Source: Synechococcus sp. MEDNS5
GTDB taxonomy: Bacteria > Cyanobacteriota > Cyanobacteriia > PCC-6307 > Cyanobiaceae
Reading direction: 5' to 3'
Length of the DNA stretch: 64,000 bases
Assembly: GCF_014279875.1 (NCBI RefSeq)
Contig: NZ_CP047952.1
Coordinates: 496,001 to 560,000 of the forward strand
Part shown: positions 1 to 64,000 of the stretch, piece by piece
Layout: each line of letters opens with the position of its first letter
How positions within the stretch are numbered: the first letter of the stretch is position 1
Translations under genes and position numbers: made by a program
The notes under the pieces: model-generated
Told to the model about the DNA's origin: nothing
The model's database searches: none
Seen by the model: the letters and a program-made list of their open reading frames with translations, nothing else

Positions 1-901
1 AGTAACCGATCCCCAGGTTGAAGGTGTGCCAAAGGTCCCGTTCCTGAAGATCCCCTTGGGTTTTCAACCAATTGAAGAGCTCTGGGCGCGGCCAGCTGTT
101 CTGATCAACACTGGCTCTCAATCCTTCCGGTAAAGCGCGGGGCAGGTTCTCAGGAATCCCGCCTCCTGTGATGTGAGCCATGGCGTGAATGGGAGTGCCT
201 GCCGCCAGAAGAGTTCTGATGAGGGATCCATAGAGATGGGTGGGTTTCAGCAGTGCGTCAATCACGCCTGTTTGTTCCGGCCCGAAACGGGAGACGGCCC
301 CTGCATCGCAGCGCTCCAGAATCTTGCGAACCAGGCTGAATCCGTTGCTGTGAACGCCGCTACTGGCAATTCCCAGGATGGAATCGCCGGCTTGTACACG
401 GTGGCCATCAATCAGGTTGTCCTCCTCCACCACGGCAACACAAAAACCTGCAAGGTCATAACGGCCTTGTGGGTAGAAGCCAGGCATCTCCGCCGTTTCT
501 CCCCCCAGCAGGGCACACCCGCTTTGGCGGCAACCATCGGCAATACCCTCCACGACCTCAGCCATGGCGTCCGGGCTCAGAGCCCCTGTGGCCATGTAGT
601 CGAGAAAGAACAGTGGTTCGGCGCCGCTGGTGATCACGTCGTTGACACACATGGCAACGAGATCAAGTCCCACGTTGTGGTGGCTGTTGTGTTCCTGAGC
701 GAGCTCCAGTTTGGTGCCGACTCCGTCTGTTCCGGATACGAGGAGTGGCTTGCGCAGGCCCTCAGGCAACCGAATCAGGCCTCCAAAGCCGCCGAGCCCA
801 CCCACGACTTCGGGGCGATGGGTGGCCTCCACGCTGGTTCGGATCCGGTCCACAAAGGCCCTGCCGGCTTCCACGTCGACACCGGCGGATCGGTAGTCCA
901 T
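1..901 (-). CDS. purM: Phosphoribosylformylglycinamidine cyclo-ligase PurM (C-terminus beyond the window)
   Basis: PurM closes the imidazole ring in de novo purine synthesis (FGAM + ATP to AIR) in the cytosol. The reverse strand reads [20 protein letters not shown], then a [12 protein letters not shown] segment and [13 protein letters not shown], which are AIR-synthase signatures. About 300 of the usual ~345 residues are present; the C-terminus lies left of base 1. The ATG at 899-901 starts the conserved MDYRSAGVD segment; an in-frame TTG three bases upstream is less likely. It is divergent from rlpA. The family is clear; nothing unusual is seen. Confidence 0.95.
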
Positions 902-1209
902 CAATTGGTTGGGAACTGATGCGATCCTCCCTCCTCGTGGGGCACGCCGGGGGCTTAGCCGGCTGTGCCGATCAAGGCATCGACCTGGCCTCGATCAGCT
1001 TTGCTTGTAAGGGCCATAGCCCTGGCTGATCTTTGTGGTCTGCTCATTGCGCTTCGGAAGCCTGTGACGGCGAGGGATAGCAGCGCTGTCGCGAAGGTCC
1101 TCTTCTCGGATTCCAAGACCGCGGTGGAGACCAGTGAAGGGTGGGTATTTATACGGTTGCTTCATCTAAAAGCGGCTGCTGTCACCGAGCAATTCAGCGT
1201 TTCCCCGAT
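902..1209. other. Divergent intergenic region between purM and rlpA
   Basis: These 308 bases have no convincing gene. Only short frames without family resemblance occur. A TATTTATAC stretch near 1146-1154 could belong to an rlpA promoter, but no good -35 element accompanies it. Confidence 0.4.
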
Positions 1210-1758
1210 ATGCAACGTCATTGGTTCCTTACAGCCCTCATCACGGGCATTGCCGCGTCAGGGGCTGCGCTGTATCCGGTGATTGCCAGAGACCTCGAGG
1301 GGTTCGACTTCGTCGACCCCCTCGACCTTGTTCTTCCTGCTGAAGAAGCCACTGCTGTGGAACCAACTCCAGCCAGCCTTGAGTTGGAGACCTCCCTCGC
1401 CGAGCCGGTTGCTCCTGAACCGGTCGCTCCTGCAGAACCGCCCAAGTCAGTGGGACCTGTCGTTGTCTCCACGCATTCCGGCGAGGCCAGCTGGTACGGG
1501 CCTGGGTTTTACGGAAATCGCACAGCCAGTGGAGAAGTCTTCCGCCCCGGCACCATGACGGCGGCTCATCGCTCACTTCCATTTGGAACCAAGGTGCGGG
1601 TGACCAATCTTTGGAACGGCCGCAAAGCTGTGGTGCGCATTAACGACCGCGGACCATTCGTCGGCCATCGCGTGATTGATTTGGGCCATGGTGCGGCCAG
1701 GCATCTCGGGCTCACGTCAAGCGGTGTGGCCCAGGTGAAGCTCGAGGTTCTGCGCTGA
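1210..1758 (+). CDS. rlpA: RlpA-like septal/peptidoglycan protein (double-psi beta-barrel)
   Basis: RlpA-family proteins bind or cleave denuded peptidoglycan at the septum or envelope. The C-terminal ~90 residues carry the DPBB signature: GEASWYGPGFYGNRTASGE, then AHRSLPFGTKVRVTN and RINDRGPFVGHRVIDL, where the Asp of DRGP is the conserved acidic residue. The ATG at 1210 was chosen because it gives a short basic N-terminus followed by a hydrophobic stretch typical of a signal peptide; an upstream ATG at 1141 would add 23 unrelated residues. A Pro/Glu/Val-rich linker separates signal and domain. There is no SPOR domain, as in many cyanobacterial members. Its stop overlaps the proposed start of panC/cmk. 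Confidence 0.85.
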   Translation: MQRHWFLTALITGIAASGAALYPVIARDLEGFDFVDPLDLVLPAEEATAVEPTPASLELETSLAEPVAPEPVAPAEPPKSVGPVVVSTHSGEASWYGPGFYGNRTASGEVFRPGTMTAAHRSLPFGTKVRVTNLWNGRKAVVRINDRGPFVGHRVIDLGHGAARHLGLTSSGVAQVKLEVLR

Positions 1759-3311
1759 GCCTTCAGATCCTCAGGACGGCTTCGGAGTTTCGCTCCTGGC
1801 GTTTGGCCTGCCAGGCCCCCATTGCCTTTGTTCCCACCATGGGGGGGCTTCACCAGGGGCATGCCCGTTTGATCGGCGCGGCGGTGAAGGACCAAGGCTC
1901 GATGGGCCCCGTCCTGGTCAGCACATTCATCAATCCATTGCAGTTCGGAGTGGATGAAGACTTCGATCGTTATCCACGCACCTTTGAGGCTGACTGCACG
2001 CTCACCGAACAAGCGGGAGCGAAAGCATTGTGGTCTCCGGATGAGAGGCAGGTGTACCCCTATGGCGACAGTGAGGGATGGCGCCTACAGGCGCCTGCCC
2101 GCCTGACGGCCCATCTCTGTGGTCCCTGGCGCCCAGGCCATTTTGATGGTGTCGTCACGGTCGTGATGCGGTTGCTGGGGTTGGTGCGTCCCTGTCAACT
2201 TTGGTTGGGTGAAAAGGACTGGCAGCAACTCACGATCCTGCGGCATCTGGTCAACGACTTCGGCCTGACCGTGAGGGTGAGAGGGTGTGCCACCGTCAGG
2301 GAGTCCGATGGGTTGGCTGCCAGTTCCCGCAACCGTTATCTGAGCGTTGCGGAGCGAACCAAGGCCTCTGTATTCAGTTCGGCGCTGTGCTCCGCCGCTC
2401 GTGCTTGTTCCAGAGGCCTCGTTGATGGGGCTTTCGAGCATGCCGCTTTGCACCAGCAATTCAGGGAGGCGGGCCTTGAGGTGGAGTATGTAGAGACCGT
2501 GGATCCCGTCACGCTTCAGCCCGCGCCGCCCGGTCGTTCGATTCGACTGCTGGCTGCGTCGGTCCGTTGTGGCGCAACCCGCCTGATCGATCACGTTTTC
2601 GTTATGACCCGTTCGCCCATCGTCGCCATCGACGGTCCTGCTGGCGCTGGCAAAAGCACGGTGACCCGTGCGTTTGCAGAACGGATGGGACTTCTGTACC
2701 TCGATACCGGAGCCATGTATCGAGCCGTCACCTGGTGGGTGCAGAAGAACGGCGCCGATCCCAGCAGTGCTCCAGCGGTGGAAGCCTTGCTCGAGGAGCT
2801 GGAGGTGGATCTATCACCGTTGAAGGATGGTGTGCAGACCGTTCGCGTGAATGGTCGTGACATCACCGATGCGATCCGCGATCCCGAGGTCACAGGCTCG
2901 GTGTCGCTGGTGGCTGCGCATCCCTGCGTCCGAGCCTTGCTCACGCGGCAGCAGCAGCGGCTTGGGGAGCGAGGTGGCCTTGTGGCCGAAGGCCGGGACA
3001 TCGGCACCGCCGTGTTCCCCGATGCTGATGTAAAGGTGTTTCTGACCGCGTCCCCTGAAGAACGAGCCCGGCGTCGGGCCAAGGATCTTGAGGCACGGGG
3101 GCACGCCGTGCCCGAGCTCTCTGAGCTGGAAGCTCAGATCGTGGAGCGGGACCGTTTGGACAGCACCCGTGAGGTGGCTCCACTGGTCCAGGCGGACGAT
3201 GCCACTGAATTGATCACCGATGGGATGTCGATCGAAGCTGTGATTGATGCACTCGAGGATTTGTTTCGCTTCCGGGTTGCTGAGGAGGTCTGGCCTACGC
3301 CGGAGGGCTGA
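1755..3311 (+). CDS. panC/cmk: Bifunctional pantothenate synthetase / cytidylate kinase
   Basis: The first half is pantoate-beta-alanine ligase (pantothenate synthesis): FVPTMGGLHQGH, then LWLGEKDWQQL and ASSRNRYLS. The second half, starting at MTRSPIVAIDGPAGAGKST (P-loop), is CMP kinase, with DTGAMYRAVTWW and VAEGRDIGTAVFPDA. This PanC-Cmk fusion is typical of cyanobacteria. The start is unusual. The homologous N-terminus (SLQILRTASEFRSWR) lies upstream of the first ordinary start codon, a TTG at 1803, and holds no ATG, GTG or TTG. A CTG at 1755 overlaps the rlpA stop (CTGA) and has GAGG at 1744-1747, seven bases upstream, so I place the start there. If that is wrong the start is 1803. The 3' end overlaps the opposing phosphatase gene by 17 bp. 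Confidence 0.9.
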   Translation: MSLQILRTASEFRSWRLACQAPIAFVPTMGGLHQGHARLIGAAVKDQGSMGPVLVSTFINPLQFGVDEDFDRYPRTFEADCTLTEQAGAKALWSPDERQVYPYGDSEGWRLQAPARLTAHLCGPWRPGHFDGVVTVVMRLLGLVRPCQLWLGEKDWQQLTILRHLVNDFGLTVRVRGCATVRESDGLAASSRNRYLSVAERTKASVFSSALCSAARACSRGLVDGAFEHAALHQQFREAGLEVEYVETVDPVTLQPAPPGRSIRLLAASVRCGATRLIDHVFVMTRSPIVAIDGPAGAGKSTVTRAFAERMGLLYLDTGAMYRAVTWWVQKNGADPSSAPAVEALLEELEVDLSPLKDGVQTVRVNGRDITDAIRDPEVTGSVSLVAAHPCVRALLTRQQQRLGERGGLVAEGRDIGTAVFPDADVKVFLTASPEERARRRAKDLEARGHAVPELSELEAQIVERDRLDSTREVAPLVQADDATELITDGMSIEAVIDALEDLFRFRVAEEVWPTPEG

Positions 3312-3774
3312 GTTCTTCGAGCAAAGCCTCACAGGCATCCTCGAGAAGATCGAGCACGTGCTCAAAGCCTGCGTCGCCTCCGTAATACGGATCTGGAACC
3401 TCGGCTTCGCTGTAGCGGCGGCCGTAGCTGAGCATCGGTTGAATGCGCGCCGTGGCCCTCGCGCCGGCTTCCCGAGCAAGACCGTTCACGGCATTGAGAT
3501 TGTCCTGATCCATCGTCAGCACTAGATCGAACGTTTCAAGATCGTTCAGATCGATCTGCCGGGCTCGGCTGGGCAGCTGTATGCCACGGCGATTGGCCGC
3601 GGCCTGCATGCGTCGGTCGGCAGGATTTCCCACATGCCAGCTGCCTGTTCCGGCGGAATCCACGACGAACTGATCCTCGAGCCCACGCGTCTTGATGAGG
3701 TGGAGAAACACTCCTTCTGCAGCGGGGGATCGGCAGATGTTGCCGAGACAGACGAACAACAGCTTCTGAGTCAT
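3295..3774 (-). CDS. Low-molecular-weight protein tyrosine phosphatase
   Basis: The 159-residue protein dephosphorylates tyrosine or small aryl phosphates through a cysteine thiol intermediate. The P-loop FVCLGNICRSP near residue 7 has the Cx5R motif with the following Ser. The general-acid segment VPDPYYGG sits near residue 127. Length matches the family. It is the last gene of the phycocyanin operon: its ATG overlaps the F-type lyase stop by 4 nt, so it should be translated with it. Its 3' end overlaps panC/cmk on the other strand. Its target is unknown; the coupling to bilin lyases is worth noting. Confidence 0.92.
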   Translation of the reverse strand: MTQKLLFVCLGNICRSPAAEGVFLHLIKTRGLEDQFVVDSAGTGSWHVGNPADRRMQAAANRRGIQLPSRARQIDLNDLETFDLVLTMDQDNLNAVNGLAREAGARATARIQPMLSYGRRYSEAEVPDPYYGGDAGFEHVLDLLEDACEALLEELSPPA

Positions 3775-4403
3775 TCGAGGTTCAGGCGTTGCAGGGCCAG
3801 CTCGGCCCGATGGCGCACCACCCTGGCATCCTCAGCATCGGAAGCCAGGTTTTGCAACATGGCGACGGCCTGATCGGCGATGGAGGGATCAACAGCCGCA
3901 TTGCTTAGGCGCTGTTCCAGCCCGAACGCTGCGGCGTAACGCACGACCCATTCGTCGTCTTGCGCGGCTTTCAGAAGCCCTTGCATGCAGCGTTGCAATT
4001 GCTGGTCTTTGAAACTGGGATCAATCTCTAAATCCGCCAGGCCGCGAGTTGCTGAGCGCCGCACGCTTGGTGCGATATCAGCGTTGAGGGCATGTTCGAG
4101 AAGATCGAGACCCCGTGGATCGCGAAGGGCGGAAAGGACTTTCACCACCCAGGCCCGTGCACCGTAATTACGGGCATCCAGGCTCACCAGCAAAGTCGGC
4201 ACGATGTCCCGACCCAGCTGGATCAGTCCTTGGGTTGCCACCCCAGCCACGGCTGGATTGTTGAAGCCCAGCACTTTCACCAGTGTCCCGGCTGCCTCGG
4301 GATCACCCAAGGCGCACACAGCGCGCGTGGCCTCCACCAAGTCGGGGGTGCTGGTGGCGCGATCCAACGCCTGGATCGCCTCTCTCAGGGCAGACGAGGT
4401 CAT
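3771..4403 (-). CDS. rpcF: Phycocyanin alpha bilin lyase, F-type subunit (RpcF/CpcF family)
   Basis: E/F-type lyases work as heterodimers that attach a bilin to Cys84 of alpha-phycocyanin. This 210-residue protein is built of HEAT-like helical repeats, e.g. NNPAVAGVATQGLIQLG and APSVRRSATRGLADLEID, with DDEWVVRYAAAFGLE near the C-terminus as in CpcF/RpcF. Its ATG (4401-4403) overlaps the stop of the E subunit by one base (TGATG). Downstream it overlaps the phosphatase by 4 nt. Whether it is RpcF (phycoerythrobilin) or CpcF (phycocyanobilin) cannot be decided from motifs. I favour RpcF because PE-II strains carry R-phycocyanin. Confidence 0.85.
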   Translation of the reverse strand: MTSSALREAIQALDRATSTPDLVEATRAVCALGDPEAAGTLVKVLGFNNPAVAGVATQGLIQLGRDIVPTLLVSLDARNYGARAWVVKVLSALRDPRGLDLLEHALNADIAPSVRRSATRGLADLEIDPSFKDQQLQRCMQGLLKAAQDDEWVVRYAAAFGLEQRLSNAAVDPSIADQAVAMLQNLASDAEDARVVRHRAELALQRLNLE

Positions 4404-5173
4404 CAGAGGAGGGCATCCATCACATCGAGCACTTGCGGGTCTCCGCTCGTCTCCGCCAGCCTCTTCAACGCCACCAGTTTGAGGCTGGGCTCCACGGCGG
4501 CAGCCCGAATCATCGGCACGGCCGCCGTCCATCCGGCAGCACCAAGATCCAGTAGAGCTCCGCGCCGCACCAGGGGGTCGGGATGCAGCAACAGCTGCGT
4601 CAGTTGCTCTCCCCAGCACGAGTCACCTGTGAGTTGCAGCAACGCCCGGCAGGCTGCTGAACAAATCAATGGACGCTGATGCCGCGTGAAGGGTTGGATC
4701 GTCGCCAGGGTCGCTGCATCCTTGATGCCGATGTCCCCGAGAGCTTCCAACAGTGCTTCGCAGGGTTCCTGCAGTAAGGGGCTCGAGGGCTGTTCGCGTC
4801 CGGCTCCTTCGACGCCACTGGCCAACAGGGAACGGATGGTCTCTGCGGCCGCGTGGCTGCCCATGGTGCCAAGGCTGCGTGCTGCCTCCTCCCGCACGCT
4901 GTAGTCCTTGGAGTGCAAGCGATCCAGCAAGGCACCATCCGTGCGTTCGTCCTTCAGCAGGCCCATGGCACGGATCGCGTTGAGGGCAACGCCTCGCCGG
5001 TTTGGATCAACGGGGCTGTTGTCGAGAGCTCCAAGGGTGGCTAGGAGCAACGGAACGGCATCGGGATGACGGCTGCGCATTTTCCCCAGCCACCAGGCGG
5101 CGTAGTACTGCGCCGAGGGGTCCTCCGTTTGACGGAGATTTTCGATCACCTGCGATTCAGTGAGGGGTTCCAT
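4403..5173 (-). CDS. rpcE: Phycocyanin alpha bilin lyase, E-type subunit (RpcE/CpcE family)
   Basis: This is the partner of the F subunit in attaching bilin to Cys84 of alpha-phycocyanin. The 256 residues begin with EPLTESQVIENLRQ, followed by AQYYAAWWLGKMRSR and RRGVALNAIRAMGLL. These are the typical CpcE N-terminal segments, and HEAT-like repeats continue to the end. The ATG at 5171-5173 overlaps the cpcT stop by one base; a GTG one codon upstream is the alternative. E and F are separate genes here, not fused as in RpcG, the lyase-isomerase of phycourobilin-rich oceanic strains. That points to attachment of phycoerythrobilin without isomerisation (inference). Confidence 0.85.
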   Translation of the reverse strand: MEPLTESQVIENLRQTEDPSAQYYAAWWLGKMRSRHPDAVPLLLATLGALDNSPVDPNRRGVALNAIRAMGLLKDERTDGALLDRLHSKDYSVREEAARSLGTMGSHAAAETIRSLLASGVEGAGREQPSSPLLQEPCEALLEALGDIGIKDAATLATIQPFTRHQRPLICSAACRALLQLTGDSCWGEQLTQLLLHPDPLVRRGALLDLGAAGWTAAVPMIRAAAVEPSLKLVALKRLAETSGDPQVLDVMDALL

Positions 5174-5766
5174 CACATCCAGGCTGATGCAAGGTCTGCT
5201 GACCAGCTCTGGGTTCTCTGAAACCGAAAGGGTCCTGCGACGGAGCCCCAGCAGCGCTCATTTGTGATTGGGTCATGGCCGCGATCGAGGGTCTGAAGCG
5301 ACTCTCCCTGCAGGTGGAAGCTGCTCACCAGCACCGTGTCTTTTCCATTGCGTCTCACGATGCATTGGCACCCAGGCTCCATGGCGCCGTGGTAACCGTC
5401 CTCCTGTTCCAGCACCTGATAGTGGCATTGCTCCAGGTTGATGAGATCCGTGGCCTGAATGGACTGGCGGAGGTCGGGATGGAATGTTGCGCCCGCAAAG
5501 CGTGAGGGGTCCCGGAAGGTGTGGTTCCACAATTTGATGGCACCGGAGGGTTGCTCCTCGGCGCGAATCATCCGCAGGCGGTAGGGGGTGTCGGGGGCCA
5601 CCGCGTAGGTCTGCTCCAGCAGGATGGATCCTGGAGTGAGCTGTGGAAGAGGCCGGTACCTCAAAAAAATATGGGCGTAGAAGGGGGGATTGTCGAAGGC
5701 TTGCTGCTGGTTGCTGTACTCGCCGCAGAGCAGGTTCAGAAAGCGCCGAACATTGGGATTGATCAC
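5173..5766 (-). CDS. cpcT: CpcT-family phycobiliprotein lyase
   Basis: CpcT-type lyases attach the bilin at Cys153/155 of beta-phycocyanin. The protein shows the family core: FLNLLCGEYSNQQQAFDNPP, AHIFLRYRPLP, EQTYAVAPDTPYRLR, then CQCIVRRNGKDTVLVSS and LDRGHDPITNE. I start it at the GTG (5764-5766), giving 197 residues and the usual N-terminus (INPNVRRFLNLL). A longer frame begins at a TTG at 5796, which would run into the rpcA terminator. It lies between rpcBA and the E/F genes and is presumably reached by read-through past the hairpin at 5798-5827, or from its own promoter. Confidence 0.88.
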   Translation of the reverse strand: MINPNVRRFLNLLCGEYSNQQQAFDNPPFYAHIFLRYRPLPQLTPGSILLEQTYAVAPDTPYRLRMIRAEEQPSGAIKLWNHTFRDPSRFAGATFHPDLRQSIQATDLINLEQCHYQVLEQEDGYHGAMEPGCQCIVRRNGKDTVLVSSFHLQGESLQTLDRGHDPITNERCWGSVAGPFRFQRTQSWSADLASAWM

Positions 5767-5797
5767 AGCGCTTCGGTAGGGCCTGGTGCAGAACAAT

Positions 5798-5827
5798 AAA
5801 AAAAGCCCCCTCTGTGGGGGGCTTTTG
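5798..5827 (-). terminator. Intrinsic terminator/attenuator after rpcA
   Basis: On the minus strand a GCCCCC/GGGGGC stem with a short loop is followed by a run of seven T. It starts 17 bp after the rpcA stop and precedes cpcT. It should make rpcBA mRNA far more abundant than the lyase genes behind it. Confidence 0.85.
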
Positions 5828-5843
5828 TCGCATCGGGGCTCGA

Positions 5844-6332
5844 TCAGATCAGAGCGTTGATGGCGTAATCGATGTAGCTGTTGGCTTCGGTGGCGGCATC
5901 GCCACTGAGGCCATGGTTGGACTTGATGTACTTCAGTGCTTCCACATACCAGGAGGGGGAGAGCTCGAAAGTGCGGTTGATTTCGTCCAGACCAGCGATG
6001 AGGTAGTCGTCCATGGGCCCCGTGCCACCGGCCACCAGGCAGTAGGTGATCATGCGCAGGTAGTAGCCCACGTCACGGGAGCACTTGGCCTTGCCTTCGG
6101 GAGTGGTTGAGTAGTTGGACCCCTCCATCTGGGTGGTGTAGGGGAACTTGGTGTAAACAGCCTGGGCAGCACCATTCACGAGGGCATCAGCCTTGGCGGT
6201 GAGGGCCTTGGCGGCCTCCAGGCTGGCTGCGGCACGGTTGAAGCGACCGGATGCGGCCTGAACTTCGGTGTTGCTGAGAAAGCGTCCCTGGGAGTCAGCT
6301 GCAGAAACAGCTTCAGTAAGAGGGGTCTTCAT
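5844..6332 (-). CDS. rpcA: R-phycocyanin alpha subunit
   Basis: Rod phycobiliprotein alpha chain, 162 residues, the usual length. The single bilin-binding Cys84 lies in [14 protein letters not shown], with the conserved Asp87 that holds the pyrrole nitrogens. It pairs with RpcB as hexameric discs near the core end of the rods. The rpcB-rpcA spacer is 44 bp and a strong terminator follows. The assignment to R-PC rather than C-PC rests on context (a PE-II containing organism, RpcE/F-type lyase genes downstream). The residues alone do not say which bilin is bound. Confidence 0.93.
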
Positions 6333-6376
6333 GATTCGTCAGGAGAATTGCTTGTGTCGGGAGTTCAGGGGCTCGA

Positions 6377-6895
6377 TCAGGCCACAGCGGAGGCTGCACG
6401 GTCGAAGTAGGTGCCGATTTCGCTGCTCAGGGAGGCGCAGTCGCCAGCTGTGATTCCAGCCCGGTCGTTCACGAGCGCCAGAGCTGCTTCCTTCATCAGA
6501 TTCACGCCAGCAGCAACGGAGGCTCCGGGAGTGCCGAGGGCGAGGTAGGTCTCGCGCAGTCCATTTAGGCAGCGATCTTCGAGAACCGATGCGTCACCAG
6601 CGAAACTTGCGTAGGTGACATAGCGAAGGATGATCTCCATGTCGCGCAGGCAAGCAGCCATGCGACGGGAGGTGTAAGCATTGCCGCCGGGAGCGATCAG
6701 TGCGGGCTGCTGAGCGAACAGCTGGCGTGCGGCCGAAGCAACGATGGTGGAAGCGTTGCTGGAGATGCGATTCACAGCATCCAGACGCTTGTTGCTGTCA
6801 GAAACCATCGCCGCGAGGGCATCGATTTCGCTGGCACTGATGAACTGGCCCCGGGCGTCTGCCTGGGCGACAACCTTGGTGAAGGCGTCGAACAT
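6377..6895 (-). CDS. rpcB: R-phycocyanin beta subunit
   Basis: Rod phycobiliprotein beta chain, 172 residues. Bilin cysteines are at 82 ([15 protein letters not shown]) and 153 (ITAGDCASL). Asn72 ([10 protein letters not shown]), the residue methylated by CpcM in beta phycobiliproteins, is present. It is the first gene of the phycocyanin operon. A good ribosome binding site (AAGGAG, seven bases before the ATG) is seen on the minus strand. Expected partners are RpcA, CpcT (beta-153) and an S-type lyase (beta-82). Confidence 0.94.
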
Positions 6896-7032
6896 GAGTT
6901 AACTCCTTGGATCTTGATTTGAAGATTAGGAATCTTCAGGGCTGAATGGGGACGGCCGGGAAGCTGTGCCCATCCCGTCGCAAGCGATTCTGACCAACAC
7001 AACGGAAGCCCTCCGAAAGCTGTTCATAATGC
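6896..7032 (-). promoter_or_regulatory. rpcBA leader with perfect 7-bp inverted repeat
   Basis: The region between pebB and rpcB should hold the promoter or 5' UTR of the highly expressed phycocyanin operon. A perfect hairpin, GAAGATT-AGG-AATCTTC, lies at 6921-6937 on the + strand, about 25 bases before the rpcB ATG and just upstream of its Shine-Dalgarno. It may stabilise the mRNA or control translation. I cannot identify a convincing -35/-10 pair. Confidence 0.5.
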
Positions 7033-9172
<2,140 letters not shown>

Positions 9173-9230
9173 TAGGTTGAACTTGCGGAGCTGAGGTGTT
9201 GAGACTGTGAACCAATCCTTCTAATAAAAT

Positions 9231-9464
9231 TCAAGATTTAGACTGCTGAGAATCTCTTTGTGCAACAAGTTGTGACATAACTTCGTCAAGACGCTGCAGC
9301 TCTTCGTGCTCAGCGACTGTCGAATCAATTTTTTTCTGCGAGAGGCGCAGCTTCTTTCCAAGTCCGACCACATCCTTAAAAAGTCTCTCTCGGTATGCAG
9401 ATAGTTCGTCAATGGACTCCTGCAATTCCTCAATGCTGGGCAGATCAGAGGCTGTTTGATCCAT
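9231..9464 (-). CDS. Small coiled-coil protein, function unknown
   Basis: This 77-residue protein consists almost entirely of charged heptad-like helix, for example SIDELSAYRERLFKDVVGLG and DEVMSQLVAQRDSQQ. It has no cysteine, no signal and no membrane segment. It starts with an ATG and is the first gene of a minus-strand run leading to the S-type lyase and pebAB (58 bp gap). I do not recognise a family. Its place ahead of bilin genes suggests a rod-region accessory role, but that is only context. Confidence 0.65.
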   Translation of the reverse strand: MDQTASDLPSIEELQESIDELSAYRERLFKDVVGLGKKLRLSQKKIDSTVAEHEELQRLDEVMSQLVAQRDSQQSKS

Positions 9465-10329
<865 letters not shown>

Positions 10330-10378
10330 TCTGCGGCTGAATTCGTCTTCTTCTTTCCTTCTCAGCACCCTTATCTAA

Positions 10379-10882
<504 letters not shown>

Positions 10883-10903
10883 ACTGGCAACGGCTGTGAG
10901 AGA

Positions 10904-10933
10904 GAGGGGGGCGATAAGCCCCCCCCTTTTTTT
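10904..10933 (+). terminator. Intrinsic terminator after cpeBA
   Basis: A GGGGGGC/GCCCCCC stem with a five-base GATAA loop (10906-10924) is followed by extra C and seven T. It begins about 20 bp after the cpeA stop. Confidence 0.92.
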
Positions 10934-10991
10934 GATGACTGCAGGCTTCTCAGATTGAATCGCGGCTATGTAGTTGTTCCGTTAAGATTGA

Positions 10992-11441
10992 ATGGACAAG
11001 TCTTTTCCAATGACGACATTTATTCTTTCTCATAACCTGCAGGTTCAATCTAAAGATGTCCCTCCCTTTGAAACTCAAGTTCTCGCTGACGGTATAGTCT
11101 CGAATTCTTCGGCAATTATTTCTGCAACAGTCATTCAACATCCTCATTGGATCATTGAATTGACTTCAAACTTGCCTCCCAACGATATGGCAGTGGAGTT
11201 GGTCAAGTCTTGGAAGCAATTGAGGTCTAAACTTGGACAAAGTGTAGATCATGTCATACTGGCGCTTGGTGGGCGCAAAGATTCTTTGGCTGCTCCAGGT
11301 GCACCGCTTCAAGAAGGTTTCTGGGGCGTAGATGTTGTGGAAACCCACGATGAAAAGGCTTTCCTGCAAGCCATTAATTGGGATGCACTTAAGTCCAATC
11401 GCCCTGAAGATGGTGTTTTCGAGATCTCCTCAAATAATTGA
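10992..11441 (+). CDS. Conserved-looking protein of the phycobilisome locus, function unknown
   Basis: A 149-residue soluble protein with no recognised family. The middle contains a hydrophobic core segment (ATVIQHPHWIIELTS) and an acidic C-terminal half; there is no bilin-type cysteine (it contains no Cys). The ATG at 10992 is used; a second ATG at 11010 is possible. It lies 109 bp after cpeA, behind the terminator. Its stop abuts the stop of the opposing 116-residue gene with no base between them. It belongs to the AT-richer part of the locus. Confidence 0.7.
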   Translation: MDKSFPMTTFILSHNLQVQSKDVPPFETQVLADGIVSNSSAIISATVIQHPHWIIELTSNLPPNDMAVELVKSWKQLRSKLGQSVDHVILALGGRKDSLAAPGAPLQEGFWGVDVVETHDEKAFLQAINWDALKSNRPEDGVFEISSNN

Positions 11442-11792
11442 TTAGGACGATTTGCGACGACCTCTGCGGCGTTTGCCCTTTTGTTTAGATTCATCACTCG
11501 TTCCGACTACATCGGTTTTCATATTTTTGGTCAGGTTCGGAAACTGAGCACTCATTTTCCCAATTAAGGTCTGCGACTTATCTTTTGAACCTCCTGTTGT
11601 TCCCTTCCTTGTTGTTGTTGAATGAAGGTGAGCGGCGCTGATCTGAGTGATTGCTGCATGGGAATTTTTGGCGGCTTTCATCCATTGGCTCATAAACCGA
11701 CTGTCTAGACTTATATGTCTCTGTTTCGAAGTTCTCGAGCCTGGCAACATTGCAGCAGAAACGTTGAGCAAACGACCGGAGAATGGCCCCAT
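11442..11792 (-). CDS. Small basic protein of the phycobilisome locus, function unknown
   Basis: A 116-residue protein, rich in Ser, Thr, Lys and His. It ends in a strongly basic tail (QKGKRRRGRRKSS) that could bind nucleic acid or an acidic protein surface. There is no membrane segment or known domain. ATG start at 11790-11792. It converges tail to tail on the 149-residue gene and is divergent from cpeY. The low-complexity tail lowers confidence that the full frame is translated. Confidence 0.55.
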   Translation of the reverse strand: MGPFSGRLLNVSAAMLPGSRTSKQRHISLDSRFMSQWMKAAKNSHAAITQISAAHLHSTTTRKGTTGGSKDKSQTLIGKMSAQFPNLTKNMKTDVVGTSDESKQKGKRRRGRRKSS

Positions 11793-11924
11793 TTCCCTCT
11801 TGCAGACCTTATGATAATACTTTAAATCTAAATGCTGAGAAGTGGCCCAATGCTTTTCTTATTGTTGTTTAAGAACGCTTGATAATTGGGCGTGTAGAAT
11901 TTAATTGATATTAGTCTTTCTTTT

Positions 11925-13250
11925 ATGTCGGGCTTGTTTGACAATATTCACCCTGAGTTGGACCAGGCTGGTGCTATCGAGATCTTGGCTACAGAGTTCC
12001 AAGATCTTGAAAGCGACAGTGACTACTATATGGCCATTGCGCACTTGGTCAATTTTCCTAGTCAGTTGGCAAATGAAGCATTGCTGAATTTTCTTGGCAG
12101 GGTGTCGACTGAGTCTGCTGTCCTTCTTGCTCAACGAAAAGCTGTAGAAGTTCTTGCCCGGCTAGGGGTGACGCAAGCTCAGGAGAAAATTGCCAGTTTT
12201 CTTGATAGTTCGGATATCTATATGGTCGAAAATGCTGCCTGGGCACTGGCACAAATAGGCTGCCAAGATCAATCTGTTCATCAGCGCTTAATACAATTGT
12301 TGCATGATTCAAGACAGAATCAACGGGTTTTAATTCAAAGTTTGTCTCAACTCTCCGTCTTTACAGCACTTTCGTCGATTGCTCCCTTAATGGATCATGA
12401 AAAGTCTTCTGTGTGCGGTGCTGCAATTGCGGCCACAATTCACTTGTCAGGAGATAGGACACGTCTCGCTGATTTGGCTGATCATTTGTACGTTCCTAAT
12501 CAGATGGATCGTCAGTCGGCAGTTCAAGATGTAATCGATGCTGGTGGGATTGAACTCATGTCGAGTTTGCTTCAGGCACCCATTTCACCAGCGTTTCGAA
12601 TGAGAGCTGTTCGTGCTCTTGTCGACCGATCGTCAGGTGAGCAGTTGAAAAATAGTGCTCTTTCGGCTGTTGACCAGGTCCTTCGCGATGACCCCAGGCT
12701 GATCACGGTGCTTCATCACTATGGAGACCCCCTACCGACTCAGCTGCTTGTCGAAGGTCTGTTTCATCCTGATTTCAGTCGCTGCTATTTGTCGATGCAA
12801 ACCCTGCTGGATCGTGATCCAGATGAAGTCTGGACCCATGTCTGGGCGAGTTGGCATAAGAAAGCCCATAACGACTATGGAGCGCACTATTTCATGATGC
12901 ATCTATTTGGTCTCATAAGGAATTGGAGTCATGAGGCCCTTGCGTCTATTCACGATATCCTGTCGGATGCTATTCGAGATAGACGTCCACAATTCAGGAA
13001 ATCTCCATCTGCTGCGTTGTTGTCTTTTGCCATCTTATTTCCTGGGCAGTGCGACCACTTCTTGAATGATGGTTTGACTACCGTAATGCAACCATTTTGG
13101 GATTTCCGTTATACATCGCTTCTACTACTTCAATCTCCCGAGTTGAGTCAAATCCGGTCTCAAAATCTTGAAGTAGTCAGTAATTTGTCTGAATCGGATC
13201 CAGATTATTTTGTTCGTTGGAAAGCGCACTCGATTCTCCAATATACATAG
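11925..13250 (+). CDS. cpeY: Phycoerythrobilin lyase CpeY (alpha-PE-I Cys82)
   Basis: CpeY is an E/F-clan lyase that attaches phycoerythrobilin to Cys82 of CpeA; CpeZ acts as its chaperone. The 441-residue protein begins MSGLFDNIHPELDQAGAIEI and consists of HEAT/PBS-lyase repeats such as YMVENAAWALAQIG and SSVCGAAIAATIHLSGD. Length and order (cpeY then cpeZ, 74 bp apart) match the family. A TAGAAT hexamer at about 11896-11901 may be the -10 element. Codon and base composition are AT-richer than in the flanking housekeeping genes. Confidence 0.9.
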   Translation: MSGLFDNIHPELDQAGAIEILATEFQDLESDSDYYMAIAHLVNFPSQLANEALLNFLGRVSTESAVLLAQRKAVEVLARLGVTQAQEKIASFLDSSDIYMVENAAWALAQIGCQDQSVHQRLIQLLHDSRQNQRVLIQSLSQLSVFTALSSIAPLMDHEKSSVCGAAIAATIHLSGDRTRLADLADHLYVPNQMDRQSAVQDVIDAGGIELMSSLLQAPISPAFRMRAVRALVDRSSGEQLKNSALSAVDQVLRDDPRLITVLHHYGDPLPTQLLVEGLFHPDFSRCYLSMQTLLDRDPDEVWTHVWASWHKKAHNDYGAHYFMMHLFGLIRNWSHEALASIHDILSDAIRDRRPQFRKSPSAALLSFAILFPGQCDHFLNDGLTTVMQPFWDFRYTSLLLLQSPELSQIRSQNLEVVSNLSESDPDYFVRWKAHSILQYT

Positions 13251-13324
13251 TGCATGTATGAGACGTCTGCGTCTGTTTTCGGTTGATCACCAGTGCTAAA
13301 ATAATTTATCAATTCAGGCTTTCT

Positions 13325-13963
13325 GTGAGCGATAATCAGTCTGTGCCTTCCATTGATTCCCTATTCGAGGATCTTAGGCATCCCAACCCTAGGATCCAAG
13401 AAGAAGCCAGTTTAATTCTTTCGGAGCACTATCAGGAAGAAGCCTTGCCTATATTATTGGAACTATTCTGTCATCAAGATCCCAAAGTGTACAGAGCAGC
13501 AGTTAAGGGAATTGGTTTTTTTGGGAGTTCTGCATTCGATCCTTTGATCGAACTTTATGCAACAACTGAGAATCAAACTGCAAGGCGTTGTTGCCCGAAA
13601 GCATTCGTTCAATTGTTCAAGAATTTTCCTGATCAACCGTTTCCTGATTCAGTCATAGAAATGTTGGAACAAGCGATTAATGACACAGACATGGTAGTCG
13701 TACAAGGAGCTCTGATGTGTCTTGGTCAAATCGGTAAGCAACAGTTCAAGTCTGAAGAGGCAATTAAACTACTCGCAAAATCTCTCAGCAGTGAAAATGT
13801 GGCTTTGATCTTTAGTGCATCTCAGGCTCTTGCTGATATCCCGCATCCCATGGCGGAGGTCGCTTTGCATGCACTTCAAGATAATAATGACGATCCGCTG
13901 ATTCAGGAAGCAGCTCAGTCTGCATTGGCGCGACTTCAAGATCTACTCAATTCAAGGAGTTAA
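13325..13963 (+). CDS. cpeZ: Phycoerythrin lyase-chaperone CpeZ
   Basis: CpeZ helps CpeY and other lyases fold phycoerythrin subunits. The protein has HEAT-like repeats: PRIQEEASLILSEHYQEEA, PKVYRAAVKGIGFFG and MVVVQGALMCLGQIG. I start it at the GTG (13325-13327), giving 212 residues and SDNQSVPSIDSLFEDLRHPN as the N-terminus. The open frame extends back to a TTG at 13283 without homologous sequence. It follows cpeY and converges on the Nif11-like gene 10 bp away. Confidence 0.88.
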   Translation: MSDNQSVPSIDSLFEDLRHPNPRIQEEASLILSEHYQEEALPILLELFCHQDPKVYRAAVKGIGFFGSSAFDPLIELYATTENQTARRCCPKAFVQLFKNFPDQPFPDSVIEMLEQAINDTDMVVVQGALMCLGQIGKQQFKSEEAIKLLAKSLSSENVALIFSASQALADIPHPMAEVALHALQDNNDDPLIQEAAQSALARLQDLLNSRS

Positions 13964-13973
13964 AACCTTTTCT

Positions 13974-14318
13974 TTATCCAGTCACTGCTTTTACTCCTTC
14001 GTAATAGCCTCCAGCGCGAAAATCAAAACGCTCAACTTTGTCCTCTTTGGTACATGTTGTTTGTGAATAATGCAGCAGTGTGCTGAATCCCTCGGGTACC
14101 ATTTTTGGGCATAACCTTCCCACATCGTTGGCGAATGGGCAGAAATACACACCTGCCCACCGATTCAGGAAACGCCCTTTTATTTCATCCGAAAAGATAA
14201 ACCCATGTTGATCAGCAAGCTTGAGGATTTCCTCGGGATCAGCTTCTTGAAAAAGAGCTCTGAACGGTAAATTTTCTTCCAGGACCTGAAGAAAGCGTAT
14301 GAACTCAGCGCGCGACAT
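13974..14318 (-). CDS. Nif11-domain protein, function unknown
   Basis: The N-terminal ~50 residues are a clear Nif11 domain: a MSRAEFIRFLQVLEENLPFR helix, EEILKLADQHGFIF, then a Trp-containing segment. In other systems Nif11 domains are leader regions of ribosomal peptide natural products. Here there is no Gly-Gly cleavage site and no short core peptide. Instead a 60-residue C-terminal part with four cysteines follows (YFCPFANDVGRLCPKM, SQTTCTKED). It lies convergent to cpeZ and downstream of cpeF, 159 bp behind it. A rod-assembly or regulatory role is inferred only from location. Confidence 0.72.
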   Translation of the reverse strand: MSRAEFIRFLQVLEENLPFRALFQEADPEEILKLADQHGFIFSDEIKGRFLNRWAGVYFCPFANDVGRLCPKMVPEGFSTLLHYSQTTCTKEDKVERFDFRAGGYYEGVKAVTG

Positions 14319-14477
14319 AAAAGATCACCTATATGTTCAAATTTTATCAGCATCTATCCGCTTTTTACCAGGATCACTGAAAATGCTCCGCTAACTTTAC
14401 AAGAGAGAACTTGGGGTATTTGAGGTATCCTTGGAATTCTTCAGTGCCCTTCTGTGCATTGTTTTGACCCTAGCTTC

Positions 14478-15383
14478 TCACAAATTTCTGCTTAGTATGT
14501 TGATGGCGACATCAAATACTGCTTGAACTGACTCGTCATCTTCTGTTGCCTTTGCCTTCTCTATGCTTTCTACAGAGTTAAATGCTTCAAGCTTCATCAG
14601 TGCCATCGCCGTGTTTTTTCGTACCTGCGTGTCTTTGTCGATCAGTTTCCTTGTCAGCATATGTTCAACATCTTCGGCATCACATGATTTTCCGATAAGT
14701 GTTACAGCTTCTGCTCTAACGTCTGGTGAGCAGTCATCTAAAGCTCTGAACACTCTATTTTTTGCACGATGATCGTCACTCTTTTGTATTTGATCTCCTA
14801 GGGCTGAAATTGCAGCTACGCGAACTTCAGTCACGTCTGACTCTGCAGCCTCGAGTAATGCCTCAGGTGCTTTGGCGCCGATGAAACTAAGCGCAAGATT
14901 AATCAAGCCCACCTGAAATGGTGTGCAGTCTGGATTTTTCAGGATCCCAAGTAATGAGTCCATAGCGTCGGGTCCAATCGTTGCCATTGCTCCAGCAGAT
15001 GACCCGAGGACAACTGGATCACTGTCTTCTAAAAAAGCTTCGAGGAGATAAGGCAGAGCCTCCTTACTTCCAATCAAATTGAGTGTTTTGGCTGATGCTC
15101 TTCTGACGACTACATTTTGGTGTTGGCGAAGAGCTTCACAAAGAATGGGTAGAGCCTCGTCTCCTACTGCGCCAAGGCTTTTTGCAAAGGTTAGTCGTAG
15201 GGCTCCTCTAGCATCACCAAGGCCAGCAACCATTTTCTTGAGAGACTCTGCATCAGACCCAGGTCTCTCACCATCACTTAATTTTAAACTTAGTTCGTTG
15301 GCGAGTTGAAGCGCTTCTTCTTCGGTGAGCTGACTGTCGCTGAGTGACGAGACATTAGAGAAATCCTGGAGCACTGTGGGCAT
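14478..15383 (-). CDS. cpeF: Phycoerythrobilin lyase CpeF (MpeV family) for doubly linked beta-PE bilin
   Basis: CpeF/MpeV proteins are E/F-clan lyases that attach the doubly linked bilin (Cys50/61) on beta-phycoerythrin. The 301 residues start MPTVLQDFSN, pass LTEEEALQLANELSLKL and MVAGLGDARGALRLTF, and continue as HEAT repeats (VVVRRASAKTLNLIG, PVVLGSSAGAMATIG, EVRVAAISALGDQIQ). This N-terminal layout is that of CpeF rather than of CpeY or MpeU. It lies downstream of mpeC, separated by a terminator. Distinguishing CpeF (PE-I) from MpeV (PE-II) specificity needs biochemical or phylogenetic data. Confidence 0.85.
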   Translation of the reverse strand: MPTVLQDFSNVSSLSDSQLTEEEALQLANELSLKLSDGERPGSDAESLKKMVAGLGDARGALRLTFAKSLGAVGDEALPILCEALRQHQNVVVRRASAKTLNLIGSKEALPYLLEAFLEDSDPVVLGSSAGAMATIGPDAMDSLLGILKNPDCTPFQVGLINLALSFIGAKAPEALLEAAESDVTEVRVAAISALGDQIQKSDDHRAKNRVFRALDDCSPDVRAEAVTLIGKSCDAEDVEHMLTRKLIDKDTQVRKNTAMALMKLEAFNSVESIEKAKATEDDESVQAVFDVAINILSRNL

Positions 15384-15465
15384 CGCACAATCTTCATATC
15401 AATCTAATCGATTACGGTTGTTGTACTGTTGATTCCTTGAAGCTTTTTCGCCCACGAGCTCTTGG

Positions 15466-15496
15466 ACAAAAAAAAGCTCCCTTTTGAAAGGGAGCT
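15466..15496 (-). terminator. Intrinsic terminator after mpeC
   Basis: The minus strand has an AGCTCCCTTT/AAAGGGAGCT stem (15475-15496) followed by a run of T. It lies about 55 bp behind the mpeC stop and ahead of cpeF. Confidence 0.85.
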
Positions 15497-15549
15497 GGTC
15501 ATCACACACTTGAGTGTTGAATTCTGACCATTAGACCATTTTGGGTCGG

Positions 15550-16431
15550 TCAGAAGTGGATTCCGAAGGGGCGGAATGCGACGTAGTCTGTCTGCTTAGG
15601 AGGCTGATGACCGCTGTACTGCTGTTGAGGCAGCTTTGGAGCAGGCTTGGTAAGTGCAAAATAGTTAAATGTCACAGGTTTAATCGCGCTGCTCGCTGCT
15701 AAGGCGAGTGGTGAAACGGTGCGGCTCCGGGATCCCTGAGCGTTGTCACTAACTGCTACTTTGGTGCTGGCAAGCTCCCTCATCATGTTGAAGGAGGACG
15801 TCATCATTCCGGCATAAGAATCAGTAGTCCGCACGTATGGGACGATATCCGAACCGAAGACCTCGGCATATTCTGCCCCATCCGTCAGGCTATCGATGAG
15901 AGCATCAAATCCCTGTTCGGCCTGCAGCTTAATGCTGGCCTGAATTTCTGCCTGATTAAGTGGAGCTCGCCCTAAGAGATGTTTGAAGTTCAGTTCGATC
16001 CCTCGCTGGGGCGCGACTGCGTGGAAGTAATTTTTTTTGTAAAAAGGAGATTTGGCCAGACCATTGACGAAGTCACGTACCGTTATTTCTCCATTCATGA
16101 GGCGTGCTTCCAGTGAGGTGCAACGCTCATTTTCCGTTGGAGGTAGGTTCCCGTAAACCTGGCGATAGCTATCGCGGATTGTGCGCTCCAACGCCGCACT
16201 ATCATTGGGGTGATACTCATCGAAGACCGAACCGAATGGACACTCACTGTGGAGTCGAGGGCCGATTCCGAGACCCATAGATGAGCAAGTGTTCCGCTTA
16301 AACTCTGCAATCGAACCTGCCACCGTTCGGGCAACAGTATTCATTCCAGCTTTGCTGGAGGTGGAATACGAAGCGGATTTGGTTCGATTTGCTGCAGACA
16401 TACCTGCAGGAGTAGTTTGTGTGGTGAGCAT
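15550..16431 (-). CDS. mpeC: PE-II-associated chromophorylated rod linker MpeC
   Basis: MpeC is a gamma-type linker inside the PE-II hexamer stack. The 293-residue protein has one PBS linker domain (about residues 75-215: AALERTIRDSYRQVYGN, ITVRDFVNGLAKSPFY, ELNFKHLLGRAPLNQAE). The N-terminal extension carries Cys49 (FKRNTCSSMGLG), the position that bears a bilin in MpeC. There is no C-terminal CpcD domain, so it probably ends a rod distally. It has its own 367-bp upstream region behind the mpeA terminator, so it is separately transcribed. Confidence 0.92.
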   Translation of the reverse strand: MLTTQTTPAGMSAANRTKSASYSTSSKAGMNTVARTVAGSIAEFKRNTCSSMGLGIGPRLHSECPFGSVFDEYHPNDSAALERTIRDSYRQVYGNLPPTENERCTSLEARLMNGEITVRDFVNGLAKSPFYKKNYFHAVAPQRGIELNFKHLLGRAPLNQAEIQASIKLQAEQGFDALIDSLTDGAEYAEVFGSDIVPYVRTTDSYAGMMTSSFNMMRELASTKVAVSDNAQGSRSRTVSPLALAASSAIKPVTFNYFALTKPAPKLPQQQYSGHQPPKQTDYVAFRPFGIHF

Positions 16432-16798
16432 GATAAGGATTTGGAGGTGATTGATGATGTCGAGACCTTCAAGTATTCTGATCGCTCTCGAATTGAGGCG
16501 GTACTTGACAGAACAGCGGGAGGATCCTTAGTGGTTTAAGGTTTGAAACAGGTTTTACAAGTTTCTGCATTCAACCACTCGAGCAATCATCGACAATAAT
16601 TGCGATAGATTTAACTTTGGCTGGCTGATTGTCTTTTTTGGGGGGGTTGGCGCCGATCGATCTAATGTCGCTATCGAGTCGTTGAGTTTCTTTCCTTCGC
16701 AGGAAGTTTTCTCGCATACTGCTAAAAAAAGGGGGTGAGCTATTTGCTCACCCCCTGAGACGACTAGTCGTAAATACCAATCCGTTAAGGACTGATAA
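16432..16798 (-). promoter_or_regulatory. mpeC upstream region
   Basis: The 367 bases between mpeA and mpeC contain the mpeA terminator at their right end (16724-16755) and must contain the mpeC promoter. I found no gene. The stretch 16432-16720 is AT-rich with no convincing operator. Confidence 0.4.
16724..16755 (-). terminator. Intrinsic terminator after mpeBA
   Basis: On the minus strand a perfect GGGGGTGAGC stem (16731-16755, loop of five) is followed by seven T. It begins about 43 bp after the mpeA stop. Confidence 0.93.
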
Positions 16799-17314
<516 letters not shown>

Positions 17315-17342
17315 TCAGATGTGCAGAAATTCAATCTCTGGC

Positions 17343-17918
<576 letters not shown>

Positions 17919-17966
17919 TCAAGATGGACAGTAACCCTGCTTTTTTTGCCTAACTCCCAGACAAGC

Positions 17967-17978
17967 GTGTCAGGACAC
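17967..17978. promoter_or_regulatory. Short palindrome upstream of mpeBA
   Basis: GTGTC-AG-GACAC lies about 90 bp before the mpeB ATG and is flanked by near-direct ACAAG/CAAG repeats. It could be an operator for the PE-II operon. A 5-bp arm is short and may be chance. Confidence 0.25.
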
Positions 17979-18050
17979 ACAAGTTGACAAAAGAAAAATC
18001 GGTAACACCACGACATCATTTGACCTGGTTGTTACTGAAGCAGACACTAA

Positions 18051-19247
18051 TCATGACAACTGTTTAAGTACCTGCCTGCAGGTCCACTTCAGTGGTAGCC
18101 AGTTAGCTGAGACTGAAAGCTCCTCGAGGAGGGGCTTCTGATCAGTCAGCCTCAATCTCAGGCAACCCCAGGCTGCTGCAATCCTCGATTTTGTGTACTG
18201 AGGGATCGTTTCGGCCAGAGCTAGGCAGATCAAGTCACTCCTTTCGGACAAGCCTTGAAGGCTGATGACTGATGTTAAGTAATAGTGAGTAACATAGTCG
18301 CTCCATAATTTTTGTTTAATTTCATTAATTAATTCCATTCTGCTTCGTTTGTCCATATTCATTAGGCTCAAAGCACCACCGTATTGACGTGCTTCGTCTC
18401 GGTGTTGAAGATTATTTTCGATTTCAATTGCGTCAACAGGGCAGACCCACTCTTGTCTGAGCTTTAAATGTTGTGGGTTGTCTTGCAAAAGTTGCGTTAT
18501 TAATTCTGAATATTCATCAGGAACGTGACATGTTTTGTTGGGATCGACGAGCTGGAAAGCGCTTCTTGCCCGTAATGACATGGACACAGGTGCCGTAACC
18601 AGTGCCTCCAATCTTGTGACATCACCAGCATCGCCAAGGTCAATGACGGCGGATCGGCGTCGACCAGCGATGGGATCGATCAGCTGGGGAACCAGATCAT
18701 CTAGACCGGAGGTCTCTTTGTGCACTCTTGCTAAATATGCTTTGGCTGCACCGCAGACGAGCGGATTCTGATCGTTCGCGAGTGGGCGTATTGCCTCTTC
18801 TGCCTTGTTGATTTCCAGCCTGCAAAAGGCCTGGATGACTGCTCGCTTTTGGATATCTTCCCCAGCGAGTGCCTTGATCAAGCTTCTCTGATCGCTTTCT
18901 GTTAGTGGTGCACCAATTTTTGTGATGGCGTCAACAGCGTTAATGACTGCAGCCTCATCTGTGCAAGACAGTGAGCGAAACAGAGTAGGTAATGCCCTAG
19001 TGCTTTTTCTGCGGCCTAGGGCGTCAATGGCTTTTCGTCGTGTGATTCGGTCAAACAGATGTTCCGGACTTAATTCTGCTGCCTTAATGAGGACATCAAG
19101 GGATTCCTCAGTGTCGCTAGCTCCCAACCTCGTCGCAGCCATATATTTGTCGACAGGTCGATCCAATGTCTCTGGGTCGGCCAGAATCACAGACATGGCA
19201 CGATCTTCTGTCAATCCTTCAACCAAGTTGTCGAAACGCTCTGGCAT
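18051..19247 (-). CDS. mpeY: MpeY/MpeQ-type bilin lyase for alpha-PE-II Cys83
   Basis: This E/F-clan protein is 398 residues long and begins [20 protein letters not shown]. It has HEAT-like repeats ([48 protein letters not shown]). Members at this place, directly beside mpeBA, act on Cys83 of MpeA. MpeY attaches phycoerythrobilin; the allelic MpeQ attaches and isomerises it to phycourobilin. The sequence alone does not tell me which; I favour MpeY because the rest of the locus looks like a green-light type. It runs toward mpeBA, with 171 bp between the stop and mpeB. Confidence 0.82.
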
Positions 19248-19485
19248 AGTTTTATTTGCTCGGGTGAATTGATAAAGGTGACAAAGGCAGTCTTCGATTT
19301 CCTGAATAATTTTAGAGCTTATGTTCCACGATTATTGTTTATACGCAAGGAAATATTTACTTTAGGATTCAATATTTAAACTTTAACTTACTCCATCCAT
19401 GAGTGCTGTCGGCTCAGACTGCTGTTGCTGTAATAAAATGCAAAGACCTGTTTTTGGTACTATTCGATCGGTTCGTCGCAACACG

Positions 19486-19806
19486 ATGCCTGTGTCCCCT
19501 GAGCGTGAGCAAGCGCTCTCTGAATTCGTCGCTGCCGTTCAAGCACGGGAGGATGTCCAATCCGAGTTGAACGAGATCACAACTATCGATCAGTTGAAAA
19601 CAATCGTCGACTCTATTGAACCAGCATTGACTGGTGCTGCATTGATACCTTACGAACAGGCAACAAGTCCTCCAAAGATCACCATTGATTCTGGTGTTCT
19701 AGAAAAGAATATTCCATGGCGTCTTTTGCGTTGTCCTGGGGGGCCATTAGTGCTTCAAATGATTTGTACAAGTGTCAACTTTGCTTTGTGGATTGAAAGT
19801 TGTTGA
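19486..19806 (+). CDS. Nif11-like small protein 1, function unknown
   Basis: A 106-residue protein if started at the ATG of 19486. The N-terminal helix pattern (EQALSEFVAAVQAREDVQSE, then TTIDQLKTIVDS) resembles a Nif11 domain, though less clearly than its neighbours. The rest is a Pro/Ile-rich stretch with two cysteines near the end. An earlier ATG at 19399 would add 29 residues including CCCC and is doubtful, since AT-rich promoter-like sequence lies there. It is the first of three tandem + strand genes, divergent from mpeY, and abuts gene 2 with 2 bp between. Confidence 0.55.
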   Translation: MPVSPEREQALSEFVAAVQAREDVQSELNEITTIDQLKTIVDSIEPALTGAALIPYEQATSPPKITIDSGVLEKNIPWRLLRCPGGPLVLQMICTSVNFALWIESC

Positions 19807-19808
19807 GA

Positions 19809-20090
19809 ATGAATCCACCTCCGATTAAAGAATTCATCCAGGCTGTTGTGTATGACCATTCAATTGCCACTGGTCTGAAGGCTTGTGAGACTGACCAGGA
19901 TATTATTGATTATGCAGCTTCCAAGGGATTTATTTTTTCATCGAGTGAATGGCAGCTATATCTTGCTTTGGATCGTAAGACTTTGAGTGATGCAGAATTG
20001 GCAAAGATTCTTGTCGTACCTGTTGAGCATTGGTCCTGGGCATTTCGGAAGGTTGCCTCATGGCGTGCCATGCTCATGGATGGAATTTGA
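19809..20090 (+). CDS. Nif11-like small protein 2, function unknown
   Basis: A 93-residue protein starting at the ATG of 19809. The Nif11 pattern is clear: PPIKEFIQAVVYDHSIATGL, then QDIIDYAASKGFIFSSSEW. The C-terminal half is Trp-rich (VEHWSWAFRKVASW). There is no leader-type Gly-Gly site, no cysteine-rich core and no membrane segment, so it is unlikely to be a peptide-toxin precursor. It sits between the two other Nif11-like genes, 37 bp before the third. Confidence 0.65.
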   Translation: MNPPPIKEFIQAVVYDHSIATGLKACETDQDIIDYAASKGFIFSSSEWQLYLALDRKTLSDAELAKILVVPVEHWSWAFRKVASWRAMLMDGI

Positions 20091-20127
20091 TCTACAATGT
20101 GATTATCTCTATTGAGCAGTCTTTGGT

Positions 20128-20361
20128 ATGACGGATTCCTCCTCTAACGTAAAGCAAGATTTATCTTTGGAATCATTCATTACAATGGTTCGCCAGGATC
20201 CTGATCTCAAAGCTGAAATCAAGGCAGCCCTCAATCAAGATGACGTGATCGCAATTGCTGCATCTAAGGGATATCAATTCGATTCCACGACTATTTTAAG
20301 AAGGTGGAGCAAGCACACTGACTTTACTCAGGATACTTGGATGGGATGGTTTGACGAGTGA
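20128..20361 (+). CDS. Nif11-like small protein 3, function unknown
   Basis: A 77-residue protein with a textbook Nif11 domain: LSLESFITMVRQDPDLKAEI, DDVIAIAASKGYQFDS, then a Trp-containing end (RRWSKHTDFTQDTWMGW). It starts at an ATG with TATGAC context and ends 10 bp before the convergent cpeR gene. It has no cysteine and no core-peptide tail. The tandem arrangement of three diverged paralogues suggests duplication inside the phycobilisome locus. Confidence 0.75.
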   Translation: MTDSSSNVKQDLSLESFITMVRQDPDLKAEIKAALNQDDVIAIAASKGYQFDSTTILRRWSKHTDFTQDTWMGWFDE

Positions 20362-20371
20362 GCCTCAATTG

Positions 20372-20677
20372 TCAAGAAGATATCTCAGAGTACCTTGTTG
20401 TTTTGCTTCCCTTTTTGGCCCAGTATGTCACCAAAGCCTCGCCGCCAGGTCGTGGAACACTAGCAGTTGCTTGCAGGATCTTGAATGATCGTCTAGGTCC
20501 CATTGGCCAGTTTCCAATGGCTTTTACAGTTCTAATTCTCCCCCCCATGGCTCTAATGCAAGTCTCGAACTTGTCTAATTGAGTTTGATCAACAGTTTCA
20601 AAAATAAAGTCGCTTCCAACACAGATTAAATGTTGTGAACGTATCCAGGTTTTCATTTGTTTGTCATAATCAACCAT
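20372..20677 (-). CDS. cpeR: Phycoerythrin gene activator CpeR
   Basis: CpeR is a small cyanobacterial protein needed for expression of phycoerythrin genes. This 101-residue protein shows the family core: KTWIRSQHLICVGSDFIFET, a central LDKFETCIRAMGG and the C-terminal VTYWAKKGSKTTRY. It is the third gene of cpeS-cpeT-cpeR, only 3 bp after cpeT. Targets in this window may include cpeBA and the linker operon (inference). It has no classical helix-turn-helix that I can point to. Confidence 0.85.
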   Translation of the reverse strand: MVDYDKQMKTWIRSQHLICVGSDFIFETVDQTQLDKFETCIRAMGGRIRTVKAIGNWPMGPRRSFKILQATASVPRPGGEALVTYWAKKGSKTTRYSEISS

Positions 20678-20680
20678 TGT

Positions 20681-21295
20681 TCAGGTTTTAAGCTCGAGCC
20701 ATTCGTTAGTGACTTCATTCGAAAAACTTGCGATTTTTTCGAATCGCAGCATCCCATGCTCTGATCCCCAGACTTGCACATTGTTCTCTGGATCAAATCC
20801 ACGATCCCGACTAATCCAGGAGGTTTGATTGAATTCAACTTCACTGACAAGATAAGTCAATTTTCCGTCCCTTGGAATTAGACAACTTTTCCCGGGTTCA
20901 ACATTGCCAACGAAGTGTCCAGGTGATATGGATCTGAAATGCATGGCACAACCGCAGCGCCTCTTCAATGATTCTGAATGCAGTTCGTCCAAAAGTTCGG
21001 GATTGCGTCCAGCGCCGGCAAGTCGGCGAGGATTATCAAAGGCAAAATTCTCCATTACAAACAAGTTCTGATCTAGTACTAGCCGATGTATCCCTTGCCG
21101 GTAGGGATCCCACGGAGCATAGTCATAGCATTGCTCAGAATAAAAGCCTGGTCCTTTAAAGATGCGCCATGGTAATGGTCGGAAAACAATATTGATTCGT
21201 GCGTAATCCTTTGGATTTTCTTGTGCTTGATTAATGTTATCGAATGTGCCTGCAAGAGTCTTGGCAAAGTCTGCAATTGCTGTATAGTTTCTCAT
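20681..21295 (-). CDS. cpeT: CpeT phycoerythrin beta lyase (T-type)
   Basis: CpeT belongs to the CpcT/CpeT family and is the candidate lyase for the C-terminal beta-PE bilin (Cys159/165). The 204-residue protein has FAKTLAGTFDNINQAQENP, INIVFRPLPWRIFKGPGFYS, a QCYDYAPWDPYRQGI segment, CLIPRDGKLTYLVSEVEFN and SRDRGFDPENNVQVWGSE, matching the T-type layout of the cpcT at 5.2-5.8 kb. It lies 8 bp after cpeS and 3 bp before cpeR in an obvious operon. Confidence 0.9.
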   Translation of the reverse strand: MRNYTAIADFAKTLAGTFDNINQAQENPKDYARINIVFRPLPWRIFKGPGFYSEQCYDYAPWDPYRQGIHRLVLDQNLFVMENFAFDNPRRLAGAGRNPELLDELHSESLKRRCGCAMHFRSISPGHFVGNVEPGKSCLIPRDGKLTYLVSEVEFNQTSWISRDRGFDPENNVQVWGSEHGMLRFEKIASFSNEVTNEWLELKT

Positions 21296-21303
21296 ATATA
21301 TCT

Positions 21304-21846
21304 CTAGGCCTTAATTCGTCTGACTTCAGAGGCAAATGAGGTTTGCAGAACTCCTGAGCCTGCAGATGTCTTCAATACAGATGATCTGCACCGAACATTG
21401 TCTGAAACAAACCAGATTCTTTCCTCTGCTATTGATTGCTCATAATGCGTTGTAAGCAAGAATGTGCCATCGTCTAAAAACTGGTATGTCGACTCTGCTA
21501 ATTCGGATTCAGCATACCCCACACTTCTGATCAAGATGCCAGAATAGTCATTTTTTTTCAGTGGGATGATCAGGCACGAGCCTGATGAAACTTGAGATGG
21601 ATCTTCGGGCTCCCAGTCACTTTCGGCTGACCATTCCATCCTGAATGGCGCGACTATGTCGGAGCTATGTCCTTGGTTAGAAGTTGCGGTTGAGAGTAAA
21701 TCCTGAACAGCAGAATCGCATTTCTCGATGGATTCAATGCTTACTTCGCTAAGAACGTCTTCAAATTGTTGAAAAGCTAGAGAATGGCCTGATCTCATGG
21801 AACGCCATTTACCCACACTTTGAGCAACAAATTGCTCAATCGTCAT
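21304..21846 (-). CDS. cpeS: CpeS phycoerythrin lyase (S-type)
   Basis: CpeS attaches phycoerythrobilin to Cys82 of beta-phycoerythrin. Family sequence is plain: TIEQFVAQSVGKWRSMRSGH, SLAFQQFEDVLSEVSIE, GILIRSVGYAESELAESTYQ and TTHYEQSIAEERIWFVSDN. The ATG at 21844-21846 gives the usual N-terminus (MTIEQFVAQS, 180 residues). A second ATG at 21867 would add seven residues. The upstream 57-codon ORF ends inside the start of cpeS, which would couple their translation. The operon continues with cpeT and cpeR. Confidence 0.92.
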   Translation of the reverse strand: MTIEQFVAQSVGKWRSMRSGHSLAFQQFEDVLSEVSIESIEKCDSAVQDLLSTATSNQGHSSDIVAPFRMEWSAESDWEPEDPSQVSSGSCLIIPLKKNDYSGILIRSVGYAESELAESTYQFLDDGTFLLTTHYEQSIAEERIWFVSDNVRCRSSVLKTSAGSGVLQTSFASEVRRIKA

Positions 21847-22009
21847 ACTTTTTAATATTGTGCTCATCCAGCGGCTGGCGATTGCTATGCATCATGTTAA
21901 CCATTGAGTCGATCATCATCGACATGGCCATTGGTGCGGCAGCTACTGATTGCTGAAAAGCTGTGTTCTGAGTCGGTTGTTCTCTTGAAAATGGGCGAAG
22001 AATTGGCAT
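21836..22009 (-). CDS. 57-residue methionine-rich protein overlapping cpeS
   Basis: An ATG at 22007-22009 opens 57 codons ending with a TGA at 21836-21838, inside the first codons of cpeS (11-nt overlap with the favoured start). The product begins MPILRPFSREQPTQNTAFQQ, contains a run with nine methionines in about twenty residues (from APMAM to NMMHS) and ends KKYDD. It is too short for ordinary gene calling. The overlap with cpeS and lack of another gene in this 260-bp gap support translation. It could be a small lyase-operon partner or just a leader ORF setting cpeS translation. Confidence 0.5.
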   Translation of the reverse strand: MPILRPFSREQPTQNTAFQQSVAAAPMAMSMMIDSMVNMMHSNRQPLDEHNIKKYDD

Positions 22010-22128
22010 TGGGAAAAACCGTTTTTAGATTTGGATCTGGTGATTGCGTTCTTGAGGGTCGCCTTTGTATGACCACTCGGCAATCATGACTGATTTGCCT
22101 GTCTGGATTGTGGAAAAAGCGCTAAGGA

Positions 22129-22863
22129 TTAAGCCTTCGCAATAGAAAGGATCTTTCCGCCTTGGGAGAGGATCGAGCGAATCGTTGCCGACATGGAGGT
22201 CTGGTTGACCACCGATTTCTGTACAGCGCGCCGATTGGCTCCAACCTGGCGGCGTGACGTCCAATTGATCGTTAAGGAGTTGGCGTTTCCGACACTCTTG
22301 CGATCAACCACGTCTGGTGAGTTGCCTGAGCAAAGGCTTTGCAGCAACTTGGACTGGCGATCAGCACTGTCGTATCCGGCGTAACCGGCATCAACAACCC
22401 TTGATCGGGTGTAGTTCAGGGTTCGTCCTCCTACCATGCTTTCTGAGGCTCGGTTGTATGGGACCTGATCGACTCCGAAGGCTGATAAATATTCTTCGCT
22501 GTAAACATAGCTTGCCATCTCGGCTTCAAATCCTTCGTCTTGCAGCAGCCTCACATGATTCATTAGCTCGACCTGATCATGAGGAGGACGGCCAAGAAGA
22601 TGCTTGAAATTAAGTTCAACAAACTGATAGGGACTATTGGTCTCAAAGAACAGTTTTTTGTAGGTGTCAGACTGAGCGAGGGCCATAACAAATCCCTGGA
22701 CGGTGAGATCACCATTCATGAATAGTGCTTCAATGGAGCTATTGACATCAAGCTCCATCAGGTGTCGGTTTCCGAAGACCTGGCGATACGTTTGTTGAAT
22801 GACCTCAGCAGCATGACTGGTATCAACGTTGGGTTGTGAAGCAAGAGTTGTGGGCTCAGTCAT
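22129..22863 (-). CDS. cpeE: Phycoerythrin rod linker (CpeE-like)
   Basis: A 244-residue rod linker with one PBS linker domain near residues 15-150 (EVIQQTYRQVFGNRHLMELD, FVELNFKHLLGRPPHDQ, YSEEYLSAFGVDQVPY). A C-terminal CpcD-like segment follows (RSILSQGGKILSIAKA) that caps the adjacent disc. It has no N-terminal cysteine extension, so it is a conventional, uncoloured linker. It is the third gene of a linker run (cpeC-like, double linker, this gene) separated by short spacers. The CpeE name is by size and order. Confidence 0.8.
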   Translation of the reverse strand: MTEPTTLASQPNVDTSHAAEVIQQTYRQVFGNRHLMELDVNSSIEALFMNGDLTVQGFVMALAQSDTYKKLFFETNSPYQFVELNFKHLLGRPPHDQVELMNHVRLLQDEGFEAEMASYVYSEEYLSAFGVDQVPYNRASESMVGGRTLNYTRSRVVDAGYAGYDSADRQSKLLQSLCSGNSPDVVDRKSVGNANSLTINWTSRRQVGANRRAVQKSVVNQTSMSATIRSILSQGGKILSIAKA

Positions 22864-22891
22864 GTTGCTGGAATGGGTATGAAATCTATAA

Positions 22892-22913
22892 GGGCCGCTT
22901 GAGGTTGCGGCCC
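22892..22913 (-). promoter_or_regulatory. Intergenic stem-loop between two linker genes
   Basis: A perfect 7-bp GGGCCGC/GCGGCCC hairpin with an 8-base loop lies in the 74-bp gap between the double linker and the cpeE-like gene. There is no T run, so it is more likely an mRNA processing or stability element than a terminator. Confidence 0.45.
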
Positions 22914-22937
22914 CCTATGGCAGGACTAGATCTGCTC

Positions 22938-24584
22938 TTACATCACCTCAGTGATGGAGACAATTTTGCCTCCACGTGCATGGATGTACTTCATTTGGCT
23001 GGACATGTCCTTGCCGGAGACGAGATAAGTGTTTCCCGCGGTGCGCTGACGTGAACGAGCTGCCTGGGTTGCTACGACAATCCGGAAGCGCTTCTTCGTG
23101 GGATCAGGAGCGCCGGACTGTGTTCCAGTTCGGTTGATTCGCGTCGTCGTAGCACTCCAGCCACTTGGAACCATTCCTGTGGCGACGGAGGTGACAAGAG
23201 AGGAGCTGCTCAGGACCGTGTCACTAGCTGCGAAGCCTTCTGCCAGGCTCAGATGTCGATTGAAGGCAACCTGGGAGCGGCCGTTTTCGGTGAGGATCCT
23301 GGCGTATGGAATGGTGTCTTCACCAAAGATGCTCTGATACTCCACGCTGTCGACGTAGCTGCAGATTTCAGCTTCATAACCACCTTCGGCGAGGATCTTG
23401 GTGTGTTCGCTGATCTCCGCTTGAGACTGTGGGGCTCTACCGAGGAAATGTTTGAAATTCAGCTCGATGAATCGATAAGGAGCGTTGGTTTCGAAGAATC
23501 GCCGCTTGTATTCAGCTGAAAGGCCGACAGCCCGCACAAATTCACGGGTGCTCAAATAACCATCAATGAACTTGCTTTCTGCCGACAGAGCGCGTTCAAA
23601 CTCCATCAGGTGGGGGTTACCCATGACCTGTTTGTATGCAGAGCGAATCAGGGCATTGAGCTGATCCGGGCTGTCTCCTGGGCAACGCTGAAATGTTTCC
23701 TGCTCACGCTGACCAAGACCGAAGGTGACGTATGCGTCGCCGCGAAGCGGAGCGGAGTCATTGCCACTGGTGATGCCAGGAGCTTTGCTGCTGAAACGAC
23801 CAGAAGTGAAGCTTGCGGAGGGACGCACGCCCACGGCCTGACTCGGGACGCTGATCCGAGGAGCGATGCCGGAGGCCAGGCTTCTGGTTAGCGCTGGGCT
23901 TCCTCCACGGGCACTATCACTGCCGGCGAAACTCTTCTCGAGAGCTGCCAGCATCGGGAATGCAGCAGTCGAGAGGTCTGCAGGAGAACTCCAAGAGCGG
24001 GCATAAGGCACAACATCGCTTCCAAATACCTCGAGGTATTCAGCTGAATCGACGATGCTGTCGATGAGGGCTCCCTGCCCCTGTTCTGCCTGCAGGGTGA
24101 TCATGGCAGAAATCTCAGCCTGAGTTTCCGGAGCGCGCCCTAGAAGATGTTTGACATTCAGTTCAACACCCCGCTGTGGAGCAACGCTGTTGAAGAACCG
24201 GCTCTTGTAAAAGCTTGACTTTGCCAGACCTCTTATGAAATCACGCACGGTCAGACGGCCGTCCCTGAGCTGAGCCTCAAGTTCTGTGCACCGCTCAAAA
24301 TTCATGACATGAGCGTTCCCGAAGACCTGTCGGTACGACGCTGAAATGACTGTCTCTAGAGCACCATTGTCCTCCGGGCTGTAGCACTCGCTTGTGACAC
24401 GGTGAGGGCAGTCGGCGTGACTACGGGGCCCCACCCCGATCGCCATTTGATCGCAGGATTGCTTCTTGAACTCCCCAATAGTCAGGGCCGGCTTCTGACC
24501 AGCTTGGCCTTTGCGCTGGAAGCTGACTGGATCTCCCCACTTCGTGGTTGCTCCAAAGCCGAGTGATGTTTGATTGCTGGCCAT
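22938..24584 (-). CDS. 548-residue double-domain PE rod linker (MpeC-like + CpeC-like fusion)
   Basis: This linker has two PBS linker domains. The first (about residues 73-210) is MpeC-like, including the N-terminal extension with a candidate bilin Cys44 (FKKQSCDQMAIG) and ELNVKHLLGRAPETQAE. The second (about 300-435) is CpeC-like (LIRSAYKQVMGNPHLMEFER, ELNFKHFLGRAPQSQAE). A CpcD domain ends it (about 490-548, YIHARGGKIVSITEVM). One protein could therefore bridge a PE-II disc and a PE-I disc. It probably corresponds to the linker called mpeD or cpeC in marine Synechococcus; I am not sure which symbol applies. It follows the cpeC-like gene after 55 bp. Confidence 0.85.
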   Translation of the reverse strand: MASNQTSLGFGATTKWGDPVSFQRKGQAGQKPALTIGEFKKQSCDQMAIGVGPRSHADCPHRVTSECYSPEDNGALETVISASYRQVFGNAHVMNFERCTELEAQLRDGRLTVRDFIRGLAKSSFYKSRFFNSVAPQRGVELNVKHLLGRAPETQAEISAMITLQAEQGQGALIDSIVDSAEYLEVFGSDVVPYARSWSSPADLSTAAFPMLAALEKSFAGSDSARGGSPALTRSLASGIAPRISVPSQAVGVRPSASFTSGRFSSKAPGITSGNDSAPLRGDAYVTFGLGQREQETFQRCPGDSPDQLNALIRSAYKQVMGNPHLMEFERALSAESKFIDGYLSTREFVRAVGLSAEYKRRFFETNAPYRFIELNFKHFLGRAPQSQAEISEHTKILAEGGYEAEICSYVDSVEYQSIFGEDTIPYARILTENGRSQVAFNRHLSLAEGFAASDTVLSSSSLVTSVATGMVPSGWSATTTRINRTGTQSGAPDPTKKRFRIVVATQAARSRQRTAGNTYLVSGKDMSSQMKYIHARGGKIVSITEVM

Positions 24585-24639
24585 TGTTCAGGTGAGATTT
24601 TGAAGTGGTCTGGTGTACGTGATTTCAGTGAGGGGAGCT

Positions 24640-25524
24640 TCAGGTCACCGGTGTGATGCTGGCGATCTTTCCTCCTTCGCGGTGGATGCGTTTGAACTGC
24701 TCCGAGAGCTTGTCGAACGGCACGTAGAAGACCCGGTTGCTGCGGGTGTAGCGGGAGATCCGACGAACGTTGTTGGCGCTGTAGGCGGTGACCTCCACGC
24801 GATACGTGAGGCCTTGCTCGCCTGCGCCGACCCCCAGGCGAGTTGGTGCATCCTGCAGATTTGGGGAAGGACGGAAGCTCCATCCCAAGGACTCGGTTGA
24901 AGACGGTGGAACCACGGGGATGGCACGGTTCTGGTATGCAGAACCACCGAGCTTGCTGCTGATGCCAGCAAGGTCTCCTTTCAGACTGCTGCTGCTATTG
25001 CCTCGCAACAGTTGAAAGCTCCAGGTGAATTCCTGCATGGTTCCACAGCTTTCGGTTTTCCAACCCCGTTGAAAGGGCACCGTCCATTCCCCGAAAGCGT
25101 TCTGATACTCATCAGAGTCCACGAAGCTGTCGATGTCGGCGTCGTATCCACTGCTGTCAAGCCGCTCAGAATGACCACGCATTTCCTCAAAGTCGGCGGG
25201 CGCACGACCCAGTAGGTGACGGAAGGCCAACTCGATGTAGCGGTAGCGTGCGCAGCTTTCAAAGAAGCGACTGCGATACAGGTCGCTCTTGGCTATGCGG
25301 CGAACCAGTTCACGGACGCTGATCTCTCCAAGCTTGAACTGAGATTCAGCGACAACCTGACGCTCGCTGTCCATGACATAAGCATTGCCAAGAACCTGCT
25401 TGTACACCGCCCGAATGATCTGTTCTTTTCGGGCATCGTCATCGCCAGGGATCAGCTCGAATGGTGCCTCACTCTCTTCCGAGAAGCGTTCGACCCCTAG
25501 AAGTGAGGCAGGTCCAAAGGGCAT
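24640..25524 (-). CDS. cpeC: PE-I-associated rod linker (CpeC-like)
   Basis: A 294-residue rod linker beginning MPFGPASLLGVERFSEESEA, the N-terminus typical of CpeC/CpeD/CpcC linkers. The PBS linker domain spans about residues 30-170 (IIRAVYKQVLGNAYVMDSER, RRIAKSDLYRSRFFESCARY, ELAFRHLLGRAPADFEEMR). A CpcD domain closes it (YTRSNRVFYVPFDKL, RIHREGGKIASITPVT). It is first in the linker operon and is preceded by a TATAAA element and overlapping palindromes at 25557-25590. Whether it sits at the PC-PE junction or within PE-I is not visible from sequence. Confidence 0.82.
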   Translation of the reverse strand: MPFGPASLLGVERFSEESEAPFELIPGDDDARKEQIIRAVYKQVLGNAYVMDSERQVVAESQFKLGEISVRELVRRIAKSDLYRSRFFESCARYRYIELAFRHLLGRAPADFEEMRGHSERLDSSGYDADIDSFVDSDEYQNAFGEWTVPFQRGWKTESCGTMQEFTWSFQLLRGNSSSSLKGDLAGISSKLGGSAYQNRAIPVVPPSSTESLGWSFRPSPNLQDAPTRLGVGAGEQGLTYRVEVTAYSANNVRRISRYTRSNRVFYVPFDKLSEQFKRIHREGGKIASITPVT

Positions 25525-25556
25525 GGATGCTCTGACGTTTCGCCATGCAATGCTCC

Positions 25557-25590
25557 GTCAGAAGCGTTCTGACAGAACGTGTTCTTTATA
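25557..25590 (-). promoter_or_regulatory. Candidate promoter and operator of the PE linker operon
   Basis: A -10 like TATAAA lies at 25585-25590 on the minus strand. Just downstream, two perfect dyads overlap: CGTTCTG-A-CAGAACG (25565-25579) and GTCAGAA-GCG-TTCTGAC (25557-25573). They would fall near the transcription start, about 35-55 bases before the ATG. No good -35 is visible, which would fit an activator-dependent promoter. Confidence 0.5.
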
Positions 25591-25702
25591 AACCTCAATC
25601 AAGTGTGTTCACGTGTTGCGTGGAGTGACCCTTTTGCCAAATTCCCTCGCCCCCAAGCAGTTGTGGGTTAGGGCTTTGTGGCTGTAGGTGGGCAGGCCGG
25701 GG

Positions 25703-26416
25703 CTAATCTGCCCTGGCAGCCCGTAACGATTCAAGGCTGTCACGTGTTGTAGAGCGTGTTATTGGGTTCCAGCAATCGAGTTCTTCAACTGATCGGGACA
25801 ACAGAGCATCGATCTGAGTGCCCAGCCCTGTGCAGAGGGAAAAATCGGCGCCTCTGATCGACTCGACTGTTTCTAGAACAGCTCCTTCCAAGTCAGCGCC
25901 GCGAAGATCAGCCATGTCGAGTTCGCAGGTGCCGAATCGTGTCCCGCGGCACATTGCTCCCCGCATGGTGGACGACCGGAGATCTGAACCGGCCAGTGAA
26001 ACGCCATCAAGTATCGCTCCGCTTAAGTCAGCTCCACTCAGATAGCTGCCAAGCAGCATGCTTCCCCGCAGATCCATGCCTCGCAGGTCGGAGCTGTTGA
26101 GATAGACACCGTTGAGCTTGGCGCCGGGCCCAACAGCTCCACTGTTGCTCAAGTCGAAACCAACAGGTACGACGGTTTGGCTGTCATAGCGAGCTAGGCG
26201 GAGATCCGCGCCATCAAGTTGGCAATGACTGAGATCTGTGCCTCGTAAATCGCAGCGACAAAGCTTTGCTCCGCGTAAATCGAGTCCGCCCAGCTCGATC
26301 CCGTGCCAGTCAGCACCTCTTGCATCAACGGGTACTAGAGGTGAACCGTTTGGCAAGAGATTTTCCGGTGCCGTCCACTCACGCAGGTTGAGGGGTGCAG
26401 ATCCGGTGGTGGACAT
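25703..26416 (-). CDS. Pentapeptide-repeat protein of the rod locus
   Basis: The 237-residue product is mostly A(D/N)LxX pentapeptide repeats (GGLDLRGAKLCRCDLRGTDL, GADLSGAILDGVSLAGSDL, MADLRGADLEGAVL), which fold as a right-handed quadrilateral beta helix. The ATG at 26414-26416 starts MSTTGSAPLNLREW; a frame 18 codons longer overlaps the linker gene and is less likely. It lies one base behind the CpcL-type linker, so both are probably translated from one mRNA. No enzyme domain is present; a scaffold or chaperone role is possible but unproven. Confidence 0.85.
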   Translation of the reverse strand: MSTTGSAPLNLREWTAPENLLPNGSPLVPVDARGADWHGIELGGLDLRGAKLCRCDLRGTDLSHCQLDGADLRLARYDSQTVVPVGFDLSNSGAVGPGAKLNGVYLNSSDLRGMDLRGSMLLGSYLSGADLSGAILDGVSLAGSDLRSSTMRGAMCRGTRFGTCELDMADLRGADLEGAVLETVESIRGADFSLCTGLGTQIDALLSRSVEELDCWNPITRSTTRDSLESLRAARAD

Positions 26417-26417
26417 G

Positions 26418-27152
26418 TCAACTTTTCGCCATTGCCAAAGCGATCGTAAGGACCACCCGTCCCAGTTCAAATACTCCTACCAGGGCAAGTCCAAGCCAGA
26501 TCCTTAGCGCGAAGGCCGGAGGCTGGCCGTTGACCCAGGCCGCGGAGGTCTTCAGCTGTTGCATCTGAGCGGCTTGATCGCTTGGGGCCCGATCCTGCAG
26601 TGCATCCCGCCAACCGGCCCCGTAGCGCGGGAACTGTTGGTAAATCGGCGTTTCACCGAGGGCCCGTCCGGGGAGCAGCCTCGATCGTTGCTGCGGCACG
26701 AGGTCATAGCCGAAGCTGTCCATGTACTCGCTGCTGTCCAGCAGGGCTTCAACGAATGCTGTGAAACCCTTCTCCCCGATCACAATCGACCAGCTGATGC
26801 GTTCGCACTCGCCGTGAACGGAGCGCCCAAGGACGCGTCCAACCAGCTGATCGACCAAGCGGTAATTGCTGCTGCAGGCGACGTAGCCCTCCTGAAACCG
26901 TCTGGAGAGCAGCAGGCCACGAATGAAGTCACGCATTGTGATGCTGCCATCGCGCATCTGGGATTCAAGGGCTTCGTCCCGATCACGCTTCATGGCGTGA
27001 AAGAAAATCTGCCGGTAAGCCTGTTCGATCTGAACACTGCGGTCGCTTCGGCTTGGATTAACGGTGCGTAGCTCCTGAGGCTTTAGCCCTCCCAAATCGC
27101 CGACCCTGCAGTTCATGGTTGTTAGGGGATAACTGAGTTGGGGGGATGCCAT
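26418..27152 (-). CDS. cpcL: CpcL-type rod linker with C-terminal membrane helix
   Basis: The N-terminus and PBS linker domain are CpcG-like: SYPLTTMNCRVGDLGG, IEQAYRQIFFHAMKRD, ITMRDFIRGLLLSRRF, VGRVLGRSVHGECER and LLDSSEYMDSFGYDLVP. Instead of an ordinary CpcG tail, the last ~33 residues form a hydrophobic helix (ALRIWLGLALVGVFELG followed by VVLTIALAM). In other cyanobacteria such CpcL (CpcG2) linkers anchor core-less rods to the thylakoid beside photosystem I. It is 244 residues long and overlaps nothing upstream; the pentapeptide gene follows after one base. Confidence 0.82.
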   Translation of the reverse strand: MASPQLSYPLTTMNCRVGDLGGLKPQELRTVNPSRSDRSVQIEQAYRQIFFHAMKRDRDEALESQMRDGSITMRDFIRGLLLSRRFQEGYVACSSNYRLVDQLVGRVLGRSVHGECERISWSIVIGEKGFTAFVEALLDSSEYMDSFGYDLVPQQRSRLLPGRALGETPIYQQFPRYGAGWRDALQDRAPSDQAAQMQQLKTSAAWVNGQPPAFALRIWLGLALVGVFELGRVVLTIALAMAKS

Positions 27153-27206
27153 AGGTACAAATCACCAGTTACGGGCGCCATTTTTCCCATGGTTTGGGGG
27201 TGCACT

Positions 27207-27809
27207 TCAGAAACTTTTGGTCTCGTCATGATGTTGAGAAATACGAACCATCCTGCTGATGTGCAGGAGGGTTTCACTCAGGGCTGTTGTTTCTTGCTTG
27301 GCATCCGCTGCATCAGCTTGGGTCTTGCAGAGTTCCGCCAGCTCATCGAGGAGCGTCAACAGAGCTGGGACGGGAACGTCGAGATAGGCGTAGAGCTCTG
27401 CAAGAGCATGCATTCCACTGGCATTGGTGATGGCCGTTCGCTGCAGTGCCACGCCGTAGAAGCTGATCCGCAGAAACTGAAAGCAGTCGTTCCAGCAGGC
27501 CTGCGCCCGCTCTTCGGGGTGGAGGCCGCCACCGGGTCGCGTCAGCTGAGGTAGCTGGCTCAAAAGAGTGTGTCGTGCCTGGTTCACCAGGTCTTCGGTC
27601 TGGTTCTGGAGCTGGATCAGAGCTTTTGCGTTCACGCCAGACCAAGCGCACAGTTGTTCGAGTTCACCGAGGTGGAGAAGTCTTTTGTCTTGATTGGCGC
27701 GAATCAAGATGACGAGAAGGTTTTTGGGAACGCCATCCAAGCTCCCTGGATCAAACACGCGTGCTCGTCGAGCAAGCTCAACAATCCGCTGCTGATCCCA
27801 ACCGTTCAC
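27207..27809 (-). CDS. AplA-like phycobilisome-domain (globin-like) protein
   Basis: A 200-residue protein with a phycobiliprotein-type globin fold. RPGGGLHPEERAQACWNDCF, then QFLRISFYGVALQRTAITNA, aligns with the Cys82/84 region of alpha chains. Cys105 is at the bilin site and Asp108 at the position of the pyrrole-binding Asp. GMHALAELYAYLDVPVPALL follows as in AplA, an allophycocyanin-like protein outside normal light harvesting. It overlaps the upstream 147-residue gene by 4 nt. A bilin sensor or assembly role is inferred; binding is not shown. Confidence 0.7.
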   Translation of the reverse strand: MNGWDQQRIVELARRARVFDPGSLDGVPKNLLVILIRANQDKRLLHLGELEQLCAWSGVNAKALIQLQNQTEDLVNQARHTLLSQLPQLTRPGGGLHPEERAQACWNDCFQFLRISFYGVALQRTAITNASGMHALAELYAYLDVPVPALLTLLDELAELCKTQADAADAKQETTALSETLLHISRMVRISQHHDETKSF

Positions 27810-28249
27810 TGCGATTCGCTGGCGACTGGCTTGCTTGGAAGAATCGGGGAGGCCGTTAGCCAGCCGTGGCGCTCGAGATAGAACGCCCAGGTCACCTCCC
27901 CTGCGAGGCCTGGGCAGTGTTCCGGTACCGCCTCAGCAAGGGATGGCTCGACTCCGAGTGTTTGAAGCAGGTTCACGATCGCTTCGGCTTGGTCAATCGA
28001 GGTGTTGCGAATTGCGGCCCCAACAACCCAGGTCAGTTGCGTGGCTTCCAGGGCGCAGGAGCTGCTTTCGCACGCCAAAAGAATATTCCCTGGTTCATCG
28101 ATCAAGAGGAGTGTGTCTTGCCAAAGGGTTCGATCATCTGGCTTCACATTGATGCGCAGAACCCCTCCCCCGATGCTGTATCGACGCTCCATCTCCGGTG
28201 CGAGCTCCGCTGTGAGCGAGCGGATGATGGTCGCAGATGATGCTGTCAT
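27806..28249 (-). CDS. Protein of unknown function coupled to the AplA-like gene
   Basis: A 147-residue soluble protein with alternating strands (RRYSIGGGVLRINVKPDD, QDTLLLIDEPGNILLACESS) and then a mixed helical half containing AEAIVNLLQTLGVEPSLAEA. I recognise no family. ATG start; the 4-nt overlap with the downstream AplA-like gene implies co-translation. Two cysteines (ACESSSCAL) are close together. It marks the end of the minus-strand rod-gene run and is divergent from the 132-residue coiled-coil gene. Confidence 0.7.
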   Translation of the reverse strand: MTASSATIIRSLTAELAPEMERRYSIGGGVLRINVKPDDRTLWQDTLLLIDEPGNILLACESSSCALEATQLTWVVGAAIRNTSIDQAEAIVNLLQTLGVEPSLAEAVPEHCPGLAGEVTWAFYLERHGWLTASPILPSKPVASESQ

Positions 28250-28412
28250 CGGTCCTCCCCTTTGCCAGTCACAGTACCGCTGTTGTTCTTGAAGTACGTG
28301 TCCTGTTGATTAGGACGCTTTGCGCCGGGATCGGTGCTGGTTGAGATCTCCTTGCTGGACAACATCTTCACGATCGATACGATCCACGAAGAATGCATTG
28401 TCCTTACTTCTT

Positions 28413-28811
28413 ATGACCTCTGGTGATGCCTCCTTGGCCACGGTGCAGCAGCTCAGTCGACAGCTCCATGCCGTGAGTGAGATTGCAGAATCCCTCACGC
28501 TTCGGTTGCTCTCGCTGGAACAGCGAATCCAGCAACTTGAGGTTGAAGCCGACCACCCAACGGCGAACGACGAGGAGAGTCAACAGCTGCTCACGCAGAG
28601 CAGTGACCGGCTGCGTCATCTGCATGGGTTGCTGACAGAGGAGCCTTCCGCGCCTGATCTTCGGCTTGTTGAAGCTTCCGAAGAGCCGGTCGACGAAACG
28701 GTGTACGTGGATGATCCCCAGCTGGATCATGCAGAAATAGACCCTGTAGTCGAAGAAAATATTGAAGATTCAGCTGTTGATCAAGAACAGATTGATCTGC
28801 TCAGTGCCTGA
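28413..28811 (+). CDS. Acidic coiled-coil protein, function unknown
   Basis: The ATG at 28413 gives 132 residues: a predicted coiled coil (SRQLHAVSEIAESLTLRLLS, LEQRIQQLEVEADH) followed by a very acidic tail ending DQEQIDLLSA. An upstream start at 28320 would add a basic, unconvincing segment. There is no membrane segment or signal. The gene stands alone on the + strand at the edge of the rod region. No function can be assigned. Confidence 0.65.
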   Translation: MTSGDASLATVQQLSRQLHAVSEIAESLTLRLLSLEQRIQQLEVEADHPTANDEESQQLLTQSSDRLRHLHGLLTEEPSAPDLRLVEASEEPVDETVYVDDPQLDHAEIDPVVEENIEDSAVDQEQIDLLSA

Positions 28812-28829
28812 GGCGATCAAGCCCCTGAT

Positions 28830-29069
28830 TCAGCCATTAAGATCAAGCAACCTCACACGAAATCTGGCGACCTGCCGTGCCTGTTGGGGGCTGGACTGGA
28901 TGAATGGATGATCATCAAAGGTTTTGATCACCGTTTCAATTTGCTCATCAAGATCGAGCCCAGAAAGCAACCCTCTGCCATGACAATCTTTCCATGCAGG
29001 ATCGAATGCCATAGCAAAGCCGTCGGCATTGTTGAACTGACGATCGTCATTGACAGGAAAACGTATCAA
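28830..29069 (-). CDS. Possible small protein, unknown
   Basis: A 79-codon frame from a TTG, or 60 codons from the ATG at 29012. It ends with a plausible helical segment (SPQQARQVARFRVRLLDLNG). It lies 16 bp downstream of the tRNA-Phe gene on the same strand. The opposite strand is also open here, so it could be a chance ORF. Confidence 0.35.
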   Translation of the reverse strand: MIRFPVNDDRQFNNADGFAMAFDPAWKDCHGRGLLSGLDLDEQIETVIKTFDDHPFIQSSPQQARQVARFRVRLLDLNG

Positions 29070-29085
29070 CGAACGATTGGCGGAA

Positions 29086-29158
29086 TGCCAGGACCCAGAT
29101 TTGAACTGGGGACACGGCGATTTTCAGTCGCCTGCTCTACCAACTGAGCTATCCCGGC
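29086..29158 (-). tRNA. tRNA-Phe (GAA)
   Basis: The 73-base minus-strand sequence GCCGGGATAGCTCAGTTGGT onward folds as a cloverleaf. The anticodon loop is ACTGAAAATC (GAA) and the T-arm is GTTCAAATC. The acceptor stem pairs GCCGGGA with TCCTGGC, with one G-T pair. CCA is not encoded. Confidence 0.97.
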
Positions 29159-29188
29159 GCGTTGTCTGCGCGACATGGAGATCTTAAA

Positions 29189-29851
29189 TCACCGTGTGCG
29201 TCCAAGGGGCGTTCTGCCGAGGCAGATCACTCCACTCACCTTCACTCCCTGGTCGTTCAGGGCGTCCATTGCAGCCTGGGCCGTGGCTCCACTGGTGAGA
29301 ATGTCATCCACGAGCCAGAGTTCCAGCGGTTCCCCTTCGGGATTGCGCACAGATCGGGGGACCGGCACCCCAGGTTCTACAGCAAAGCTGCCCCGTTGAT
29401 TCGCCATCCTCTGCTGGCGGTTGAGATGGTGCTGGCCGACGGTCGGCCGTGAACGCTTCAGCAGCGATCGGGTGCTCCGCTGCAGGGACCGACAGATCAT
29501 CAAGGGCAGTGGATTGCTTCTGGATTCAGTTTTCCAGCCGGGAATGGGAACCAGAACGGCATCGTTGGGCAGCGTTGCACCGAGGCCTTCGGTGAGTGCA
29601 CAAAGAAGACGGGTGTCCGGATGGCGCCGCAGTTGCAGGATGAGTTGCCGCAGCTCTCCGTCGTACCAACCCGCCGCCGTCCAGCGGTAGGGATGGATGC
29701 CATGCAAACCTCGCGCAGGAAGGGCGAAGTGTTGCCAGCACGCTCTGCAGAACGGTCCCTGACGAGGACAACGTTCAATCTCCCTTTTGCAGCAGGGGCA
29801 GCAGGCCGTGGTGAGCAGATCCTTCAGGCAATCCTTGAGGGGAGTCAGCAA
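29189..29851 (-). CDS. comF: ComF-family phosphoribosyltransferase-like protein
   Basis: ComF proteins are needed for natural transformation, probably in single-strand DNA handling. The 220-residue protein has an N-terminal zinc-type cluster (CCPCCKREIERC, FCRAC), VLVPIPGWK in the middle and the PRPP-binding loop LWLVDDILTSGATAQ near residue 187. With dprA at 39.5 kb it supports a competence system in this organism. It lies 22 bp behind the DUF2470 gene and ahead of tRNA-Phe. Confidence 0.88.
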   Translation of the reverse strand: MLTPLKDCLKDLLTTACCPCCKREIERCPRQGPFCRACWQHFALPARGLHGIHPYRWTAAGWYDGELRQLILQLRRHPDTRLLCALTEGLGATLPNDAVLVPIPGWKTESRSNPLPLMICRSLQRSTRSLLKRSRPTVGQHHLNRQQRMANQRGSFAVEPGVPVPRSVRNPEGEPLELWLVDDILTSGATAQAAMDALNDQGVKVSGVICLGRTPLGRTR

Positions 29852-29873
29852 TGCATGCTCTTCAGCGCTGTTC

Positions 29874-30161
29874 TCAGGATTCCCCTCTGGTCACAGGCGC
29901 TGGCATGGCCCGAAGCATGGCCACCAGGGTTCTGTGCGCATCTTCGCTGTCAGTGAGCACATGGTCGAAGGGGATGCGCACGGCCTGGTTGTTCACTTCC
30001 AAGGTCATCGCGTCAGCTGTGACCTCTTTCATCGTTGCCGCTGTTGCGGATGAAACCCCGCCGTAATGGTGGGCATAGCGCAGTACGGCATCGCTGTGGT
30101 CGTCATTCATATGACGGCAGATGCGGTCGCTGACTTCAGGGGTGAGAGGGTCGGCAGCCAT
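29874..30161 (-). CDS. DUF2470-domain protein
   Basis: A 95-residue protein. LTPEVSDRICRHMNDDHSDA, then VLRYAHHYGG and ADAMTLEVNNQAVRIPF, is the DUF2470 domain also found at the end of HugZ-type heme-utilisation proteins. Here it stands alone. The ATG at 30159-30161 is preferred over a TTG three codons upstream. The conserved His residues of the first helix are present. A role in heme or tetrapyrrole handling is suggested by the family, not by anything local. Confidence 0.85.
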   Translation of the reverse strand: MAADPLTPEVSDRICRHMNDDHSDAVLRYAHHYGGVSSATAATMKEVTADAMTLEVNNQAVRIPFDHVLTDSEDAHRTLVAMLRAMPAPVTRGES

Positions 30162-30186
30162 GGGGATCAAGAGCGGTCAAGGTGTT

Positions 30187-30318
30187 TCAACCGAAGCGCT
30201 GCCAAAGCAACAGCGCCAGGCGGAAGCCGCTGAACCCCACGTAGCCCGCGAGAACCAGGAACAGACCCACAGCCAGGACGTCACGCAGTCGGTTGGGCAA
30301 GGGTTCAGAGAAGCTCAA
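30187..30318 (-). CDS. Small single-pass membrane protein, unknown
   Basis: From a TTG at 30316-30318 the frame gives about 43 residues: SFSEPLPNRLRDVLAVGLFL, then one membrane helix ending LALLLWQRFG. The frame is open much further back but runs inside the kinase gene. The true start is uncertain because no ATG is available. It lies between the FGGY kinase (7 bp gap) and the DUF2470 gene. Small proteins of this kind are often missed; I do not recognise it. Confidence 0.5.
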   Translation of the reverse strand: MSFSEPLPNRLRDVLAVGLFLVLAGYVGFSGFRLALLLWQRFG

Positions 30319-30325
30319 CCAATTC

Positions 30326-31594
30326 TCACTCGGAATGGTTCGCCGCAGGGGACTTTTGTTGCAGAGCGGTGAGCGCCAGACGGGCGACTCCTGCAGCCGG
30401 GGGGGTGGTGCAGCTGCGAATCGGCAGTCCCAGCATTCGCTCGCGCAGGCGTCGCCATTGCGGGTTTCTGGCGCCACCTCCCAAGGTCACGAGCTTTTTG
30501 GGTGCCGGAGCTCCGAGTTGCTGCAAGCGTTGCCACCCATCCCGTTCGATTTTGCTGAGCCCTTCAAGCAGTCCATGGAGATAGAGCGAATCACTGACGG
30601 GGCGAGGCGTGAGCACGGGTTCCTGAGTCGGATCATCCACGGGGAAGCGCTCTCCCCGGCAAGCCAGCGGTCGTAGATCGAGCCCGCTGGACCTTTCGGG
30701 ATCGATCTGACGGCTTAGTTCCGCTAAGTCGATGCCTGGGAATATCTGACGAAGCACGGCTCCTCCACTGTTCGACGCTCCTCCTCCAAGCCATCGGCCA
30801 CCCACCCGATGGGTGGAGGTGCCGGCTCCAGGCCTGAGTGGCTCATCCATGAAGCGCTTGATCACAAGGGTGCTGCCCAGCACGGTGATGCCCTCATCGT
30901 CTGCTGCATCGGCCGTCAGCACCGCAGCGTTGGCATCCGTGGTGCCGGCGACCACGATCAGGTCATCGGGTAGGTCGAGGTCTCTGGAGCGTTGCCTTGA
31001 AAGCGTTCCCAGAGGCGATCCGCTCGGGCGGATGTCGGGCAACGACGCCATCCACGCTTCTCCGTGAAAACTTTCCGGCCAGCACTGGCGTTGCAACAGC
31101 CAGCCCAGCCGGATGTTGTTGCCTTCTTCTCCCCAGCGCCAGTCCTGGAGAAGCCACCCATGCAGCCAATCGGCCTGGTGTCTCAGCAAGACAGGCTGCG
31201 GATGTTGTTGCAGCAACCTCAGAGCACGGGCCAAGCTGCTGCTTGAGCTGCAGGCAGGACCGTCCTCGGTGATCAGATCACGCACGTGCTCGATCTGTTC
31301 CGGACAGGCCTGGTGGTAAGGCAGTGCATCGCCAAGTGGATCCCCCTGATGGGTGCATGCGAGCAGCGTGCCGGAGGTTCCATCCACAGCGAGAGCCCCC
31401 AGCTGCCTGCGGAGCGGCGTGGGGATGGATGGGATGAGTTCTTCCAGAGCCCGAATCCAGTCACACGGTGCATGCAGACCCTGGCGGTAGCCGGTCGCGG
31501 CGCTGAACAGCAGCGACCGGCCGGCATCGATCACGGCGATCCGCACACCACTTGTTCCCAGGTCGATGCCGAGGGCAAGCGGCGTGTTCGCCAT
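30326..31594 (-). CDS. FGGY-family carbohydrate kinase (ribulo/xylulokinase-like)
   Basis: This 422-residue ASKHA-fold kinase phosphorylates a sugar. Phosphate loop 1 is LGIDLGTSGVRIAVIDA; LAVDGTSGTLL and VVAGTTDANAAVL follow; the adenosine motif is LVTLGGGARNPQW near the C-terminus. It is shorter than bacterial xylulokinases (~490) and resembles the cyanobacterial/plant D-ribulose kinase type. It is 17 bp behind metK on the same strand. The exact substrate is not decided by the motifs. Confidence 0.85.
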   Translation of the reverse strand: MANTPLALGIDLGTSGVRIAVIDAGRSLLFSAATGYRQGLHAPCDWIRALEELIPSIPTPLRRQLGALAVDGTSGTLLACTHQGDPLGDALPYHQACPEQIEHVRDLITEDGPACSSSSSLARALRLLQQHPQPVLLRHQADWLHGWLLQDWRWGEEGNNIRLGWLLQRQCWPESFHGEAWMASLPDIRPSGSPLGTLSRQRSRDLDLPDDLIVVAGTTDANAAVLTADAADDEGITVLGSTLVIKRFMDEPLRPGAGTSTHRVGGRWLGGGASNSGGAVLRQIFPGIDLAELSRQIDPERSSGLDLRPLACRGERFPVDDPTQEPVLTPRPVSDSLYLHGLLEGLSKIERDGWQRLQQLGAPAPKKLVTLGGGARNPQWRRLRERMLGLPIRSCTTPPAAGVARLALTALQQKSPAANHSE

Positions 31595-31611
31595 GGTGTT
31601 AACGCCTGTGA

Positions 31612-32871
31612 TCAGAGGGTGTTGCCCTGTTGAAGACGGCTGGCTTCAGCCTGAAGCAGGGTTGATGCTTTGCTCTCGACATCTTCCCAGGGCAGCTTGA
31701 GGTCGGGACGGCCGAAGTGGCCATAGGCAGCGGTGTCGCGGTAGAAGCGTCCTCCGCTCAAAGAGGGCATTTCACGCAATTTGAACTGCTGGATGATGGC
31801 TCCCGGACGCAGATCAAAGTGCTGTTGCACCAATTCGGTGAGTTCAGCATTCGAAACTTTGCCGGTTCCGAAGGACTCCACCAGGATCGAGACCGGCTTG
31901 GCCACCCCGATGGCATAGCTGAGCTGCACTTCAGCGCGTTGAGCAAGTCCAGCAGCCACAAGGCATTTGGCCACGTAGCGGGCTGCATAAGCTGCCGAAC
32001 GGTCCACTTTTGTGGGGTCTTTGCCAGAGAAGGCACCACCGCCGTGACGGGCATAACCCCCGTAGGTGTCCACGATGATTTTTCGGCCTGTGAGTCCAGC
32101 GTCACCCTGGGGGCCACCCACTACGAACTTGCCTGTGGGATTCACCAGGTAGCGCGTGGAGTCTTTCAAAGGCTTCAGCGGAAGATCGGCCGTTGCAGGT
32201 TCCACCACATGGGTCCAGAGGTCGTCGCTGATGCGTTCACGAACCTGCTGTTCGTCAGTCATTCCAGCCACCTCAGCGGTGTGCTGCGTTGAGATCAGGA
32301 TCGTGTCGATGGCAACGGGTTTGTCGTTCTCATAAACCACGCTCACCTGGGTTTTGCCGTCTGGAAGCAGATAATCCAGGGTGCCGTTGTGACGTACTTC
32401 GGCCAACCGCCGGGACAGTCGGTGCGCCAGGCTGATGGGTAACGGCATCAGCTCAGGGGTTTCGTTGCAGGCGTAGCCGAACATGATTCCCTGATCGCCG
32501 GCGCCGACCTTGTCGAGAGGATCTCCCTCGTGGTCGTCGGCTTCATCAACACCTTGGGCGATATCGGGAGACTGTTGATCGAGTGCGACGAGAACGGCAC
32601 AGCTGTTGGCATCGAATCCGCCGGCCCTTGCACCGCTGTAACCGATCTCTCGAATGACATCACGAACCAGGTGGATGAAGTCAACCTGGGCTTTTGAGGT
32701 CACTTCACCCGTGATCATGCAAAGCCCGGTATTCACCACCGTTTCACAGGCCACTCGGCTGCTGCTGTCTTGGGCCAGCAGGGCGTCGAGAACGGCGTCA
32801 CTCACCTGATCACAGATTTTGTCGGGGTGTCCTTCTGTAACCGATTCGGAGGTGAAGACGTAGCGACTCAT
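31612..32871 (-). CDS. metK: S-adenosylmethionine synthase
   Basis: MetK makes AdoMet from Met and ATP. All signatures are present in 419 residues: the N-terminal [37 protein letters not shown] and the P-loop-like [19 protein letters not shown]. In this genome it also serves the methylthioadenosine salvage genes mtnB/mtnC at 57-59 kb. ATG start; the HAD gene lies 46 bp upstream. No SAM riboswitch is visible in that short gap. Confidence 0.97.
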
Positions 32872-32917
32872 ACCGGGCTGATGAATTCGTCGGACTGTAA
32901 AGCGTGGAGTTCCCGCA

Positions 32918-33712
32918 TCAAGGTCGTCCTGATGGCTGGACCACGGTGAGGTCTTGCCAGTGATGAATCAGATGGTCATGAGCCGTGAGATCAGGGGAGC
33001 GATGCCAACCTGCCACGTAGCCAATGGCGGCCCCGATCCCCGCACGCTTGGCCATCAACAGATCGGTGTCAGCATCACCGATCAGAGCGCAGCGATCGAC
33101 CGATAGGTTGAGCTGTGCACACAGGGCGTGGACCGCAGCTGGATCTGGTTTGCAGGGCAAGCAGTCAGCACTCCATACCGCCGCAAATAGGTCGGTGAGA
33201 TTGTGATGCCTCAGAAACCTTTGGATGCCATCGGTGGTGTCATTGCTGATCACGGCACAGATCACACCGGCGTCCTTCAGCGATCGAAGCATGGTGGAGG
33301 CTGCCGGCAACATGGAGACGGAATGTCCATGGGGATGTAGTGCATGCCACTGGACATCAACACGATCAAAGATGTCCTCTGCCAGTAATAAGGCCTTGGG
33401 CCAACCCAGAGCCATTTGTGCGAACACAGTGGCTGTGCTCAGGATGTTGTGCTGCCTGGAAGCCACAGCCAAGGGTCCGTCGGGAAGCACCCCATCCTGG
33501 TTGCGTCCATAGGTGCGAACCAGCAACGCTTCCAGCTCGTTGATGTCCTCGCTCGAGGCGCCCTGAGCTGCGAACTGACGCCTGGCTTCTGCGATCCGGG
33601 CATCAGCCAGGATCTTGAGCTGAGGCTCGCTATGCGAAAGGGTGCCGTCCTTGTCGAACAGCACCCCATCGATGGGACCAATGCGATGGCCCCGGAGGTT
33701 GAAATGAGCCAA
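32918..33712 (-). CDS. HAD-superfamily phosphatase
   Basis: A 264-residue HAD hydrolase of the phosphoglycolate-phosphatase/CbbY type. Motif I is [13 protein letters not shown], with the nucleophile Asp and acid Asp two residues on. A cap domain follows, then motif [12 protein letters not shown] and motif [18 protein letters not shown]. The substrate cannot be read from sequence. It follows rpsA by 14 bp. Confidence 0.88.
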
Positions 33713-33726
33713 GGGGGCTCAGCAAC

Positions 33727-34830
33727 TCAGACCATCATCGAGCCCAGGGGCTCTTCGCCTTCCTCGGCTTGTTCAAGCAACATCTGCTTGTAACGGGCCG
33801 CCATCTCTTCGGCCTTATCGAACACTTTCTGAGGGTCGGTGAGCATGTCACCCGGCTCAGGCTCAAGGGCTTTGGTCGACAGCGAGATGCGTCCACGCTC
33901 GGCATCGAGGTCGATGATCATCACCTTCATCTGATCATTCACATTGAGCACTGAGTGGGGTGTCTCAATATGTTCGTGGCTGATCTCCGAGATGTGAAGC
34001 AGGCCGCTGACCCCGCCGATGTCGATGAAAGCGCCGTAAGGCTTGATGCCGCGAACGGTTCCCACCACAACTTCGCCCACTTCCAGGCGATTCATCTTCC
34101 TCTCCACCAGCGCGCGACGGTGGCTGAGCACGAGGCGATTGCGCTCTTCGTCGACTTCGAGAAATTTGAGTGGAAGGAAATCGGCAACGAGTTCTTCCTT
34201 GGGCTTTCTGGTGCTGATGTGGGACCCGGGGATGAATCCACGCAGACCTTCCACACGCACCAAGGCACCACCGCGGTTGGTGGCAAACACCTCGGAGTAG
34301 ATCGTGGCGTCTTCTTTCTGGAGTTGACGAACCCGTTCCCAGGCACGCTGGTATTCGATTCGGCGGATGGAAAGTGAGAGCTGACCGTCTTCGTTCTCCT
34401 CACTCATGATGAAGAACTCGCGAATCTCGCCTGGCTGAAGCACATCGCTCAACCCTTCCACCCGGTTGATCGAAACCTCTTGAAGAGGCATGAAGGCGGC
34501 AGTTTTCGCGCCGATGTCGATCATGGCGCCCTTCGATTCCAGGGCAAACACCGTGCCGTTCACGATGTCGCCTGGCTTGAAGTTGTAGTCGTACTTACTG
34601 AGGAGGGCCGCAAACTCATCCAGAGTGAAGCCGGCGTTGTCCATGTCCCGGTTTGCGGCACGACTGCTCGGGTCGTCGGCGGTGGGGATGTCGTCGGGGA
34701 TGCTGAGATCCTCATCCGTGCCGAAATCAGCCTGGTCGGCAACTTCCGCTGCTGCTTCGGGCACGTTTGTGAGGGCTTCAGCTGTTTCCACAGCAGGATC
34801 CTGAACGGGATCAGTGGAGGTGACAGTCAT
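33727..34830 (-). CDS. rpsA: 30S ribosomal protein S1
   Basis: S1 binds mRNA and brings it to the ribosome. The 367-residue protein starts MTVTSTDPVQDPAVETAEAL (ATG 34828-34830) with an acidic N-terminal tail. Three S1 RNA-binding repeats follow: DIVNGTVFALESKGAMIDIG, SEVFATNRGGALVRVEGLRG and VVVGTVRGIKPYGAFIDIGG. Three repeats rather than six is the cyanobacterial/plastid form. A longer frame to 34902 adds a non-homologous stretch. It is preceded by nrdR, 104 bp upstream. Confidence 0.95.
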   Translation of the reverse strand: MTVTSTDPVQDPAVETAEALTNVPEAAAEVADQADFGTDEDLSIPDDIPTADDPSSRAANRDMDNAGFTLDEFAALLSKYDYNFKPGDIVNGTVFALESKGAMIDIGAKTAAFMPLQEVSINRVEGLSDVLQPGEIREFFIMSEENEDGQLSLSIRRIEYQRAWERVRQLQKEDATIYSEVFATNRGGALVRVEGLRGFIPGSHISTRKPKEELVADFLPLKFLEVDEERNRLVLSHRRALVERKMNRLEVGEVVVGTVRGIKPYGAFIDIGGVSGLLHISEISHEHIETPHSVLNVNDQMKVMIIDLDAERGRISLSTKALEPEPGDMLTDPQKVFDKAEEMAARYKQMLLEQAEEGEEPLGSMMV

Positions 34831-34934
34831 GGAGGGTTGGCGGTCTGCCCAGTGAGCAGAGCGAAGGAAACTGTTCCAGGCCCGCCGACCTGGTTCAGGC
34901 AATCTCTCACTTTACAGAGTGAAGCCGCGGCCTT

Positions 34935-35411
34935 TTAAACCAGTGCTTCCAGGGGTGTCTTGGAGGCGTTGATCCCTTCGAGCGTGGCCACGAAATCGCT
35001 GACGCCACTGAATTGCCTGTAAACCGAGGCAAAGCGGACATAAGCAACTTCGCTCAGTTCCTTGAGCTGCTCGAGCACCAGTTCGCCGATGTCATGGCTT
35101 GAAACTTCTCGACCACTACGTTGCTGCAAGGTCAGTTCCAGTTCATCCACAATTGTTTCGAGCCGCTCTGGGGCTAGTCCTGTTTTTTCGCACGCACGGC
35201 TAAGTCCGTGGAGAAGCTTGGAGCGACTGAATGTTTCGCGGTTGCCGTTCCGTTTGATCACGGTGATCGGTACGGTCTCGACGCGTTCGTAGGTGGTGAA
35301 GCGGAACTCACAGTTCAAGCATTCCCTGCGACGTCGCACACTGCGACCCCCATCCGCTGCTCGTGACTCGAGCACGCGGCTGTCTGTGTTTTGGCAGGAA
35401 GGGCACTGCAC
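34935..35411 (-). CDS. nrdR: Transcriptional repressor NrdR
   Basis: NrdR represses ribonucleotide reductase genes in response to dATP/ATP. The N-terminal zinc ribbon is CPSCQN with [13 protein letters not shown], and the ATP-cone follows ([20 protein letters not shown]). I prefer the GTG at 35409-35411, giving the usual MQCPSC N-terminus (158 residues), over a GTG four codons upstream. It is flanked by the psbB-psbT terminator upstream and rpsA downstream. Confidence 0.93.
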
Positions 35412-35493
35412 GCCCGCATACACGAATGTGCACTAATCATACGGTTTGCGTCCAGGGGTGAACACACCAGCGGTGATTTCCCTCGAAAAACAT

Positions 35494-35520
35494 AAAAAAC
35501 CCCGCCATTTGGCGGGGTTT
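35494..35520 (-). terminator. Intrinsic terminator of psbB-psbT
   Basis: A perfect CCCCGCC/GGCGGGG stem with a four-base loop (35500-35517) is followed on the minus strand by six T. It lies six bases after the psbT stop. Confidence 0.93.
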
Positions 35521-35526
35521 GAAGGA

Positions 35527-35622
35527 CTACTTGCCGATCTTCGGTGGATCGCGGAAGGCGATGGCGAAGAAAAGGGTGGCAATCGCAAGGGTGAGGATGA
35601 GGATGTAAGCAAAGCTTTCCAT
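35527..35622 (-). CDS. psbT: Photosystem II protein PsbT
   Basis: A 31-residue single-helix PSII subunit: [20 protein letters not shown] followed by [11 protein letters not shown]. It sits in the thylakoid near the PSII dimer interface. The gene is 21 bp after psbB, the normal cyanobacterial order, with GGAG eight bases before the ATG, and is closed by the terminator at 35494-35520. Confidence 0.97.
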
Positions 35623-35643
35623 CGGATGACTCCTGGAGGGCGA

Positions 35644-37203
35644 TTAGCTGAGCGGGGTGCCTGCCGGTGGCACATAGCCATCGGGCAGACGACGGGTGGA
35701 GCGGTCTCCCAGTTTCTGGAAGAGGCCAAATTCCACCTGTTCACCGAGGTCTGGATCGATACCGGCAAACACATCGCGGTACAGGGTACGAGCACCGTGC
35801 CAGATATGGCCGAAGAAGAACAGCAGCGCAAAGGTTGCGTGGCCGAAGGTGAACCAGCCGCGGGGTGAACTGCGGAACGTTCCGTCGGAGTTGTAGGTCT
35901 CGCGATCAAATTCGAACGCTTCACCCAGTTGTGACTTTCGGGCCAGACGCTTCACCTCAGCAGGATCGGTGAAGGTTTGACCATCCAGGGCACCACCAAA
36001 CACTGTTGCAGTGATGCCTTGTTGTTCGAAGGAGTATTTCGCTTCAGCGCGGCGGAAGGGAATGTCTCCACGAACGATTCCATCACTGTCTTCAAGGATG
36101 ACGGGGAAGTTCTCGAAGAAGTTGGGAAGACGCCTGACCTGCAATTCCCGACCTTCTTTGTCGGTGAAGGAGATATGGCCGAGCCACCCGGTGGGAAGAC
36201 CGTCGCCATTCACCATCGGGCCGACACGGAACAGACCGCCCTTGGCAGGGCTGTTGCCGACGTAGTCGTAGAAAGCGAGCTTTTCAGGAATCGAAGCGTA
36301 CGCCTCTGATGCGGTTGCGCCTTGATCCATCGCAGTTTGAACGCGACGGTTGATCTCCGTCTTGAAATAGTTCTGATCCCACTGGTAACGAGTGGGACCA
36401 AACAACTCAATTGGGGTGGCAGCTGCTCCGTACCACATGGTTCCGGCAACGATGAATGCAGCGAAGAAAACAGCTGCAATGGCACTGGCAAGCACCGTTT
36501 CGATGTTGCCCATTCGCAGCGCTTTGTAAAGGCGCTCGGGGGGACGGGTCGTGATGTGGAAAATTCCAGCGATGATGCCAACGATTCCGGCGGCAATGTG
36601 GTGAGCAACAATGCCCCCCGGATTGAAGGGATTGAATCCTTCAGGACCCCATGAAGGTTGCACTGGTTCGAGGTGACCAGTGATGCCGTAAGGGTCAGAG
36701 ATCCACATTCCAGGCCCGAATACACCAGTGAGGTGGAAGGCTCCGAAACCGAAGCAACCAAGACCAGCGAGGAGGAGGTGAATACCGAAAATCTTGGGGA
36801 GATCGAGAGCAGGCTCCCCTGTGCGGGGGTCTTGCCAGATCTCGAGGTCCCAGTAGGTCCAGTGCCAAATGGCAGCCAGCATCAGCAGGCCGCTGAACAC
36901 GATGTGGGCGGCGGCAACTCCTTCGAAGCTCCAGAAACCTGGATCGACTCCGGTGGCGCCGGTGATACTCCAACCACCCCAGCTGTCGGTCACGCCGAGG
37001 CGTGCCATGAAGGGCATCACGAACATGCCCTGACGCCACATTGGGTTCAGGACAGGATCGGACGGATCGAAGATGGCAAGTTCATAAAGGGCCATCGAGC
37101 CGGCCCAGCCGGCAACGAGGGCAGTGTGCATGAGGTGCACGGCCAAGAGGCGGCCGGGGTCGTTGATGACGACGGTGTGCACCCGATACCAGGGCAATCC
37201 CAT
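35644..37203 (-). CDS. psbB: Photosystem II CP47 chlorophyll protein
   Basis: CP47 is the inner antenna of PSII. The 519-residue protein begins [20 protein letters not shown] and has six membrane helices with chlorophyll-binding histidines ([52 protein letters not shown]). A large lumenal loop precedes the last helix ([20 protein letters not shown]). Length and both ends match the family. psbT follows. It is divergent from the 2Fe-2S ferredoxin gene across 260 bp. Confidence 0.98.
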
Positions 37204-37463
37204 GGGTCAGGTTCGGGGGAACGGAGCTGCAATGGCAGCCAGACCTGGCGATCGTAAGGCGTCCATCTCAGTGTGCGCGTGCCCTTGTCGCGAGCTGCAA
37301 CGTCTGGAATTGGCATGGCGAGATTGGCGCTGCCCCCTCGTGGCTGTTTTCATCCCGGTTCGAATGGCTTGGCCGAGTCTCAGCAGGGGGGTTACAAATC
37401 GCAACTTCAGGCTCCAGAGTGTTGGGGCTTTGGCGCTGTCCTGCGTCGCTTCCGGGAGATTCC

Positions 37464-37952
37464 ATGCCTGTGATCCGGTTTGTGCGCGAAGGTCGCGATG
37501 TTGAGTGCTATCCCGGCGAGAACCTCCGCGATGTGGCCCTCAGGGAGGGCATTCAGCTCTATGGCTTGAAAGGCCAGCTGGGGAACTGTGGTGGATGTGG
37601 GCAGTGCATCACCTGTTTTGTCGAGGTCAAGGGGGATCAGTCGGCCGCCAACTCCCTCTCCGTTCGCACGGCTGTGGAGGACGCCAAGCTCCGCCGCCGG
37701 CCTGAAAGCTGGAGACTCGCCTGCCAGGCTCTTGTGGAACGTTCTGTTGTGATTCTCACGAGGCCGCAGGTGTCGATGGGCGATCAGCGCCGACGCATTG
37801 AGGCGGCTCTCGGTGCACCCCTGCCGCAAGGCCCCACGGCATGGCCTGTGGTGGAAAGCGGTGAGGATGACGACGAAGAGGCAGGAGATGATGAGGTTGT
37901 TCATAATCAGTCATCCACCGACGCTCCTGCTACACCCGGTGACGAGCCGTGA
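37464..37952 (+). CDS. 2Fe-2S ferredoxin with acidic C-terminal extension
   Basis: A 162-residue protein whose first ~100 residues are a plant-type ferredoxin domain. The cluster ligands are in GQLGNCGGCGQCITCFVEV and RLACQALV. The C-terminal ~45 residues are an acidic, Asp/Glu-rich tail (ESGEDDDEEAGDDEVV) not found in ordinary PetF (~97 residues). The ATG at 37464 starts MPVIRFVREG; the frame continues upstream without homology. This type is often found next to PSII genes, here psbB and psbM. Its electron partner is unknown. Confidence 0.9.
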   Translation: MPVIRFVREGRDVECYPGENLRDVALREGIQLYGLKGQLGNCGGCGQCITCFVEVKGDQSAANSLSVRTAVEDAKLRRRPESWRLACQALVERSVVILTRPQVSMGDQRRRIEAALGAPLPQGPTAWPVVESGEDDDEEAGDDEVVHNQSSTDAPATPGDEP

Positions 37953-38010
37953 TGGGTTCGCGTCGAACCCTTCCGAGCGGTGATACGTTCCATCAGATTC
38001 TCGATCGTTC

Positions 38011-38115
38011 ATGGAAACCAACGACCTCGGTTTCGTGGCCAGCCTGCTTTTTGTGCTTGTGCCAACCGTTTTCTTGATCATTCTCTTCATCCAAACCAAC
38101 AGCAAGGAGGGTTGA
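38011..38115 (+). CDS. psbM: Photosystem II protein PsbM
   Basis: A 34-residue single-helix PSII subunit: [20 protein letters not shown] then [14 protein letters not shown]. PsbM lies at the PSII monomer-monomer interface. It is 58 bp after the ferredoxin gene. Its last codons form the left arm of a long hairpin (38091-38137). Confidence 0.96.
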
Positions 38116-38137
38116 TTCCCCCTCCCTGTTGGTTTGG
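38091..38137. terminator. Long bidirectional hairpin between psbM and the Usp gene
   Basis: CCAAACCAACAG pairs perfectly with CTGTTGGTTTGG. After a 3-base bulge GGAGGG pairs with CCCTCC, around an 8-base loop. The left arm is within the psbM coding end and the right arm stops two bases before the end of the opposing gene, so it can act for both strands. The T run is weak. Confidence 0.75.
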
Positions 38138-38139
38138 AC

Positions 38140-38988
38140 TCAGCGCCGCTCTGGTTCGCGTACAAGCAGCACAGGGGCGGGGGCATGCACTCTGATGTAG
38201 TCACTGACAGATCCCCCTAGCAACTTGTCGAGATCAACGAGTCCCCTTGCCACGAGAGGGCGTCGATCTTGCGAAGCCAACACCACGAGATCGGCTTGGA
38301 TTTTCTCTGCTGCCTGGCACACACCCTTGCCCACATCCGCATCCGTGACATGGAGTGGGGTAAGAGTGACTCCGAGTATCCGCGCCTTTTGAACGGCCTG
38401 ATCAAGCAGGGTGTCGCTGGTCCCGGATGCCCCTCGCGATGGGGTTGGTTCTGAGCGCGAAACGTGCACACCTGTGAGTTGTCCGCCAGGAATTTCTCTC
38501 ACCATCTCGCAGGCCAGCCTGAGGGCGTCGTCTCCAACGCCAGTTCCGTCGATCGTCACCAAGACGCGATTGATGTGTCTCACATAGAGGTCGTCACGAA
38601 CCAGGAGCATGGGGCGCGTGGACAGCTGAAAAACGTACTGGCTGGCGCTATTGCCAAGGATCGATTGCAAGCGTCCCAGGCCGCGGGAGCCCATCACGAT
38701 CAGATCCGCATCCAGCTCATCAGCCACCGTGAGAACGGTCTGTTTGGCGTCTCCCTGGCGGATGATCGAGTTCACGTCACCCGGGTTGAGGCCAAGCTTT
38801 TCAATAGCCTTGGCCAACAGGCTGCCGGCCGTGGTCCAGTGCTGGTCTGAATTGTCCTTGCTCTGTTCGGAAACCACATGCAGCAAGTTCACTCTCGCTG
38901 TCTGACAAGCGGGCAGGTCTCGCAGCATGCGGACCATCTCTTCCACGTGGCCTTTGCCGGAGTCGGCGATCAACAGGTTCTTGAACAC
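38140..38988 (-). CDS. Universal stress protein, tandem UspA domains
   Basis: A 282-residue cytosolic protein made of two UspA repeats. The first begins MFKNLLIADSGKGHVEEMVR and carries the ATP-binding type loop MGSRGLGRLQSILGNSAS followed by LLVRDD. The second begins HINRVLVTIDGTGVGDDALR and ends VSDYIRVHAPAPVLLVRE; its G-loop is degenerate (ASQDRRPLVARG), so only the first domain is likely to bind nucleotide. It is convergent with psbM. The physiological stress is not visible. Confidence 0.9.
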   Translation of the reverse strand: MFKNLLIADSGKGHVEEMVRMLRDLPACQTARVNLLHVVSEQSKDNSDQHWTTAGSLLAKAIEKLGLNPGDVNSIIRQGDAKQTVLTVADELDADLIVMGSRGLGRLQSILGNSASQYVFQLSTRPMLLVRDDLYVRHINRVLVTIDGTGVGDDALRLACEMVREIPGGQLTGVHVSRSEPTPSRGASGTSDTLLDQAVQKARILGVTLTPLHVTDADVGKGVCQAAEKIQADLVVLASQDRRPLVARGLVDLDKLLGGSVSDYIRVHAPAPVLLVREPERR

Positions 38989-39040
38989 TGCATTGCTTCA
39001 GACATGCAGCAGCCTATGGCTGTTTCATTGGTGCTCTTCG

Positions 39041-39487
39041 ATGGTGAATGAGAGCGTTACGGCGAGTCCATTCCGCCTTGTTAAGCGTGTGCTTCCTCAG
39101 CACACGGATCACGGTGGCGTGATGTGGCATGGGGGCTACGTGGCTTGGCTGGAGGAGGCCAGGGTTGAGGCGCTCTGTGCCATTGGCTTCCCTTATGAGC
39201 GCTTTGTCGCGGCAGGGCTGGAAATGCCTGTGGTGCGTCTCGACATCCGCTACAGAGAGGCCTTGAGGCTCGGCGATGAGGTTTTGCTGGAGTCATGGCC
39301 GAAGCCGCGTCATGGCGTGCGCTGGCCCTGGACAACGTGCGTGATGCGATCTGGCGTCTGTGCGGTTGAAGCCAGGGTTGACTTGGCGCTTGTTCAAGTA
39401 CAAGGCGCTCGGAAGGTCTTGCGACACCCTCCCGCGGAGGTGGCGGAAGTTTTCGAAGCATTGACAGGCAGCAAGCGAACGCATTGA
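39041..39487 (+). CDS. Hotdog-fold acyl-CoA thioesterase (YbgC/4HBT family)
   Basis: A 148-residue protein with the 4HBT pattern: QHTDHGGVMWHGGYVAWLEE (Asp and His of the active-site region), then PVVRLDIRYREALRLGDEV. Such enzymes hydrolyse acyl-CoA or acyl-ACP thioesters. The ATG at 39041 starts MVNESVTASPFRLVKRVL; an upstream frame runs into the Usp gene and is not homologous. Its TGA overlaps a TTG that could start dprA. Confidence 0.85.
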   Translation: MVNESVTASPFRLVKRVLPQHTDHGGVMWHGGYVAWLEEARVEALCAIGFPYERFVAAGLEMPVVRLDIRYREALRLGDEVLLESWPKPRHGVRWPWTTCVMRSGVCAVEARVDLALVQVQGARKVLRHPPAEVAEVFEALTGSKRTH

Positions 39488-39498
39488 AATCAGTACAC

Positions 39499-40605
39499 AT
39501 GTACTTATTGCTGGTGTTGGATCGCTCTTGGTGGTGGGTTTGGTCGGGTTGTCCTGGAATTGGGTCTACGCGTATGCAGCAGCTCGCGGGCTTGTCTTGC
39601 GAGATGGATTGTGGATTGGGTGATCTCTGGGATTGGCCTCTCTCCAGGTTTCGTGATGTTCTTGGCTGGCCCGAGTCATTGATTCGTTCGCTGGCGCGTT
39701 ACCGCCAAGCGTGTCGATCGCCAGGCAGTGTCGCGGTTCCAGACCATGTTCTGCTGCCGATGGACGCATGCTGGCCAGAGTCCCTAAGCGGTCTCGATCG
39801 CCCGCCTCTCTCATTGCAGTGGTGTGGTCGCCGTGATCTTTGGCCCCTGCTCTCCAGTCGTCAGGCCGTGGCTGTGATTGGTACCCGTCGACCGTCGGCC
39901 CATGGACTGAGAATGGCGGAGGCGCTCGGGCGGTCCCTCTCCTTGGCTGGGTGGCCAGTGGTGAGTGGGCTGGCAGAAGGCATTGATGCTGCCGTTCATC
40001 GGGCCTGTGTTCGATCCAGAGGTGTGCCCGTTGGGGTCCTCGGTACTCCTTTGCACAGGGTCTATCCCCAGGACCATCGTGGGTTGCAGCAGTCCGTCGC
40101 AGAGATCGGGCTTCTCTTCACGGAGCTCAGGGATGACGCCGGGGTGCGAAGGTCGACGTTTGCCCTCAGGAATCGGTTGCTGGTGGCTGTCGCCAGGGCA
40201 GTGGTGATCGTGGAGTGTCCCAAGGCCAGTGGTGCTTTGCATTCCGCTGCCATTGCCCAGTCGATTGGGCTACCGCTCTGGGTGGTTCCAGGTGATGCCA
40301 TGCGTCACTCTGCGCAGGGCAGTAATGCACTCCTGCAAGGGAAGGCTTCCGCTCTGGTTGATCCCAGGGCGTTCATCCATGCGCTGGGAACCGGCCCTGT
40401 CCCCTGTCAGGACTCGATGGTCAGCCCCACGGCATTGAAACCATCGACAGAGAAGCTCCTCCAGCAGGTGAATGACGGTGCCACTCTTGAGCAGATGGCA
40501 AAGCGTCTTCAGGAGGATCCTCAGCACATCGCCAAGAACTTGATGCAATTAGAGCTTGAAGGCGTCGTGACAGCGATGCCTGGCCTGCGCTGGCGCTCCC
40601 TCTAG
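39499..40605 (+). CDS. dprA: DNA-processing protein DprA
   Basis: DprA loads RecA on incoming single-stranded DNA during natural transformation. The Rossmann-like core shows AVAVIGTRRPSAHGLRMAEA, PVVSGLAEGIDAAVHRACV, VGVLGTPLHRVYPQDH, then SGALHSAAIA and VPGDAMRHSAQGSNALL. A C-terminal winged-helix segment (TLEQMAKRLQEDPQHIAKNL) follows. The ATG at 39499 gives 368 residues; a TTG at 39484 overlapping the previous stop is the alternative. With comF it argues for competence. Confidence 0.92.
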   Translation: MYLLLVLDRSWWWVWSGCPGIGSTRMQQLAGLSCEMDCGLGDLWDWPLSRFRDVLGWPESLIRSLARYRQACRSPGSVAVPDHVLLPMDACWPESLSGLDRPPLSLQWCGRRDLWPLLSSRQAVAVIGTRRPSAHGLRMAEALGRSLSLAGWPVVSGLAEGIDAAVHRACVRSRGVPVGVLGTPLHRVYPQDHRGLQQSVAEIGLLFTELRDDAGVRRSTFALRNRLLVAVARAVVIVECPKASGALHSAAIAQSIGLPLWVVPGDAMRHSAQGSNALLQGKASALVDPRAFIHALGTGPVPCQDSMVSPTALKPSTEKLLQQVNDGATLEQMAKRLQEDPQHIAKNLMQLELEGVVTAMPGLRWRSL

Positions 40606-40614
40606 CTTCTGCCC

Positions 40615-41514
40615 ATGCAAAAACCGCGTTGCTCAGGGCAGGACCTGCTCGCTTGGCGCCGATCCCAGCTTGCCCAGGGGGGGCGGGCTGTTGATTTCGA
40701 CTGGCTGCTGATGATGCAGGGCGATCTGAGCTGGGCTGCATTGCAGAAGATGCGAATCCTGCCGGAATCAAGCGTTCAGCTCGCTGCATCCTTCAACGAG
40801 CTGGAATCGTTGTGGCATCGACATGTCAAGGAGCATGTTCCTCTTCAGCATCTGGTGGGACGGTGTCCATGGCGTGATGTGGAGTTGCAGGTCAGCCCAG
40901 CAGCGCTAATTCCCCGCCAGGAGACTGAGCTGCTGATTGATCTGGCTCTGCAATGCTTGAAGCTCTCGGATCCAGATGCTTGTTCTGAGAGAGGTGTCTG
41001 GGCTGATCTCGGTACCGGAAGTGGTGCCCTGGCTGTCGCTCTCGCCCGATCCCTGCCCCGCTGGGAAGGGCATGCTGTCGATCTCAGCGCCGAGGCCCTT
41101 GAGCTGGCGCGTGTGAATCTGCGATCACTCGCGCCCTCGCCTTGCTGCAGGCTGCACGTGGGCAGCTGGTGGGAGCCCTTGCGTCTTTTGTGGGGCAACT
41201 TGCATCTGGTGCTTTCGAATCCTCCTTACATCCCGCGCGCTCAGTTGGTTGGTCTCGAGCCGGTGGTTCGCGACCATGAACCTCATCTCGCCCTCTCGGG
41301 TGGCGATGACGGGTTGGACAGCTGTCGAGCGATCATTGATGAAGCACCAAGGGCTCTGGCTCCAGGGGGATGGCTTTTGCTGGAGCATCACCATGACCAG
41401 AGCGAGGCTGTTCTGTTGCTGCTGCGCAATGCAGGTCTTGATGCTGTTCAGGCCCGTCCCGACCTTCAGGGTGTGATGCGCTTTGCCCTGGCACGGCGTC
41501 CCTTGCGAGGGTGA
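40615..41514 (+). CDS. prmC: Peptide chain release factor N5-glutamine methyltransferase PrmC
   Basis: PrmC methylates the GGQ glutamine of release factors with AdoMet. The 299-residue protein has the N-terminal helical domain, then LIPRQETELLIDLAL, the SAM-binding WADLGTGSGALAVALARS and the catalytic LVLSNPPYIPRAQL (NPPY). It is 9 bp after dprA, and its stop overlaps the tsaC start (GTGA). Confidence 0.94.
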   Translation: MQKPRCSGQDLLAWRRSQLAQGGRAVDFDWLLMMQGDLSWAALQKMRILPESSVQLAASFNELESLWHRHVKEHVPLQHLVGRCPWRDVELQVSPAALIPRQETELLIDLALQCLKLSDPDACSERGVWADLGTGSGALAVALARSLPRWEGHAVDLSAEALELARVNLRSLAPSPCCRLHVGSWWEPLRLLWGNLHLVLSNPPYIPRAQLVGLEPVVRDHEPHLALSGGDDGLDSCRAIIDEAPRALAPGGWLLLEHHHDQSEAVLLLLRNAGLDAVQARPDLQGVMRFALARRPLRG

Positions 41515-42134
41515 GAACTTTCCAGGCGATGGTCATGACGCCTTTGGATGCACAACTGAAGGCAGTCGATGAGATTGCCAGTCACCTTCTTGGCGGGGGC
41601 GCTGCACTCCTGCCTACAGATACGCTGCCGGCGTTGGCGTGTTCTCCTCCCTCTGCGGCCAAGATCTGGACATTGAAACAACGCCCGCAGGACAAACCGT
41701 TGATCCTGATGGCGGCAGAGGTCAGCGATCTTCTCGACCTCACCACTGACAGCGCGAGGGTGGATGCTCTGCCTCTGGTCGACCGTTATTGGCCTGGGCC
41801 GCTCACGCTGGTTCTGCCTGCCGAGGGGGCGCTGATGAACCACCTCAATCCGGGTCAAGACACGCTTGGCATGAGGATTCCTGCCTGTGCCGTGACCCGA
41901 TCTCTCCTGGCTCGGTGTGGTCCTTTGGCCACATCGAGTGCCAACCGATCGGGCGCAACTCCAAATTGCAGCGCTGAGCAGGCGGCCGCGGCTTTCCCTG
42001 ATCTTCCCTTGCTTGGCCCTTTGCCGTGGCCCCAACCATCGGGTCTGGCCAGCACCGTTCTGAAGTGGACATCTCCGGGGTGCTGGCAGATGCTGCGTCA
42101 GGGCGCTGTGATGGTTCCAGACGGCAGCGCCTAA
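41511..42134 (+). CDS. tsaC: Threonylcarbamoyl-AMP synthase (TsaC/Sua5/YrdC family)
   Basis: TsaC makes threonylcarbamoyl-AMP for t6A37 modification of ANN-decoding tRNAs. The YrdC core is visible: GGAALLPTDTLPALACSPPS, IWTLKQRPQDKPLILM, RYWPGPLTLVLPA, LGMRIPACAV and LATSSANRSGA. The GTG at 41511 overlaps the prmC stop by 4 nt; ATGs at 41529 and 41535 are alternatives. It lies a few hundred bases from a tRNA-Thr (UGU) gene, probably by chance. Confidence 0.9.
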   Translation: MRTFQAMVMTPLDAQLKAVDEIASHLLGGGAALLPTDTLPALACSPPSAAKIWTLKQRPQDKPLILMAAEVSDLLDLTTDSARVDALPLVDRYWPGPLTLVLPAEGALMNHLNPGQDTLGMRIPACAVTRSLLARCGPLATSSANRSGATPNCSAEQAAAAFPDLPLLGPLPWPQPSGLASTVLKWTSPGCWQMLRQGAVMVPDGSA

Positions 42135-42138
42135 CGCG

Positions 42139-42309
42139 ATGATCTGGTTAATAGCGCTCGTGCTGTTTCTCCAGACGGCCTTTCACTGGCTTCTTGAGCC
42201 GGTGATTCGTCTTTTCACCCCGGTGTTCGAGCTCAACGTGCTGCCCTGGTTGTTCGCGTTCACAGGGCTGTGGCTCCTTGCCGGGCACCGCGATCGCGAT
42301 CACCCTTGA
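42139..42309 (+). CDS. Small two-helix membrane protein, unknown
   Basis: 56 residues from an ATG four bases after tsaC: MIWLIALVLFLQTAFHWLLE forms the first hydrophobic helix and LNVLPWLFAFTGLWLLAGH the second. A charged end (RDRDHP) follows. It is too short for usual calling but has good spacing and is probably cotranscribed with tsaC. No family recognised. Confidence 0.65.
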   Translation: MIWLIALVLFLQTAFHWLLEPVIRLFTPVFELNVLPWLFAFTGLWLLAGHRDRDHP

Positions 42310-42328
42310 AGGATCCATCCCCTTTGGA

Positions 42329-42400
42329 AGCCGGCTAACGGATTTGAACCGATGACCTTCGCTTTACAAAAGCGCTGCTCTACCGCTGAGCTAAGCCGGC
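42329..42400 (-). tRNA. tRNA-Thr (UGU)
   Basis: The 72-base minus-strand gene begins GCCGGCTTAGCTCAGCGGTA. The anticodon loop is CTTTTGTAAA (TGT) and the T-arm GTTCAAATC. GCCGGCT pairs with AGCCGGC, followed by T as discriminator. The first ten bases overlap the end of the LuxR-type gene. Confidence 0.96.
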
Positions 42401-42636
42401 ATGGGAGGAAGTTTACCGATGGGTTGACCGTGGGGCTCTGTTGTCTGGTTCAGCCACCAGAGAACCAGTTCCAATCGCGAGCGGCAGCCTGTTTTCAAGA
42501 GCGCATGGCTGATATGACTCTCGATGGTTCGGATGCTGACCATCAAGGTCTCTGCCATGGCCTTGTTTGACATGCCATGGAGAAGAAGCTGAATCACGCC
42601 GATCTCGGCCTGGGTGAGGTTGGGTGAATTGACCAT
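42391..42636 (-). CDS. Small LuxR-type (HTH) DNA-binding protein
   Basis: From the ATG at 42634-42636 the product is 81 residues and is essentially a LuxR/GerE helix-turn-helix: NLTQAEIGVIQLLLHGMSNK, then MAETLMVSIRTIESHISHAL. There is no receiver domain. A longer frame to 42726 would overlap minE and lacks homology. It follows minE by 34 bp, so it may be cotranscribed with minCDE. Its stop codon (TAG) lies inside the 5' end of tRNA-Thr on the same strand, which is unusual. Confidence 0.8.
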   Translation of the reverse strand: MVNSPNLTQAEIGVIQLLLHGMSNKAMAETLMVSIRTIESHISHALLKTGCRSRLELVLWWLNQTTEPHGQPIGKLPPMPA

Positions 42637-42670
42637 GCCGTTGGGTCTCGCTGCCGCGAGGATTCCACGG

Positions 42671-42952
42671 TCAACCGCCAGGTTTCGTCGAGGCCATGGA
42701 TCGCCTGATCGGCAGATTGGCCACAAGGGCTGTCACGCGATCTTCGGTTTCAAGAGTGACATCACCCTCTTCAAGGTCGATATCCACGTATTTGGCCACG
42801 ACCTCGAAAATTTCCCGGCGCATCTGATCCAACAGCTCGGGACTCAGATCGCTGCGATCGTGAGCCAGCACGAGCTGGAGGCGTTCTCTGGCCGTGGTCG
42901 CACTGGCCGGCTGGCGACCAAGAATTCGATCCAGAAGGTCCTGAAGTGTCAT
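42671..42952 (-). CDS. minE: Cell division topological specificity factor MinE
   Basis: MinE releases MinD from the membrane and sets the site of division. The 93-residue protein has [20 protein letters not shown] (anti-MinCD helix and strand) and the dimer region [20 protein letters not shown]. It is 5 bp behind minD in the minC-minD-minE order. Confidence 0.95.
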
Positions 42953-42957
42953 GGCGT

Positions 42958-43773
42958 TCAGAAGATCTTGGTTTGCATCAGTCGGCGAACCTTGGCACGC
43001 AGTCCTGTTCGCCCTTCCCGTGCTGGATCCATCAGCGGCACGTCCTCACCTTGAAGGCGTCGGGCGATGTTCGTGTAAGCCCTCGCTGCAGGAGACGCGC
43101 TGCCGTTGAGTGTGAGCGGCTCACCTCGATTCGTGCTCACAATCACCTGCTCATCTTCGAGAACGAGGCCCAGCAGTGGAAGCGCAAGGATGTCGGTGAC
43201 ATCGTCCACAGCAAGCATCTCTTGGTTGGCCATCATCCGGGGGCGAACCCGGTTGAGCACGAGCTGCACGGGGGTGACCCCTCGCGTGTTCAGGAGACCG
43301 ATCACGCGATCTGCATCCCGCACCGCGGACACCTCGGGAGTGGTGATCACGATGGCTTCCTTGGCCGCGGCCGCAGCATTCTTGAATCCGTCTTCGATGC
43401 CTGCAGGACAGTCGATAAGGACGTAATCGAAGCGTTCGGAGAGCATGCCGACGATGGCCTGCATGTCCTCTGGTTTCAGCCACTCGAGCATGCGTGGGTT
43501 GCCGGCGGGAAGCAAGGCAAGATTCGGCTCCTGCTTGTGCTTCACCAAGGCTTGGTCCAGGCGGCATGTTTCAGCCAGCACTTCCTGGGCTGTGTACACG
43601 ATCCGGTTTTCGAGGCCGAGGAGCAGGTCAAGGTTTCGCAGTCCAAAATCAGCATCCAGCACCACAGTGCGTGCACCCTGCCTGGAGAGTGCGATGCCGA
43701 GATTGGCAGTGAGCGTTGTTTTGCCAACGCCTCCTTTGCCTGAGCAGATCAGGATCGTTCGCGAAATCGTCAC
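42958..43773 (-). CDS. minD: Septum site-determining ATPase MinD
   Basis: MinD is a membrane-cycling ParA-type ATPase. The deviant Walker A is [18 protein letters not shown], with the signature Lys. [18 protein letters not shown] and the Walker [14 protein letters not shown] follow. The C-terminal amphipathic segment is basic ([14 protein letters not shown]), as needed for membrane binding. Length 271 is typical. It lies between minC (33 bp) and minE (5 bp). Confidence 0.97.
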
Positions 43774-43806
43774 GGGGTCCCGGTTGGTGCGGTCACATTA
43801 ATGGCT

Positions 43807-44508
43807 TCAATCGGCTGAAAAACTTTTCCGTTGATTCGCTTGATCATCCAGGAACGGAGGCTGGGCCGGTTCGATGGCGATGTCGCCATCGCGGATGCAT
43901 GCTTGTTCAGCTTGTCCGGGCATCGGGGGCTCTTCCGGGCCTCTGGCGACAAGATCGGCAATGCGCAGCTGTAACGGCCTCAGCTGCAGCGCAACGATGC
44001 GTGCTAATGGGTTACCAGCGGCCCCGGCATGGGCGCGTCCGCGCAGGCGCCCCCAGATGTAAACGTCGCCATTCGCTGTGACAGACGCTCCTGGGTTCAC
44101 ATCCCCGATGACCAGCGCATGCCCCTCGCTGCTGAGGTGATCCCCTGATCGAAGCGTTCCTCGGTGAATCCGCAGGTCTCCGCGCCTGTCACTGGTTTCG
44201 GTTTCTCCGGTCTCTCCGCCAGTTTCTGCCATCGGCCGGCGGCTTGTCGGCAGACCAAGGGCAGCGGCTCCGATCTGTGTTGTGGGGCAGTGGGTGATGA
44301 CCTGCTGCACCGTGTAACCCTCGTGCTCGAGAGCGTCCATCAGTTCAGTGAGCTCTCGACAACCCATCGACCAGTCACCCATGTCGAGGACGATCGATCC
44401 CGCCGGCACAGTCTCTCGCTGGTCTGGAAGCCACTGATGCCAGTGACAGCTCCGGTGGGGCGGGAGAATCAGGACACGTCGGGCCGGCGAAGGGGACGCA
44501 GCTTTCAT
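43807..44508 (-). CDS. minC: Septum site-determining protein MinC
   Basis: MinC blocks FtsZ assembly away from mid-cell. The 233-residue protein has a reduced N-terminal domain and the C-terminal beta-helix domain typical of MinC. Within it are RIHRGTLRSGDHLSSEGHAL, VIGDVNPGASVTANGDVYIW and GRLRGRAHAGAAGN. It is 18 bp behind the HD-domain gene and 33 bp before minD. Confidence 0.93.
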   Translation of the reverse strand: MKAASPSPARRVLILPPHRSCHWHQWLPDQRETVPAGSIVLDMGDWSMGCRELTELMDALEHEGYTVQQVITHCPTTQIGAAALGLPTSRRPMAETGGETGETETSDRRGDLRIHRGTLRSGDHLSSEGHALVIGDVNPGASVTANGDVYIWGRLRGRAHAGAAGNPLARIVALQLRPLQLRIADLVARGPEEPPMPGQAEQACIRDGDIAIEPAQPPFLDDQANQRKSFSAD

Positions 44509-44526
44509 GGCCAGACGTTACCCCCT

Positions 44527-45783
44527 TCAGAGAGGCGAGACCTCCTGTCTCACCCTGGTCTTCAGCTCGGCAGCAATCTCCCGGGGGTGGATCAACCAGG
44601 CCGATTCCGCGGGCGTGGCCAAGCTGCTCACGAGTGCCGACTCCTGCTCAAGGGCCTGCAGGCTGTGCCCATCCCAAAGCCGGAGCCCTCCTCGGTAGGG
44701 GTGATAGCCGTGGAGCTGGTGTTGCCGAAGCCCGCAGCAGAGGGTGGGGTCCAGTCCGACTGATTCCGACATCGTCCGTGCAGCAGCAAGCAGTTCCAGA
44801 CGATCGGAGGTGTTGAGTGAGCTCACATCCAGGGCTTTCAGCAGCCTGCGATTGAGAAAGCGATCGCAGAGGCTTGCCAGGGGGGCAGGGGCTTCAGCCT
44901 GCCAGCGCTGCAGGTGGTAGCCGATGCGAAGGTCGTCATTGGCGAGGTAGCTGTCGAGATCAAGGCGTTCGGTTTCCCACAGCCAACGGTGAATCGTGGA
45001 ATCCGCCCAAATGCGGTCTGGACCGAGATGGCGGGCCTCCTGAATGAGACGCTCCAGTAGCCAGTTGCACATCACGTTCAGCCGGTGGTTGTAAACGCTG
45101 CGGTACATCAGGTTGCGAACCACCAGGTAGTGCTCCACCGCCATCAATCCCTTTGGGTGAATGGCCAGCTCTCCATCAGGGGCAAGCGTGATAGCCGCAA
45201 GAATGCGATCGAGGTCAAGCTGCCCATACCGGGCACCGGTGCTGTAGCTGTCCCTCAGGAGGTAGTCGAGGCGATCACAATCCAGCTGGCTGCTGACCAG
45301 GGATTTGATCACCCCGCGTTCCGTATGGCCATGTTCGAGGAGATCCGCAACCGCATCAGCGGTACCTGAGGCGTAATTCTCCAGGGAATCCCGGATCTGA
45401 GGATGCTCCCGGATCACCCGCGCTGACCACTGCTCGTGGTGGGTGCCGAACATCTCTTCACCGGTGTGGCTCAGTGGGGCATGCCCTAGGTCGTGCAGCA
45501 GAGCGGCCCCGTAGAGAACACCCCGTTGCTGCTCCAGTGATGGATCCAGCATTTTGAGCTTCTCCATCGCCCGCCTCGCAATGGAAAACACCCCAAGGGA
45601 ATGGGTGAATCGACTCGACTCGGCTCCATGGAATGTGAGAAAGGCAGGTCCGAGCTGCCGGATTCGGCGCAACCGTTGAAATGGTGATGAGTCCACCAGC
45701 GAGAGCACCATGGCTTCCGCTGGATCTCTCGCATCGAGGCTGATGCCTCGATGCAGTGGGTCGTGGTAAGTGCGGGAGCCCAT
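44527..45783 (-). CDS. HD-domain phosphohydrolase
   Basis: A 418-residue metal-dependent phosphohydrolase of the dGTPase-like HD family. The metal ligands are in FTHSLGVFSIARRAM (His) and LLHDLGHAPLSHTGEEMFG (HD plus a second His), with a later Asp in SQLDCDRLDYLLRDS. It resembles bacterial SAMHD1-type dNTP hydrolases. Its start directly abuts the ctpA stop. The substrate is inferred from the family only. Confidence 0.88.
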   Translation of the reverse strand: MGSRTYHDPLHRGISLDARDPAEAMVLSLVDSSPFQRLRRIRQLGPAFLTFHGAESSRFTHSLGVFSIARRAMEKLKMLDPSLEQQRGVLYGAALLHDLGHAPLSHTGEEMFGTHHEQWSARVIREHPQIRDSLENYASGTADAVADLLEHGHTERGVIKSLVSSQLDCDRLDYLLRDSYSTGARYGQLDLDRILAAITLAPDGELAIHPKGLMAVEHYLVVRNLMYRSVYNHRLNVMCNWLLERLIQEARHLGPDRIWADSTIHRWLWETERLDLDSYLANDDLRIGYHLQRWQAEAPAPLASLCDRFLNRRLLKALDVSSLNTSDRLELLAAARTMSESVGLDPTLCCGLRQHQLHGYHPYRGGLRLWDGHSLQALEQESALVSSLATPAESAWLIHPREIAAELKTRVRQEVSPL

Positions 45784-47088
45784 TCAGGTTGGTTCCGATG
45801 CCACGTCCGTGCTGTCCAGAGGCTGGGTCTGATCGCTCGGATGCTCCTGTTCGATCAGTGCCTGAAGCACTCGTTCGGCATCATTCAGCCAGCGATCGCC
45901 TTCTCCTCCGGGGTTGAGAGGCTCCGGTTGATCCAGGATCCGGTCGGGTTGGATGCCTTGCCCTTGGATGTCCCGTCCGCTTGGGGTGACGTAACCCGCC
46001 ACCGTGACAGCCAGACCACTTCCATCGCTCAGGTTGGTGAGGGTCTGAATCAGTCCCTTGCCGAATGTGTTCTCTCCAAGCAGAAGAGACCGACCGTCAT
46101 CCTGGAGTGCGCCAGCCAGGATTTCGCTAGCGCTTGCGGTCCCACTGTTGACCAGGGTCACCATTGGCCCGCTGTACAGCTCCCCAGGACCAGCCTGAAT
46201 GGGGTCGGCGATTCCGTCGCGATTGCGTGTTTCCACGATCGGCTCCTGATCCAGGAACACATCAGCCACTGCTAGTCCGGCGCTCACCAACCCACCAGAG
46301 TTGTTCCGGAGATCCAGCACGAGCCCCTCAACGTTCTTGTCGGACAGCTCTTCAAGAGCTTCTCTCACCTGGGAAGGAACGCCTTCACTGAACTGAGTGA
46401 TGCGCAGGTAGCCGAGGGTGTGAGCATCACTGCGCAGGCGGCGTGTTCTCACAGGCCGGAGGTCGATGGTTCGCCTTTCAAGACTGATCTCTTTGGGTTC
46501 TCCCAGAGGAGGCATCAACGTCACCAACACCTGGCTGCCCACAGCTCCCCGAAGGCGAGCTGCAGTCGCTTCCAGTCCGAGAGCGTCAACACCTTCGCCA
46601 TCCACTGCGAGGATCTCTGTTCCGCTGACAACACCGGCATCGGCCGCAGGTGAGCCCTCCAGAGGGGCAATCACCACAATGGAGTCCCCGTCAGGTGGAT
46701 GTCCGAGCTGCAATCCCACCCCGCTGAGGCTTCCCTCGTTGCTGGCTTTCATCACGCTGTAGTCGTCAGGCCTGAGCAACCGGGTGTAAGGGTCATTCAG
46801 CGGCTGCAGCATGGTTTCGATGGCGCTGTAGGCCTGCTCACTGGTTTCGATGGTTTTTTCCAGTGCTTTCTGACGCAGCCGCTTCCAGCGGATGGTTTCG
46901 AACGTCTCGGGATCGACATAGCTCTGATTCACAAGACGCCAGCTCTCCACCACCAGCTGCTGTGCGTCATTGAGAGCGAGGGCCTGAGGAGCGGTCAGCA
47001 GGCTGATCAACACGCCGATGAACAGCCCAAATGCAAGGCGGTGCAACAGATCTGACCAGCTGTTAACAGTCGGCAACATTGGCTTCAT
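45784..47088 (-). CDS. ctpA: Carboxyl-terminal processing protease CtpA (S41)
   Basis: CtpA-type proteases act in the thylakoid lumen or periplasm; in cyanobacteria one of them matures the D1 protein. An N-terminal signal/anchor is present (LAFGLFIGVLISLLTAPQAL). The PDZ domain follows (SGVGLQLGHPPDGDSIVV, VSGTEILAVDGEGVD). The catalytic Ser/Lys dyad is in NSGTASASEILAGAL and GENTFGKGLIQTL. The ATG at 47086-47088 gives 434 residues; 20 further upstream codons are open but charged. It is divergent from petB across 58 bp. Which of the CtpA paralogues it is cannot be said. Confidence 0.9.
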   Translation of the reverse strand: MKPMLPTVNSWSDLLHRLAFGLFIGVLISLLTAPQALALNDAQQLVVESWRLVNQSYVDPETFETIRWKRLRQKALEKTIETSEQAYSAIETMLQPLNDPYTRLLRPDDYSVMKASNEGSLSGVGLQLGHPPDGDSIVVIAPLEGSPAADAGVVSGTEILAVDGEGVDALGLEATAARLRGAVGSQVLVTLMPPLGEPKEISLERRTIDLRPVRTRRLRSDAHTLGYLRITQFSEGVPSQVREALEELSDKNVEGLVLDLRNNSGGLVSAGLAVADVFLDQEPIVETRNRDGIADPIQAGPGELYSGPMVTLVNSGTASASEILAGALQDDGRSLLLGENTFGKGLIQTLTNLSDGSGLAVTVAGYVTPSGRDIQGQGIQPDRILDQPEPLNPGGEGDRWLNDAERVLQALIEQEHPSDQTQPLDSTDVASEPT

Positions 47089-47146
47089 TCTTGCGCGCCT
47101 CCCAGAGTGTCGTCGGTAGACTCTCGCAATCCAAGCCCATAACTGC

Positions 47147-47803
47147 ATGGCGAACTCCTCACCCGTCTACGACTGGTTCCAGGAACGTCTTGAAATTCAG
47201 GACATTGCTGACGACATCAGCAGCAAGTACGTACCCCCTCACGTCAACATTTTTTATTGCCTGGGTGGCATCACGTTGGTTTGCTTCCTGATCCAGTTCG
47301 CCACTGGGTTCGCGATGACCTTCTATTACAAGCCCACTGTTGCTGAGGCCTACAGCTCGGTTCAGTACCTCATGACTGACGTGAGCTTCGGATGGTTGAT
47401 CCGTTCGGTGCATCGCTGGAGCGCCTCGATGATGGTGCTGATGCTGATCTTGCATGTCTTCCGTGTGTACCTCACCGGAGGCTTCAAGCGCCCCCGCGAG
47501 CTCACTTGGGTGACTGGCGTGACGATGGCTGTGATCACCGTCTCCTTCGGAGTGACTGGTTACTCCCTTCCCTGGGATCAGGTTGGCTACTGGGCCGTGA
47601 AGATCGTGTCCGGTGTTCCGGCTGCCATCCCTGTGGTGGGAGATTTCATGGTTGAACTTCTCCGCGGTGGTGAGAGTGTGGGGCAGTCCACGTTGACCCG
47701 CTTTTACAGCCTTCACACCTTCGTGATGCCTTGGCTGCTTGCGGTGTTCATGCTCATGCATTTCCTGATGATCCGGAAGCAGGGCATTTCTGGTCCGTTG
47801 TGA
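47147..47803 (+). CDS. petB: Cytochrome b6
   Basis: The b6 subunit of the cytochrome b6f complex, 218 residues. It carries four membrane helices and heme-ligand histidines in [20 protein letters not shown] and [22 protein letters not shown]. The N-terminal Cys of [14 protein letters not shown] binds heme c'. petD follows after 74 bp, the normal order. Very short divergent space to ctpA. Confidence 0.97.
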
Positions 47804-47877
47804 TCCGTTTCAGTCTCTGATCGTTTCTGATCAGAAAACTCAGGTCTGTCTAAGGTTTTTTCATCTTCTGCCGTTCC

Positions 47878-48360
47878 ATGCACATTCTCAAGAAGCCGGA
47901 TCTATCAGATCCCAAGATGCGTGCCAAGCTCGCCAAGGGCATGGGGCATAACTATTACGGAGAGCCGGCCTGGCCGAATGATCTCCTTTATATCTTTCCT
48001 GTCGTCATCCTCGGAACCATTGCCTGCGTCGTGGGTCTTGCAGTCCTCGACCCCGCAATGCTGGGTGATAAAGCTGATCCATTTGCCACTCCTCTGGAAA
48101 TTCTTCCTGAGTGGTACCTGTATCCGGTCTTCCAGATCCTGCGTGTGGTTCCCAACAAGCTGCTTGGAATCGCTCTGCAAACTTTGGTTCCTTTAGGGTT
48201 GATGCTCGTTCCTTTCATCGAGAGCTTCAATAAGTTTCAGAACCCCTTCCGCCGTCCTGTGGCCATGGCTGTGTTCTTATTTGGAACTTTCACCACGATC
48301 TATCTAGGCATTGGTGCTGCTATGCCGATCGACAAATCCCTCACCCTCGGACTGTTCTGA
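47878..48360 (+). CDS. petD: Cytochrome b6f subunit IV
   Basis: Subunit IV of the b6f complex, 160 residues, with three membrane helices. It contains the Qo-site PEWY motif ([14 protein letters not shown]). It starts [20 protein letters not shown] and ends SLTLGLF. Followed by a strong terminator. Confidence 0.97.
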
Positions 48361-48387
48361 TTATTTGAACGTTTGAGTCTGCTTCAA

Positions 48388-48413
48388 AGCCCGGTCGAAG
48401 ACCGGGCTTTTTT
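48388..48413 (+). terminator. Intrinsic terminator of petBD
   Basis: AGCCCGGTC-GAA-GACCGGGCT forms a 9-bp perfect stem (48388-48408), followed by a run of T, 27 bp after the petD stop. Confidence 0.94.
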
Positions 48414-48453
48414 GTGAGTGCCATCACAGTCTGGGTTTTATCGGTTGATTCAG

Positions 48454-49692
48454 ATGCCTGGTTTAGCGCTTGTCATCTTGATCTTGGTCTTCTTGGCGAT
48501 CATCCTGCGTGGGTTCATCCCAGGTCTCCCATCGATTTCAGTGTTGATGGCACTGGGTGCCGTGCTGGTGATCGTGAGTGGCGAGATCAGTCTGTTCAAT
48601 GCTTTCAAAGCGATCAATCTGGATGTGATCCTCTATCTCTTCGGTGTTTTTGTTCTCTCTCAGGCACTTGAAGACAGCGGCACGCTTGCGCAGCTGGGGA
48701 CCTTTGTTTGGGGGCGTGCCCAGACGGCTTCAGTTTTGCTCGTGTTGGTGGTGGTGGTCGGTGGTTTGAGCGCCTCGCTGTTAACAAACGACACGGCGGC
48801 GATTCTTGGTGTCCCCTTGTTGCTTGCACTCACCACACACAACCAATTGCCGAGCCAACCGTTCCTGTTGGCGTTTGCTTACGCCCTATCGATCGGCAGT
48901 GTGATGAGTCCGATCGGCAATCCCCAGAATCTGCTCATCGCCACCCAGGGTGATTTGAATCGACCCTTTGAGACGTTTCTTGGTGGATTGTTTTGGCCAA
49001 CCCTTTTGTGCCTGGGTTTGGTGCTCCTCGTGCTGTGGATCCGCTTTGGGCGCCTGTTAGCCAATCATCGGGTGATCCCTGTCACCAGTGGGCCTGTGGA
49101 TCGCGCTCTTTCACGCCTCTGTTGGGCTGGATTGGTGCTTCTGCTGTTGGGCATCGGCCTCAAGCTGGTTTTGATTCGCGCTGGTGGTCTGTTTGATTTG
49201 CCCTTCGCGGTGATCGGACTTATTGCCGGTGCGCCAGTGCTTCTGTTTAGTCGACGACGACTGAGCACGCTCCAACGCATGGACTGGAGCACGCTCCTCT
49301 TTTTTGTGGGATTGTTTGTGCTGACTCAGGCAGTCTGGAACTCCGGGGTGTTTCAGTCCCTGCTTGAGCGCACACACGTTGATGTGCGCGGCATTCCACA
49401 GATTGTTCTGATCAGCAGCGTGGTCAGCCAATTGATTTCCAACGTTCCTCTGGTTGAGCTTTATCTTCCGCTCTTGAATCAAGGGCCCGAGAGCCCTTCC
49501 CAGCTTTTGGCACTGGCGGCTGGTAGTACCGCCGCGGGGACGTTGTCCGTGTTTGGCGCAGCCAGCAACATCATTATTCTTCAGTCGGCTGAGCAACGGG
49601 GCAGTAAGGCGTTCTCAATCATTGAATTCACGCTGATTGGGCTCCCACTGGGCTTGGCTTGTCTGGCGGTTTATGGGTTGTGGCTCGTATGA
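48454..49692 (+). CDS. SLC13/ArsB/NhaD-type membrane transporter
   Basis: A 412-residue integral membrane protein with about ten helices (PGLALVILILVFLAIILRG onward). The family signature repeats are two re-entrant Asn/Thr-Pro type segments: ASLLTNDTAAILGVPLLLAL with SPIGNPQNLL, and LISNVPLVELYLPLL with FGAASNIIILQ. Members carry sodium-coupled anions or exchange sodium for protons. The ATG at 48454 is used; a GTG at 48418 overlaps the petD terminator. Its last 22 bp overlap the convergent invertase gene. Confidence 0.85.
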   Translation: MPGLALVILILVFLAIILRGFIPGLPSISVLMALGAVLVIVSGEISLFNAFKAINLDVILYLFGVFVLSQALEDSGTLAQLGTFVWGRAQTASVLLVLVVVVGGLSASLLTNDTAAILGVPLLLALTTHNQLPSQPFLLAFAYALSIGSVMSPIGNPQNLLIATQGDLNRPFETFLGGLFWPTLLCLGLVLLVLWIRFGRLLANHRVIPVTSGPVDRALSRLCWAGLVLLLLGIGLKLVLIRAGGLFDLPFAVIGLIAGAPVLLFSRRRLSTLQRMDWSTLLFFVGLFVLTQAVWNSGVFQSLLERTHVDVRGIPQIVLISSVVSQLISNVPLVELYLPLLNQGPESPSQLLALAAGSTAAGTLSVFGAASNIIILQSAEQRGSKAFSIIEFTLIGLPLGLACLAVYGLWLV

Positions 49693-51167
49693 CTCTCGTG
49701 CGAGTCCGGATCCGGAACAGCTCCCTCATCGAGGTCGAGCAAGAGAACATCATCGGGATTAACCCGTAAAAAATGATGGAGGAGGAGAAAGCCAACGATG
49801 GTCCAGGTCTGATAGGTCCTTGATTGCTGTCCGACCCAGGTGCCCGTTGGACCATCGAAGTATTCAGCCCATTGTTGCCGGGGCAACTGGTTGAGATGAC
49901 TCCAGTAGCACTCTTCGAGCAATGCTTTCATCTGCCCCATGAGCAACACATCAGCATGGGGGTGGCGGCGCTCATGTAGCAGGATGGAACTGCCGAAAAA
50001 CCAGAGAAGGCTGGGCCAGTGCCCACCGTTGTGGTAGCTCCAGGGCCAGTTTTTGGGGTCGGATCCGGTTTTGTTCTGCCATTCCAGGCTTTCCATCGGG
50101 GGATGGCAGATGCGCATCGGCATTTCGGCCATCAGGTGATCACGGTTGTGCAGCGTCAGTCGAAACAGAGCGCGCTGTTGCGGAGCCGTGAGCAGTCCGA
50201 ACAAACAGCCCAGTGAGTTGCCCAGGCTGTAGAAGCGGAAGTCGGGTCGGCCCGTGCGTATGTTTCCGATCAGGTACCCACCGCGGTTTTCAAGCCAGTC
50301 CTGTAGCCAGTCGGGGATCACCTGAGGCTGAACATTGAATTCGTTTTGGTGCTGGTTGTCTCCGTACTGTTCCGTAGGCCGTCGCCTCAGCACCTGCATG
50401 GTTTTGCTTGTGACCCAGTAGTGCTTGAGCAGAAACTGCCGCAGGTCATGAACCCACTGCCGGGTCAGAACAAGCCGTTGATCCAGCAGTCGGCTGCTTT
50501 GATGTTTTCGCCCCAGCTCCATGAGCTGGGCACAGCAGCGCAGTGAGCCATAAAGGAGAACTTCCACTTCAAGCGGAGCTCCCCAAACGTCCATCGGACG
50601 GTCAATCATGAAGGCACAGTCCGGCACGAACAGAACCGGTGTGCCTTCAAAGGTTGGGTGCAGTACAAGGTCGAGCAGCAGTTGCACCCCGCGTTGAACT
50701 GCTTGGCTGGAGGCGAAGTCCTCGTCACCACTGGACTTCACATACATCCAGCACAGCACGGGCCACCAAAGACTGGCGTCAACAGATGTGATGCGACCAA
50801 TGGAGCGCTGTCCGTAGTCAGCGATCAGTTGACCGTTCTCTTCGACGAAGCTTGTGGGGAAAACCCCTCGGGTTTGATACGTGGTGCTTTGTAGATCAAG
50901 GCAGAGACTCAGGAACTGCTTGACGATGTCGAAGCGTTTCTGCGTGAGCAGGTAGACCATCACCGGCACGTTGTCGCGCAGGAAGATTTCGCCATAGTTG
51001 AGGGCTTCGTCGTGCCGTGGGTGCTCGAGGGCCGCGACGCTTCCAGCGAGCTGCCCGCGCACAGGAATCAGCGTGCGTTCGAAATGCTCGCGGGCTTTGA
51101 GAACGACCTGATCCTCTTTGGAACTCGGGCGCACCCTCTGGTTCTGTTGGCTGAACCGTCCGGCCAT
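49671..51167 (-). CDS. Neutral/alkaline invertase, GH100
   Basis: GH100 invertases split sucrose to glucose and fructose in the cytosol; marine Synechococcus use sucrose as a minor compatible solute. The 498-residue protein shows the family blocks DEALNYGEIFLRDNVPVMVY, YGQRSIGRITSVDASLWWP and the C-terminal WSYHNGGHWPSLLWFF and PTGTWVGQQSRTYQTWTIVG. It starts with ATG at 51165-51167, divergent from the rRNA operon. Its tail overlaps the transporter gene. Confidence 0.9.
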   Translation of the reverse strand: MAGRFSQQNQRVRPSSKEDQVVLKAREHFERTLIPVRGQLAGSVAALEHPRHDEALNYGEIFLRDNVPVMVYLLTQKRFDIVKQFLSLCLDLQSTTYQTRGVFPTSFVEENGQLIADYGQRSIGRITSVDASLWWPVLCWMYVKSSGDEDFASSQAVQRGVQLLLDLVLHPTFEGTPVLFVPDCAFMIDRPMDVWGAPLEVEVLLYGSLRCCAQLMELGRKHQSSRLLDQRLVLTRQWVHDLRQFLLKHYWVTSKTMQVLRRRPTEQYGDNQHQNEFNVQPQVIPDWLQDWLENRGGYLIGNIRTGRPDFRFYSLGNSLGCLFGLLTAPQQRALFRLTLHNRDHLMAEMPMRICHPPMESLEWQNKTGSDPKNWPWSYHNGGHWPSLLWFFGSSILLHERRHPHADVLLMGQMKALLEECYWSHLNQLPRQQWAEYFDGPTGTWVGQQSRTYQTWTIVGFLLLHHFLRVNPDDVLLLDLDEGAVPDPDSHESHTSHNP

Positions 51168-51845
51168 GGTTCTCCTCCGGAGATCCCCGAAACCTAGTGA
51201 TGACTTCTGTTCTCGCCAGTGGAAGCAAGTCTTGAGATGCCTTTTGTAAAGGTGTTGTTGCGTTGAAGGGGTGAGGAGGTGTTATGGTTATGGACTGCGC
51301 GGGGGCTGAGGCCCGAAGCGCAGCTTTTAGATGCTTAGAGCGAGAGCTTGTAGTGTTTGGAAGTGCTTACAAGGCCAAAGGGGAGCGATCCCACGGTGTT
51401 GTAAGTTTCACAAGCGGCCGCGAGGCTGCACCGCCAACCGCTCTTGAAAGGGAGTGCGATGGCAGAACCTGGACAACTGAAAAGTTTAGGAACTGACGCT
51501 TTCATTGCGTTTGTTACTGATGAATCAACTGCGAGGTTGAGGAGTGAGTGATGAATGAAAGAGCGATGAAGGTGTGAGGTCCCGTCAACAATTATTCGTT
51601 GCAAAGAAGCATTGCGCTTACAGCTTGAGAGTTTTCACGAGCTTTGGAGTTGTCGGTGTGCGCAATGTGGAGCAACAACCGGATCTGAGATCCTGGAAAG
51701 TCATAGATAGAGAAATCTAGATGTGCACTCTTAAGAACCCTTTCTGTGTCAGCGGAAGGAGGCCTCAACTATTACCAGTATGTCTGAGTAGTGGGTGACG
51801 CAAATCAAGTTGAGATAGCGCGAGTTATCGAGAGGACTTGATCTA
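51168..51845 (+). promoter_or_regulatory. Upstream/leader region of the rRNA operon
   Basis: These 678 bases contain no convincing gene. They should hold the rRNA promoter and the 5' external leader. A hairpin-forming stretch (CTGCGC...GCGCAG) lies at about 51294-51322, just after a TATGGT hexamer near 51282. I cannot place the transcription start. The invertase promoter must lie at the left end. Confidence 0.5.
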
Positions 51846-53328
<1,483 letters not shown>

Positions 53329-53514
53329 ACAGGGAGACAAACAACGATTTTGATGTCTGAGTGTTTTTATTCTTAGGCCGAAATCCTGTCACCTTAGGTC
53401 GATCGGTACCTCAGCTTTGAAGCCATCAAGTTTGCAGCGATGCAAGTGAGGATGGTGGAGATTTTTAGTTCCTAAACTTTGTCTAGGTCACACCCCTGAA
53501 GGGATGAGACTCCT

Positions 53515-53588
<74 letters not shown>

Positions 53589-53597
53589 TTCGGTGTT

Positions 53598-53670
53598 GGG
53601 GGTTTAGCTCAGTTGGTAGAGCGCCTGCTTTGCAAGCAGGATGTCAGGAGTTCGAGTCTCCTAACCTCCA
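53598..53670 (+). tRNA. tRNA-Ala (UGC) in the rRNA spacer
   Basis: 73 bases beginning GGGGGTTTAGCTCAGTTGGT. The anticodon loop is TTTGCAA (TGC), the T-arm GTTCGAGTC, and the acceptor stem GGGGGTT/AACCTCC. It is 9 bp after tRNA-Ile. Confidence 0.97.
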
Positions 53671-54118
53671 CTGACCGAACTGTATCCCCATCTCCAAAAG
53701 GAATTGGAGTATGAGTTCGATTGGAGTGTGATTTTAGACGTGTCCGCTGGATGACCCCAGCTTCCTGTCATTCCAAATGAAAGCAAAGAGAGTTTTGCTT
53801 GTTGTGTTTGGTTGATAAGATGCTGGGCTCAAGTCAAATGATCAAGCAATTGATGGTTTGATTTGAAGTTCTAGCAGAACCTTGACAACTGCATAGGTAA
53901 GTCTGGAAAGAATAAAGCATCTCATGGATGATGCGATGACTCTAGATAATGATCCGAAAGGATGATTAAAAGGAGTGATTGCGAATTCTATAGAGCAAGA
54001 GCCGAGACTCCATCACGTTCTTTTGATTGTGTCGAGCAATCAAGAGTTTGATTCTTGATTCAGCAATGAATCAGGGAAAATCTGTTTCAACGACAGCAAG
54101 CGTGTTGGAGATTATATG
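53671..54118 (+). other. Second half of the 16S-23S spacer
   Basis: 448 bases without a gene. It contains the boxA-type antitermination element at about 53877-53896 and presumably the RNase III stem flanking 23S. Length and content are those of marine Synechococcus spacers. Confidence 0.7.
53877..53896 (+). promoter_or_regulatory. boxA-type rRNA antitermination element
   Basis: GAACCTTGACAACTGCATAG matches the cyanobacterial spacer consensus GAACCTTGAAAACTGCATAG at all but one base. NusB/NusE-type factors bind it to keep RNA polymerase on the rRNA operon. Confidence 0.8.
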
Positions 54119-56985
<2,867 letters not shown>

Positions 56986-57097
56986 ATTTGGCTCTTGTCT
57001 GAGGCAAGTTTTATTCAGACAGACACGTTATGTGAAGCGAGAGCTTTGTGTAATGACCTATGCAGTTCTCAGGGTTCAATCCTTGGGAATGAAACTA

Positions 57098-57215
57098 TCC
57101 TGGTGTCCATGGCGCTGTGGAACCACTCCGATCCATCTCGAACTCGGTTGTGAAACGCAGCAGCGGCGACGATATTTGGGGGGTAGCCCCCTGAGAAAAT
57201 AGCTCGATGCCAGGT
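57098..57215 (+). rRNA. rrf: 5S ribosomal RNA
   Basis: TCCTGGTGTCCATGGCGCTG starts the molecule. The conserved CCGATCCATCTCGAACTCGG follows, and GATGCCAGGT closes it, pairing with the 5' end. About 118 bases. Confidence 0.95.
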
Positions 57216-57234
57216 AAAACATTCCAAACGAAGA

Positions 57235-57261
57235 AAGCCACCCATGCGGGTGGCTTTTTTT
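57235..57261 (+). terminator. Intrinsic terminator of the rRNA operon
   Basis: AAGCCACCC-ATGC-GGGTGGCTT forms a strong stem followed by a run of T, about 20 bp after 5S. Confidence 0.93.
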
Positions 57262-57294
57262 GTGGCTTCTTTCGGCACAAGGATCAGAGAAAGA

Positions 57295-58023
57295 TCAGAG
57301 ATTGATTTCGCTCAGATTGTGGATCACTCTGTGCACCCCGCCGTCGCGGAATGGATTGCCTACGCGGAGGCAGAATCGGGTCTCCATTCCTGAAGCCAAT
57401 GCTGCGTCGCATTCTCCAGGATGATCACTGACAAAAAGAATTGATGCTGGCCTAATTTCAATGGTTTGGCTGATTGCTCTGTAGCTATCCGCATTGAGCT
57501 TTGGGCCTGTTCGGGTGTCGAACCATTGGCTGAACTGATCAGTGATGTCTCCACCGGTTGTATAGGAATACAGTAATTGTTGTGCTTTAACGCTTCCTGA
57601 TGAGTAAACAGCAAGCATTATCTCTTGCTGTTTCCATGCATTGAGTGTTGGGATCACATCAGCGTATAAAGGGGATTGCAGTTCGCCTGAGGTATAGCCT
57701 TGCTCCCAAATGATTCCCTGCAGCTCTTTTAAGGCTGTCGATTTTCGATCGCATTGAATGAGATGGTCGAGGTACTGAGAAATTTCCTCGGGGGTTGGTG
57801 TGTTCTGATCGGTTGCCTGAAGCAAGAGTGCTTGGCTTGTGGGATCGGTGTCTTGCTTCCATTCGCTGATGGCTTCTTGCATCGCAGCCGACACACCGGG
57901 TTTGCGGTTTGGTGTGCAGATCGTCTGTGAAAGTTGCCGTCGGGCAAAGGGAAACAGCGTCTGCGATACGAAGGTGACAGGGCATGTCGTCCCTTCGATA
58001 TCAAGAACAATGGCCTTAATCAC
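57295..58023 (-). CDS. mtnC: Enolase-phosphatase MtnC (methionine salvage)
   Basis: MtnC is a HAD-type bifunctional enolase/phosphatase that turns 2,3-diketo-5-methylthiopentyl-1-phosphate into acireductone. Motifs: AIVLDIEGTTCPVTFVSQTL (nucleophile Asp, acid Glu), VYSSGSVKAQQLL, GPKLNADSYR and LFVSDHPGECDAA. I prefer the GTG at 58021-58023, which overlaps the mtnB stop (GTGA) and gives 242 residues. A GTG ten codons upstream is possible. It is the last gene of psaE-mutM-mtnB-mtnC. Confidence 0.93.
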   Translation of the reverse strand: MIKAIVLDIEGTTCPVTFVSQTLFPFARRQLSQTICTPNRKPGVSAAMQEAISEWKQDTDPTSQALLLQATDQNTPTPEEISQYLDHLIQCDRKSTALKELQGIIWEQGYTSGELQSPLYADVIPTLNAWKQQEIMLAVYSSGSVKAQQLLYSYTTGGDITDQFSQWFDTRTGPKLNADSYRAISQTIEIRPASILFVSDHPGECDAALASGMETRFCLRVGNPFRDGGVHRVIHNLSEINL

Positions 58024-58637
58024 AGAGTCTTGTTGAGTAGTGTTTGTCTCCACGAAATTTCGAGTAGGAATTCAATGATTTCAGTATGCCGTTGGGCCTG
58101 AAAAAGATCATCACCCCATGCATACATGCCATGTCCTGCGACCAGTAGGCCTGAGGGTGCATCCTCTATATATTGGCTTGCTTGTTCGCTAAGGCGTTTT
58201 AAGTTCTGATCGTTCTCGATTATTGGCAGCTCAACTGATGTGTCATGGGTGCTGATGCCAGCCAGCCCTTTGAGCATTTCCCAGCCTTCCAGTTTCAGGT
58301 GACCTGATGCCTGATGCAATCTGGAAAGAAGCGTTCCATTGCATGAATGGGTGTGCAGAACTGCCCCTGCTGAGCATTGTTTGATGATTTGCAGATGCAT
58401 CAATGTTTCTGCACTGGCTCTCCCTTCGCCATGGACAACCTCTCCGTGGTCATTGACTTCAATCAGATCGGTTGCTTCTACGGATCCCTTGTCCACACCG
58501 CTGGGTGCCATTAAGAGTCTCAACGGATCCTGCTCACAGACAACACTGAAATTGCCGCCGGTGCCGTCACACCACCCACGGTTGTGCAAGTTGTGAATGG
58601 TTTTGATTAATTGCTGTTTGTGATCGTCCTTTCGCAT
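58020..58637 (-). CDS. mtnB: Methylthioribulose-1-phosphate dehydratase MtnB
   Basis: MtnB dehydrates 5-methylthioribulose-1-phosphate in methionine salvage. It is a class II aldolase-fold zinc enzyme of 205 residues. NRGWCDGTGGNFSVV binds phosphate, VLHTHSCNGTLLS gives the HxH zinc ligands and GLLVAGHGMYAWG the third His. It starts 3 bp after mutM and overlaps mtnC by 4 nt. Together with metK it recycles AdoMet-derived methylthio groups. Confidence 0.94.
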   Translation of the reverse strand: MRKDDHKQQLIKTIHNLHNRGWCDGTGGNFSVVCEQDPLRLLMAPSGVDKGSVEATDLIEVNDHGEVVHGEGRASAETLMHLQIIKQCSAGAVLHTHSCNGTLLSRLHQASGHLKLEGWEMLKGLAGISTHDTSVELPIIENDQNLKRLSEQASQYIEDAPSGLLVAGHGMYAWGDDLFQAQRHTEIIEFLLEISWRQTLLNKTL

Positions 58638-58640
58638 GGT

Positions 58641-59492
58641 TTAACTCTGGCAGACAGAGCACCAATGGGTGCTGCGTCCCCCCAGCCGTTTGCGTTCGAT
58701 TGGTTTGCCACAGACCAGGCATGGCTGACCTGTTCGTCGATAGACCGATGCTTGGCCTCCATAGTTGCCATTCACCCCCTCGAGGTCCCGAAAATCGCTG
58801 AAGGTGGTGCCTCCGGCTCCAATGCTGATCTCGAGAACGTGCACAAGGCTCGTGCATAGCCGCTCGAGTTCAGAGAGGTTGAGTTCACCAGCCTTGCGCT
58901 GCGGAGAGATACCTGATGCAAAGAGGCTTTCGTCGGCATAGATATTGCCTGCCCCAGCAACGATGGCTTGATCCAGAAGGGCGGCCTTGATCGAACGGGT
59001 CGATCCTTTCAGTTTTTGTTGCAGGTACGCTGCATTGAAGCTATCGCTGAAGGGTTCCGGTCCAAGTCGTTGCAGGCCCGTGATAACAGAGTCGACGGGA
59101 ACATTTTGGGGCACAAACCACATCTCTCCGAAGCTGCGCATGTCCACAAAGCGCAGTTCATGGCCCTGGCGATTCCAGAGGCGAACACGCGTATGACGGC
59201 AGGGATCCGATTGTGTTGGATGCCATTGGAACTGGCCTGTCATGCGTAGATGAACGCCCCAAACGCCATTGTCGGTTCCTGTCACCGGCTCGTGCAGTTG
59301 CGCCATGAGGTATTTACCTCGACGGCTCCACTCACCTACTTTCTGCCCTTGTAATCCAAGGCGCAAAGCTTGGGGACCTCCCGGACTCGCGACTGCCCGA
59401 TCACGGAGGACTTCAACGTCGTGAATGACAAACGACTGAAGACGGCTCGCCAGGCCCCGGCGAACCGTCTCTACTTCCGGAAGTTCCGGCAA
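58641..59492 (-). CDS. mutM: Formamidopyrimidine-DNA glycosylase MutM/Fpg
   Basis: Fpg removes 8-oxoguanine and formamidopyrimidines. The N-terminus MPELPEVETVRRGLASRL carries the catalytic Pro2 and Glu3. DQAIVAGAGNIYADESLF is the helix-two-turn-helix and the C-terminal zinc finger has CLVCGKPIERKRLGGR and HWCSVC. 283 residues. It is 5 bp after psaE, a common cyanobacterial arrangement. Confidence 0.96.
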   Translation of the reverse strand: MPELPEVETVRRGLASRLQSFVIHDVEVLRDRAVASPGGPQALRLGLQGQKVGEWSRRGKYLMAQLHEPVTGTDNGVWGVHLRMTGQFQWHPTQSDPCRHTRVRLWNRQGHELRFVDMRSFGEMWFVPQNVPVDSVITGLQRLGPEPFSDSFNAAYLQQKLKGSTRSIKAALLDQAIVAGAGNIYADESLFASGISPQRKAGELNLSELERLCTSLVHVLEISIGAGGTTFSDFRDLEGVNGNYGGQASVYRRTGQPCLVCGKPIERKRLGGRSTHWCSVCQS

Positions 59493-59497
59493 CGGAC

Positions 59498-59707
59498 TCA
59501 GGCCGGTTCGAGTTCCGACTCGGCAAAGTTGTTCGTGTTGATGCCGCCCTCGGAACCTGAGATGCCGTTGTAGTTCACCTGCTCAAATCGCACTACCACC
59601 GGATAGCGGATGCCAGAAGTGTCGATGGAGGCCACCTTGCCGACTTCGTTGTACCAGTAGGACTCAGGGCGCTTGATGCGCACCATGTCACCGCGGGAGA
59701 TCGCCAT
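59498..59707 (-). CDS. psaE: Photosystem I subunit PsaE
   Basis: PsaE lies on the stromal side of PSI and supports ferredoxin docking and cyclic flow. The 69-residue SH3-like protein starts [20 protein letters not shown] (ATG 59705-59707) and includes [20 protein letters not shown] and [12 protein letters not shown]. The frame continues 88 codons upstream without homology. It heads the psaE-mutM-mtnB-mtnC run and is divergent from the 335-residue unknown gene. Confidence 0.96.
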
Positions 59708-59876
59708 CGCTGCGCTGAAACTGGGATGCAAGAGGAGCGTATCTCGCGGCTGGCACCCCGGGAACTGAGCGTCACACAATGTCGTCCCACGGTTAGGCCT
59801 GTTGTGTCGGATGCCGTGGCAGCATCCAACCTCTGCTGTGATCCGGTTCGTGTTGCCCTCGTCCCCTGAATCTCCA

Positions 59877-60884
59877 ATGTTGGAGCTCGATCTGCCCGAT
59901 CCGGAGCAGGACGACATCAGCACCATGGAGTTTCTGGCCAGGCTGGAGGAGGCATGGACGATCTGTGACAAGTTCGACCTTCAGACCGAGATCTGGCGTG
60001 GGCGGATTCTCAAGGCTGTCCGTGATCGCGAGAAGCGCGGAGGTGAGGGGCGTGGTGCCGGTTTTCTGCAGTGGCTTAGAGAGCAAGAGATCAGCAAGAC
60101 ACGGGCTTACGGCCTGATCCAACTGGCGGAATCGGCCGAACAGATGCTTGGAGACGGCGTTTTAGAGCCAACAAGCGTCAATCAGTTTTCGAAGAGAGCC
60201 TTCATGGAGACCTCTCTGGCTGAACCGGAGGTGCAGCTGATGATCTCGGAGGCAGCCAATGAAGGACAGGAGATCACCCGGAAGCAGGTGCGACGGTTGG
60301 CTGATGAGTTCACTGCAGCGACGAGCCCCCTGCTGCCAGAGGAGATCCGTGAAAGGACCCAGCAGAACCTTCTTCCTCCGAAGGCTGTGGCGCCTCTGGT
60401 GAGGGAACTCTCCAAACTTCCCGAGCCCCAGCAAGAGGATCTGCGCAAGGTGCTTCGCGACGAGCCAGAGCTTGATCGCATCAAAGATGTCACCCATACG
60501 GCGCGATGGATCACCAAGGCCACTGAATCGGGAGAGGCCGTGCGTGCTTTTCAACAGGGTGAACTGGATCTTGAGAAGGCCATGCAGGAGGCCCAGAGGC
60601 TTGATGCGCTTGGACTCCTTGCGGATGCCGTCGGTCAGGCCCATGCCCTGGAATCCGCCGTGCTCAAGCTGCATACCTCTTGGCGGCGACTCGGTGGTCT
60701 TCAGGAGCGACTCTGGGTGGAGAGCGGAAGCAGCACGCCCTATTTGAGGGATGTGCTCTCAGCTCTGCAGAGTCTCAGTGGAGCCACCATGCGCGTGTCC
60801 CTGGGGGAACTGGCTGGTGGAAAGCGAGTTCGCCTGCAACTGGTCGAGGAATCACCAGATCAACTGGACCCACCTGTTCTCTAG
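59877..60884 (+). CDS. Conserved-looking soluble protein, function unknown
   Basis: A 335-residue, highly charged, mostly helical protein beginning [20 protein letters not shown]. The N-terminal third has [20 protein letters not shown], then [12 protein letters not shown], reminiscent of a DNA-binding helix-turn-helix as in DUF3102-like proteins. A ParB-like spacing of helices follows. No catalytic motif or membrane segment is visible. The ATG at 59877 is preferred over an upstream one at 59802. It is 42 bp before recQ and probably cotranscribed. Role unknown. Confidence 0.75.
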
Positions 60885-60926
60885 ATCTGGCGCTCGTTAT
60901 GGTGGGCACACCACCTGTGGTGTGTC

Positions 60927-62414
60927 GTGGATTTGCTTCAGACGACGCTGCAGCGTTATTACGGATGGTCATCCTTCCGATCGGGCCAGCGTCCTGTCGT
61001 GGAGAGCCTTCTTGCCGGCAAGGATTGCCTGGCGGTGCTCCCAACCGGCGGTGGTAAGTCTCTCTGCTATCAACTGCCGGCCCTTGTGCGCGCAGGCTTG
61101 GTGGTGGTGATCTCTCCGCTAGTGGCCCTGATGGAGGATCAAGTGCTTCAACTTCGCCGCCGAGGGATTGAGGCGGCCTGTTTGCATGGCGGAATTGAGC
61201 CCGGGCAGCGTCGCCGCATCCTCGAGCAGATCGATGCAGGAACCCTCAGACTTCTTTACCTGGCTCCGGAGCGGCTACAGGGGGAAGCGACCCGCTCTCT
61301 GCTGCAGGAACAGGCGGCGTCTGGTCAGCTGGTTGCGCTGGCTGTGGATGAAGCCCATTGCATCAGCGCCTGGGGGCATGACTTCCGTCCGGATTACCGA
61401 CGCCTCGGGCAGCTGAGGGATCTCTGCCCAGGCGTGCCGATGGTGGCGCTCAGCGCCACAGCAGCCCCTCGCGTTCGCGCCGACATCCTTCGCTTGTTGC
61501 ATCTTCGCCGGCCGCTGATTCAGGTGGGATCAGCTCGTCGACGCAATCTGCACTACGCCATGCGCAGGCGTGTGAAAGATCCTCTCCAGGAGGTGGTTGC
61601 GGCTATCCAAAAAGCCAGGGGCGCTTCCCTGATCTACGCCCGGACGCGTCGCTCCGTGGAGCACTGGACCGAGAGGCTGCGCTCAACCGGTATCGAGGCC
61701 ATCGCTTACCACGCTGGTCTTGAACCGGACGTGCGACTGCGGGCTCTTGAGCATTTTCTGGGCAGCAACGATCCTGTGCTTGTGGCCACGGTCGCCTTCG
61801 GCATGGGAGTGGATCGCGCTGATGTGGGGTTGGTCCTTCACCTCGATCTACCGAGCACCCCGGAGGGGTATCTCCAGGAATCGGGTCGCGCCGGTCGTGA
61901 TGGATTGCCAGCCAACTGCTTGGTTCTCTTCTCCCCTGCTGATCGCACGAGCCTCGGCTGGGCGATGCAAGCCACCCTGCGCCGGTCGCAGGCTCAAGAC
62001 TCTGCAGATGAAGCCCATCGGGTTGCACTGGCCCAGCGACAGTTGCGCCGCATGGAGGCTGTGGCTGAGGGGGAGGGATGCCGCGAGCAAGCACTGCTGC
62101 TCTCGGTTGGTGAGTTGGTGCCTCCGTGCGGTCGCTGCGATCGCTGCCAGATGGAGTGTCGCCGGGAAAACTGGTCGGATGAAGCGCAGATCCTGTTGGA
62201 AAAGCTCGCTGAGGAACGCGGAACGGATGCCAGACGTTTGAGTGATGCCTTGAATAGTGAAGAGGGGCAATCAGCCCACTGGGGTTGGCTCGCCCGACGT
62301 CTGGTTCAGGAAGAGCTGATTCAGGAGAGTGATGATGGAAGCCAGCGCCTCTACATCAGGGAAAGCGGACGACGCTTCATGCATCGTCCATGGCCGCTTC
62401 ACTACGCAGCCTGA
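60927..62414 (+). CDS. recQ: ATP-dependent DNA helicase RecQ
   Basis: RecQ unwinds recombination and replication-fork structures. The 495-residue protein has all SF2 motifs: [70 protein letters not shown] and [15 protein letters not shown] zinc-type [11 protein letters not shown] cluster follows near residue 400. The C-terminal HRDC domain of the E. coli enzyme (~610 residues) is missing, as in many short RecQs. GTG start at 60927. Confidence 0.94.
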
Positions 62415-62422
62415 TCCTTAGA

Positions 62423-63400
62423 TCAGCCCTTCGAGGACTTGCAGCGGTCTTTCAAGAGGTCGCGTTCGAAGGCTGACTGGGGTGCGATCCACGTCTTCCA
62501 GCTGCCATTGGCGCCCGTTACGTTGATCTTTCCAGCAGAGCAGTTCACCGCCACATAAAGGGACTGTCCATCGCTGTTCAACGTGGGTGCGACCTCGCTG
62601 CCTCCCATTAACTGCCAGTTTCCCCAGTCCACCTGAAGGGGGCCGTAGGTCTTCCACTCCGCTTTGTTCGGTTGGATGGCAGGTTCTGTTTTTGTTGTGT
62701 TGGCCTTCGCAGTGATGACCGGCTTGGCCTTGGCTGTTGGTTGGGGCTGAGGCCTTGGTTGCGCTTTCGTCTCAGGAACTGCTGCCGTATGGGGTTGAGT
62801 TTCACTGGCTCGAAGCATCAGCTTGGTGCCCACGGTCACCTGGTTGGGATCAGCAATGGAATTGACGCTCACCAAGGAAGCCACAGGGATTTCGTAGGCC
62901 TTGGCGATCTGCGTCAGGGTCTGGCCGCGGGCCACGGTGTGGCTTGTGGCATTGGGATTAGCCTTCACCGGTACAGGTTTGAGCTTGGGTTTGGCAGCTG
63001 TTTTCGGTTTCGGTAGTACTGCGTTGCTGGGAAGTTTCAGTGTCTGGCCTTGTTCCACATGATCGGCACTGGCGAGGCCGTTTAGTGCCATTAGCTGGCG
63101 CTCACTCACGCGGTACTGAAGCGCGATCGCACCAAGCGTGTCTCCGGATCGCACCGTATGCCGGCCTTTTCCAGCTGTGACGCCTGCGGCTGCACCGCTT
63201 GGAAGACGCAGGGTCTGACCCGCTTCCACGTGGTTGGAGTCGCGAAGTCCGTTCACACGCATCAAGCTGCCGACGGACACCCCGTAGCGAGCAGCGATAT
63301 CGGAGAGGGTGTCACCAGCTCTCACCGTCACGTTCGCTGCGCCCGATGGAAGGGGTGACAGGGCGATGAGGGCGAGGAGTGCTAACAGGGTGCGGCGCAT
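62423..63400 (-). CDS. LysM-repeat exported protein
   Basis: A 325-residue protein with a signal peptide (RRTLLALLALIALSPLPSGA). Three LysM peptidoglycan-binding repeats follow: VTVRAGDTLSDIAARYGVSV, HTVRSGDTLGAIALQYRVSE and HTVARGQTLTQIAKAYEIPV. A Lys/Pro/Ala-rich linker leads to a C-terminal ~80-residue domain (PLQVDWGNWQLMGGSEVAPT) of unknown role, not a recognised peptidase. It may be a wall-bound structural or amidase-accessory protein. It is convergent with recQ. Confidence 0.88.
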   Translation of the reverse strand: MRRTLLALLALIALSPLPSGAANVTVRAGDTLSDIAARYGVSVGSLMRVNGLRDSNHVEAGQTLRLPSGAAAGVTAGKGRHTVRSGDTLGAIALQYRVSERQLMALNGLASADHVEQGQTLKLPSNAVLPKPKTAAKPKLKPVPVKANPNATSHTVARGQTLTQIAKAYEIPVASLVSVNSIADPNQVTVGTKLMLRASETQPHTAAVPETKAQPRPQPQPTAKAKPVITAKANTTKTEPAIQPNKAEWKTYGPLQVDWGNWQLMGGSEVAPTLNSDGQSLYVAVNCSAGKINVTGANGSWKTWIAPQSAFERDLLKDRCKSSKG

Positions 63401-63478
63401 ACATCTCCGACTGCTGGGCGAACCATAAGGTGCCTTCCGCGGGACGCCAGCCCTGCTTCATCGGCTCGTCAGGGAAAA

Positions 63479-64000
63479 TCAGCTCAAAAGGCGACGGAAT
63501 GTTTCTGGCTTCAGTATGTAGGGGGGATATCGCTGCGGTAAATCGAGCCAGAACGGCCGTTTCAGCACCGATCGTTCATGCGAAAACGTGCGGAATCCGG
63601 CCTCGCCGTGATGGGATCCCATGCCACTGGCCCCTACGCCTCCGAAGGCCAGGCCTGGAACCCCAGCCTGGAGGATGACATCGTTAAAACAGACGGTTCC
63701 AGAGCTCGTGGAGCGCAGCAGGCGTTGTTGCTCGCCCTGATCACCTCCGAACAGGTAAATGGCGAGAGGTTTGTTCTGACCTTGCATGCGGGTGATGGCA
63801 TGGTTGACATCAGGAATTTCAATCATCGGCAAAAGAGGACCGAAGAGTTCATCGGCCATCAGCGGGTCGGTGTCGTCATCGATGCTGATCAGCGTTGGAG
63901 CAATCCTGCGGCGGGTTTCATCGCATTCCCCTCCAAGTAGGACGCGTCCTTCGGCCTGTGCAGTTTTGAGCAAGCCCGCCAAGCGTCCGTAGTGACGCTC
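63479..64000 (-). CDS. Aldehyde dehydrogenase family protein (N-terminus beyond the window)
   Basis: This is the C-terminal ~173 residues of an ALDH3-like enzyme that oxidises aldehydes (in cyanobacteria often fatty aldehydes) with NAD(P). RIAPTLISIDDDTDPLMADE, then LFGPLLPMIEIPD, matches the conserved E-FGP segment. FNDVILQAGVPGLAFGGVGA and SGMGSHHGEAGFRTFSHERS follow, with RYPPY near the end. The catalytic cysteine lies to the right of base 64000. The frame remains open at the window edge. Confidence 0.9.
   Translation of the reverse strand, partial: ERHYGRLAGLLKTAQAEGRVLLGGECDETRRRIAPTLISIDDDTDPLMADELFGPLLPMIEIPDVNHAITRMQGQNKPLAIYLFGGDQGEQQRLLRSTSSGTVCFNDVILQAGVPGLAFGGVGASGMGSHHGEAGFRTFSHERSVLKRPFWLDLPQRYPPYILKPETFRRLLS

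Follow-up and report, generated by a model that had tools for sequence, protein, structure and literature searches.

The rod locus of Synechococcus sp. MEDNS5 raises the question of whether a marine cyanobacterium with PE-II possesses a linker that holds rods on the membrane and dispenses with an allophycocyanin core. Linkers of the CpcL type are CpcG-like proteins with a membrane-spanning tail, and a preliminary description of this DNA placed such a gene at 26418-27152. We analysed the gene within a window of 64,000 nucleotides, the whole stretch of DNA under study, to which all coordinates below refer.

Identity of the gene and composition of the rod locus

An open frame of 244 aa fills 26418-27152 exactly, on the minus strand (the preliminary description gave no strand). 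The encoded protein is composed of a short N-terminal extension, a PF00427 domain, a variable spacer (residues 186-208) and a hydrophobic tail; a domain search found no CpcD domain in it. Structure comparison matches its PF00427 fold to CpcG and CpcL chains, and the NCBIfam CpcG1-4 models cover residues 1-190 only, every one of them below cut-off. The features of the gene and its surroundings are as follows.

26418..27152, minus strand: cpcL-type gene (cpcGII), 244 aa, ATG at 27152 and TGA at 26418-26420
26685..27050, minus strand: PF00427 phycobilisome linker domain, residues 35-156 (E 1.1e-34)
26424..26516, minus strand: predicted C-terminal transmembrane helix, residues 213-243 (hydropathy, insertion energy, AlphaFold2)
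27207..27809, minus strand: aplA-like gene, PF00502, allophycocyanin-like, upstream of cpcGII (Pfam; Six et al. 2007)
27806..28249, minus strand: unk4, overlapping aplA by 4 nt, no Pfam match, named by position as in Six et al. 2007
25703..26416, minus strand: unk5, pentapeptide-repeat protein, ATG 1 nt past the cpcGII stop
24640..25524, minus strand: PE rod linker with PF00427 and CpcD (domain search)
22938..24584, minus strand: linker with double PF00427 and CpcD, MpeD-like (domain search)
16799..17912, minus strand: mpeA and mpeB, probable PE-II, extra alpha-subunit Cys near position 75
9775..10882, plus strand: cpeB and cpeA (PE-I)
5844..6895, minus strand: rpcA and rpcB (phycocyanin), outside the imported tract described below

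Judged by position (unk4-aplA-cpcGII-unk5) and sequence, the gene is cpcGII of marine Synechococcus. It lies within the rod locus as originally proposed, preceded by unk4 and aplA and immediately followed by unk5, and is orthologous to the known cpcGII genes. Six et al. 2007 (PMC2246261) found cpcGII in the rod region of every marine Synechococcus studied, and in PE-II strains it is located downstream of aplA and followed by unk5. The four MEDNS5 genes look like one operon. The window also contains two PE gene pairs, one of them with an additional alpha-subunit cysteine, together with Nif11-domain genes, in agreement with the proposed PE-II organism; the extra cysteine is typical of MpeA and hence suggests the PE-II label.

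Searches of the whole MEDNS5 genome show that it also encodes ApcE, allophycocyanin-type genes and a CpcG with a soluble tail (G000:C1:2042272). The preliminary description envisaged a PE-rich antenna without an allophycocyanin core. Given these genes, any such antenna would be an addition to normal phycobilisomes and not a replacement, and ordinary phycobilisomes should occur alongside it.

We also considered AplA as an obligatory partner of cpcGII and rejected it, as 25 of the 52 loci with a Glu-Arg tail (see below) lack aplA in the flank, some flanks being short. The aplA-like protein apparently keeps Cys and Asp at the ApcA bilin site (AQACWNDCFQFLR, by eye) and may be chromophorylated.

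The hydrophobic tail

The cpcGII protein ends in PPAFALRIWLGLALVGVFELGRVVLTIALAMAKS, with a top Kyte-Doolittle 19-window of 2.05. Its estimated insertion energy (dG) is -1.6 kcal/mol, which predicts insertion into the membrane and not a soluble tail (Hessa-2007-type scale; glycophorin A control -1.8). On the same scale no segment in the remainder of the protein falls below +4.0, and of 300 shuffles of the whole protein just 2 attain as low a value as the tail. AlphaFold2 models of 12 orthologues contain a single helix at residues 213-243 (block pLDDT 71-85). The initial suggestion of a CpcG-like protein with a hydrophobic helix at its end is thus borne out by the PF00427 match, the insertion energy and the predicted helix.

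The tail is conserved. Of the full-length picocyanobacterial orthologues that could be aligned and scored, 104 of 104 have a tail dG <= +0.4; truncated or frame-broken copies were left out, as was one divergent copy (L081), for which a membrane tail is predicted as well. Moreover, the major-residue frequency is higher in the tail than in the preceding spacer (0.69 vs 0.48; 29-sequence set), and tails like that of MEDNS5 occur in cpcGII of RCC307 (L060) and WH5701 (L101). The paper of Six et al. (PMC2246261) classes the protein with the rod-core linkers and nowhere uses the word "hydrophobic". Our literature search, with the 2022 pigment-type work on marine Synechococcus outside its reach, found no paper that treats the marine gene under the name cpcL, and the membrane tail of the long-known cpcGII seems to have been overlooked until now.

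The membrane tail is missing from one gene only, the cpcGII-like L126/L144 of a metagenome bin, whose tail is soluble and unrelated. A second linker with a transmembrane tail, the cpcGIII type, occurs in several relatives (L048, L137-L142 and L145), where it forms its own clade; it is absent from the MEDNS5 genome.

Within the helix there is one charged pair:

26457..26468, minus strand: Glu229..Arg232 (alignment of 104 orthologues)

These two positions hold E/R in 79 of the 104 orthologues and A/V/M with G in the other 25, with no mixed combination. Support for a coupling of Glu229 and Arg232 is modest, because only two changes are needed on the tree. Lying near the middle of the helix, the two residues weaken the predicted insertion (-1.6, vs -3.0 with Ala/Gly instead). 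Conservation of the helix is not significantly one-sided (permutation p 0.19), and hence a protein-binding face deduced from such one-sidedness was dropped.

Relationship to CpcG and to classical CpcL

MEDNS5 carries one tailed linker (26418-27152) and one soluble-tailed CpcG. The PF00427 body of the latter is about 50% identical to that of cpcGII, while its tail ends in SADIDYLSKVPYRSVGR and scores +5.6. In total, the tails of 33 of 33 CpcG proteins examined score as soluble (dG >= +3.9).

Synechocystis PCC 6803 CpcL (CpcG2; PDB 8hfq) shares with cpcGII the PF00427 body, one C-terminal hydrophobic helix and the lack of a CpcG core-docking tail. The insertion energy of the cpcGII tail lies within the classical CpcL range, and profile comparison (hhalign) of the cpcGII tail with classical CpcL tails gives a score of 30.2; 60 column shuffles reached at most 14.2 and the reversed profile 11.3. 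Counterparts of the bilin-contacting Synechocystis residues R16, R112, R169, R181 and Y182 are kept in cpcGII, whereas N55, Q57, Q58, R163 and R178 are replaced or missing. Two of these, Q57 and R178, are bilin contacts that separate Synechocystis CpcL from CpcG, and they correspond to a gap and to Gln in cpcGII. The Glu-Arg pair is a further difference from Synechocystis CpcL, and among the linkers compared it is seen only in picocyanobacteria.

In the linker-domain tree, picocyanobacterial cpcGII and cpcGIII group together (support 97, one tail-less row included) under one root placement, and Synechocystis-type CpcL stands apart, nested among the CpcGs of other cyanobacteria. A test on a quick tree rejects the hypothesis that all tailed linkers form one clade (p-AU 1.3e-5). 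The literature likewise finds CpcL mixed among CpcG in trees, so that a common clade is not usually a defining feature of CpcL. We therefore describe the MEDNS5 linker as "CpcL-type" and do not claim it as an orthologue of Synechocystis CpcL. Since the tails are detectably alike though the bodies do not form one clade, linker body and tail apparently differ in their history.

The likening of this protein to freshwater CpcL holds for the anatomy of the tail, but such a linker is specific neither to freshwater species nor to MEDNS5, as cpcGII was reported in every marine Synechococcus in 2007 (PMC2246261), and its body falls outside the Synechocystis-type group. A survey cited in a review counts CpcG with a transmembrane tail in 42 of 65 cyanobacteria. 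One report (PMC13342260) records cpcL for Cyanobium NIVA-CYA 375, a picocyanobacterium which resembles MEDNS5 in this combination and is described there as PE-rich without chromatic acclimation.

Proposed function

We consider it likely that the 26418-27152 protein is a CpcL-type rod-membrane linker, with its helix in the thylakoid holding a core-less rod, most likely near photosystem I. The domain, the tail, the conservation of the tail and the contrast with CpcG were computed for this reading, and we infer membrane insertion in vivo, a photosystem I partner, PE on the rods and energy transfer; photosystem I attachment and a PE-rich rod would be ascribed to cpcGII by analogy. The PF00427 domain would plug the membrane-proximal phycocyanin hexamer of the rod, as in the Synechocystis CpcL-PBS, and the single C-terminal helix (~213-243) would enter the thylakoid, in place of the tail by which CpcG attaches to the allophycocyanin core. 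The rod would thereby be held on the membrane without a core, most likely beside photosystem I, and PE-I and PE-II hexamers would stack distally via CpcD-bearing linkers of the same locus. PE would be distal because in the solved complex it is phycocyanin that a CpcL-type linker binds. The FNR of MEDNS5 (G000:C1:1447994) has a CpcD domain at its N-terminus, an arrangement shared with organisms that possess CpcL rods and with those in which FNR is carried on rods. We count against the CpcL-type reading one phycobilisome sighting in WH8102, the Glu and Arg in the helix, the loss of Q57 and R178, and the tail-less L126/L144.

A membrane linker serving photosystem II or another thylakoid complex seems unlikely. 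The sequence names no partner, a review has Acaryochloris CpcL rods with both photosystems, and the Glu-Arg pair, seen only in picocyanobacteria, leaves room for a contact unlike the known one. However, CpcL goes with photosystem I where tested, in Synechocystis and Anabaena; the Synechocystis protein partitions into detergent and the Anabaena protein co-purifies with photosystem I.

It is distinctly improbable that cpcGII encodes a second rod-core linker, which would place a rod on the allophycocyanin core with its hydrophobic tail packed on core proteins or on the membrane beneath the core. Its PF00427 domain retains the FFHA loop of MEDNS5 CpcG, its body does not group with classical CpcL, and Six et al. 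cite one earlier sighting of CpcGII in a WH8102 phycobilisome fraction. However, the soluble C-terminal core-docking segment of the CpcG type is not present in cpcGII, nor is the VP(Y)R-like motif that commonly closes CpcG tails, and the insertion energy is that of classical CpcL. Moreover, mass spectrometry of phycobilisome fractions detected CpcGI and not CpcGII in the strains tested (PMC2246261), as expected if CpcGII stays with the membranes; a membrane anchor would hence explain its lack in the phycobilisomes purified in 2007.

If the CpcL-type reading is true, a universal gene of a major ocean primary producer has been misfiled as a rod-core linker, although its architecture suits the attachment of rods to the membrane, probably at photosystem I. 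This would readily account for the failure to find CpcGII in phycobilisome preparations, and one gene would offer a handle on how PE-rich marine cells feed photosystem I. A more elaborate proposal, that PE-II Synechococcus has a constitutive PE-rich core-less photosystem I antenna on a picocyanobacterium-specific linker, with Glu-Arg docking and co-transcribed AplA as terminal emitter, is very doubtful.

Mosaic origin of the MEDNS5 gene

The MEDNS5 copy is a mosaic, unlike cpcGII as described in PMC2246261. The features concerned are:

7800..26793: imported tract with pebA, PE-I and PE-II genes, lyases, rod linkers, unk5 and the 3' half of cpcGII (identity, G+C)
26748..26794: right-hand recombination junction inside cpcGII, about codons 120-135 (identity to G112)

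Compared with G112, a genome of another genus, cpcGII is 96-100% identical in DNA from codon ~120 to the end and mostly about 57-68% over the first ~120 codons. Positions 26656-26793 are 100% identical, and beyond them identity is about 65%. The whole of 7800-26770 (~19 kb) is 97.7% identical to G112 and 97.5% to G162, whereas most flanking core genes outside the tract are about 70-75% identical to G112; G+C is 49.7% within vs 57-60% outside. The left edge, at about 7.8 kb where pebB begins, is less sharp than the right junction. The C half is closest to L002-L006, and the N half has members of the same genus and their kin (L061-L063, L018, L016) among its closest relatives.

These patterns suggest that the membrane tail most likely came with the PE-I/PE-II gene set through homologous recombination between genera, and that the second half of cpcGII was placed in MEDNS5 recently; which side was donor and which recipient we infer from the flanks only. 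An assembly chimera is unlikely, as the tract lies on one contig (completeness 99.98, contamination 0.08) with just one PE-I and one PE-II set, and diverges by 2.3% from the nearest genome. In spite of the junction inside the gene, it is barely credible that recombination left behind a mosaic without function, because the frame and the motifs on both sides of the junction are intact and both halves match intact relatives (C half 97.6%, N half 76%).

Transfer of rod genes was already proposed in 2007, and our literature search found no description of a mapped recent exchange ending inside cpcGII. The tract documents, almost at base resolution, how an entire set of PE genes can pass from one genus to another, with one boundary falling inside cpcGII. 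The rpc region at 3800-6300 of the window is 82-89% identical to G162 and about 50-87% to G112, and may reflect an older, separate exchange.
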